Source: a virus. From it: a stretch of DNA of 41,338 nt. Shown one piece after another: positions 1 through 41,338 of the stretch. A model generated the notes under the pieces. The model was not told the origin of the DNA. It was given only the letters and a program-made list of their open reading frames with translations, and did not search any database. Positions within the stretch are counted from its first letter, which is position 1, and the number at the start of each line of letters is the position of its first letter. Made by a program: the position numbers and the translations under genes. The stretch spans positions 1-41,338 of the IMG/VR virus record IMGVR_UViG_3300029319_000127. One strand, written 5' to 3'.

Positions 1-102
1 TTTAACGTAAAAGACTCATATGTAGATCTTTTACAATTAGTATTAATAACTGTGATCGGTGCTTACTTTGGTGGTCGTTCACTAGAAAAAGTAAAAAAAT
101 AA
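1..102 (+). CDS. Holin-like small membrane protein, C-terminal end only
   Basis: This is the last 33 codons of a gene whose start lies before the window; the frame is open from base 1 to a TAA at 100-102. The visible part is a hydrophobic segment (LLQLVLITVIGAYFGG) followed by a basic end (RSLEKVKK). A last membrane helix, then a YFGGR-type turn and a short lysine-rich cytoplasmic tail, is typical of small phage holins with about three membrane segments, which open the inner membrane so that the endolysin can reach the wall. That assignment rests on this short tail alone; another small phage membrane protein is possible. It ends 2 bp before the next gene, so the two are probably co-transcribed. 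Confidence 0.5.
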   Translation, partial: FNVKDSYVDLLQLVLITVIGAYFGGRSLEKVKK

Positions 103-104
103 AC

Positions 105-830
105 ATGAATTCAAATTATTTTAACATAACAGTAAAGCCTGATATTACAGGACAAAACGCTGTAACAGCTTTTGCATCTGGAGACTTAATGTTTGACTGG
201 ACTGAGTTTTCTGTGCCAAAAGGAGGTGGTAGACTTATTGGTGTAACAGCTATTGTTAGAGGTACAAACGCTGTAAGGCAAGAACAGCCAATGGATCTTT
301 ATTTTGCAAAAGCTAGCGAGGGTGATGTTGCTCCAACATCTTTAGGTAATGTAAACGCAACTATAGTTGGCGCGGGCTTTGCTAATAACTTAGTTGGCGC
401 TTTAACAATACCTGATACAGATTATAGAGATCACTTAGACAACTTAGCAGTAGCGCATACAAACGCAGTTGCAACAGGCGCTGGTTTTATAATGGGAGAT
501 GTAACTAATCGCGCTGGCTACACAGGTTTTAATAAGTATTATTTAGCTGTAGCGGCTGGTGGTGCTTTTGACTTTGGAACTGGTGTTTTAGCTGACGATC
601 CTGTTAGCATAGGTGACACTAATATTACTGTAAAAACAATTAGCGCTGAAAGAGCTTTTAGCGTAGGTGATGTATTAATAGATAATGGTAATGCGGCAAT
701 AGGTACAATTAAATCAATTGGTTCTGCAACTGCAATAACTTTAGAAAGCGGAGCTACTGAAGCTGTAGCTGGTGACGATGAAATTGTAAATAAAAATCCT
801 ATTACGTTTATATTACATTTTGAAAAATAA
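105..830 (+). CDS. Probable minor virion or head-decoration protein
   Basis: A 241-residue protein without signal peptide or membrane segment. It is rich in Gly, Ala, Thr and Val and looks all-beta. Its C-terminal third (about residues 165-230) contains a small beta-barrel-like module with the pattern SVGDVLIDNG, then IGTIKSIGS, then AITLESGATEAV. Similar modules recur in other virion proteins of this window, including the major capsid protein. Amino-acid use and the position just upstream of the packaging genes suggest a virion component, perhaps a head decoration protein or fibre. I do not recognise a named family. The start at 105 follows the previous stop by 2 bp, with an A-rich leader and no Shine-Dalgarno. 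Confidence 0.7.
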   Translation: MNSNYFNITVKPDITGQNAVTAFASGDLMFDWTEFSVPKGGGRLIGVTAIVRGTNAVRQEQPMDLYFAKASEGDVAPTSLGNVNATIVGAGFANNLVGALTIPDTDYRDHLDNLAVAHTNAVATGAGFIMGDVTNRAGYTGFNKYYLAVAAGGAFDFGTGVLADDPVSIGDTNITVKTISAERAFSVGDVLIDNGNAAIGTIKSIGSATAITLESGATEAVAGDDEIVNKNPITFILHFEK

Positions 831-859
831 ATAAATTAAATTAACTTAAATTAAATAAA

Positions 860-1126
860 ATGGCAAAAAACGAAAAAGCAACAAGTATAACAAAAGAACA
901 ATTAGAAAAAATACAATCAATTGTTTCAAATATAAATCAATTTAACTTAGAAATAGGTAGAATTGAAACTAGAAAACACGCTATATTACACCAAGCGACT
1001 GTAACTCAAGAAGCTTTAAACGCTATGCAAGATGAGCTAAAGAAAGAGTATGGTACTGTAAATGTTAATATAGAAACTGGTGAGATAAAGTACCAAGAAG
1101 ATGTCGAAGCTAATAAGGAAAATTAG
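860..1126 (+). CDS. Small helical protein of unknown function
   Basis: An 88-residue, charged and mostly helical protein, with a probable coiled coil over about residues 12-70 (QLEKIQSIVSNINQFNLEIG, then RIETRKHAIL and alternating charged residues). It has no signal peptide, membrane segment or catalytic motif. It sits in the run of small genes before the terminase, and its last 26 bases overlap the next gene in another frame, which suggests translational coupling. The leader is a pure A/T stretch with repeated TAAATTAAA-like units and no Shine-Dalgarno. Function unknown; a DNA-packaging accessory or virion protein is possible only from position. Confidence 0.7.
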   Translation: MAKNEKATSITKEQLEKIQSIVSNINQFNLEIGRIETRKHAILHQATVTQEALNAMQDELKKEYGTVNVNIETGEIKYQEDVEANKEN

Positions 1127-1322
1127 TATCGGTAAAGATTATAAAAATGACGCCATGCACTATGCCGTTGGGCAAGAAGTGTATGGTGGTCATACTATAT
1201 GTGATATACTAGAAGAAGAAGACAAATATAGCGTTTATATTAGAAAAGATAAAGATGTTTTGCCTTGGAAAGACTTTAATAAAAACATGGCTGTATCTGT
1301 AGAATATAATTTACAGTATTAA
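1101..1322 (+). CDS. Small conserved-looking phage protein, unknown function
   Basis: A 73-residue protein starting inside the preceding gene (26-nt overlap) and ending at the base where the next gene begins. It contains ISIGKDYKNDAMHYAVGQ, a central VYGGHTICDIL, and a C-terminal YSVYIRKDKD followed by WK and VSVEYNLQY. The alternating hydrophobic pattern suggests a small beta-rich fold. A later ATG (codon 19, MHYAVGQ) would remove the overlap, but the preceding residues look coding, so I keep the start at 1101. Its tight packing beside the GroES-like gene and the terminase suggests a role in morphogenesis. No function can be read from the sequence. Confidence 0.6.
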   Translation: MSKLIRKISIGKDYKNDAMHYAVGQEVYGGHTICDILEEEDKYSVYIRKDKDVLPWKDFNKNMAVSVEYNLQY

Positions 1323-1933
1323 TGAAAGCGGTTTACAACTTTGTTGTACAACCTGTAAAATCAAGATACAACAATACAAAAGATATAGACGGTAAAGAGT
1401 TAATATTAAATACTGAAATATTTAATCATCAATATATTAGCAGAGAAGCTATAGTAAAAGCAATACCAACTGTAGGAAAAACAGATATTAAAGTTGGTGA
1501 TACTGTAATTGTTCATCACAATGTTTTTAGAAGGTGGCATAATCAATACGGTGTAGAAAAAAACAGTAAAGCTTATGTTGATGAAAATACGTATCTAGTA
1601 CAACCAGACCAAATATTTTTATACAAACCAAAAGCTATATTTAGTTATCACAATAGAAAATGGCAAGCAATGAAAGGTTATTGTTTTGTTGCACCTATAA
1701 AATCAACAAATAAATTAAGTTCAGACAAAGAACAACCTTTAATGGGTGTTGTTAAATACACTGATGGTACAGTTAACGAAGGTGATTTAATAGGATTTAG
1801 ACCAAGCTCAGAATATGAGTTTATTATAGACGGTAAGAAGTTATATAGACTACTATCAAAATTTATTACAATTAAATATGAATATCAAGGAGACGAAGAA
1901 GAATATAATCCAGGCTGGACAGAGGGCAGTTGA
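1322..1933 (+). CDS. Tandem GroES/Cpn10-like co-chaperonin
   Basis: A 203-residue protein that seems to hold two successive chaperonin-10-like beta-barrel domains. Domain 1 (about residues 3-102) follows the GroES plan: an opening strand NFVVQPVKS, a mobile-loop-like stretch near residues 17-35, AIVKAIPTVG, the hallmark IKVGDTVIVHH (56-66), and a closing YLVQPDQIFLYK (91-102). Domain 2 (about 119-187) repeats it: YCFVAPIKS, MGVVKYTDG, VNEGDLIGFRPSSEYEF and KLYRLLSKFITIKYE. GroES caps GroEL and is about 97 residues long; phage versions such as T4 gp31 help fold capsid proteins. By analogy this protein probably works with host GroEL on the virion proteins encoded downstream. The call rests on motif order rather than high identity. 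The start codon shares a base with the previous TAA, and the 3' end overlaps the next gene by 56 nt. Confidence 0.65.
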   Translation: MKAVYNFVVQPVKSRYNNTKDIDGKELILNTEIFNHQYISREAIVKAIPTVGKTDIKVGDTVIVHHNVFRRWHNQYGVEKNSKAYVDENTYLVQPDQIFLYKPKAIFSYHNRKWQAMKGYCFVAPIKSTNKLSSDKEQPLMGVVKYTDGTVNEGDLIGFRPSSEYEFIIDGKKLYRLLSKFITIKYEYQGDEEEYNPGWTEGS

Positions 1934-2150
1934 TGAATTAATTAAAGTTGCTAAAGAGCCTATTGTAGACTCTGACGATGATATTAGTGCTGATAGATTA
2001 AAAAATGCAGCTGCAACAAAAAAGCTAGCAATATTCGACGCGTTTGAAATATTAAACAGAATCCAAGAAGAAGAAAACTTATTAGAAGGTAAAGAACCTG
2101 AAGATAAAACAAAAGTATTTAAAGGATTTGCTGAAGGTAGATCAAGATAA
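1878..2150 (+). CDS. Putative small terminase subunit (by position)
   Basis: A 90-residue, highly charged helical protein ending on the base where the large terminase gene starts. It contains QRAVDELIKVAKEP, an acidic DSDDDISADR, and a long helix LKNAAATKKLAIFDAFEILN followed by RIQEEE. Small terminase subunits bind the packaging site and hand DNA to the large subunit; they are small, helical and usually encoded directly upstream, which is the main argument here. No clear helix-turn-helix can be read by eye. The only ATG in frame is at 1878, which forces a 56-nt overlap with the GroES-like gene. A different small head-assembly protein is possible. Confidence 0.5.
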   Translation: MNIKETKKNIIQAGQRAVDELIKVAKEPIVDSDDDISADRLKNAAATKKLAIFDAFEILNRIQEEENLLEGKEPEDKTKVFKGFAEGRSR

Positions 2151-4366
2151 TGTACGAACAAAATTTAGTTAGTGTAGTTGAGCCAGTTAAGATTAATACA
2201 ATTAAAAGGCTTAATAAAAAAAATAAATGGGAATATGGATATAATAAAGAACACGATATTGTCGTTATATCAAAAACTGGTAAAATCGGTGAAATACTTG
2301 AGATACAAAGTTTGCGAATTGCATTGCCCAAACAGCCAGTGCAAGTGTTCTCTAATGAAGTAAAAAAGTGGCAACAATTTGAATATCCAAAAGAGCTAGC
2401 AAGACTTAAAAATATATTTGACTGGAGAGCATATCCTGAAGAAAAAAAAGCACAGTGGTATGATTATATAGACGAAGAGTTTAAAAGACGTGAAGAAGGT
2501 TTCTGGTTTAACAATAATGGTACACCAACATATATAACAGGTACACATTATATGTACTTGCAATGGAGTAAAATAGATGTAGGTGCGCCTGATTTTAGAG
2601 AAGCAAATCGACTATTTTATATATTCTGGGAAGCTTGTAAAGCCGACAAAAGATGTTACGGGATGTGCTACCTTAAAAATCGTAGGTCTGGATTTTCTTT
2701 CATGTCTTCAGCAGAAACAGTTAATCAAGCTACATTAGCAAGTGATAGTAGGTTTGGTATACTCTCTAAAACAGGTGCAGATGCTAAAAAAATGTTTACA
2801 GATAAAGTTGTCCCAATTAGTATTAATTATCCGTTCTTTTTCAAACCGATTCAAGACGGTATGGATAGACCTAAGTCTGAACTTGCTTATAGGGTTCCTG
2901 CAAGTAAGTTCACGCGTAAAAAGATTACTGCAAACGAACAGCAGGAAGACTTGGTTGGACTTGATACTACTATTGACTGGAAAAATACAGGTGATAACAG
3001 TTATGACGGAGAAAAGCTTGCTCTGTTAGTACACGATGAAAGTGGTAAATGGGAAAGACCTGATAATATATTAAATAACTGGAGAGTAACCAAAACATGT
3101 TTACGATTAGGTAGTAGAATTATAGGTAAATGTATGATGGGCTCAACATCAAACTCATTAGATAAAGGTGGAGAAAACTTCAAAAAATTATACAATGCAT
3201 CCGACGTTACTAAGCGAAACAGAAATGGACAGACAGCGTCTGGTTTATATTCTCTTTTTATCCCAATGGAGTGGAACTACGAAGGATTTATTGATGAGCA
3301 CGGAAGCCCAGTCTTCAATACTCCGAGTGATGACGTCTTTGATCCCCATGGAGAGTTAATAGACGTAGGTGTAATAGACCACTGGCAAAACGAAGCTGAT
3401 GGTTTGAAAGGAGATCAAGACGCGTTAAACGAGTTTTATCGTCAGTTTCCAAGAACTGAAGAACACGCGTTTAGAGATGAGACTAAAAATTCCATTTTTA
3501 ATCTCGTTAAAATATACGAACAGATAGACTACAACGAAGAAATGTCAAGAACACTAGGTATTTCAACAGGTAGTTTTCAGTGGGTTAACGGTGTAAAAGA
3601 TACAAGCGTTATATTTTATCCAGATCCAAAAGGTAGATTTAAAGTAAGTTGGGTACCACCAACAAATATACAAAACAAAATTGTAATTAAAAATGGTATA
3701 AAATATCCTGGTAACGAGCATATGGGTGCTTTTGGTTGTGACTCATACGATATATCAGGAACTGTAGATGGTAAAGGCTCTAAAGGCGCTTTGCACGGTT
3801 TAACTAAGTTTAGCATGGAAGATGCGCCGGCTAATACATTTTTCTTAGAGTATATAGCTAGACCTCAAACTGCTGAGATGTTTTTTGAAGATGTACTTAT
3901 GGCTTTAGTATTTTATGGTATGCCTTTACTTGCAGAAAATAACAAACCACGTTTATTGTATTATTTAAGAAGACGTGGTTACAGGGGTTTTAGTATGAAT
4001 AGACCTGATAAAGTTTGGAATAAATTATCTACTGCAGAAAAAGAAATAGGTGGTATACCAAACTCTAGCGAAGATATAAAACAAGCTCATGCCGCAGCTA
4101 TTGAAATGTATATACAGAGTCATGTAGGTATGAATGCTGAAGGTCAATTTGGCAATTGTTATTTTAATGAATTATTAAATGACTGGGCTAAATTTGATAT
4201 AAACAAAAGAACAAAACATGATGCTTCTATAAGTTCTGGTCTTGCAATAATGGCTTGTAATAGACATTTATATAGACCAAACGCTACAATAGAAAAACCA
4301 AAACTAAACATAAATATTGCTAAGTATTCAAACAAAGGTAATATGTCAAAAATAATTAAAAAATAA
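2150..4366 (+). CDS. terL: Terminase large subunit (packaging ATPase-nuclease)
   Basis: A 738-residue motor that drives DNA into the prohead and cuts concatemers. The N-terminal ATPase half shows an atypical Walker A region, KNRRSGFS (about 176-183), a good Walker B, LALLVHDE (about 290-297, D296 and E297), and a coupling-motif-like MGSTSN (330-335). The C-terminal RNase H-like nuclease shows the expected acidic triad: D531 in GAFGCDSYD, E596 in LLAENNKP and D691 in KHDASISSGLA. The length is at the long end for TerL and similar to those of crAss-like and other large marine podovirus genomes. It starts at the stop of the small upstream gene and ends 2 bp before the portal gene, the classical packaging order. 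The Walker A lysine/glycine pattern departs from GxxGxGK[ST]. Confidence 0.93.
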   Translation: MYEQNLVSVVEPVKINTIKRLNKKNKWEYGYNKEHDIVVISKTGKIGEILEIQSLRIALPKQPVQVFSNEVKKWQQFEYPKELARLKNIFDWRAYPEEKKAQWYDYIDEEFKRREEGFWFNNNGTPTYITGTHYMYLQWSKIDVGAPDFREANRLFYIFWEACKADKRCYGMCYLKNRRSGFSFMSSAETVNQATLASDSRFGILSKTGADAKKMFTDKVVPISINYPFFFKPIQDGMDRPKSELAYRVPASKFTRKKITANEQQEDLVGLDTTIDWKNTGDNSYDGEKLALLVHDESGKWERPDNILNNWRVTKTCLRLGSRIIGKCMMGSTSNSLDKGGENFKKLYNASDVTKRNRNGQTASGLYSLFIPMEWNYEGFIDEHGSPVFNTPSDDVFDPHGELIDVGVIDHWQNEADGLKGDQDALNEFYRQFPRTEEHAFRDETKNSIFNLVKIYEQIDYNEEMSRTLGISTGSFQWVNGVKDTSVIFYPDPKGRFKVSWVPPTNIQNKIVIKNGIKYPGNEHMGAFGCDSYDISGTVDGKGSKGALHGLTKFSMEDAPANTFFLEYIARPQTAEMFFEDVLMALVFYGMPLLAENNKPRLLYYLRRRGYRGFSMNRPDKVWNKLSTAEKEIGGIPNSSEDIKQAHAAAIEMYIQSHVGMNAEGQFGNCYFNELLNDWAKFDINKRTKHDASISSGLAIMACNRHLYRPNATIEKPKLNINIAKYSNKGNMSKIIKK

Positions 4367-4368
4367 AT

Positions 4369-6780
4369 ATGGCTATAAGAAGTTATTTCCCATCTCAAGT
4401 TGTAAGTGATGTTGAAAAAATGAGTTACGACTATGGTTTAAAAGTAGCTAAAGCTATTGAAGCTGAATGGTTTCATACTGAGCGAGGTGCTAATAGATAT
4501 AAAACTAACCACAACAACTTTCATAACCTTAGATTATACGCAAGAGGTGAACAATCAATACAAAAATATAAAGATGAGTTATCTATAAACGGTGATTTAT
4601 CTTATTTAAATTTAGACTGGAAGCCAGTGCCTATTATACCTAAGTTTGTTGATATAGTTGTAAATGGTATTGCAGAAAGAACATACGACATAAAAGCGTA
4701 TTCACAAGACCCATATGGAGTAGAAAAAAGAACAACTTATATGGAGTCTATATTAAAAGATATGAGAACTCAAGAGTTAGCTGATTTTAGTAAACAAGCT
4801 TTCAATATAGATTTATACGAAAACAAAAAAGACGAATTGCCACAAACAGAAGAAGAGTTAAAACTTCACATGCAAATTACTTATAAACAGGCTGTTGAGT
4901 TAGCTGAAGAGCAAGCTTTAAATGTTTTATTTGAAGGTAGTAATTATGAGTTAATAAAGAAAAGATTTTATTATGATTTAACAGTTTTAGGTATTGGTGC
5001 TGTAAAAACAAACTTTAACACTTCTGAAGGTGTTACAGTTAATTATGTTGATCCAGCTGATTTAGTATATTCGTATACTGAATCACCTTACTTTGATGAT
5101 ATATATTATGTTGGTGAAGTTAAAAATATACCTATCAATGAATTAGCAAAACAATTTCCACATTTATCACAAGAAGATTTAGAAGATATAATTAAAAGTA
5201 AAAGCTATAATCAAGCTAATTATCATAATAACGCGTACAATTCTAAAGAAGAAGACAATAATAAAGTTCAAGTTTTATATTTTAATTATAAGACTTATAT
5301 GAACGAGGTTTACAAAGTAAAAGAAACAGGTACTGGAGCTGAAAAAATATTAGAAAAAGACGATACTTTTAATCCACCAGAAAATTCAGATAATTTTGGT
5401 AAATTACACAGATCAGTAGAATGTTTATATGATGGAGCTATGATACTTGGTACTGAAAAGTTACTTAAGTGGGAAATGGCTAAAAATATGTTAAGACCTA
5501 AAAGTGATTTTACTAAAGTTAAAATGAATTATAGTATTGTTGCTCCACGTATGTACAAAGGTCGTATAGAATCATTAGTGCAGCGTATTACTGGTTTTGC
5601 TGATATGATACAGCTAACTCATTTAAAACTACAACAGCTTTTGTCTCGTATGGTACCAGACGGTGTTTATTTAGACGCTGATGGTTTAGCTGAAATAGAT
5701 TTAGGTAACGGTACAAATTATAATCCACAAGAAGCTTTAAACATGTTCTTCCAAACAGGTAGTGTTATTGGGCGAAGTTTCACTTCTGAAGGCGATATGA
5801 ATCCTGGTAAAGTGCCTATACAAGAAATAACTAGCGGTAGTGGTGGTAATAAAATGCAAGCTTTAATTGGTAATTACAATTATTACTTACAAATGATTAG
5901 AGATACCACCGGACTTAATGAAGCTAGAGATGGTAGTATGCCAGATAGAAACGCTTTAGTTGGAGTACAGAAATTAGCTGCTGCTAATTCTAACACAGCA
6001 ACAAGGCATATATTGCAAGCTGGTTTATATTTAACTGCCAATACAGCTGAGTGTTTATCACTTAGAATATCAGATATATTAGAATACTCACCAACAAAAG
6101 ATGCGTTTATACAAGCTATAGGGGTACATAATGTTGCTACATTAGAAGAAATATCAGAGTTGTATTTGTATGATTTCGGTATATTTATAGAGTTACAACC
6201 TGATGAAGAAGAAAAAGCAATGCTTGAAAATAATATTCAAGTAGCTTTAGCACAACAAAATATAGAACTTGAAGATGCTATTGATTTAAGAGAAATAAAA
6301 AATATTAAATTAGCTAATCAATTATTAAAAATACGTAGAAAACAAAAACAAGAAAAAGATAGAGCTTTACAACTTGAAAATATACAAGCTCAATCACAAG
6401 CTAATCAACAATCTGCTCAGGCTGCTGCTCAAGTTGATTTACAAAAAAAGCAAGCTGAAGCTCAAACTGACATGCAGTTAGAACAAATGAGAGCTCAATT
6501 AGACGCTCAAAAACAAGCTCAAGAAGTTCAGTATAAAAAAGAACTAATGCAACTAGAGTTTCAAATGAACATGCAATTAAAAAATCTAGAGGTTGAAAGC
6601 TTTAAGTCAAGAGAAAAAGAAAAAGAAGATCGTAAAGATGAAAGAACTAGAATACAAGCTACACAACAAAGTGAGCTTATAGATCAAAGAAAAAGTGAAA
6701 AAGCACCTAAAAACTTTGAGTCCGCAGGTAATGATATATTAGGAGGCGGATTTGATTTAGGTACATTTGATCCTAGATAA
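4369..6780 (+). CDS. Portal protein
   Basis: An 803-residue protein directly after the large terminase. Portals form the dodecameric ring at one head vertex through which DNA is packed and leaves. Family-like features are a mixed N-terminal region, a stretch near residues 490-535 with NYYLQMIRDTTGLNEAR followed by DRNALVGVQKLAAANSN (the wing/stem to crown transition), and a long C-terminal helix-rich tail. About residues 640-770 are an Ala/Gln/Lys/Glu coiled coil (QANQQSAQAAAQVDLQKKQA and similar), which would suit a crown or barrel projecting into the head. The protein ends in a flexible Gly-rich tail (ILGGGFDLGTFDPR). Position, size and the DTTGLNEAR region make the call strong. Confidence 0.9.
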   Translation: MAIRSYFPSQVVSDVEKMSYDYGLKVAKAIEAEWFHTERGANRYKTNHNNFHNLRLYARGEQSIQKYKDELSINGDLSYLNLDWKPVPIIPKFVDIVVNGIAERTYDIKAYSQDPYGVEKRTTYMESILKDMRTQELADFSKQAFNIDLYENKKDELPQTEEELKLHMQITYKQAVELAEEQALNVLFEGSNYELIKKRFYYDLTVLGIGAVKTNFNTSEGVTVNYVDPADLVYSYTESPYFDDIYYVGEVKNIPINELAKQFPHLSQEDLEDIIKSKSYNQANYHNNAYNSKEEDNNKVQVLYFNYKTYMNEVYKVKETGTGAEKILEKDDTFNPPENSDNFGKLHRSVECLYDGAMILGTEKLLKWEMAKNMLRPKSDFTKVKMNYSIVAPRMYKGRIESLVQRITGFADMIQLTHLKLQQLLSRMVPDGVYLDADGLAEIDLGNGTNYNPQEALNMFFQTGSVIGRSFTSEGDMNPGKVPIQEITSGSGGNKMQALIGNYNYYLQMIRDTTGLNEARDGSMPDRNALVGVQKLAAANSNTATRHILQAGLYLTANTAECLSLRISDILEYSPTKDAFIQAIGVHNVATLEEISELYLYDFGIFIELQPDEEEKAMLENNIQVALAQQNIELEDAIDLREIKNIKLANQLLKIRRKQKQEKDRALQLENIQAQSQANQQSAQAAAQVDLQKKQAEAQTDMQLEQMRAQLDAQKQAQEVQYKKELMQLEFQMNMQLKNLEVESFKSREKEKEDRKDERTRIQATQQSELIDQRKSEKAPKNFESAGNDILGGGFDLGTFDPR

Positions 6781-6808
6781 AAATTATTAATTATTATTAT
6801 ATTATATT

Positions 6809-8014
6809 ATGGCGAAAAAGAAAAAAGAAGAGGTAGTCGAAAAGACTGCTGAAGACAACGTAACTAAAGTTGATCTTAAAAAACAAACAAACGAAGATGA
6901 TAATATCATTAAAGTAGATTTAAGTAAACCACCAACACCAAAATCAGAAGAAAAAAATGAAACCACAGAAGAAGTTAAAGAAAATAACGCTGACGACAGC
7001 GGAGTGGTTGAGCTCGTTGAAGATGCCGACACCACAGAAAAACAAGAAGAAGTACAACCGGAAGCTAAAACACAAGAAGAGCAACCAGCTTTAGAAGAAG
7101 TTACTGAAGAAGAAGTTCAAGAGCAAACTGAAGAATTAGCGCAAGAAGTTGAAGAAGCTGTAGAACAAGCTCAAGAAACTGGTAAAGCAATACCAGAAAA
7201 TTTACAAAAAGTTGTAGATTTTATGGAAGAAACTGGTGGTACATTAGAAGATTACGTGCGTCTTAACCAAGATTATTCTAGTTATGATGACATGACAATA
7301 TTAAGAGAGTATTACAAACAAACTAAAAAACATCTAACAGATGATGAAATAACTTTCTTAATTGAAGATTCATTCTCATATGACGAAGAAGAAGATGAAG
7401 CAAGAGAAGTGAGAAAAAAGAAAATAGCGTTGAAAGAGCAAGTTGCTAACGCTAAAAGCCACTTGGACGGGCAAAAGTCCAAATACTATGAAGAAGTTAA
7501 AGCTGGAAGCAGGTTAACACCTGAACAACAAAAAGCTGTAAACTTTTTTAATAGGTACAACAAAGAAAGCGAAGAGAATAAAAAGATAGCGGACAAACAA
7601 ACTAATACTTTTAAATTAAAAACTCAACAAGTTTTTAACGATAAATTCAAAGGTTTTGAATACAACGTCGGTGATAAAAAATATCGGTTTAACGTGAAGA
7701 ACGCTGAAGAGATAAAAGAAACTCAAAGCGACATTAATAATTTTGTCAAGAAGTTCTTGAATGAAAATAATGAAATGTCAGATGCTAAAGGTTATCACAA
7801 GTCTTTATTTACAGCAATGAATCCCGACGCTATTGCTAAGCATTTTTATGATCAAGGTAAAGCTGATGCTATGAAAGATAGTGTTGCTAAGGCTAAAAAC
7901 GTAAGTATGGATCCAAGGCAATCATTTTCTAACGATAACACTAGCGGGCCTAAATATAGAGTGCTTAACGATGACACTTCTCCTACTTTTAAGTTTAAAA
8001 TTAAAAATAAATAA
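6809..8014 (+). CDS. Scaffold-like acidic head-assembly protein
   Basis: A 401-residue protein between portal and major capsid genes, the usual place of a scaffolding protein. Residues 1-125 are a low-complexity, very acidic, Glu/Gln/Val/Thr-rich stretch (QEEVQPEAKTQEEQPALEE and similar) after a lysine-rich start. Residues 130-260 are helical and charged, and 260-400 are mixed. Scaffolds guide capsid assembly and then leave the prohead; they are typically acidic, helical and poorly conserved, so sequence alone cannot settle this. No protease motif is visible. The leader is a pure A/T stretch ending TTATATTATATTATG, almost the same as the one before the gene at 9575. An inner-head protein packaged with the DNA is the main alternative. 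Confidence 0.6.
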   Translation: MAKKKKEEVVEKTAEDNVTKVDLKKQTNEDDNIIKVDLSKPPTPKSEEKNETTEEVKENNADDSGVVELVEDADTTEKQEEVQPEAKTQEEQPALEEVTEEEVQEQTEELAQEVEEAVEQAQETGKAIPENLQKVVDFMEETGGTLEDYVRLNQDYSSYDDMTILREYYKQTKKHLTDDEITFLIEDSFSYDEEEDEAREVRKKKIALKEQVANAKSHLDGQKSKYYEEVKAGSRLTPEQQKAVNFFNRYNKESEENKKIADKQTNTFKLKTQQVFNDKFKGFEYNVGDKKYRFNVKNAEEIKETQSDINNFVKKFLNENNEMSDAKGYHKSLFTAMNPDAIAKHFYDQGKADAMKDSVAKAKNVSMDPRQSFSNDNTSGPKYRVLNDDTSPTFKFKIKNK

Positions 8015-8035
8015 CTAATTTAAAATTAAAAAATT

Positions 8036-9505
8036 ATGAGTATTACTGCTGGGGGTAACTTAAATAGTGTAGCTATCCCACAAAAACAAGCAACAACTGG
8101 AAATTACTTAGACTTAGCGTCTACAGCTAATCAAGGTTGGGCACAACAATACCTGCCAGACTTGATGGAAAAAGAAGCTGAGGTTTTTGGACCTCGTACA
8201 ATTTCTGGTTTCCTATCACAAGTTGGTGCAGAAGAGGCTATGACTGCTGATCAAGTAGTATGGTCTGAGCAAGGTAGATTACATTTATCTTACAACGCTC
8301 AAATTAAAGACAACAACGCTGGTATTAACGGTGGTGGTGTTAAAATTGAAATATTAACTGATATTGATGGTGCTGATCCAGGAAATAACCACGGTGTAAG
8401 AGTTAACGATACTGTTATCGTTGCTAGTTCTACTGAGGTTATCAAGGGACTAGTTACTGAGGTTTCTACTGTGTTTATTGAGGTTGAGCCTTATGGAGCT
8501 GCAGTTTCTGCTTCTTCTGATGACGATCTTTGTACTGTATTAGTTTATGGTTCTGAATACAACAAAGGTACTAACTACATTTCTGCTGACGGTTCTACTG
8601 CAACTGACAGAAGAGGATCTAATGAGCCTGTGTTTAAGTCTTTCAGTAACAAACCAATTATATTAAAAGATTACTACGAAGTTTCAGGATCTGATGCTTC
8701 TAGAATTGGTTGGGTTGAAGTTTCTTCTGAAAACGGACAATCAGGTTACTTATGGTATTTAAAAGCTGAGTCTGACACTAGAGCTCGTTTTACTGACTAT
8801 TTAGAAATGGCAATGTTAGAAGGTGAATTAACTTCTTCTGATGATGCTGCTGATTTCTTAAGCTCTAACGATGCTTACCACGGTACACAAGGTTTATTTG
8901 CTGCTATTACTGATAGAGGTAATTTAACTTCTGGTGTAACTGGTGTAAACGCTGCTACTGATTTAGCTGAGTTCGATGCAATCTTAGCTGAGTTTGATAA
9001 GCAAGGTGCTATTGAAGAATACATGATGTTTGTTAATAGATCAACTAGCTTAGCTATTGATGATATGTTAGCTTCTATGAACTCTTACGGAGCTGGTGGT
9101 ACTTCTTACGGAGTATTTAACAATTCTGAAGATATGGCATTAAATTTAGGTTTCACTGGTTTCAGAAGAGGTTCTTATGACTTCTACAAGTCTGACTTCA
9201 GATACTTAAATGACAAAGCTACAAGAGGTGGTATAAATAGTATTGCTGGAGCTAATGCAATTAGAGGTGTCATGATTCCTGCTGGTACTTCTTCAGTTTA
9301 TGACCAAACTGTTGGACAAAGCATGAAGAGACCTTTCTTACATGTAAGATATAGAGCTTCACAAACTGATGACCGAAGAATGAAAACTTGGGTTACTGGT
9401 TCTGTTGGTGCTTCTACATCTGCTTTAGATGCAATGCAACTGCACATGCTATCTGAGAGATGTTTAATTACTCAAGGTGCTAATAACTTCATGTTAATGA
9501 AGTAA
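8036..9505 (+). CDS. Major capsid protein
   Basis: A 489-residue protein in the expected place after portal and scaffold, and before a strong terminator. The N-terminus has a long arm (about 1-60) with LMEKEAEVFGPRTISGFLSQ. Residues 80-190 form a beta-rich, Gly/Asp/Ser-rich region that may be an insertion, including VRVNDTVIVASSTEVIKGLV. From about 200 the chain returns to a mixed fold with KPIILKDYYEVSGSDAS, IGWVEVSSENGQSGYLWYL and ARFTDYLEMAMLEG, then a helical domain and a conserved-looking C-terminus. This layout is compatible with an HK97-type capsid fold; that fold is inferred, not seen. Codons are more GC-rich and regular than in the neighbours, as expected for the most highly expressed virion gene. 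Confidence 0.85.
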   Translation: MSITAGGNLNSVAIPQKQATTGNYLDLASTANQGWAQQYLPDLMEKEAEVFGPRTISGFLSQVGAEEAMTADQVVWSEQGRLHLSYNAQIKDNNAGINGGGVKIEILTDIDGADPGNNHGVRVNDTVIVASSTEVIKGLVTEVSTVFIEVEPYGAAVSASSDDDLCTVLVYGSEYNKGTNYISADGSTATDRRGSNEPVFKSFSNKPIILKDYYEVSGSDASRIGWVEVSSENGQSGYLWYLKAESDTRARFTDYLEMAMLEGELTSSDDAADFLSSNDAYHGTQGLFAAITDRGNLTSGVTGVNAATDLAEFDAILAEFDKQGAIEEYMMFVNRSTSLAIDDMLASMNSYGAGGTSYGVFNNSEDMALNLGFTGFRRGSYDFYKSDFRYLNDKATRGGINSIAGANAIRGVMIPAGTSSVYDQTVGQSMKRPFLHVRYRASQTDDRRMKTWVTGSVGASTSALDAMQLHMLSERCLITQGANNFMLMK

Positions 9506-9517
9506 ACTATTTATTAA

Positions 9518-9550
9518 GGATCGAGGCTTCGGCCTCGACCCTTTCTTTTT
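9518..9550 (+). terminator. UUCG hairpin terminator after the capsid gene
   Basis: A perfect 7-bp stem TCGAGGC (9521-9527) / GCCTCGA (9532-9538) closes a TTCG loop. Two more pairs at the base (GG 9518-9519 with CC 9540-9541) are separated from it by one A/C mismatch. It is followed by CTTTCTTTTT (9541-9550). A C(UUCG)G tetraloop is exceptionally stable, and a GC-rich hairpin then a U run is the standard intrinsic terminator. It lies 12 bp after the capsid stop and probably ends or attenuates the head-gene transcript, or protects its 3' end. Confidence 0.85.
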
Positions 9551-9574
9551 ATTAATTTTATTATATATTATATT

Positions 9575-10393
9575 ATGGCAAAAAAACAAAAAACACAAGA
9601 GGTAGAGGTACCTGTTGTTGAAACACCAGTTGTTGAAACACCAAAACCTAAAAAAGTTGAACCTGCAAAACCAAAGTGGGAAATAAAAGACAGAATGTAT
9701 CATCTTACTAAAAATTTAAAACCTCTGTCTTACTCTATAAAATCAGCTAATATATACTATTTTGACGAAGAACTAGGCTACGAAAGAGAATTAAAATATT
9801 GTCAAAATCAAAAAACTTGTTTTGTAGACGAGATGAAAGGTGATCAAAGATTAGAGCATATTATTTTTAGAAACGGAACATTATTTGTTCCTAAAAACAA
9901 AACTGTTTTGCAAAAATTATTGTCTTTGTACCACCCTCATAATGGTAATATTTTTTATGAATGGAAGCCTGAAGCTAAAGCTGCTAGCGATATAGAAACG
10001 TTAGAATTAGAAGCCGATGCAATAATAGTCGCTAGAGATATGGATATTGATATGGCAGAAGCAATCATGCGTGTAGAAAAAGGATCTAGCGTATCTAAGT
10101 TAAGTTCTAAGGAGCTTAAACGTGATTTATTAGTATTTGCTAGAAACAACCCTGCTTTGTTCTTAGAATTAGCAACTGATGACAACGTTCAACTTAGAAA
10201 CTTTGGTATCAAAGCCACAGAACTTGGTATTATAAAGTTAAGTAATGATCAAAGAAACTTTTTATGGGGATCAAACGATAGACCTATAATGACAGTTCCT
10301 TTTGATGAACATCCATACACCGCTCTAGCACATTGGTTTAAAACTGATGAAGGTATGGAGATATATTCAAATATAGAAAAAAGATTAAATTAA
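9575..10393 (+). CDS. Post-capsid protein of unknown function
   Basis: A 272-residue protein placed alone between two UNCG-loop hairpins. Residues 1-35 are a disordered Pro/Val/Lys/Glu tail with a repeated VVETP unit (VVETPVVETPKPKK). Residues 36-130 look beta-rich (MYHLTKNLKPLSYSIKSANI, FRNGTLFVPKNKT). Residues 135-272 look helical, with IETLELEADAIIVARDMDID and ELATDDNVQLRNFGIKATEL. There is no signal peptide or membrane segment. Genes just after the capsid gene often encode head-completion or decoration proteins, and this may be one, but I do not recognise the family. The leader ending TTATATATTATATTATG closely resembles that of the scaffold-like gene. Confidence 0.75.
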   Translation: MAKKQKTQEVEVPVVETPVVETPKPKKVEPAKPKWEIKDRMYHLTKNLKPLSYSIKSANIYYFDEELGYERELKYCQNQKTCFVDEMKGDQRLEHIIFRNGTLFVPKNKTVLQKLLSLYHPHNGNIFYEWKPEAKAASDIETLELEADAIIVARDMDIDMAEAIMRVEKGSSVSKLSSKELKRDLLVFARNNPALFLELATDDNVQLRNFGIKATELGIIKLSNDQRNFLWGSNDRPIMTVPFDEHPYTALAHWFKTDEGMEIYSNIEKRLN

Positions 10394-10399
10394 TCAAAC

Positions 10400-10438
10400 T
10401 GTAGGAGCGTTCGCCCTACGGGGCGATCGCAAACTACA
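10400..10438 (+). promoter_or_regulatory. Long UACG-loop RNA hairpin in the intergenic leader
   Basis: Three nested stems fill most of the 55-bp gap. TGTAG (10400-10404) pairs with CTACA (10434-10438), GCG (10407-10409) with CGC (10428-10430), and TCGCCC (10411-10416) with GGGCGA (10421-10426). They close a TACG loop (10417-10420). There is a T/T mismatch and a small purine internal loop. C(UACG)G belongs to the stable UNCG tetraloop class. No U run follows on the + strand; ATAAAAAAATATG of the next gene comes instead. It is therefore more likely an RNA-processing or stability element, or a 5'-leader structure, than a simple terminator. Confidence 0.6.
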
Positions 10439-10448
10439 ATAAAAAAAT

Positions 10449-11225
10449 ATGGATTTCGGTATAAATATAGATAAAGTTTATCAAAAAGTTTTAGCAATAG
10501 CTAACAAAGAGCAAAGAGGTTATATAACACCTCAAGAATTTAATTTATTTGCAGATCAAGCACAAATGAATATATTTGAGCAATATTTTTTTGATATAAA
10601 TCAATTTAACAGAGTGCCTGGTAATCAAACTGATTTTTCTGACCCATTGTCTGGTTTAGAAGAAAAAATAAGCTTTTTTAAAAAAAGACAAGAACCTTTA
10701 ACTTTAGCCAATGACTTTGGAGATGTATTTTTAAATGATTACATATTTGACATGTTTAAGCTTGGCACTGTTTATAGAAGATATAAAAATGGAAGTTTAA
10801 AAACAGTAGATCCTATAAGTTCTTTTGAAGAATATAGGCAAATAACTTCTAGCAAATTATTAGCACCTACCGAACTTTATCCTAAATATATAAGGTATTA
10901 TGCAGAGTCAAGTCTTGATACAACGAAAGACAGGATTAAAATATCACCATATTCTGGATTAAAAGATTTAGAAACTCAAACTGGAAAAAAACAAGTTTTT
11001 GCAGATTATATAAGAAAACCAGCAAAACCTAATTGGAGTTACGTTGTAGTAAATGAACAAGCATTATACGACTCGACAACTTCTGATGATTTCGAACTAC
11101 ACAAGTCTGAAGAAAACAATTTAATATTTAAAATATTACAATTAGCAGGTATAACTATAGATATTAACTTATATCAAGTTGCTGCTCAAGAAGAAATTAA
11201 AAATATACAACAAGAAAAAGCGTAA
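10449..11225 (+). CDS. Probable head-tail connector/neck protein
   Basis: A 258-residue protein without membrane segments. Its N-terminus (IDKVYQKVLAIANKEQRGYI, then TPQEFNLFADQAQMNIFEQY) is helical. The middle is mixed, with FLNDYIFDMFKLGTVYRR and YPKYIRYYAESS, and the C-terminus is helical with ILQLAGITIDINLYQVAAQE. The helical QMNIFEQYF start followed by a beta region and a closing helix suits ring or adaptor proteins that sit under the portal. Together with the next gene, 3 bp downstream, it occupies the place of neck genes between capsid and tail-tip genes. The assignment is by context and general pattern, not by a signature motif. Translation starts just after the UACG hairpin. Confidence 0.5.
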   Translation: MDFGINIDKVYQKVLAIANKEQRGYITPQEFNLFADQAQMNIFEQYFFDINQFNRVPGNQTDFSDPLSGLEEKISFFKKRQEPLTLANDFGDVFLNDYIFDMFKLGTVYRRYKNGSLKTVDPISSFEEYRQITSSKLLAPTELYPKYIRYYAESSLDTTKDRIKISPYSGLKDLETQTGKKQVFADYIRKPAKPNWSYVVVNEQALYDSTTSDDFELHKSEENNLIFKILQLAGITIDINLYQVAAQEEIKNIQQEKA

Positions 11226-11228
11226 CAT

Positions 11229-12554
11229 ATGGGATTAATAAATCAAACACAAAGAGAGTATTATGAAGGCGTTGACGGCATACAAAATAGTGGTGATGAA
11301 ATTTTTGGAGGGTATCAATTTGTTAGTTTAGAAGACGTCATAAATCAGTTTATGGTTGTATATGTTGGTGAAGATAAATTAATAACTAAAGCTAGAAAAA
11401 CAGATGTGCAATTTCATGCAATGAGAGCTTTACAAGAATTATCTTTTGATACTTTTAAATCTTCTAAAGCAATAGAGATGGTTGTTCCAGCTACACTTCA
11501 AATGCCTTTACCTATTGATTATGTAAATTATACATCATTATCTTATATTGATGAAGCTGGTATTAAAAGAAAATTACAACCTGTCTCTAAAACATCTAAT
11601 CCAATTGCTTATCAACAAAATTCAGACGGTTCTTTTAAGTTTGAAACTAATAGTTATATTAAAAATGTTATAGGTGGTAATCAATACGAAGAGTATGGTA
11701 TTACTAAAAGTGGTAAAACAACTCCTGCAATTGGAACTGGTGATGTAAAGTCTGATAATTTATTACCTAAATTTGTTAAAGAAACAAGAATTGCTGTTAC
11801 TAACACTAGTGGTTATCAAGACAGTGAGCTTTCTTACGGTCCTGGAAGTGAAATGCAAATGAACTTTTATAATTCTAATCATGACATAGAAGTTGGTATG
11901 ACTATATTCGCGCCAGGTATATTGCCAAACACAACAGTTGCTTCTGTTGGTGATTCTACAAGTAGTAATTATCCTGGTATGGGTATAACAATGACAAATC
12001 CTATTTACGAAGAATTTTTGCTTAACGGGTCTGGAGCAAACGGTTATCCTGAAAACACGCAAATACTAGGTGAAGAAGTTATATTTGTTGATTTACATAA
12101 ACAATCTACTGCTTGGAAAAACTATAAGTCTCATACATCTGTAACAACAACTGACGATTACGAAGATGATACTGAGTGGGTAAATGAAGGTCAAAGATAT
12201 GGTATTGATCCTCAGTATGCGCAAAACAATGGTTCGTATTATATAGACAACAACACAGGTTTAATACACTTTAGTTCTTTTATAAACGGAAAAACAATTG
12301 TACTAGATTATTTAAGCGATAGTCTAGGTACTGACGCTGAAATGCAAGTTCATAAATTTGCAGAAGAAGCAATGTACAAGTGTATAGCATACGCAATATT
12401 AGCTGGTAAAAGAAACATACCTGAGTATATAATTAATAGACTTAGAAAAGAAAAGTTTGCCACAACTAGAAAAGCAAAACTAAGATTATCAAATTTAAAA
12501 TTAGAAGAATTAACTCAAGTACTTAGAGGTAAATCTAAGTTGATTAAACACTAA
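11229..12554 (+). CDS. Probable head-closure/adaptor virion protein
   Basis: A 441-residue protein. Its N-terminal domain has QFMVVYVGEDKLITKARKTD, VQFHAMRALQELSFDTFKS and a strand pair with MPLPIDYVNYTSLSYID. A helix, a VP..L.MPLP.DYVNY-type strand and a Tyr-rich hairpin are the pattern I associate with neck or tail-completion proteins of marine and crAss-like phages. The middle (about 190-275) holds a Gly/Asn/Thr-rich beta module with EVGMTIFAPGILPNTTV. The C-terminus (about 370-441) is helical and basic (IAYAILAGKRNIPEYIINRL). It lies 3 bp after the previous neck-like gene and 3 bp before the nozzle-like gene. Specific function is inferred from position. Confidence 0.55.
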   Translation: MGLINQTQREYYEGVDGIQNSGDEIFGGYQFVSLEDVINQFMVVYVGEDKLITKARKTDVQFHAMRALQELSFDTFKSSKAIEMVVPATLQMPLPIDYVNYTSLSYIDEAGIKRKLQPVSKTSNPIAYQQNSDGSFKFETNSYIKNVIGGNQYEEYGITKSGKTTPAIGTGDVKSDNLLPKFVKETRIAVTNTSGYQDSELSYGPGSEMQMNFYNSNHDIEVGMTIFAPGILPNTTVASVGDSTSSNYPGMGITMTNPIYEEFLLNGSGANGYPENTQILGEEVIFVDLHKQSTAWKNYKSHTSVTTTDDYEDDTEWVNEGQRYGIDPQYAQNNGSYYIDNNTGLIHFSSFINGKTIVLDYLSDSLGTDAEMQVHKFAEEAMYKCIAYAILAGKRNIPEYIINRLRKEKFATTRKAKLRLSNLKLEELTQVLRGKSKLIKH

Positions 12555-12557
12555 TAC

Positions 12558-15500
12558 ATGGCAAGAATAAATAATGTTTTTAGTCAAGGTAAAATGAATA
12601 AAGACCTTGATGAAAGAATAATACCTAACGGCGAATATAGAGACGCAATGAATATACAGCTTTCTACTTCAGATGGCTCAGACGTTGGTGTTATACAAAA
12701 CTTATTAGGTAATCAGCTTTTGTCAAGTAATATAAATATTGATAACGGTGTTTGTGTTGGTACTGTTGTAGACGAAAAAGACAACGCTATCTATTGGTTT
12801 GTTACAGACAACAATAGAGATATGATATTGCGATATAAAAACGGTTTGACAACAACTGTTTTTAACGATCCTAGCAGGCAAGTTTTAAAGTTTAATCAAG
12901 ATAATATTATAACAGGTATAAACATACTTGATGATTTTTTATTTTGGACTGATAATGAATATGAGCCTAAAAAAATACATATACAAAGATCAATAGGTGG
13001 TACTACTCAAGTCATTAGTGATCAAACAAAGTTAGTTGTAAATAATTTACCAACTGCTACAGACGTAACAGAAGATCACATTACTGTTATAAAAAAATCC
13101 CCTAAATATCCACCTGTTTTAGAAATGTCAGATGGTAGACGAGAAGGTTTAATTTCGGCTACTTTAAACTTTGATTTTACTAATTTACAAGTTGGAGATC
13201 AAATTACTTTTAATGACCATGATTTAGGTACTCCTGGCACACAAAACAACTGGAACGTAGATGATATTTTAGTGTTGCAAAGTTATGAAGATAACGTGCC
13301 TTTAGTTCCTTTAGAAGAGTTTGAAATTAAATTACAAATAACTCAAGTTAATGTTGTAAATACTTCACCTCCTGTTGGATTGCCAACTTTAGACGTAGAC
13401 TATACAGCTGAAATAATAAGTATTTCTTCTACAACACCAATTGGTATAGACGCTGTAACTGGACTAGCACCTTTTTTTGTAATAGATTTATTTGATCCTA
13501 CCGAAAAAATATTTGAATTTAAGTTTCCAAGATTTGCATATAGATGGAAATATGAAGACAAAGAATATTCTACTTTTTCACCTTTCTCAGAAGTAGCTTT
13601 TTTACCTGGTCCTTTTGATTATCACCCTAAAAAAGGTTTTAATCTTGGTATGGTAAACAACTTATCACAACTTTTTATTAAAGAATTTGTAACATCAGAC
13701 ATACCAGAAGATGTTGTTGCTATAGATATATTATACAAAGAGTCTAACTCTGCAAATGTATATATTGTAGATACTTTAAGAAAAGACGATCCTTTTATAA
13801 ACGCAATCCCATACAGTAATACTTCTAACGCGTGGACATATCAAAATTTATATGACGGTGTTAATTCAATACAAAGAGATGGTAAGTATGAAATTAAATC
13901 AGAAACAATTTACGCTACGTTACCTTCAAATCAACTTTTAAGAGCTTATGATACCGTGCCTAGAAAAGCTTTGGCACAAGAAATAACAGGTAATAGATTA
14001 GTGTATGGTAACTATGTACAAAACTATGATTTAGACAATTTAGTTGCTAGTTTTAATGTTGGATTAAGTACTTTTGAAAATGTTGAATATTCTCAACAAC
14101 CTTCGGGTTCTATAGTAAATACACCTAACAAATCTTTAAAGTCTATAAGAGACTATCAAATAGGTGTTGTGTACTTAGATGAATATGGTAGACAAACACC
14201 TATACTAAGTAGTAATACTGGTATAAAAAAATTATCAAAAAATGACGGTGATAATTATAATCAGTTTAAAGTTCAATGTAAGCACGATCCACCTGCCTTT
14301 GCTAAAAGATTTAAATTTTACATAAAAGAAACTTCTAACGAATATTATAATTTAGCTTTAGATCGTTATTATGATTCTGAAGATGACAATATATGGCTTT
14401 CATTTCCATCGTCAGATAGAAATAAAGTTGATATAGACACATTTTTAATATTGAAAAAAGGTACTGAATCAAATGATTTAGTTACTGAAGAAGCTAGATA
14501 TAAAGTATTAGCTATAGAAAACGAAGCTCCAGATTATATAAAAAGAAACGAACTTGCTTTAGGTAAAGAGTTTCACAATAATACTACTAACGATATATTT
14601 ACTCAAGATACTAATAACTTTCCATTACAATCAAGAAATTCTTTTAGTATTAATTACGAGCCTTTTGAAAATAGTAGTTTAGATAATTTACATAAATTAT
14701 TACAAGGATTAAATGCTAAAGAAGAAATACAAGTTTATTTTGAAAATACGTCTACGCAGCAAACTTCAAGAAAATATAGGGTAACAAATATATCTGCTAC
14801 AATAGATGCTAGTACTGGAAATCCTACACCTGGTACTCAAGTTACTTTTCAATTAGACTCAGACTTAGAAAGCGATGTTAATTTTATATATGACGAGTCA
14901 AATTTACAAATAAAAAACGTTGTAAATATTTCTTTTGAAAAAGTTATTGTTGAAAACAGTCCAGAGTTTGATGGTAGATTTTTTGTAAAAATATACACTG
15001 ACGATATTATTAAAAAGTATTTAGATCCAGCTATAACTGCTGAAACGAAGTATAGAACTTTATCATCAAGAAAAATATATTATAGAAGTTCAGACTTTTT
15101 AGATTTACACTCTGGTGGTCAAACAAGTTTAAGTGGTGACAATTATCATAACAATGGGGTTTTAGCAAGTAATTTTTTAGCAGACACTGGCAGTAGTAAT
15201 CAAAGTGATTTATATGATTATTGGTATAAATTTTGTGCTTATGCAAGGCAAAACAGAACTCACACTACGTCTGATAGAATAAGTAACACTGAAACAGTCA
15301 CAGCAGGCACTTATCAAGATGTTTGGTTTATAAATGATTACAATTGGAATCACCCTACACAAAACAGCGGTATTACTGATACTTCTGGTAGCTTTAGTAG
15401 TGACGATCATACTACTGGTAGCTCAAACTACACTCAAAATAAACAGGCAAATGGTATAGAGTCGTGGACAAATACTTCTAGAATAGAAATATCAATAACA

Positions 15501-17645
15501 GGTTTAGAGCCAGATCCTGATGAAATAAATTCTTCAGCTTCAAATCCTTATTATTCAAACCCAAATCCAAACAATGGTAGTGCAAATGCACTCGGTTGGA
15601 ACTCAGGTAATGCTTCTATATATAACGTTGGTGAAGGAAATAAAAACGAGTTGTTTACTGGCGAAGAAAGTTTTGTTAATTCTTTACAAGTTGGTAAAAA
15701 ATTAAGATGGGCTGAAGATCCAACCGGAACTATTTATACTGTAACATCAGTAACTAGAAGATATTTATTAGAGTATCAAGGTAATAAAAGTAATGCTAAT
15801 AATGGTGCATATAGAAGACCTGAAAACTTTACAACGTCGTGGGTAATGTACTTAGACAAGCCTATAGCTTGGGATCCTATTTCACCTACTGATGGCCAAG
15901 AGCCTATGAACGGCTTTTCACCAAATACAAATCCATATGCTGCTCTTGCAGTTGATGGTAGTAGTATTACACCTAGTTCTGGCGTTACTTGGAACGGTAT
16001 TAAAATAGCTCAAGGATATACACTTGAAGCTGTTGAACCTATATACGACGATAAAGTTATGCCTACTAATCCTAGTATATTTGAAACTGAGCCAAAAGAA
16101 AACATAGATTTAGATATATACTACGAGGCAAGTCCAGAGTTTCCTATAATACTTGACGAGCAAAGTTTACCTAATATTATTAAAATAGGATCAGTAGTAA
16201 CTGTGCCAGCTTGGAATACCACAGCTAATTTAGGTGCTGGACAAGCTACGTTAACTGCTTTTCAACCAGCGCCAGTTTTAGGAACTGTTTTATTTGAAAT
16301 TTCTAATCCAAATTTAACAGGATTTAATTTGCCTGCAAATACTATTTTACAATTTACAAGCGAAGGCAAAACGACAAATTTACAAACTCAAATGCCGACA
16401 AGTATAGGTAGTATTCCAGGTAAAGTTTATGTATTTATGAAATTAAACTTGCATGACTCTCCAATAGAGCTTGATTGGTTTAATTGCTATAGCTTTGCAA
16501 ATGGAGTTGAGTCTAATAGAGTTAGGGATAATTTTAATGCTGTTACTATAGATAAAGGAGCTATTGTATCAACAACGTTAGACGATCAAAATCTTTACAA
16601 TGAAGACAGGAAAACAAATGGTTTAATATTTTCTGGAATATATAATTCAATAGGTGGTATAAATGAGTTAAATCAATTTATACAAGCTGAAAAAATTACA
16701 AAAGATATAAACCCAACTTATGGTAGCGTTCAAAAATTATTTAGTAGAAACACTGATTTAATAACTTTTTGTGAAGATAGAGTTATAAAAATATTAGCAA
16801 ATAAAGACGCTATATTTAACGCAGACGGCAACCCGCAATTAACAGCAAATGAAAATGTACTTGGACAAGTAGTGCCTTTTGTTGGTGACTATGGTATATC
16901 ACAAAATCCAGAGTCTTTTGCTAGCGAAAGTTACAGGGCTTATTTTACAGACAAACAACGTGGTGCTGTGCTTAGGCTGTCGATGGATGGTTTAACGCCT
17001 ATATCTAACGATGGAATGAGAGATTACTTTGGAGAAAAGTTAAAAAACACTACACATATAGTTGGTAGTTATGATAACAATAAAGAAGAATATAATTTAA
17101 CAGTGTTATATCAAGGTATTAACACTAGTGATGATTTAAACACTACTGTTAGTTATGATGAAAAAGTAAAAGGCTGGACAAGTTTTAAATCTTTTATATT
17201 AGAAAACGGTTGTAGCATACAAAACGATTATTTTACTTTTAAAAATGGTAATATATATAAGCATCATGTTGACAATACTAATGCTAATGAGTTTTATGGT
17301 ATACAAACTGATTCTAAAGTTGAGTTTGTATTTAATCAAGAACCATCTTTAATAAAATCTTTTAATGCTATAATGTACGAAGGCAGTCAAGGTAAAGTTC
17401 AAAATTTACCAGGCTATGTAGATAATAATCTTTACAGTTATAAAAATTTATACAATAAAGATGGTTGGTATGTAGAGGAAATAATTACAGAAAAATCTAA
17501 AGGTAGTGCTTTAAACTTTTTAGAAAAAGAAGATAAATGGTTCGGTAGTATAAGAGGTAAAAGTGAAGATCAAAATGATATTGACTTGAAAAATTTTTCT
17601 GTTCAAGGTATAGGTAGTATATCAAGTATTAACGTTAATATTTAA
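12558..17645 (+). CDS. Large tail nozzle/stabilisation-like protein
   Basis: A 1695-residue, predominantly beta protein. The N-terminus (MNKDLDER, PNGEYRDAMN, GVIQNLLGN) follows the pattern of podovirus tail nozzle and DNA-stabilisation proteins, which begin with a Pro-Gly-Glu/Asp turn, an Asn-rich strand and a Gly-rich loop. Around residues 1400-1490, ITFCEDRVIKILANKDAIF, VGDYGISQNPESFA and AYFTDKQRGAVLRLSMDG match the later part of that plan, where sheets form a propeller-like tube wall. The middle (about 700-1350) is long and Asn/Ser/Gly-rich and may be an elaboration on the outside of the tail. The expected role is to hold packed DNA in the tail tube and to seat fibres. It is far longer than the T7 or P22 proteins. 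The family link is an inference from short motifs. Confidence 0.6.
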   Translation: MARINNVFSQGKMNKDLDERIIPNGEYRDAMNIQLSTSDGSDVGVIQNLLGNQLLSSNINIDNGVCVGTVVDEKDNAIYWFVTDNNRDMILRYKNGLTTTVFNDPSRQVLKFNQDNIITGINILDDFLFWTDNEYEPKKIHIQRSIGGTTQVISDQTKLVVNNLPTATDVTEDHITVIKKSPKYPPVLEMSDGRREGLISATLNFDFTNLQVGDQITFNDHDLGTPGTQNNWNVDDILVLQSYEDNVPLVPLEEFEIKLQITQVNVVNTSPPVGLPTLDVDYTAEIISISSTTPIGIDAVTGLAPFFVIDLFDPTEKIFEFKFPRFAYRWKYEDKEYSTFSPFSEVAFLPGPFDYHPKKGFNLGMVNNLSQLFIKEFVTSDIPEDVVAIDILYKESNSANVYIVDTLRKDDPFINAIPYSNTSNAWTYQNLYDGVNSIQRDGKYEIKSETIYATLPSNQLLRAYDTVPRKALAQEITGNRLVYGNYVQNYDLDNLVASFNVGLSTFENVEYSQQPSGSIVNTPNKSLKSIRDYQIGVVYLDEYGRQTPILSSNTGIKKLSKNDGDNYNQFKVQCKHDPPAFAKRFKFYIKETSNEYYNLALDRYYDSEDDNIWLSFPSSDRNKVDIDTFLILKKGTESNDLVTEEARYKVLAIENEAPDYIKRNELALGKEFHNNTTNDIFTQDTNNFPLQSRNSFSINYEPFENSSLDNLHKLLQGLNAKEEIQVYFENTSTQQTSRKYRVTNISATIDASTGNPTPGTQVTFQLDSDLESDVNFIYDESNLQIKNVVNISFEKVIVENSPEFDGRFFVKIYTDDIIKKYLDPAITAETKYRTLSSRKIYYRSSDFLDLHSGGQTSLSGDNYHNNGVLASNFLADTGSSNQSDLYDYWYKFCAYARQNRTHTTSDRISNTETVTAGTYQDVWFINDYNWNHPTQNSGITDTSGSFSSDDHTTGSSNYTQNKQANGIESWTNTSRIEISITGLEPDPDEINSSASNPYYSNPNPNNGSANALGWNSGNASIYNVGEGNKNELFTGEESFVNSLQVGKKLRWAEDPTGTIYTVTSVTRRYLLEYQGNKSNANNGAYRRPENFTTSWVMYLDKPIAWDPISPTDGQEPMNGFSPNTNPYAALAVDGSSITPSSGVTWNGIKIAQGYTLEAVEPIYDDKVMPTNPSIFETEPKENIDLDIYYEASPEFPIILDEQSLPNIIKIGSVVTVPAWNTTANLGAGQATLTAFQPAPVLGTVLFEISNPNLTGFNLPANTILQFTSEGKTTNLQTQMPTSIGSIPGKVYVFMKLNLHDSPIELDWFNCYSFANGVESNRVRDNFNAVTIDKGAIVSTTLDDQNLYNEDRKTNGLIFSGIYNSIGGINELNQFIQAEKITKDINPTYGSVQKLFSRNTDLITFCEDRVIKILANKDAIFNADGNPQLTANENVLGQVVPFVGDYGISQNPESFASESYRAYFTDKQRGAVLRLSMDGLTPISNDGMRDYFGEKLKNTTHIVGSYDNNKEEYNLTVLYQGINTSDDLNTTVSYDEKVKGWTSFKSFILENGCSIQNDYFTFKNGNIYKHHVDNTNANEFYGIQTDSKVEFVFNQEPSLIKSFNAIMYEGSQGKVQNLPGYVDNNLYSYKNLYNKDGWYVEEIITEKSKGSALNFLEKEDKWFGSIRGKSEDQNDIDLKNFSVQGIGSISSINVNI

Positions 17646-17648
17646 AAT

Positions 17649-19037
17649 ATGAAATTTATAAATTCAGTAAAATTTGATACAACACCTATATCTAAAACAA
17701 AAACTATAAAAAATTTAGTTGTTCAAGGTGATTTAGGTGCAGTTTTTAGTGTTTATGTGGTTAGAAATAACGATAATTATTATTATAATTTTAATACAAA
17801 AACCTTTCAATCAACACCTACTAGACTACTTCAAAAAGAAATTATAAGTCAAGACAAAACTTATGCCGTAAAAATAACTTTTCCAACAGTTACATCTGAT
17901 AAAGATTACGACGTTTATGTTTATGCTGAGTCTCATTTTGAAACTGATTTTAATAATAGCTTTGAAGAAAGCTTGTTATATAGAGTTAAAAACACAGATA
18001 CTAGTTTAAATGAAGATGGTACATATTATTTAAGTAGTAGCACAAGACTTCCTTCAAGTTTATATCAATATGCTGATAAAACAATAACTATATCTACAAT
18101 ACACAGCGACTCTGCAGTTACAGAAGCTATAGATACTAGTAAAACAAATACAAATTTAACTGCAGCTGCGCCTAATTTTACTTTTGCAAAACCTAGAGGT
18201 AAAACATATAGCTCTGTTACTAACAGACTTAGTGTTGTTGATAATCCAGAAAATAAAGTTACAGCTAATTTTTTACCTACAATGGGATTAGCAGATCATT
18301 CAATGCAATTTGTTAGAAAACCTTTGCTTAGTGATTTTTTTGTAACAACTACACAAACTGTAGACGGCACAACTTCAAGCTCTGCAGATGTTACTCTTGA
18401 TTCTGTAGAAAATATTTATGTAGGTATGAAAATACAAAGCGTTAGCTCTGGTTCTTTAACTGCAAATACATATATAACTAAAGTTAATAGAGAAACAAAA
18501 CTAGTTAGCATGTCTCAAACCAATAGTTTTGCAGATGGAATAACTTTAACTTTAAGATCCTACGGGATTACAAATATATACAATTTATTTAAAACAAGAT
18601 TAAAAATAAGTAGTTTAGCAGGGGCGTTAAGCACTGTAGATCATCCAGACACGGGGCAACCTACAGAATTTAATTTTGTAACAACTAAATCAACTGACAC
18701 ATTAACCACGGGAACTAACTGTAAAGTAACTAGTTCAAAAGGTATAGGTACAAATGACACTATTTTCGCTGCTGGTTTAACAACTGCTGATGGCTCTGCT
18801 GATGGTACTCCAATAACTGTAGCCAGCGTTGATAACGCTAGTAGTCCAAATACAATAACACTTTCTGCTGCGTTGGCTAATAATAGCAGTATAGTAGAAA
18901 ATACAGTAATGTTTTTTAAAGGAAGTTCTTTAACTGCAGAAATAAGCTTTGATATAGAGTTTTACGAAATAGGTGATACTAACTTTACTTTATTTTTAGA
19001 TTTAGACAATATATTAACAATAACAGACGAATCATAA
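17649..19037 (+). CDS. Tail-associated beta-rich virion protein
   Basis: A 462-residue protein, 3 bp after the nozzle-like gene and sharing one base with the next start (ATAATGA). It is Thr/Ser/Asn-rich and beta-rich throughout, without signal peptide. Two repeated-looking small modules are visible. Near 250-305 are ADVTLDSVENIYVGMKIQSV and SLTANTYITKVNRETKLVSM. Near 345-425 are GTNCKVTSSKGIGTNDTIF and ITLSAALANNSSIVENTVMF. Such modules (VGM.I, then I..V, then I.LS) also occur in the capsid protein and the protein at 11229. The sequence suits a tail or fibre-base component. No enzyme motif is seen. Confidence 0.6.
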   Translation: MKFINSVKFDTTPISKTKTIKNLVVQGDLGAVFSVYVVRNNDNYYYNFNTKTFQSTPTRLLQKEIISQDKTYAVKITFPTVTSDKDYDVYVYAESHFETDFNNSFEESLLYRVKNTDTSLNEDGTYYLSSSTRLPSSLYQYADKTITISTIHSDSAVTEAIDTSKTNTNLTAAAPNFTFAKPRGKTYSSVTNRLSVVDNPENKVTANFLPTMGLADHSMQFVRKPLLSDFFVTTTQTVDGTTSSSADVTLDSVENIYVGMKIQSVSSGSLTANTYITKVNRETKLVSMSQTNSFADGITLTLRSYGITNIYNLFKTRLKISSLAGALSTVDHPDTGQPTEFNFVTTKSTDTLTTGTNCKVTSSKGIGTNDTIFAAGLTTADGSADGTPITVASVDNASSPNTITLSAALANNSSIVENTVMFFKGSSLTAEISFDIEFYEIGDTNFTLFLDLDNILTITDES

Positions 19038-19417
19038 TGACAGTAGAATATAATATACAAGGCCAAATAAATCCATCTGTTCAAATAGGTGATAATATTT
19101 ATTTTAGTTTAAAAACTTTAAGCTCTGGTTATCAGACAAGTAACTCTTTTACATATTCAGGTGTTGTTGACAAGATAGAACAAGGAGTTTCAAGCGCTAT
19201 TATAACTGTAGATATAGATAATATTAATAATGTGCCTGGTGGTGTAAATTATGCTATAACAAATATGAATGATTATTTCTTATTTTTTTCAAAAGATACT
19301 AGCGCTAATATAAATAGAATAAAAGGTTATCATGCTAATGTAACTATGATAAATGACTCTAATGAAAAAGCAGAGTTGTTTACAGTTGGTGCAGAGATAC
19401 AACCTAGTAGTAAATAA
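19037..19417 (+). CDS. Small virion-associated protein
   Basis: A 126-residue beta-rich protein whose ATG overlaps the preceding stop by one base, so translational coupling is likely. It has an N-terminal IQGQINPSVQIGDNIYFSLK, a central strand VSSAIITVDIDNI and a C-terminal KGYHANVTMINDSNEKAELF ending in VGAEIQPSSK. I associate this kind of ending (KGYxAxVxxxNxSxxKAELFxVxxExxxSSK) with small structural proteins of marine phages, recalled rather than searched. It has no signal peptide or membrane segment. A tail-tip or baseplate-like accessory role is likely from its place between tail and ejection genes. Confidence 0.6.
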   Translation: MTVEYNIQGQINPSVQIGDNIYFSLKTLSSGYQTSNSFTYSGVVDKIEQGVSSAIITVDIDNINNVPGGVNYAITNMNDYFLFFSKDTSANINRIKGYHANVTMINDSNEKAELFTVGAEIQPSSK

Positions 19418-19456
19418 CACTAAAAAAGTGTAATTATAAAATATAAAACAAACAAT

Positions 19457-20506
19457 ATGTACGAGTACGACCAAAACGGAAATCTTATTTTAACTTCATC
19501 TGGACAACAGTTATTAGACCAAAACGCGGCTGCTTTTGCTACTAGCGATATGGGCACTAGTACTTATGTTCAACCTGCTAATACGTATCAAGCAACAGAA
19601 ACTGCACCTGTACCAAGACAACTTATGGATCCAATGCAAACAATTGGTAGACTAGATGCTAAGCCTATATCTGTTGGTCCATTACCAGGTCCAAATCCGT
19701 TACCTGGAACTTTGATACAAGCGCCTATGTATGGACCGTTCAATCAAGCAGCTAAAACCGCAGCTACTAGCGGTGTTACTAGTGCGGCCACAAGCGCTGC
19801 AGCAAGTGGAGCTACAAACGCTTTTGCAAACATGTCTCCTGCAATGCAAGCTGGTATGATTGGTGGTATAGCTGGTATAGCTCAAGGACTTATTGGTAGA
19901 AGAAAAAGAAGAGCTGAGCAAAGAGCTGCAGCTGCAGAATATAGAGGTATGAGAAGAAGATTTGAAAATTTGGACACTAGCAATTTAGCGGCTAATATTC
20001 AAAATCCGTTTGCAGAAAATGTTTTTGAAGATTTAACAGTAAATAGACAAGCTGCAGAATTTGCAGCGCAACAAGGTCAACAAGCAAGAGCAAACATAAT
20101 GAGTCAGTTTAGAGGTGTTGCTGGAGGTAGTGGTATAGCAGGCCTAGCACAATCTTTAGCAAATCAAGCTACTACAGCATCACAGCAAGCAGCTGCTAGT
20201 ATAGCTATGCAAGAACAGCAAAACGCAAAATTAGCAGCTCAAGGACAATTACAAGTTCAAAAAGGCGAAGCTATGGTACAACAAATGCAATTAGCTGGTG
20301 AAGAAAGAGCTAGAGCATTAGATTACAGACAAACAGGTACGTTGTTTGGCATGGCTCAACAAAGAAAAAGAGCTGCAGATCAAGCTGTAGCGCAGGCAAA
20401 TGCAGCGCTATATGGTGGTATTGGTCAGTTAGCAGGTACATTTTTAACTGGTGGTATGAGTAATATGGCTCAAGGTTTAACATTTATGGGTAATACACCC
20501 GCATAG
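19457..20506 (+). CDS. Internal virion (ejection) protein, gp14-like by context
   Basis: A 349-residue Ala/Gln-rich protein. Residues 1-115 are a low-complexity, Pro/Ala/Thr-rich tail. Around 126-150, MSPAMQAGMIGGIAGIAQG is hydrophobic and followed by a basic cluster (GRRKRRAEQR), a probable membrane-inserting helix with a positive flank. Residues 155-300 are helical and coiled-coil-prone (ANIMSQFRGVAGGSGIAGLA, then ALDYRQ). The C-terminus has a second Gly-rich hydrophobic stretch (ALYGGIGQLAGTFLTGGM). Small ejection proteins of podoviruses (T7 gp14 type) are similarly helical with membrane-active segments and are the first of three adjacent genes. This one heads a run with the 523- and 2243-residue genes. 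Confidence 0.65.
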   Translation: MYEYDQNGNLILTSSGQQLLDQNAAAFATSDMGTSTYVQPANTYQATETAPVPRQLMDPMQTIGRLDAKPISVGPLPGPNPLPGTLIQAPMYGPFNQAAKTAATSGVTSAATSAAASGATNAFANMSPAMQAGMIGGIAGIAQGLIGRRKRRAEQRAAAAEYRGMRRRFENLDTSNLAANIQNPFAENVFEDLTVNRQAAEFAAQQGQQARANIMSQFRGVAGGSGIAGLAQSLANQATTASQQAAASIAMQEQQNAKLAAQGQLQVQKGEAMVQQMQLAGEERARALDYRQTGTLFGMAQQRKRAADQAVAQANAALYGGIGQLAGTFLTGGMSNMAQGLTFMGNTPA

Positions 20507-20513
20507 AATTGAT

Positions 20514-22085
20514 ATGGCAAAAAAACAAGGTAGTTTAAATTATAATCCAAACACAGTTTTAATAGCTGGCGAGGGTCAAATGAGAGATGCGCAAGCACAA
20601 GCTTCTTTAGCTGGTGGTGCAGCTTTTTCTGCTGGCTTTCAAAAAGCTTTTATGGCTGGTTTAGAAGAAAACAGAAGGCAACAAGCTCAACACGAAGCTA
20701 TGATGATTGATCTTGGAGGCATAGACAATATACAGTATTTAGATGGTGAAAACAAAATAGCTGTAACTAATTTTTTAAGAACTCAAAGAGATGAGTATTC
20801 TAAACTTGCTGAATTATATTCAAAAACAAAAGATGTAGCATTATTAGATAAAATGAATGCTATAAAAGTTTCTTTTAATAATTTAAATACAGATATAGCT
20901 ACTTTATATAACGACAAAGTAGGTTATGTAGACGCTTCTGACAAAGGACAATTAGTGCTAGGCGGTAAAAGTTTTGATCAAAAATTTTATGACAATGTAC
21001 TTTTAAGTGGTAGTGGTTTTAAAAGTATAAATGAAAACGGTAGACTTGTTTACGACAAAGACGGTAAAGACGTTTTATATGCTGATGTAGCAGGTAAATG
21101 GAACGTAAAAAATAATATTGCAGAAAGTTTGGTTCTACAAACTGACGCTGCTATAGTTAAAAACGCTCAAAAAGGTTTTGGCTTTGATGCTATTGGCGTT
21201 AAAAATTCTTTCAAGTCTGGTTTTAAACAGACTGGTCCTGAAGGTTTACAAGTAATGGCAGAAACAGATATAACAGGTGATGATGACTTTACATTGCCAA
21301 ACGGACAAAGAGTTGGTAATATGTCATTTGAGTTTATGTGGGGCGCTGGTATGTTAGACGGCAAGTATTATTCTAAAAGAAAATCAGGTGATACAAGCTG
21401 GATGTTTGACAATGCTAACACTGATGAATTAAACGATTTAATGTCTCAGTATTACACTGATGTTATGCAAGACAGACACAAAAGTAATTTAAAACAACAA
21501 GGTGGTGGAAGTCAGTTTGGAACTAGTTTTTTAAGTCAACCAGGTAAAGGTAAAGTTTTTGTAGATGGTGGTGCTGATAATATAGATTATAATACAGGTG
21601 TAAAGTTACTTAATGATCTTTCAAAAGCCGCGCAAGGACAATCAGTTACTGTAAATGTTACTGGAACTCTTTATAAGTATAACCCAAGCACAAATCAATG
21701 GACAGATCAAGATGACAATCTTGTGGCTGGATCAATACAAAAATTTATTACAGATACTTTAGGTATTTCTGATCCTGCGTTTTTAGGTATTAAAGCTAGT
21801 GGCAATATTCAAGGGGCAACTAGTGGTGTTAACTTTAATATATTTAAAGAAGAAGAAGATGAAGCGCAAAAAAAATTAGAAAATTTATTTCCAGATTTTG
21901 GTTTTTCACACATTAATTTTGGACCAAGAGACAGGATAACAGTTACAGACCCTAATGGCAATGAAATAGGAACTTTTGATTTTGACTATAGTGATGATGA
22001 AGATGCTAAAAAAGAAGCTATAAGATTTAATAATGCAATGGAAAGGTATTTGCAAAAAACACAATTACCAATAATAAAAAAATAA
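20514..22085 (+). CDS. Internal virion protein, middle member of the ejection trio
   Basis: A 523-residue protein lying 7 bp after the previous gene and abutting the next one exactly (stop then ATG). Residues 1-140 are helical and Ala/Gln-rich (GEGQMRDAQAQASLAGGAAF, GLEENRRQQAQHEAMM). The middle is mixed, with Gly/Asp turns, and the end (about 465-523) is acidic then basic (DFDYSDDEDAKKEAIRFNNA). It has no signal peptide or certain membrane helix. It has the position and helical Gln/Ala-rich start expected for the second ejection protein of podoviruses (T7 gp15 type), but no sequence signature proves it. It is probably packaged inside the head and released with the genome. Confidence 0.6.
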   Translation: MAKKQGSLNYNPNTVLIAGEGQMRDAQAQASLAGGAAFSAGFQKAFMAGLEENRRQQAQHEAMMIDLGGIDNIQYLDGENKIAVTNFLRTQRDEYSKLAELYSKTKDVALLDKMNAIKVSFNNLNTDIATLYNDKVGYVDASDKGQLVLGGKSFDQKFYDNVLLSGSGFKSINENGRLVYDKDGKDVLYADVAGKWNVKNNIAESLVLQTDAAIVKNAQKGFGFDAIGVKNSFKSGFKQTGPEGLQVMAETDITGDDDFTLPNGQRVGNMSFEFMWGAGMLDGKYYSKRKSGDTSWMFDNANTDELNDLMSQYYTDVMQDRHKSNLKQQGGGSQFGTSFLSQPGKGKVFVDGGADNIDYNTGVKLLNDLSKAAQGQSVTVNVTGTLYKYNPSTNQWTDQDDNLVAGSIQKFITDTLGISDPAFLGIKASGNIQGATSGVNFNIFKEEEDEAQKKLENLFPDFGFSHINFGPRDRITVTDPNGNEIGTFDFDYSDDEDAKKEAIRFNNAMERYLQKTQLPIIKK

Positions 22086-25000
22086 ATGTCAGATTTTAGT
22101 TATAACAACGTAAATATTTCTGTTCAAGAGGTAGCTGACGCTGCTAAAAAATCTAACATGTCTATAGAAGATTATATTGATTCTGTAGATGGTTTAGAGT
22201 ATACTGTTGCGCCTGAAGATAGAGGTTTTTTTTATGACTTATACGTTGCTTATAAACAAGGTGTAAACGCTGGTGCTAGTGTTGATGAGGCTTTTGATAT
22301 ATATAAACAAGGCAAAGATATTTCAGATGAAGATTTGCAAGGCGCAATAGATGCCGTAAGTAAAATGCAAGAAATTGGGCCTACTAACGAACAATATGAA
22401 TTTGCAAAAGCTAAAAAGAAATATGGTGGAGGTGCTTTTGGTACATTGAAAGCTTTAAGAGAAAACCCTGGATTTTTACCTCAACTATTAGTTAGTAGTT
22501 TTGCTACTATGGGTAGTTCTTTTTTAGACTCAGAAGAGGTTGCTGGAACTACATTGGCTTCTGCTGGTGTTGGAGCTGGTTCAGGCGCTTTAATAGCTGG
22601 TCCTGGCGGTGCTATTAAAGGTGCTTTGTCTGGAGGTATAGGAGGTTTAGTAGGTTCTATGGAAACAGGTTTGACTTTAATGGATTTAATTCAAGAAGAA
22701 TTAGGTGAAGGTGTTGAACTTACAAAAGAAAATGTTAGAGAAATTTTATCTAATGAAGAAAAGTTTAATGATATAAAACAAAAATCAGCTGCTAGAGGTA
22801 GAAACATAGGTGCTGTAGAGTCTTTGGCTTTTGTACTTTCAATGGGTGCTAGTAGAGCTTTTACTAGTATAGGAAAATTTCGTACTGCTGCTTTAGCAGG
22901 TACTGCAATTGAAACTGCTGGTGGTTTTGCTGGTGAAATTGCTGGTCAAATAGGTGCTGGGCAAAAAATAGATACAGGTGAAGCTGTGCTAGAAGGTATT
23001 GGTGAAATAGCTGGTCCTGGAACTATTATTAATGTAAGTGATGTTATGAGAACAGCACTTCAAAGAAGTAAATATAATATTAATGGCGAAACAAGATCAA
23101 AAAAAGAAATAGTTGATATATTAAATAATAAAAATTTAACAGCACAAGAAAAAACTAAAATAAAATTTAGTATTGAAAATGATAATCAATTTGAAAATTT
23201 TGTTAATGAAAAATTAAACGATATAAGTCTTGAATCTAAAATAGATCCTAGAGTTTCTGAAGATAAAGATAGGGCAGATTTAGTTAATCTACAAAAACAA
23301 TTAGAAAAAGCTAAAGCTGATGCTAATAAAACTGGTATATTTAGAGTAGTTGATGCGCAAGCTAACGTAGAAAATATAGAAACACAAATAGACAATATAA
23401 TAAATAAATATAGCGATGTTGATCGTAGAACTTCTGATGTTAGGGCTAGAAAGAAAACAGCTGAACAAGTTGAAGAAAATTTAGCAGATCAAGTTTTTGA
23501 AGCAAGCATGTCCTTTGCTAAAAAACATGCTAAGCTATATAACTTAAATATTGTAGACGGTTTATCAAAAACTGAAATAGAAAAACAATACGGTAAAAAA
23601 GCTGCTAAATCCAATGGTTTTATTACACCAGAAGGTGATATAATTATTAATAAAGATGTAGCTAAAACAAAAGGTATTATAGGTTCTAATACAGCTAACC
23701 ATGAATTATTACACGGTATAATACAAGCTAGTGGTAAAGCTGATAAGATAGATCAAAAACTTGTAGATGATTTTTTAAATAAGATAGGTGAAAAAAATAA
23801 AGCTATTGTATTAAAAAGAATAAAAGATAATTATACTGAAGATTATATTAAGAAAAATAAAGACGAGTACTTTACAGCTTTTTCAGATGGAGTTGAAAAT
23901 GGAGAAATAACTTTTGACAACGGTATATTTACAAGAGTTATAGATTCTGTAAGAAATCTATTACAAGATCTTGGTATTAGAAAAGTTGATTTTGAGTCAG
24001 CTGATGGTATGTATAACTTTTTAAAAGATTACAATAGAAGTATACATAAAGGAGCTTTAAGTAAAGGTATTAGAAGAGCAACTGGCGCTACAGCTGCACC
24101 TACACAAACAAAACAATCAAGAAGTCAACTTGTTGATACTATAAACGATTTACAACAAGGTGCTGTTACAAAAGCTGACTTTCAAAAACCAGAAGTGTTT
24201 AATAAAGTTTTTGAAGCTATACAGCCAGGTGGTGCTATAAACAATTATATAAAAAGTTTGCAAATGAGTCCTGAAAAAACTCAAGAAACTATAGACTCTG
24301 TAACTGATCGTTTAATAAACTTTGATCCTGCTGCTAAAAGAAAAGATGGTAGCGTTATTGGGCCAAGAGGTCTTGGTGAGTTTATAATGGCTAACGTAGG
24401 TTTTGGTAAACTAGATGCTGCTAAAAAATTGGCTACTAAAGCTAAGAAAACTAAAAGAGAAACTACTATAGATACTAAAGAAGCTAAAGAAATAGCTGAC
24501 ACACCTGTAGAAACTACACAAGAATTAGCTAATGGACCTAGAATTTTAAGTACTTTTGACGTGCCTTTAGAAGATAATGTTAATACTACTATAATAGAAC
24601 GAGTTGAAAATTTAATAGAAGAAAACCCTGCTAATCTAAAAGAACAAGCTGATAAACTTGTGTTAAATGAAATAAGAAAAGATTTAGACGGCGCTATACC
24701 TAAAGTAACGTCAAAAGGAGTTACTGCAGAGTATGAAACTTTTATAAGAGAAACTTTTGATGAAAATGTAAAAAGTATAGGTATTGAAAAAAGTAGAAAA
24801 TTACCTTGGTTTGAAAAGAAAAAAGTAGGTAGAAAAGATTATAAAAATATAGATCCTGAAACAGGTAAAGTTAGTAATTATAGAAAAGATGTTTTTGAAA
24901 GCAAAGCTAGTAAGCCTAAGTATATTAAATATTATACGCAAGGAAAACCAGGTGTTTTAAGAGAAAGAAGAAGAGCGTTAATATTAATGATTGCTGAAAG

Positions 25001-28000
25001 AAAAAAAGATGTAGCTGTTGATAACTATATAGAAGAAAACTCAGGTAACATAGACGCTGTAATGCAAGCAAAATTAAGAGCTGCTTCAAGAACAGCAGAG
25101 CTTGTAGAGCAAGAGTTAAAAACTTTTGATACTATAAAGTTTAGTAATTATTTTGTTAATAAAACAGAAGAGTATTATAAGAGCCCAGCTAATAAAGGTA
25201 AAAAACTATATCGTAATAGAGGTTTTGCTTTTGAGCAAGTAATTATAGATTTAATAAGAAGTTATGGTCTTGATCCCGATGTTCTTGAGCTAAAAGTAGA
25301 TATTAATACTGAAAAAGGTGGTTTAGCTGACGTTTCGTTTACTTTAATGGGAGTTAGACGTAGTTTAGAGCTAAAGTTTGGTAAAACTCCAAAAGAAGCT
25401 ACTAACGTGCCTATGGGCGCTGTATCTTGGAGTTTTTTTGATCTCGCTAAAAAAACTTTTGGTTTAGCTAAAAATAGACCTGCTTCGTACAGCTCTATTG
25501 ATTTTAACGGATTAGCAAAAGCTTTATTAGCTGACAATGGACCGTTAGAAAAATATATTAATAGATATAATGAACTTCGCGTGCTTTACAACAATGGTGT
25601 TAAAACAGTTGAAGTAAACGGCAAGGCTATGCCTTTAAATACAGAAGGTAGGCGTTTAGAAGGTGAAGAAGCGTTGTCTGAGCTAAACCAAATAGGAGAT
25701 AAAATATCTGAAAACATATATCATATATTACAAAAAGAAAAATTAGCTAATTTTAATATAAGACAAACAAGTAAAGATGGTCAACCACTTGTTGATCATT
25801 ACGAGGCTAAAGTAGGTAAAGATCCTGTAACTGGAGAAGAAGTTCTTGGTGTAGACTTTCTAGAACCACTTGGTGTAGGTTTGTATAATGTAAGTGATCC
25901 AGCACAAAGTCCTTTGCCGCAATTACCTTGGGTAAAAGATGCTTTTACTGTTACTAGCAATGTTTATCTAAAAAATTCTGGCTCAATAGGTAAAAAAGTA
26001 AATGGTAAAAAAGTTTCTACCATAATACCGGGTGGTAGTAAAATAATAAGATTTAATATACAAGTTCAAAACTCTGTTGCTGAAGTTAAAAAAGTTTCTG
26101 ATTATAGCGTAACTAACGAAAGTTCTTTTATAGCTTTGTTAGAGCAAGCTGCTTCTTTGCAAAAGCCAGTTGAGCAAGTAAATAAATATTCAAACTCTGT
26201 TGATAATGCTAGAGTAACAAAACAATATCATAACAATAAAAGAGGTATGAGTACTTTTGACTTTGACGAAACGTTAATTGTTGAGGGTAAAAACTTTGTT
26301 ACAGCTACTAAAGGTGATGATGTTGTGCAAATTAGTAGTGCTGAATGGCCTATATTAGGTCAAAAATATGCAGATGATGGTTATACTTTTGATTTTAAAG
26401 ATTTTGTAAATGTAAGAGGTGGTAAAGAAGGTCCATTGTTACAAAAAATGAAAAATCAAATTAAAAAGTTTGGACCTGAAAATGTGTTTGTATTAACAGC
26501 AAGACAGCAACAAGCAGATACAGCAATACATGGTTGGTTAAAATCACAAGGTATTGATATACCTATAGAAAATATAACAGGTTTAGGTGATAGTACAGGC
26601 GAGGCAAAAGCTTTATGGATGCTTAATAAGTTTGAGCAAGGCTATAATGATATGTATTTTGTTGACGATGCCCTGCCTAATGTTGATGCTGTTAAAAACG
26701 CTTTAGAGCAATTAGATATTAAATCAGATGTACAACAAGCTAAATTAAAGTTTAGCAATAGCATAGATAGTGATTTTAATAATATTTTGCAAGACGTTAC
26801 TAATATAGATGCTAAAAAACGTTTTAGCGAAACTAAAGCTAGAAAACGCGGCGCTAGTAAAGGTAAGTTTAGATATTTTATACCGCCATCTCATGAAGAT
26901 TTTGTAGGGTTACTTTATAATTTTATGGGTAAAGGTGAGTTAGGTAATAAACATAGGGATTTTTTTGAAAAAACTTTAATTAGACCTTTAAATAGAGCTT
27001 ATAGAGAATTAAACGCTGCAAAACAAGCTATAGCAAACGATTATAGAGCGTTAAGAAAAAATAATCCTGACGTTGTGAAAAAGCTTAATCAAAAAACGCC
27101 TGATGGTGATTTTACTTACGAAGATGCTGTAAGAGTTTACTTGTGGAATAAGCACGGGCATAAAGTTGAAGGCTTAAGTAATGCTGATTTAAAAGAGTTA
27201 AGCGATTTAGTAAACAATGATATTGCTTTAAAAAATTATGCAGAACAGTTAAATATTATATCTAAACAAAAAGAATATGTTGCACCAACAGCAGATTGGG
27301 AAGTTGGTGACATTAGAACTGATTTAACTGATGCTACTGGTAGAATAGGTAGAGAAAAATTTTTTGCAGAGTTTTTAGAAAATGCAGAAGCTACTTTTTC
27401 AAAAGAAAATTTAAATAAAATTGAAGCTGGATTTGGCTCTGGCGTAAGAAACGCTATTGAAGATGTTTTGTATAGGATAAAAACAGGACAAAATAGACCA
27501 TCAGGCCAAAATGTTTTAGTTAATAAATTAATGAACTATTTAAACGCTGCTGTTAGCTCTGTCATGTTCTTTAACGTAAGATCATCTGTACTACAGCAAA
27601 TGTCATTAGTTAATTTTATAAATTTTGGTGACAATAATATATTTAAATTTGCAAAAGCTTTTGCTAATAAAAAACAGTATTGGGCTGACTGGGCTTATTT
27701 ATTTAACTCAGATTATATGAAACAAAGACGTGCTGGTATACAAACAGATGTTAACGGTGCTGAACTTGCTGCTTCTGTTGCTAACTCAAAAAATCCTGTG
27801 CAAACTGTAATAAGAAAACTATTACAACTAGGATTTTTACCTACTCAAATTGGTGATAATATTGCAATTGCTACTGGTGGTGCTGCTATGTATAGAAATA
27901 GAGTTAATACTTATTTATCACAAGGTTTAAGCAAAGTTGAAGCTGAAAAAAAGGCTTTTGTAGATTTTCAAGAAATAGCAGAAAGTACACAACAGTCTGC

Positions 28001-28817
28001 AAGGCCTGATATGATTAGTCAACAACAAGCTTCACCATTAGGAAAACTAATACTAGCTTTTCAAAACGTAACGTCACAATATAATAGACTTGGTAAAAAA
28101 GCTATGTTAGATTTAATTAACAGAAGAAAAACACCACCTTATACAGATCAGTTTAAAAGTGATATGTCAAATGCAAATAAAATAGTTTATTATTTTGCTG
28201 CTCAAAACTTAGTGTTTTATTCTTTACAGTCTGCTTTATTTGCAATGATGTTTGATGACAACAAAGATGACGAGCAGTTTTTAAAGAAAAAAGAACGTAT
28301 GATAAATGGTAGTATTGATTCTGTGCTTCGTGGCGCCGGTATAATGGGAGCTGTAATATCTACTTTTAAAAACATGGCTATAAAGTTTGCAGAGCAAAGA
28401 AACAAAACATATAACAAAGACGAAAGTGCTGTTATAATGGAAATGTTAAATGTATCACCACCATTAGGTATTAAAGCTAGAAAAATAGTTAATGCTGAGA
28501 AAACATTAAATTACAATAAAAAAGTAATTGAAGAGATGAATACGTTTGATATTGATAATCCTGTTTGGCCAGCTGTAACTAATTATATAGAAGGTATAAC
28601 AAACGTTCCTGTTAACAGATTATATAATAAAACACAAAATGTTAGACAAAGTTTAGATTCGCAGTATAGCGGTTTTCATAGACTGCTAATGTTTTTAGGT
28701 TGGAGTCAGTATAATTTAGGTTTAGAAAACAAAGAGCTCGAAGCTGTTAAAAGTAGAGTTAAAAAGTCTAGACAAGGTATGAGAAAAAGAAAAAAAAGTA
28801 GACCAGTTTCAATATAG
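22086..28817 (+). CDS. Giant polyvalent virion protein: metallopeptidase, nuclease and HAD motifs
   Basis: A 2243-residue protein with several regions. Residues 1-120 are helical. Residues 150-345 hold Gly/Ala-rich hydrophobic stretches (VGAGSGALIAGPGGAIKGAL; FAGEIAGQIGAG), probably membrane-active. Near 535-600, H539-E-L-L-H543 is a zinc metallopeptidase motif and E594 (DEYFTAF) is a plausible third ligand. Residues 1045-1100 fit a PD-(D/E)XK-type core: E1050, D1082, E1095-L-K1097. Residues 1388-1560 fit a HAD phosphatase: DFDET (1392-1396), T1471 in FVLTAR, K1508, and D1527-D1528 in YFVDDALPN. Residues 1590-2243 are helical, with a hydrophobic segment near 2031-2056 and a basic tail. This multi-enzyme makeup fits the published class of phage polyvalent proteins that enter cells with DNA. 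As the last of three adjacent internal-protein genes it is probably the T7 gp16 analogue; no lytic transglycosylase motif is seen. Confidence 0.8.
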   Translation: MSDFSYNNVNISVQEVADAAKKSNMSIEDYIDSVDGLEYTVAPEDRGFFYDLYVAYKQGVNAGASVDEAFDIYKQGKDISDEDLQGAIDAVSKMQEIGPTNEQYEFAKAKKKYGGGAFGTLKALRENPGFLPQLLVSSFATMGSSFLDSEEVAGTTLASAGVGAGSGALIAGPGGAIKGALSGGIGGLVGSMETGLTLMDLIQEELGEGVELTKENVREILSNEEKFNDIKQKSAARGRNIGAVESLAFVLSMGASRAFTSIGKFRTAALAGTAIETAGGFAGEIAGQIGAGQKIDTGEAVLEGIGEIAGPGTIINVSDVMRTALQRSKYNINGETRSKKEIVDILNNKNLTAQEKTKIKFSIENDNQFENFVNEKLNDISLESKIDPRVSEDKDRADLVNLQKQLEKAKADANKTGIFRVVDAQANVENIETQIDNIINKYSDVDRRTSDVRARKKTAEQVEENLADQVFEASMSFAKKHAKLYNLNIVDGLSKTEIEKQYGKKAAKSNGFITPEGDIIINKDVAKTKGIIGSNTANHELLHGIIQASGKADKIDQKLVDDFLNKIGEKNKAIVLKRIKDNYTEDYIKKNKDEYFTAFSDGVENGEITFDNGIFTRVIDSVRNLLQDLGIRKVDFESADGMYNFLKDYNRSIHKGALSKGIRRATGATAAPTQTKQSRSQLVDTINDLQQGAVTKADFQKPEVFNKVFEAIQPGGAINNYIKSLQMSPEKTQETIDSVTDRLINFDPAAKRKDGSVIGPRGLGEFIMANVGFGKLDAAKKLATKAKKTKRETTIDTKEAKEIADTPVETTQELANGPRILSTFDVPLEDNVNTTIIERVENLIEENPANLKEQADKLVLNEIRKDLDGAIPKVTSKGVTAEYETFIRETFDENVKSIGIEKSRKLPWFEKKKVGRKDYKNIDPETGKVSNYRKDVFESKASKPKYIKYYTQGKPGVLRERRRALILMIAERKKDVAVDNYIEENSGNIDAVMQAKLRAASRTAELVEQELKTFDTIKFSNYFVNKTEEYYKSPANKGKKLYRNRGFAFEQVIIDLIRSYGLDPDVLELKVDINTEKGGLADVSFTLMGVRRSLELKFGKTPKEATNVPMGAVSWSFFDLAKKTFGLAKNRPASYSSIDFNGLAKALLADNGPLEKYINRYNELRVLYNNGVKTVEVNGKAMPLNTEGRRLEGEEALSELNQIGDKISENIYHILQKEKLANFNIRQTSKDGQPLVDHYEAKVGKDPVTGEEVLGVDFLEPLGVGLYNVSDPAQSPLPQLPWVKDAFTVTSNVYLKNSGSIGKKVNGKKVSTIIPGGSKIIRFNIQVQNSVAEVKKVSDYSVTNESSFIALLEQAASLQKPVEQVNKYSNSVDNARVTKQYHNNKRGMSTFDFDETLIVEGKNFVTATKGDDVVQISSAEWPILGQKYADDGYTFDFKDFVNVRGGKEGPLLQKMKNQIKKFGPENVFVLTARQQQADTAIHGWLKSQGIDIPIENITGLGDSTGEAKALWMLNKFEQGYNDMYFVDDALPNVDAVKNALEQLDIKSDVQQAKLKFSNSIDSDFNNILQDVTNIDAKKRFSETKARKRGASKGKFRYFIPPSHEDFVGLLYNFMGKGELGNKHRDFFEKTLIRPLNRAYRELNAAKQAIANDYRALRKNNPDVVKKLNQKTPDGDFTYEDAVRVYLWNKHGHKVEGLSNADLKELSDLVNNDIALKNYAEQLNIISKQKEYVAPTADWEVGDIRTDLTDATGRIGREKFFAEFLENAEATFSKENLNKIEAGFGSGVRNAIEDVLYRIKTGQNRPSGQNVLVNKLMNYLNAAVSSVMFFNVRSSVLQQMSLVNFINFGDNNIFKFAKAFANKKQYWADWAYLFNSDYMKQRRAGIQTDVNGAELAASVANSKNPVQTVIRKLLQLGFLPTQIGDNIAIATGGAAMYRNRVNTYLSQGLSKVEAEKKAFVDFQEIAESTQQSARPDMISQQQASPLGKLILAFQNVTSQYNRLGKKAMLDLINRRKTPPYTDQFKSDMSNANKIVYYFAAQNLVFYSLQSALFAMMFDDNKDDEQFLKKKERMINGSIDSVLRGAGIMGAVISTFKNMAIKFAEQRNKTYNKDESAVIMEMLNVSPPLGIKARKIVNAEKTLNYNKKVIEEMNTFDIDNPVWPAVTNYIEGITNVPVNRLYNKTQNVRQSLDSQYSGFHRLLMFLGWSQYNLGLENKELEAVKSRVKKSRQGMRKRKKSRPVSI

Positions 28818-28838
28818 CACAAACAATTAAAATAAAAA

Positions 28839-29885
28839 ATGAAAAAACTAATTATATTATTAATTATACTAAGTTCTTGTGTAACACCTAAAAAATGTTG
28901 CTCACAAAGCTTTAAAAAAATATTTAAGTTCTCTACGTTTTACGCAGCTGCAAACGGCGGTACATCCATATCGGATGTAGAAACATTTTCAGTTACAAAC
29001 GGACTAGAAACTGCCACAATACAAACACCATATGATTACAACTTAGCTTTAGGTATACGTAAAATAGCTAGATTTGGTTATGAAAATAGAGCGCAAACAT
29101 TTTACGATGGCACTGAAAACTCGTGGTCAGATGGTGCTAACGTAGGTAAAGTAAAAGGATTAGAGTTTTTATTTGAAATAGATTATAAAAGACAACAAGG
29201 TAATGAATATTTAGATCAGCATCACTTTATAAGATTTGTTGATGATAAGTATATATTAAAAGGTGAATATTTAGAAGATGGTTTTGCAGATATAAAATAC
29301 TTTGAAACATCAGAAAGATATAGATATAAAGTTAATGACAAATTGTCGTTTAATGCTGGGCTTGCTCAAAGGTTGTCCGAACCGTACGGATATGATCCCT
29401 TGGCAGAGTGGATGCTAAGCAATGGCAATATACATTACACTTACCTAGCACTACAAGAAGGCTATAATGTCGATGTAGCTGCTAGTGAGTATTTTTCTCC
29501 GAGTGGAGAACTCGTTGCTACAAGCAAAGAGGTTTGGGAAGAGGTTGTTATACCAACCGTGCTAGCAGATTATACTGAAAGAAAACGTAATGAGTTAGAC
29601 CAAATAATACAGAACTCTTTTGTATTAGGTTTAGATTACTATTATTACACCAAGTCTTATTGGGCTCATGCTTGGGCTAATATCATGCCTTGGCATTATG
29701 ATGATGACGGTGAGTTTTCTTATCACAAATTTAACAATGGCCAATGGCTCGATTATTCTGGCGGTGCAATACTTGGTTACAAGCTAAATAAGTCGTTAGG
29801 TATGTTTATTGAGGGAAAGTACAATAAATATTGGAATAGAGAGTGGTATGACTTTAAATTTGGAGTGAATTACGTAATCTTTTAA
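28839..29885 (+). CDS. Putative envelope lipoprotein / outer-membrane barrel-like protein
   Basis: A 348-residue protein with a lipoprotein-type signal: MKKLIILLIILSSC, where L-S-S-C14 fits a lipobox. A conventional signal peptidase site further on (near CCSQ) is an alternative. The mature part has many short Tyr/Phe/Trp-rich strands, such as FFLEID-like and KLSFNAGLAQRL, then GGAILGYKLNKSLGMFIEGK, and it ends WYDFKFGVNYVIF. A final amphipathic strand ending in Phe is typical of outer-membrane beta-barrels. A helical stretch near 228-258 (SKEVWEEVVIPTVLADYTER) interrupts the strands. It may be displayed in the host outer membrane during infection, for example to block or alter receptors. That role is inference. 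It starts the accessory block after the giant virion gene and ends 2 bp before the nuclease gene. Confidence 0.6.
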   Translation: MKKLIILLIILSSCVTPKKCCSQSFKKIFKFSTFYAAANGGTSISDVETFSVTNGLETATIQTPYDYNLALGIRKIARFGYENRAQTFYDGTENSWSDGANVGKVKGLEFLFEIDYKRQQGNEYLDQHHFIRFVDDKYILKGEYLEDGFADIKYFETSERYRYKVNDKLSFNAGLAQRLSEPYGYDPLAEWMLSNGNIHYTYLALQEGYNVDVAASEYFSPSGELVATSKEVWEEVVIPTVLADYTERKRNELDQIIQNSFVLGLDYYYYTKSYWAHAWANIMPWHYDDDGEFSYHKFNNGQWLDYSGGAILGYKLNKSLGMFIEGKYNKYWNREWYDFKFGVNYVIF

Positions 29886-29887
29886 CT

Positions 29888-30247
29888 ATGTATCAATACA
29901 AAGTAAAGCTTGATAGAGTTATAGACGGAGACACTATAGATTGTTACATAGATTTAGGCTTTAATATCAATACAAAAAAGCGTGTTAGGTTTGTAGGTAT
30001 TAATACTCCAGAGTCTAGAACACGAGATCTTGAAGAGAAAAAAAGAGGTTTAGCTGCAAAAGCTAGATTAGTAGAAATATTAGAAAACGCTAACGAGATA
30101 CATCTTGATTCTCATGGCGTTGGTAAATACGGTAGAGTGCTAGGACAATTGCATATTAGCGATGAAAGCTCACCAACAATGTTAAATGTAAACGAATTAT
30201 TAATTAAAGAAGGCCATGCTGTAGAATATCATGGCGGTAAACGTTAA
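29888..30247 (+). CDS. Staphylococcal-nuclease-like (SNase/thermonuclease) protein
   Basis: A 119-residue single-domain protein of the SNase family, which cleaves DNA or RNA with Ca2+. The hallmark parts are present in order: VIDGDTIDCYIDLG (D15, D18), KRVRFVGINTPESR (R34 and E42, equivalent to the catalytic R35 and E43), and GKYGRVLGQL (R83, equivalent to R87), ending with NELLIKEGHAVEYHGG. N39 stands where the calcium ligand D40 occurs in the classical enzyme, a change also found in other family members. There is no signal peptide, so it probably acts in the cytoplasm or on the virion. Host DNA breakdown or DNA processing is plausible. It lies 2 bp after the lipoprotein-like gene. Confidence 0.92.
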   Translation: MYQYKVKLDRVIDGDTIDCYIDLGFNINTKKRVRFVGINTPESRTRDLEEKKRGLAAKARLVEILENANEIHLDSHGVGKYGRVLGQLHISDESSPTMLNVNELLIKEGHAVEYHGGKR

Positions 30248-30248
30248 A

Positions 30249-30524
30249 ATGGCAAAAGAATTAAACGAAGACACTGGCTTTACTATAAGCATAAAAACAT
30301 TAATAGCAATTGGTTTTGCAATATCTACAATTATAGGAATGTGGTTCGCATTACAAGCTGATATAGCTGAAGCAAAAGAACTACCTAAGCCAGATGTAAC
30401 GCGTATGGAGTTTCAAATGAAAGATGAGAACATCAGAAACACTATTATGGAGACCAGAGATGACGTGAGTGAATTAAAGGATCGTATGATCCGTATGGAA
30501 GATAAAATAGATCAATTAAGATAA
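30249..30524 (+). CDS. Small membrane-anchored coiled-coil protein
   Basis: A 91-residue protein with one membrane segment (TLIAIGFAISTIIGMWFAL, about residues 16-34), then a periplasm-or-cytoplasm-facing coiled coil (about 55-91: NTIMETRDDVSELKDRMIRM, then EDKIDQL). I chose the ATG at 30249, one base after the nuclease stop and with an AAA before it. An ATG at 30231 gives six extra residues and overlaps the nuclease gene. The N-terminus (MAKELNEDTGFTISIKTLIA) looks like a recurrent small protein near lysis and fibre genes of flavobacterial and marine phages, as I recall. It could be a holin, spanin-like or membrane-linker protein; the sequence does not decide. Confidence 0.7.
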   Translation: MAKELNEDTGFTISIKTLIAIGFAISTIIGMWFALQADIAEAKELPKPDVTRMEFQMKDENIRNTIMETRDDVSELKDRMIRMEDKIDQLR

Positions 30525-30845
30525 ATGAAATACATTTTATTATTAATGTTGTTTTGCAGTAGTATATCTGCTCAAATAACAGTAACACATTTTAACGCAG
30601 AGTGGAACGCTGCAAATAAAGTTGAGTGGTTTGAAAAACTAGAAGACTGTGATTTATCTAAAGTTTGTATAGTTGCAGAGCCAAAACTACAAGACAAACA
30701 TAAGATAATTATAGTACCTACTATAGTTATATTTAAAGACGGAGAAGAAATAAAAAGATACCAAGCAGACCTTAGTTTTAAACTGCTTGCTACAAGGAAA
30801 GAGATACAGAATTTTATTAATGAACAAATAATGAGCGACTTCTAA
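30525..30845 (+). CDS. Secreted thioredoxin-fold protein lacking active-site cysteines
   Basis: A 106-residue protein with a cleavable-looking signal peptide (MKYILLLMLFCSSISAQ). The mature part matches the thioredoxin plan: strand and active-site position VTHFNAEWNAAN, a helix VEWFEKLEDC, then the cis-proline strand IIIVPTIVIFKDGEEIKRYQ (P65). In active thioredoxins the W27 position is followed by CxxC; here it is NAAN (N28, N31), so redox catalysis of the usual kind is not expected. C42 and C48 remain and may form a structural bond. It is probably a binding or chaperone-like protein in the host periplasm. The start follows the previous TAA directly, and its stop overlaps the next ATG by one base. 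Confidence 0.75.
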   Translation: MKYILLLMLFCSSISAQITVTHFNAEWNAANKVEWFEKLEDCDLSKVCIVAEPKLQDKHKIIIVPTIVIFKDGEEIKRYQADLSFKLLATRKEIQNFINEQIMSDF

Positions 30846-33800
30846 TGAAAAATTTAATATTATTATTGCTGTTACCATTTGTAACGTTTTCACAAAATAC
30901 TTGGGTTAACTACCAAGTGCAGTTTGATTTTTACGCACCGTCAGAGTCACACTTTTTTATGGTGTCTGATGCTAATGGTGATACGGCAATGTTTTACCAG
31001 CCAACAACTCCTTATGAGTTTTTAGACACCACAATATTTATAAACTCTGGTAGTTATACGGTTTCATTAATGGATAGTTGGGGTGACGGTTGGACATCTA
31101 ATCAACCAGCTTCGTTTAAAATGCGTAACTTGTGTCAAGGTTTAATTATAAATTGGGATCCAGTTGTAGGTTCATTTTTTCAAAGAGATACCACTGTAAA
31201 CATACTACCATGCCCACCACCTATTCTTGGATGTATGAATCCTATTGCTTTAAACTACGACTCATTAGCAAATGTTGATGATGGAAGTTGTGTGTTTCCA
31301 CCTTGCAATGGTGTAGTAAATGATACTGCGTGGCAAATGTGTTGGGGTGCTCAAGCAGCTATATCATGGGAGTGGCAAACTGATAGCAATATAAATTGTA
31401 ACGTGATTAGATTACACTATGGTGCTGAAAGTGGCTATAACGCTACTTTTAATGGTTTCTGGCCTAGTGGTGGTTGGAGCAACTTTGCAGTTGGTGCAGG
31501 ACCAGGACAAATGCCACCTAACTGGAACGAAGAACATTATTTAGTATTAGAGTTTGTTGATAGTAGTTTTTCAGACACAATGTTCTTTACGCCTACAGCT
31601 TGTATACCGGGTTGTACAGATCCAATGCAACAATCATATAATCCATGGGCTACAACAGATGACGGTTCATGTGCTGGTACTACATGTGATACGGCTACTG
31701 AGTATCAGATAACAATGGAAATTACTCTTGATAACTGGCCAAACGAAACTTCATGGATAATGAACAGTGGTGGTGTAATAGATGAAGCACCACAAGGTAC
31801 TTATAACTTTAATGATATAGGACAAACATTTACTTATACTTTTTGTATAGATCAAAACATAGGTTTTGAATTAATATTAAACGATAGCTACGGTGATGGG
31901 CTTGCTGGTTCTACATCTGGCGGATCGTTAGATGGTAACGTGGTTATATATGACTGTAACGGTGATACTATATGGATGTTGCCTGATCCAGCTTTTGGTA
32001 ACGTAGCTTATTCAGGACCACTAAATGGTGTGCCTTGTAATGTAACGCCAGATATATATGGTTGTACAGATGATGATTATGTAGAGTATGTTGATAGTGC
32101 TAATGTAGATGATGGTAGTTGTTTAACACTACATACTTACGGCTGTACAGATCCAGCTGCTTTTAACTACGATCCAAACGCTACAATAATGGATTTAATA
32201 CCTGATTGTCATTATACATTAATATTGGAAGATGATGCTGGTGATGGTTGGGGTAATTCATATTTAGGTATATCACAAGGACCAATGCTATGGAACTTTA
32301 CAATGGGACCTGGTTCTTATGCTGATACGTTTAATTTAATATTAGATACAGATTTACCAGTAACAATATATTACTTTGAAGTTGGTGGACCACAAACACC
32401 ACCTGAAGAAGTACAGTTTCAAACATGGCATAACTCTTTTAAACTTATAAACGCTAATGGTGTTGTACTATTAGAAGAAGGTACTAATCCGTTTGCTAAC
32501 AATGGTCAAGGTGCTTTACAAGAGTTTGATAGTCCTTTTTGGCATACATATTCTGCAGTACCTTACTGTGGTGATTACTGTATACCTACAGTATTAGGTT
32601 GTATGGACTCAACAGCTTTTAATTATGCAGACTCTGCTAATACAGATGACGGTAGCTGTATACCTGTAATTTTAGGTTGTACTAATCCACTTGCATTCAA
32701 TTATGATGCTTTTGCAAATGTAGATGACAGTAGCTGTGTAAGCACTATTGTTGGTTGTATGGACACCACCGCGTTTAACTACAATCCATTTGCTAACGTA
32801 AACGATCAGGCATCATGTGTACCTGTTATATACGGTTGTATGGATGACACTATGTTTAATTATAATCCTGCAGCTAATACACCTGATACTTGCATACCAG
32901 TTATATTTGGTTGTACTGACGCTTTAGCTTTTAATTATGATAGTTTAGCAAATACAAATAACAACTCTTGTATACCATTTATATACGGATGTACTAATCC
33001 TGCAGCAATAAATTACGACCCATTAGCAAACACTGATGATTCAACTTGCATAGGCGTAATATATGGTTGTACTGACGCTACAATGTACAACTACGATCCA
33101 TTAGCAAATACAGATAACGGTAGCTGTATACCTTTTATTTACGGATGTACTGACTCTACAATGTTTAACTACGATCCGTTAGCTAATACAAATAACAACA
33201 CTTGTGTACCGTTTGTTTATGGTTGTACTAATCCTATAGCTTTAAACTTTAATCCTAACGCTAATGTAGATGATTTTAGCTGTATATTACCAATATATGG
33301 ATGTATGGATAGCACAGCATTTAATTATGATCCACTAGCTAATACTGACAACGGTACTTGCGTACCAGTAATATACGGTTGCACAAACCCAATAGCGCTA
33401 AACTACTGTGATACTTGTAATACAGATGACTTTAGTTGCATACTACCAATTTATGGCTGTACTGACAGCACAATGTTTAATTATAATCCACTAGCAAATG
33501 TTGACAACAATAGTTGTATACCTTACATATATGGTTGCACGGATCCTGCTGCGTTCAATTATAACCCATCAGCGAACACGGAGGATTTTAGTTGTATTGC
33601 TATTGTTTATGGGTGTATGGATAGTTTGGCTCTTAACTTTGATCCACTTGCTAACACGGATAACGGTTCGTGTATTGAAGTCATTGTGGGTTGCATGGAT
33701 TCAGAAGCATATAACTACGAACCAACTGCTAACGTTGATGATTCTTTATCTTGCCGTTACAGTGCTGGTTGTATTACTGGCGATAGCATCCCTTACTGGC

Positions 33801-34057
33801 TCAACGACCCATGTTACGCTTGGGTAATAGATATAGACGAATACTGTTGTGAAAACGAATGGGACACTATTTGTCAAGCAACATACGATTATTGTGACGG
33901 AACTTGGTCTGGTCCGTTACCAACAAGAATACAAGCTGAGAAGAAGCTAGTAGCTGTAACTGATCTTCTTGGTAGACCAACAAAAATAAATAAAAACAAG
34001 CTTCTATTATATATATACAGCGACGGAAGCGTAACTAAACAATTAATAAAAAAATAA
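30845..34057 (+). CDS. Large secreted repeat protein with T9SS-type C-terminal tail
   Basis: A 1070-residue protein with a signal peptide (MKNLILLLLLPFVTFSQN) and 19 copies of a roughly 26-residue Cys repeat, consensus YGCTDxxAFNYDPLANTDDG then SC, mainly over residues 127-970. Between the first five repeats lie three longer beta domains, each with a DxxGDG motif (DSWGDGW at 77-83, NDSYGDG, EDDAGDGW). Residues 1028-1070 (KKLVAVTDLLGRPTK, then LLLYIYSDGSVTKQLIKK) resemble the type A sorting tail of Bacteroidota T9SS cargo: a DLLGR strand, an aromatic strand ending in a DG turn and a basic last strand. Such Cys/Asp repeats are common in surface proteins of marine Bacteroidota. The phage product therefore probably crosses the outer membrane by the host T9SS. 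Transfer from a host surface gene is likely; a role in adhesion or receptor masking is inference. Confidence 0.75.
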   Translation: MKNLILLLLLPFVTFSQNTWVNYQVQFDFYAPSESHFFMVSDANGDTAMFYQPTTPYEFLDTTIFINSGSYTVSLMDSWGDGWTSNQPASFKMRNLCQGLIINWDPVVGSFFQRDTTVNILPCPPPILGCMNPIALNYDSLANVDDGSCVFPPCNGVVNDTAWQMCWGAQAAISWEWQTDSNINCNVIRLHYGAESGYNATFNGFWPSGGWSNFAVGAGPGQMPPNWNEEHYLVLEFVDSSFSDTMFFTPTACIPGCTDPMQQSYNPWATTDDGSCAGTTCDTATEYQITMEITLDNWPNETSWIMNSGGVIDEAPQGTYNFNDIGQTFTYTFCIDQNIGFELILNDSYGDGLAGSTSGGSLDGNVVIYDCNGDTIWMLPDPAFGNVAYSGPLNGVPCNVTPDIYGCTDDDYVEYVDSANVDDGSCLTLHTYGCTDPAAFNYDPNATIMDLIPDCHYTLILEDDAGDGWGNSYLGISQGPMLWNFTMGPGSYADTFNLILDTDLPVTIYYFEVGGPQTPPEEVQFQTWHNSFKLINANGVVLLEEGTNPFANNGQGALQEFDSPFWHTYSAVPYCGDYCIPTVLGCMDSTAFNYADSANTDDGSCIPVILGCTNPLAFNYDAFANVDDSSCVSTIVGCMDTTAFNYNPFANVNDQASCVPVIYGCMDDTMFNYNPAANTPDTCIPVIFGCTDALAFNYDSLANTNNNSCIPFIYGCTNPAAINYDPLANTDDSTCIGVIYGCTDATMYNYDPLANTDNGSCIPFIYGCTDSTMFNYDPLANTNNNTCVPFVYGCTNPIALNFNPNANVDDFSCILPIYGCMDSTAFNYDPLANTDNGTCVPVIYGCTNPIALNYCDTCNTDDFSCILPIYGCTDSTMFNYNPLANVDNNSCIPYIYGCTDPAAFNYNPSANTEDFSCIAIVYGCMDSLALNFDPLANTDNGSCIEVIVGCMDSEAYNYEPTANVDDSLSCRYSAGCITGDSIPYWLNDPCYAWVIDIDEYCCENEWDTICQATYDYCDGTWSGPLPTRIQAEKKLVAVTDLLGRPTKINKNKLLLYIYSDGSVTKQLIKK
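31223..33754 (+). repeat. 19-copy coding repeat GCTDxxAxNYDPxANxDDGSC
   Basis: Copies 1-4 are interspersed with other domains between 31223 and about 32210. Copies 5-19 run in tandem from 32591 to 33754, with a period close to 78 bp (26 codons). Each unit has two cysteines, one in GC(T/M) and one in the SC end, and Asp/Asn-rich turns. Codons differ freely between copies (GGTTGT, GGATGT, GGCTGT) while the protein pattern is kept. The array is therefore not a very recent amplification. One unit (copy 15) has two extra cysteines (NYCDTCNTDD), and copies 4 and 8 are irregular at the end. Confidence 0.9.
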
Positions 34058-34061
34058 ATTT

Positions 34062-34466
34062 ATGGCAACAACAACTGCAGCAATTACGATAACAAGTACT
34101 GATTTGCTTTCTGATTCATTGTCTTTGTCAACAACATCAACGCTTACTAAAGCTGGAGGTGCTGTGGGCCTAGATCAAACTTCTGGATTAGGAAGAAAAA
34201 CTACTACTTCAACTTCACAATACGTGTTATTTGACGGTACAGACTATTCAGGTGATAAAGCTCACAAGCTTTATCTTAAGAATACTTCTACTACAGATAC
34301 TGAGTATTTTGTATTATCTATTAACGCTGAAGAAATAGGTAGAATATATGCTGGCGACTGGGTTCTTATGCCTTGGTCAGCTCATGACGCAGACAATGAT
34401 GTAAAAATTACTCCAAGTGTATCTACTACTATGACGCTTGAGTATATGTTAATTTTTGAAGCTTAA
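34062..34466 (+). CDS. Small virion-like protein upstream of the fibre
   Basis: A 134-residue, Thr/Ser-rich beta protein. Residues 1-55 are a low-complexity Thr/Ser stretch (SDSLSLSTTSTLTKAGG). The rest has strands KLYLKNTSTTDTEYFVLSIN and EIGRIYAGDWVLMPWSAH, ending with MTLEYMLIFEA. It has no signal peptide or membrane segment, in contrast to the secreted genes just before it. A hydrophobic-aromatic WVLMPW loop within strands is common in small head or tail proteins. It forms a pair with the next gene, which has a similar size and theme; both probably belong to the adsorption apparatus. The family is not recognised. Confidence 0.65.
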   Translation: MATTTAAITITSTDLLSDSLSLSTTSTLTKAGGAVGLDQTSGLGRKTTTSTSQYVLFDGTDYSGDKAHKLYLKNTSTTDTEYFVLSINAEEIGRIYAGDWVLMPWSAHDADNDVKITPSVSTTMTLEYMLIFEA

Positions 34467-34472
34467 GAATTA

Positions 34473-34781
34473 ATGGCGTTTACCGCAAGACATAATATAG
34501 CATCGGCACTTATAACAGACTTGATACAAGCTGGTGACAATGCTGGAAATATAAAATCTATATTTCTGGCAAACACTCATGCTTCTACGGCTGTTGGTGT
34601 CGATCTTATATTACATAATAATAATCAAGATTTTTATATAATTAAAAACGTTAGCATACCTGCGGGTGCTAGCTTAATTCTTGATACAAAAGAAATAAAA
34701 ATAAATACGTCAAAAAATAATGATACACTAAGAATAAAGTGTAGCAATGCCAACGGTGTTGACGTAATAATAAATAATTAA
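34473..34781 (+). CDS. Small virion-like protein, pair of the previous gene
   Basis: A 102-residue beta protein with SIFLANTHASTAVGVDLILH, then FYIIKNVSIPAGASLILDTK and a C-terminal RIKCSNANGVDVIINN. The order (strand, VGVDLIL strand, I-P-A-G-A/S turn, ILD strand, final strand) is one I associate with small phage structural proteins that decorate head or tail. It starts 7 bp after the previous stop and ends 2 bp before the endolysin start. There is no signal peptide and no catalytic motif. It is probably a virion component of the tail-fibre region; the exact role is unknown. Confidence 0.65.
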   Translation: MAFTARHNIASALITDLIQAGDNAGNIKSIFLANTHASTAVGVDLILHNNNQDFYIIKNVSIPAGASLILDTKEIKINTSKNNDTLRIKCSNANGVDVIINN

Positions 34782-34782
34782 T

Positions 34783-35241
34783 ATGGGTATAAGCAAACAC
34801 ATAAGCAACAAAGAAGGTGTGTATAGCAGAGCTGCACTGCGTTTAGGTATTGAAAACAAACCTAACAACGAGCAGTTAGCTAACATGAAATTATTAGCTG
34901 AAGAAGTTTTTGAGCCTTTACGTGCTTATGTTGGAGGACCTATAAAAATAAATAGTTTTTTTAGATCGTCAGAGCTAAACAAAGCTATAGGTGGTAGTGA
35001 AAAATCACAACATTGTCATGGTCAAGCGATTGATATTGACGATACTTTTGGTAGATGCACTAATGCTGAAATGTACGAGTTTATAAAAAAACATTTAGAC
35101 TTTGATCAAATGATATGGGAGTTTGGAGATACTGACAACCCAGATTGGGTACACGTTAGCTATGTATCAGAAAAACAAAATAGAAATAGGTGTTTACAAG
35201 CCTATAAAGAAAACGGAAAGACTAAGTACAAAGTAATTTAA
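34783..35241 (+). CDS. Peptidase M15-family endolysin
   Basis: A 152-residue zinc peptidase of the M15 (D,D-carboxypeptidase/endopeptidase) type that cuts peptidoglycan cross-bridges at lysis. The signature SxHxxGxAxD is exact: S75-Q-H77-C-H-G80-Q-A82-I-D84. The last zinc ligand is H124 in DWVHVSY. The upstream strand and loop INSFFRSSELNKAIGG matches the substrate-side R/S-containing motif. It is a single domain without signal peptide or wall-binding domain, so a holin is needed to release it. The size is typical for phage M15 endolysins. It lies 2 bp after the small virion gene and 6 bp before the fibre gene, far from the holin-like gene at the window start. Confidence 0.9.
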   Translation: MGISKHISNKEGVYSRAALRLGIENKPNNEQLANMKLLAEEVFEPLRAYVGGPIKINSFFRSSELNKAIGGSEKSQHCHGQAIDIDDTFGRCTNAEMYEFIKKHLDFDQMIWEFGDTDNPDWVHVSYVSEKQNRNRCLQAYKENGKTKYKVI

Positions 35242-35247
35242 TAGCAT

Positions 35248-38200
35248 ATGAAATTTATTGGGGCACACATATTTGATTATGATGCTACCTTTCGTGGTGA
35301 TGTAACCATTGAAGGTAACTTGACTATATCTAACTCTGCTTCTCAAACTATTTCATTTGGTGATAATGATAGTCTGTATTTTGGTGATGGCAACGATTTG
35401 CAAATAGTACACGACAGTAGTAACTCGTATATACATCACAATGGTACAGGTAACTTGTACATGAAAGCTGACACTGGTAATATTCAGATTATAAACTATA
35501 CTAACGACGCTGACATTGTACTACAATCGGACGATGGTTCGGGTGGAGTTACGCCATATATAACGTTAGATGGTAGTGCGACAGAAACTGTTTTTAATAA
35601 AGCTGGTAGATTTGCAGATAATGTTAAAGCTAGGTTTGGAAATGGTGGTGATATGTATTTACAGCACGATGGTACTGATAGTTTTATTGTAAATACTAAT
35701 GGTGATTTAACAATATCAAACCAAGCAGATGACAAAGATATAATCTTCTCAAGTGATGATGGATCGGGAGGTGTAGAAACATATTTCTTTTTAGATGGTA
35801 ACGCTGGTGGTGCTAATCCAACAACTATATTTCCAGATGATTCTAGACTTGCTATTGGCTCTGGCCAAGACCTAAAGCTATATCACTCGTCAGGTATAAG
35901 TTATATTGATATTGCAAATGGTAATCTTACATTTAGACAAACAACAGATGATGGTGATATTATTTTTCAATGCGATGACGGTTCCGGTGGTTTAGCTGAA
36001 TACTTTAGAGTTGATGGTAGTAGTGAAAACGTATTATTTAGCAAGTTAATAAAACTAAGTGATAACGTAGAGTTAAGAGTTGGTGATGGTAACGATATTA
36101 AAATGTTTTCTGATGGCACCGATGGATATATAAGTGGTGAAACTGGTGACTTATATATAAGGCAAAGAGGTGACGACAAAGATATTATATTCCAAAGTGA
36201 CGACGGTAGCGGCGGTGTAACAGAATACTTTAGTTTGGATGGAAGCGCTGGTGTTTTAAGAATGACTAAAGATATGTATGTGCCTGAATATATATATCAT
36301 CAAGGCGACGACAATACTTATTTTGGTTTTGAAGGCGCTGATCAATGGAGAGTTGTTGCTGGAGGTAGTGAAAAAATTCATGTTAATACTTCTAGAATAA
36401 GGTTTAACGAAGATGTTTTACTTCTCGATAGTCATAAATTAAATATAGGAAGTGATAATGATTTAGAAATATATCACGACGGTACAGACAACCACATAGA
36501 AGCTACTTCAACTTTAAACATAGGTACCGCAAACAGTGGTGTAGCTGTAAACATAGGTCACACTACTTCTGAAACAACAATAAATGACAACCTTACAGTT
36601 ACAGGAGATCTTACTGTAAATGGTACTACGGTAACAGTAGACACTACAAACCTAAATGTACAAGACAAAAATATAATATTAAATTACAGCTCTGGTGATT
36701 CTTCATCTACAGCAGACGGAGCTGGTATTACAATACAAGACGCTGTAGATTCTTCAACTGATGCCACTATTCTGTGGGATGCAACTAACGATGAATTTGA
36801 TTTTAGCCATAGTATTAATATAAGTGGAAACGCAAAGGCTAACACATATTACGTGGGCAATACTTCTAATTATTTAGATGTTGCTACAGGTCTAAGATTA
36901 AGATCTGATAGCAATGGTATTAGATTAATGCCTAATGGTACTGACGCTGGTTATATAAAACATACTGGTATAGATTTAGTACAACCTTTAACAATAACAT
37001 CGTCATCTGTTACTGATTTTGTAAAGCTTGTTTCAGGTGGGTCTAGCGCAAATCCTGTAAAACTTATATTTGAAAAAAGTGGTTCAGAGCAGGGTATTAT
37101 TGAATATAACAGAAACGGTGATTTAGAAATATATAATACTGACGGTGATGGTGGTGTAATGATTAGTGGTTCTGCTTCTGCAGACCCTGATTTTTATATT
37201 AGCCACGCCGGCGCTTCTACTTTTAAAAGTACTTTAACTGTAGGTGAAGACGACACTGGTCATGACGTTATATTCTATGGCGCTACGTCTGGAAGATATT
37301 TACAGTGGGATGAAAGCGAAGACACGTTATTGCTTCGCGATAACACAGAGCTTAAGTTTGGTAATGGTGGTGATTTAAGAATGTATTTTAATGGCACTAA
37401 TGGTCATATAAAAAACGAGGGTGGTAAGTTTTATATTACTAACTACAGTGATGATGAGGATATTATTTTTAGATGTGACGACGGTAGTGGTGGTGTAACA
37501 GAGTATTTTAGATTAGATGGTGGTAATGTAAATGTAGTTGCTAGCAAAAACTTTCAATTTTTAGATGACGTTAAAGTAAAGCTGGGCAGCTCTACTGACA
37601 TGGAATTATTTCATAATGGTAGTAATAGTTTTATAGATAACTATACCGGCGATATGTATATAAGGCAAAACGCTGATGACAAAGACCTTATATTTCAATG
37701 CGATGATGGTAGCGGTGGTGGAGAAACATATTTTTATTTAGATGGGTCGGCTAGCAGCGGTGACCCTTACACTGTTTGGCCTGATAATTCGATAGCTGCT
37801 TGGGGTACTGGCGTAGATTTAAGAATACAGCATGATGGCTCTACAGCTAGTATATTTAATACAACAGGTCATTTACAAATAATAAACTATGCTGATGATA
37901 AAGATATAATTTTTAAATCAGATGATGGTAGTGGTGGAGTTACATCTTACCTTACATTAGATGGAAGCGCGGGGTATACTACAGTGCAGAAAAAAATGCA
38001 ATTTGGTGACAACACTCAAGCTACGTTTGGTCTTAGTGATGATTTAAATTTAAAACACGTGTCTGGGCACAACTATATCACTGGAGAAACTGGTGATTTA
38101 TATATAAGAAACCAAGCAACCGACGGTGATATTATATTTCAATCAGATGATGGTTCTGGTGGAGATGCAGAATACTTTAGATTAGACGGTGGTGCTGGCG

Positions 38201-41200
38201 CTAATGTTTCATCTAAATCTATCTACATGGCTGACAGCAAAAAGTTTTATGCTGGTGGTGGAGGTGATTTAGGTATATATCACGATGGAACTAATAACTA
38301 TATAGATAATACTAACGGTGATTTATATATAAGAAATACCCATGACGATAAAGATATATTTTTCCAGTCTGATGATGGTGCAGGTGGTGTAATTACATAT
38401 TTTAGATTAGATGGTAGTTTAGCTACGCATGATGGTAGTTCTACAACATCTATGTATACTAAATGGTCAGATAACTCTATAATAAGTTTAGGTAATGGTA
38501 ATGACGCTAGGCTTTATCACAATGGTACAGACACCTATTTAGATAATTTAAGTGGTGATTATATTATAAGACAAAAAGCAAATGATAAAGATTTAATATT
38601 AGAGTGTGATGATGGTAGTGGTGGTGATACTCCTTATATTACGTTAGATGGTAGCCAAACAACTGTTAATATTTATCAAAACACATTAATTGGAACAACA
38701 ACTAATAATACAACTGGTGATAAAAAATTACAAGTAGATGGAGATATTTTTGTTTCAAATACAACAAATAAAATTGTTTTTAATAATGATTCTAATTATC
38801 ATGAAAGAAATTCAATAGTTACTACCGCAACTAATCTTGGTTTATATAACAATTATTCTTCTGGTTATATTACGTTAAACACAGATGGCTCAGAAAGAGC
38901 AAGAATAACATCAGATGGTGAATTAGGAATTGGAACGACCAGCCCAGCAAGTTTGCTTGATGTAAGAGGTACAGTTCAAGTTGGTGTTGATAACACTGGC
39001 CATGATGTTGTATTCTATGGGGCTACAAGTGGTAGATATTTACAGTGGGATGAAAGTGCTGATAAACTATTGCTTAGAGATAATGTTAAGGGCGTTTTTG
39101 GTAACGCCTCTGATTTACAAATATATCACGATGCTAGTAACTCATACATTTATCATGGAGGAACTGGAAATTTATATATTAAAAACGAAACTAACGACCA
39201 GGATGTAATATTACAGTGCGATGACGGTAGCGGAGGAATAACCGCTTATCTTACATTAGACGGTAGCGCAGGATATACTCAAGCTTATAAAAACATTAGA
39301 TACCGAGATAACGTTAAGGCAGATTTTGGAGATGGAGGAGATTTAGACATATACCACGATGGTAGTAATAGTTACATTTCACAAGGAACGACTGGAGATT
39401 TATATATAAGGCAAACTAGAGACGATGGCGATATATTTTTACAGTGTGATGATGGAAGTGGTGGCAATGCTACTTATTTACAATTAGATGGTAGTGCTGA
39501 ACAAACTAAATTTTACAAATCAACAGAGCATCAAGATGATGTTATAGCTGGATTTGGAGCTGGTTTTGACTTACAATTGTACCATAATGGCACAGATTCT
39601 TTTGTAGATAATATTACCGGTGATCTTAAAATTAGAAACTTTGCTAATGATAAAGACATTATATTTCAGTCAGACGATGGAAGCGGTGGTGTTCAAACAT
39701 ATTTCTTTTTAGACGGATCAACAAGCTCTACTGTATTTCCTGATAGTAAATACTTATATTTTGGTAGTGGACATGATATGAGGCTTTATTTTGATGGTAC
39801 TGATGGTTATGTCCAATCAATTGCTGGTGACATGATTATACGTCAAAGTGCTGATGATAAAGATATACTGTTTCAGTGTGATGATGGATCAGGAGGTGTA
39901 ACAGAGTATTTTAAGTTAGATGGTAGTATTGGTCATCTTAGGTTTAGCAAAGAGCTGCAACTTTTAGACGATGTTATTCTTAGATTAGGTACTGGTGATG
40001 ATGCTGAGTTGTGGCATAATGGTAGCGATACTTATTTTCAAAATGATACTGGCCATATTTATTTTATAAATAGAGCTGATGATAAAGATATTATATTCCA
40101 ATCAGATGACGGAAGCGGTGGTGTTACAACTTATTTCTTTTTAGATGGTAGTTTAGCTAATGGAACTAACACTTATACAAGATGGGCTGATAATGACGTT
40201 GTAGCTTTTGGTGATAGTCAAGATTTTTTAATATATCACGACGCTTCAAATACAATTTTATATAACTCTGTTGGTGATATACAAATAACAAACACAGCTG
40301 ATGATAAAGATATATCGTTTCGTTGCGATGACGGTAGTGGAGGCACAACAGAGTATTTTAGATTAGACGGAAGTAGTACACAAACCATTTTTTCTAAAAA
40401 CCAACAACACGCAGACAACGTAACAACTTATTACGGTAATGCTGGTGATTTATCAATATACCACGACGGTAGTAATAGTTATATAAAGCATGTAAGTGGA
40501 GCTACTGGTGATTTGATTATAGAGCAAGGTGTTGATGATAAAGATATTATACTTAAATCAGACGATGGGTCAGGTGGAACAACAGCTTACATTACATTAG
40601 ATGGTAGCAATGCTTTTACTCAAATACATAAAGATTTTTATTTTTTAGACAGTGTTAAATCATATTTTGGTAGTGATGGAGATTCTTATATAAGACACAC
40701 TGGTAGTAATTTTGATATTATAAACAGTACTGGTAATATAAATATTACAAATAACACCGACGACGGTGATATAATATTTAATTCTGATGATGGTAGTGGT
40801 GGAGTTACAGAATATTTTAGATTAAACGGAGGTTTTTCTAGTCCTTATACTAACTTTCCAGATAATTCTACATTGTCTTTTGGAGGGTCAAATGATTTAA
40901 GAATATTTCACGATGGTACTAACACGAGTATTAATAACTTGACTGGAAATTTACTTATTGGTCAATATGCGGATGACAGTGATATAATTTTTTATTGTGA
41001 TGATGGTAGTGGTGGTGTTGAGACATATTTCTTTTTAGATGGTAGTACAGGTAGAACTAGATTTAACGATAGCAAATACCTTGTTTTTGGTACTGATCAA
41101 AATTTATTTATTGTACACGACGGTACAGATTCATTTATACAAAACTATACTAGCGGTGATTTTTACATTGATCAACGAGTTGATGACAAAGACATAGTGT

Positions 41201-41338
41201 TTAGGGCAGATGATGGGGCTGGCGGTACTGGAGAGTATTTTAGATTAGATGGTTCTGCAGCTACTCACGACGGCAGCGCAACTATTGCTTCATATACTAC
41301 TTGGAAAGATAATTCTAGAATTGGTTTAGGTAGTAATC
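35248..41338 (+). CDS. Giant repetitive tail fibre protein, 3' end beyond window
   Basis: The frame is open from the ATG at 35248 to the last base, giving more than 2030 residues without a stop. It begins MKFIGAHIFDYDATFRGD, then GNLTISNSASQTISFGDN. About 20 copies of a 70-75-residue unit follow, roughly LxIYHDGTxSYIxN, TGDLxIxN, ADDKDIIFQSDDGSGG, TEYFxLDG. Two non-repeat regions break the array. The one near residues 450-530 carries LTVNGTTVTVDTTNLNVQDK, a strand set common in tail fibres of marine phages. The other, near 1160-1240, has SERARITSDGELGIGTTSPA. The trimeric beta-rich fibre presumably reaches the host receptor; its receptor-binding end is not in the window. The start is 6 bp after the endolysin stop. 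No antisense frame in it is real. Confidence 0.9.
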   Translation, partial: MKFIGAHIFDYDATFRGDVTIEGNLTISNSASQTISFGDNDSLYFGDGNDLQIVHDSSNSYIHHNGTGNLYMKADTGNIQIINYTNDADIVLQSDDGSGGVTPYITLDGSATETVFNKAGRFADNVKARFGNGGDMYLQHDGTDSFIVNTNGDLTISNQADDKDIIFSSDDGSGGVETYFFLDGNAGGANPTTIFPDDSRLAIGSGQDLKLYHSSGISYIDIANGNLTFRQTTDDGDIIFQCDDGSGGLAEYFRVDGSSENVLFSKLIKLSDNVELRVGDGNDIKMFSDGTDGYISGETGDLYIRQRGDDKDIIFQSDDGSGGVTEYFSLDGSAGVLRMTKDMYVPEYIYHQGDDNTYFGFEGADQWRVVAGGSEKIHVNTSRIRFNEDVLLLDSHKLNIGSDNDLEIYHDGTDNHIEATSTLNIGTANSGVAVNIGHTTSETTINDNLTVTGDLTVNGTTVTVDTTNLNVQDKNIILNYSSGDSSSTADGAGITIQDAVDSSTDATILWDATNDEFDFSHSINISGNAKANTYYVGNTSNYLDVATGLRLRSDSNGIRLMPNGTDAGYIKHTGIDLVQPLTITSSSVTDFVKLVSGGSSANPVKLIFEKSGSEQGIIEYNRNGDLEIYNTDGDGGVMISGSASADPDFYISHAGASTFKSTLTVGEDDTGHDVIFYGATSGRYLQWDESEDTLLLRDNTELKFGNGGDLRMYFNGTNGHIKNEGGKFYITNYSDDEDIIFRCDDGSGGVTEYFRLDGGNVNVVASKNFQFLDDVKVKLGSSTDMELFHNGSNSFIDNYTGDMYIRQNADDKDLIFQCDDGSGGGETYFYLDGSASSGDPYTVWPDNSIAAWGTGVDLRIQHDGSTASIFNTTGHLQIINYADDKDIIFKSDDGSGGVTSYLTLDGSAGYTTVQKKMQFGDNTQATFGLSDDLNLKHVSGHNYITGETGDLYIRNQATDGDIIFQSDDGSGGDAEYFRLDGGAGANVSSKSIYMADSKKFYAGGGGDLGIYHDGTNNYIDNTNGDLYIRNTHDDKDIFFQSDDGAGGVITYFRLDGSLATHDGSSTTSMYTKWSDNSIISLGNGNDARLYHNGTDTYLDNLSGDYIIRQKANDKDLILECDDGSGGDTPYITLDGSQTTVNIYQNTLIGTTTNNTTGDKKLQVDGDIFVSNTTNKIVFNNDSNYHERNSIVTTATNLGLYNNYSSGYITLNTDGSERARITSDGELGIGTTSPASLLDVRGTVQVGVDNTGHDVVFYGATSGRYLQWDESADKLLLRDNVKGVFGNASDLQIYHDASNSYIYHGGTGNLYIKNETNDQDVILQCDDGSGGITAYLTLDGSAGYTQAYKNIRYRDNVKADFGDGGDLDIYHDGSNSYISQGTTGDLYIRQTRDDGDIFLQCDDGSGGNATYLQLDGSAEQTKFYKSTEHQDDVIAGFGAGFDLQLYHNGTDSFVDNITGDLKIRNFANDKDIIFQSDDGSGGVQTYFFLDGSTSSTVFPDSKYLYFGSGHDMRLYFDGTDGYVQSIAGDMIIRQSADDKDILFQCDDGSGGVTEYFKLDGSIGHLRFSKELQLLDDVILRLGTGDDAELWHNGSDTYFQNDTGHIYFINRADDKDIIFQSDDGSGGVTTYFFLDGSLANGTNTYTRWADNDVVAFGDSQDFLIYHDASNTILYNSVGDIQITNTADDKDISFRCDDGSGGTTEYFRLDGSSTQTIFSKNQQHADNVTTYYGNAGDLSIYHDGSNSYIKHVSGATGDLIIEQGVDDKDIILKSDDGSGGTTAYITLDGSNAFTQIHKDFYFLDSVKSYFGSDGDSYIRHTGSNFDIINSTGNINITNNTDDGDIIFNSDDGSGGVTEYFRLNGGFSSPYTNFPDNSTLSFGGSNDLRIFHDGTNTSINNLTGNLLIGQYADDSDIIFYCDDGSGGVETYFFLDGSTGRTRFNDSKYLVFGTDQNLFIVHDGTDSFIQNYTSGDFYIDQRVDDKDIVFRADDGAGGTGEYFRLDGSAATHDGSATIASYTTWKDNSRIGLGSN
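37237..37347 (+). repeat. First copy of a block-opening fibre module
   Basis: This stretch encodes VGEDDTGHDVIFYGATSGRY then LQWDESEDTLLLRD and precedes fibre repeat block 2. A second, closely similar copy (VGVDNTGHDVVFYGATSGRY) lies at 38977-39087 before block 3. The two copies share long identical runs such as TATTTACAGTGGGATGAAAG. Each seems to mark the start of a repeat block. Confidence 0.85.
38977..39087 (+). repeat. Second copy of the block-opening fibre module
   Basis: This is the counterpart of the module at 37237-37347, again followed at once by LxIYHDxSxSYI-type repeats. It follows a GIGTTSPASLLDV strand. The pair gives two homologous anchor points 1.74 kb apart, between which a whole block of fibre repeats could be lost or gained by recombination. 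Confidence 0.85.

Follow-up and report, generated by a model that had tools for sequence, protein, structure and literature searches.

A giant gene closing an ejection-type trio

The window, which is the entire IMG/VR record IMGVR_UViG_3300029319_000127 (41,338 nucleotides), probably represents a genome fragment, because its last open reading frame continues past the end; other genes of the phage therefore lie outside view. Its source is a marine phage, probably of Bacteroidota. A single uninterrupted open reading frame starting with ATG on the plus strand (22086..28817) encodes a giant protein of 2243 aa, which we assign to the polyvalent ejection type. Upstream lie the genes for TerL, the portal, a head protein and the other two members of a trio, placing the giant among late virion genes.

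The first trio protein (349 aa; 19457..20506, plus strand) is assigned to the ejection type by homology and synteny. It is homologous to MS-detected phi18:3 gp120, phi38:1 gp99 and elemo gp20 (E 1e-25). Of the 24 relatives with enough flank, 23 encode it no more than 3.5 kb upstream of their giant. The second (523 aa; 20514..22085, plus strand) is recognized by position and size: it resembles Gundel_1 gp73 (511 aa) and the MS-detected phi18:3 gp121 (499 aa) in slot and length, and its sequence conservation is slight. The giant itself occupies the slot that in Cellulophaga phage phi18:3 encodes an MS-detected virion protein. Synteny, together with the MS-detected phi18:3 proteins in corresponding slots, supports the proposal of an earlier note that this gene comes third in an ejection-type trio and is its largest member, and synteny and homology also support its inference of a virion protein.

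This arrangement of adjacent small, medium and large late genes resembles that of the T7 gp14–gp15–gp16 and P22 ejection proteins (PMC8954989), whose large member, like the giant, consists mainly of helices and may bear an enzyme domain. As with T7 gp16, the giant is the last, largest and mostly helical member of its trio. By comparison, it is larger, contains several enzyme domains and has weaker hydrophobic segments; the likeness is one of organization. We read the giant as the large protein, of ejection type, in a podovirus whose kin include Elemovirus, Pachyviridae and Pervagoviridae.

Three sets of invariant active-site residues

The earlier note had named candidate catalytic residues of a HExxH peptidase, a PD-(D/E)XK-like nuclease and a HAD enzyme. 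Our direct reading of the translation located all of them exactly as stated, and they are invariant in relatives (22 zincin, 9 nuclease and 71 HAD sequences), with 39, 80 and 80 viral loci related to the giant among the matches listed. Searches of Pfam, NCBIfam and PDB sequences with the giant gave no significant match, and neither did PDB fold searches with both AlphaFold models. The predicted secondary structure is nevertheless compatible with zincin, PD-(D/E)XK and HAD folds, with the elements in the right order for all three, although the nuclease model is of low confidence.

The predicted zincin metallopeptidase domain (approximately aa 461–680; 23466..24125, plus strand) contains HELLH at aa 539–543 (23700..23714, plus strand), with H, E and H invariant, and the invariant E594 (23865..23867, plus strand), the presumed third zinc ligand, which begins a helix in the model. 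In an alignment of 22 sequences sharing 18–54% identity with the query, no column other than those of H539, E540, H543 and E594 is invariant, and only about 0.005 occurrences of HExxH are expected by chance in a protein of this composition. The AlphaFold model reaches a pLDDT of 93–97 across most of the domain and shows a zincin-like order of elements. HExxH and a downstream Glu are thereby placed in the helix–sheet–helix–helix arrangement that PMC5512222 describes for zincins. Among 101 non-redundant relatives, 64 possess the domain, 63 of them with HExxH. No significant match to a known zincin was found: matches to M78, M90, DUF6782 and others were weak, PDB fold and sequence matches were non-significant, and a PDB profile search returned chance-like matches. 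The complete set of active-site residues and the model nonetheless support the peptidase of the earlier note as a predicted zincin-type domain. It would probably cleave either a host protein or the giant itself, the latter within the head or once inside the cell, as the literature on polyvalent proteins suggests.

The predicted PD-(D/E)XK nuclease (approximately aa 1014–1125; 25125..25460, plus strand) is defined by E1050, D1082 and E1095-L-K1097, with the spacing expected of an E...D...E-x-K motif. These four residues are among the seven invariant columns of an alignment of nine sequences, which comprise all relatives with the module. The best PDB sequence match is a Holliday junction resolvase of the PD-(D/E)XK class (7bgs), with the motif residues aligned, but at E=0.14. 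In addition, the pLDDT of this region is only 50–75, and no Pfam match was obtained. Such weaknesses would be expected if aa 1014–1125 formed a module other than a nuclease, which we consider unlikely given four correctly spaced, invariant motif residues in nine relatives and a top PDB match with that motif in register. The nuclease assignment is thus moderately supported: the motif and the order of elements stand, while model confidence and PDB similarity fall short. The domain may be a nuclease that not every family member needs, housed in a slot open to exchange.

The HAD phosphatase domain (approximately aa 1386–1555; 26241..26750, plus strand) displays motifs I–IV as D1392-F-D-E-T1396, T1471 (in LTAR), K1508 (in GEAKA) and D1527-D1528 (in FVDDA). 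The six catalytic positions, D1392, D1394, T1471, K1508, D1527 and D1528, are invariant in 71 sequences, and in the AlphaFold model they accompany a Rossmann-like core with HAD-like strand and helix order. Fold searches retrieved HAD enzymes at a probability of up to 0.97, but with an E of 0.25, the top match being the Legionella phosphatase Ceg4; a PDB profile search gave chance-like matches. Overall, DUF2608 and various HAD phosphatases match best. DUF2608 matched the query HAD fragment at 23.4 bits, above the curated cut-off of 22.6 over a short stretch only, and matched all 26 rows of the HAD set. Complete active-site residues, element order and the DUF2608 score together uphold the predicted HAD domain of the earlier note. 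We also considered a general K-[FY]-S processing site; this idea was weakened, since enrichment of the motif was seen next to the HAD domain and not next to the peptidase or nuclease.

Terminal modules and module exchange

The N-terminal module (approximately aa 100–460; 22383..23465, plus strand), delineated by profile matches and hydropathy, contains Gly/Ala-rich, moderately hydrophobic segments. Profile comparison links it to several relatives and to the podovirus ctfjg026 giant (43 bits). Hydropathy peaks at aa 129–285, with a best 19-residue value of only 1.29, and this mildly hydrophobic region may aid membrane passage. PHROG 32588 matches aa 47–444 (E 7.8e-50); its identification with phi38:1 gp101 was rejected, as direct comparison gave just E 0.012.

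The C-terminal module (aa 1590–2243; 26853..28814, plus strand) is all-helical in the model and is probably the packaging and ejection part, most likely serving packaging and exit from the head. Its fold matches phage polyvalent and internal virion proteins with E values down to 1e-13; these kin are annotated as large polyvalent protein-associated or ART-PolyVal, and one as 'Internal virion protein D'. In sequence, it matches the 'structural protein' gp074 of Tenacibaculum phage Gundel_1 (32 bits).

Our comparison of relatives reveals that the peptidase, the nuclease and a rival module of 680 aa are exchanged, whereas the HAD domain and the helical C-terminus form the family core. The constancy of the HAD domain is not an artefact of selecting relatives by a HAD pattern: among the matches listed, 70 of 72 relatives selected by the C-terminus alone carry it. 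The HAD domain is thus near-constant across the family, and the nuclease rare and exchangeable. At least 445 IMG/VR stretches match the HAD domain and at least 538 the C-terminus.

The giants of cultured relatives have the gene slot in common with the query and are otherwise strongly diverged in sequence: elemo gp18 shares the peptidase domain (31 bits; the ctfjg026 giant more weakly) and Gundel_1 gp074 the C-terminus. The HAD domain is absent from all cultured giants examined (elemo gp18, phi18:3 gp123, phi38:1 gp101, Gundel_1 gp074 and ctfjg026). The MS evidence therefore covers the gene slot and the C-terminal kin, and not the HAD enzyme.

A kinase nested in the HAD domain of relatives

A polynucleotide-kinase-like domain is fused to the HAD domain in about ten relatives and nested inside it in about nine; the query giant itself has no kinase domain. 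The fusion lends indirect support to the end-repair idea of the earlier note. Along its full length, the nested kinase module matches the PHROG named polynucleotide kinase (1.1e-8), and the HAD domain of one relative matches a PHROG of that name at 0.004. The kinase also matches the Pfam zeta toxin family (33.7–39.4 bits), and a BFVD family member carries the name UDP-N-acetylglucosamine kinase. It is conceivable, at well short of even odds, that this kinase is of the zeta-toxin/UDP-GlcNAc-kinase type and acts on cell-wall precursors, in which case the pair would not be end-healing; AAA_33, however, outscores zeta toxin, and the PHROG match spans the whole module.

T4 Pnkp (PseT), a 5'-kinase/3'-phosphatase, likewise joins a kinase and a HAD domain in one chain, as in some relatives, but there the kinase precedes the phosphatase instead of being nested within it. 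Pairwise comparison of the kinases aligned the Walker A region alone. The query giant differs further in lacking the kinase, and its HAD domain has no detectable relationship to the PseT phosphatase (hhalign probability 0.4%).

This lack of kinship, together with the DUF2608 matches and Ceg4 as top fold match, is consistent with a protein, nucleotide or signal-molecule phosphatase unconnected with nucleic-acid ends, a reading to which we give an even chance; the kinase nested in the HAD domain of several relatives and the nuclease adjoining it in others argue against it. As for individual substrates, phosphorylated nucleic-acid ends lead at somewhat under even odds, followed by nucleotides or signal molecules as a tentative option, phosphoproteins as a doubtful one and others as improbable. 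The more specific proposal that the family is a virion-delivered end-healing device appears rather unlikely. It would combine an injected HAD 3'-phosphatase, sometimes a nested polynucleotide kinase and an exchangeable nuclease to repair or process DNA or RNA ends left by host defence nucleases before phage gene expression.

Discussion

The open reading frame, motif conservation, mosaicism, synteny and C-terminal kinship reported here are direct results of computation. Upon them we place, with a probability of about 0.72, the reading that the giant is a mosaic, polyvalent ejection-type core carrying catalytic cargo, a figure that covers no single substrate. The enzyme domains would ride as cargo, with cell entry, catalysis and substrates as we infer them above, and the HAD phosphatase, the near-constant part, would probably act in the newly infected cell. 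Alternatively, the giant could have a structural role inside the virion, with its enzyme-like domains functioning solely in virion assembly, for example with the peptidase maturing head proteins. Its late-gene position, its structural-protein kin and the frequency of the peptidase in the family fit such a role, but it is not obvious what assembly would need a phosphatase, nucleases or kinases for, and module swapping is typical of proteins facing host variation, which makes an assembly-only function very unlikely.

The cargo-carrying core agrees with the polyvalent proteins catalogued in 2017 (Iyer et al. 2017, PMC5512222) in great length, disparate enzyme domains, a zincin, late-gene context and module swapping; moreover, its fold kin carry polyvalent annotations, and LPD14 is present in some relatives. 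Disparate domains with invariant active sites, the late-gene setting, module swapping and shared domains support the polyvalent-type architecture that the earlier note had invoked. What sets the giant apart from the proteins described there is its central HAD phosphatase, nearly constant across the family. Neither 'phosphatase' nor 'haloacid' appears in the main text of PMC5512222, relative to which the HAD phosphatase and the kinase-in-HAD arrangement of about nine relatives are new. Another giant polyvalent protein, the N4 virion RNA polymerase gp50, is injected and includes a zincin domain (PMC5512222); it contains an RNA polymerase domain, absent from the query giant, and its zincin region is unrelated to the giant's peptidase by hhalign profile comparison.

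Module swapping around a near-constant phosphatase suggests that a set of enzymes is brought into the bacterium with the phage DNA. If so, widespread uncultured aquatic phages, as represented by the IMG/VR stretches counted above, would inject a phosphatase with their DNA, and HAD phosphatases and the kinase-in-phosphatase fusion would join the known cargo of polyvalent proteins. The role of an injected phosphatase in the first minutes of infection would then become testable, and the layout of a constant core with swappable slots offers a natural catalogue of ejected enzymes.

Conserved predicted active sites in a 2243-residue protein

The open reading frame at 22086–28817 on the plus strand starts with ATG and, on direct reading, runs uninterrupted for 2243 codons; the IMG/VR record is the window in full, and the last open reading frame of the window runs past its end. 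The earlier note, made from the sequence alone, had proposed that this giant protein joins an HExxH peptidase, a PD-(D/E)XK-like nuclease and a HAD domain. All of the residues it named are found at the positions it gave, and HAD motif I, which it left unnumbered, is D1392-F-D-E-T1396. A search of viral contigs for relatives of the giant yielded 39 loci, and a second one, with the HAD alignment as query, yielded at least 445 related stretches. The peptidase residues H539, E540, H543 and E594 are invariant in 22 sequences of 18–54% identity, the nuclease residues E1050, D1082, E1095 and K1097 in all nine relatives having the region, and the HAD residues D1392, D1394, T1471, K1508, D1527 and D1528 in 71 sequences, which confirms what the note observed. 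By chance, HExxH would be expected about 0.005 times in a protein like the giant.

Predicted folds of the enzyme domains

In the AlphaFold2 model of residues 460–1140, the peptidase domain (about residues 461–680; pLDDT 93–97 across most of it) is predicted to open with a helix, followed by three strands and the HExxH helix; E594 begins a further helix downstream. This order agrees with the topology given for the zincins of polyvalent proteins (PMC5512222). The peptidase rows match the M78, M90, DUF5700, DUF6782 and lethal-factor families weakly. The nuclease region (about residues 1014–1125) is modeled at a pLDDT of only 50–75; the model puts E1050 on a helix, D1082 on a strand and E1095/K1097 on the strand that follows, a placing that matches what a PD-(D/E)XK site requires. 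A PDB search with the model of residues 460–1140 returned nothing at E 0.001, ArdC (E 4.8) and MspJI (E 2.1) being chance-level matches. The best PDB match of the nuclease profile is the Holliday junction resolvase 7bgs (E 0.14, short of significance), a suggestive match in which G-R-x-x-E, D and E-x-K line up.

The model of residues 1360–2243 (pTM 0.70) has a HAD-like order of elements followed by a long all-helical part. Within the predicted HAD domain (about residues 1386–1555), motifs I, II and IV each fall where a strand ends, and K1508 sits on the helix preceding the DD strand. No PDB match to this model reached E 0.001; the search returned a run of HAD enzymes, including Ceg4 (probability 0.97, E 0.25), 1zjj (0.87) and 3kzx (0.80). 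In BFVD, 62 matches were obtained at E ≤ 0.001, four family members first, then uncultured-phage proteins, together with the structural protein of Gundel_1; several of the uncultured-phage proteins carry the name large polyvalent protein-associated, ART-PolyVal or Internal virion protein D. Pfam DUF2608, which we take to be a member of the HAD clan, is matched by 26 of 26 HAD rows, the giant's own scoring 23.4 bits over a short stretch (cut-off 22.6).

A mosaic family around a HAD core

Among the 101 distinct HAD-bearing relatives listed, collected with HAD-containing queries, the peptidase is present in 64, with HExxH intact in 63. Of the 95 listed relatives with at least 1,200 residues ahead of the HAD domain, nine carry the nuclease module and 41 a different 680-residue module, never both. 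This uncharacterised module precedes the HAD domain (for example, residues 1556–2256 in locus L030, and 40 other listed relatives); LPeg..G.AtGv, fY and EHa.pat are among the stretches conserved in it. LPD14 and a glucosaminidase are carried by other relatives. Because relatives had been gathered with HAD-containing queries, a control search was run with the C-terminus (residues 1590–2243) only, giving at least 538 related stretches; among the C-terminus matches listed, 72 distinct loci are long enough to include HAD, and 70 of them do (67 with DFDxT). Two loci, L216 and L217, have the same C-terminus with no detectable HAD, so that HAD is nearly, not strictly, universal in the family.

Ten of the family's loci encode a fused P-loop kinase. 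In eight (L018, L032, L148, L149, L161, L164, L185 and L212), and probably in the truncated L165, it is nested in the HAD domain just behind motif I, whereas in L036 it lies behind the HAD domain. The insertion point directly follows motif I (DFDDTLA-TKSG), a kinase-within-phosphatase layout. The fused kinase matches AAA_33 and zeta toxin, as well as a PHROG named polynucleotide kinase (1.1e-8). With peptidase, nuclease, 680-residue module and kinase varying around the HAD core, the layout follows the mosaic plan of polyvalent proteins. The words phosphatase and haloacid were not found in the main text of the 2017 polyvalent catalogue (PMC5512222). HAD phosphatases, some standalone and some fused to a kinase, are described in a 2021 review as part of jumbo-phage RNA repair, not as injected proteins.

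The triplet [KR]-[FY]-S recurs in the giant's linkers (residues 361, 442, 1019, 1368, 1556 and 1580) and in relatives, in which FS[KRN] shows strong enrichment next to HAD on either side, not beside the peptidase or nuclease; these are possible linkers or cleavage sites. One relative (L039, 8417–15551) is broken into three open reading frames with HAD interrupted, by sequencing error or decay.

Gene neighborhood, cultured relatives and host

Upstream of the giant lie genes with the PHROGs names TerL, portal and head protein. The nearest TerLs are those of podovirus ctfjg026 (65%), Flavobacterium elemo phages, Cellulophaga phages and Tenacibaculum phage Gundel_1, in all of which a giant gene lies downstream of smaller ejection-type genes: elemo gp18 (3694 residues), the ctfjg026 giant (3859), phi18:3 gp123 (1935, detected by MS/MS), phi38:1 gp101 (1691) and Gundel_1 gp074 (2482, in a trio of 225, 511 and 2482). 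In the window, the first protein of the corresponding trio (19457–20506) is homologous to phi18:3 gp120, also detected by MS/MS; of the 24 relatives whose flank is long enough, 23 encode this protein upstream of the giant. The family C-terminus matches Gundel_1 gp074 (tblastn 5e-4; profile 32 bits), and elemo gp18 scores 31 bits against the peptidase profile; HAD is absent from every cultured giant examined.

Relatives occur on four bacterial genome contigs, three of them from Bacteroidota MAGs, and the phage host is likely a member of the Bacteroidota. A contig binned as the alphaproteobacterium Maricaulis (L134), whose HAD is 90% identical to that of the window, is probably a mis-binned viral contig.

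Directly after the giant comes the gene at 28839–29885; 28 of the 60 relatives with sufficient flanking sequence also have a homologue of it after the giant. We read its product as beginning like a signal peptide and ending in an aromatic part that resembles an outer-membrane barrel. Next comes a small thermonuclease-like protein (29888–30247; NCBIfam thermonuclease, E 1e-7). A 1070-residue protein (30845–34057) has a signal-like start and many GCTDPxAxNYxxxAxxDDGSC-type repeats; its end resembles what we take to be a Bacteroidota type IX secretion signal. The highly repetitive frame at 35248–41337, with DKDIIFQSDDGSGG-type repeats, continues past the record end and is tail-fibre-like by appearance.

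Proposed role

The core idea of the earlier note stands, and the giant as a polyvalent ejection-type protein built around a predicted HAD phosphatase is well supported. The kinase fusions in relatives speak for nucleic-acid ends as the HAD substrate, and a role in end healing is plausible at somewhat less than even odds; nucleotides or proteins are also possible substrates, given the similarity to DUF2608 and Ceg4 and no detected kinship to the T4 Pnkp phosphatase. As an ejection protein, the giant would use its C-terminus for packaging and passage and carry the enzymes as cargo, with HAD as the near-constant cargo. By analogy with P1 DdrB (discussed in PMC5512222), the giant may be processed by its own peptidase. 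We hypothesize that the predicted enzymes may act in repair or counter-defence.
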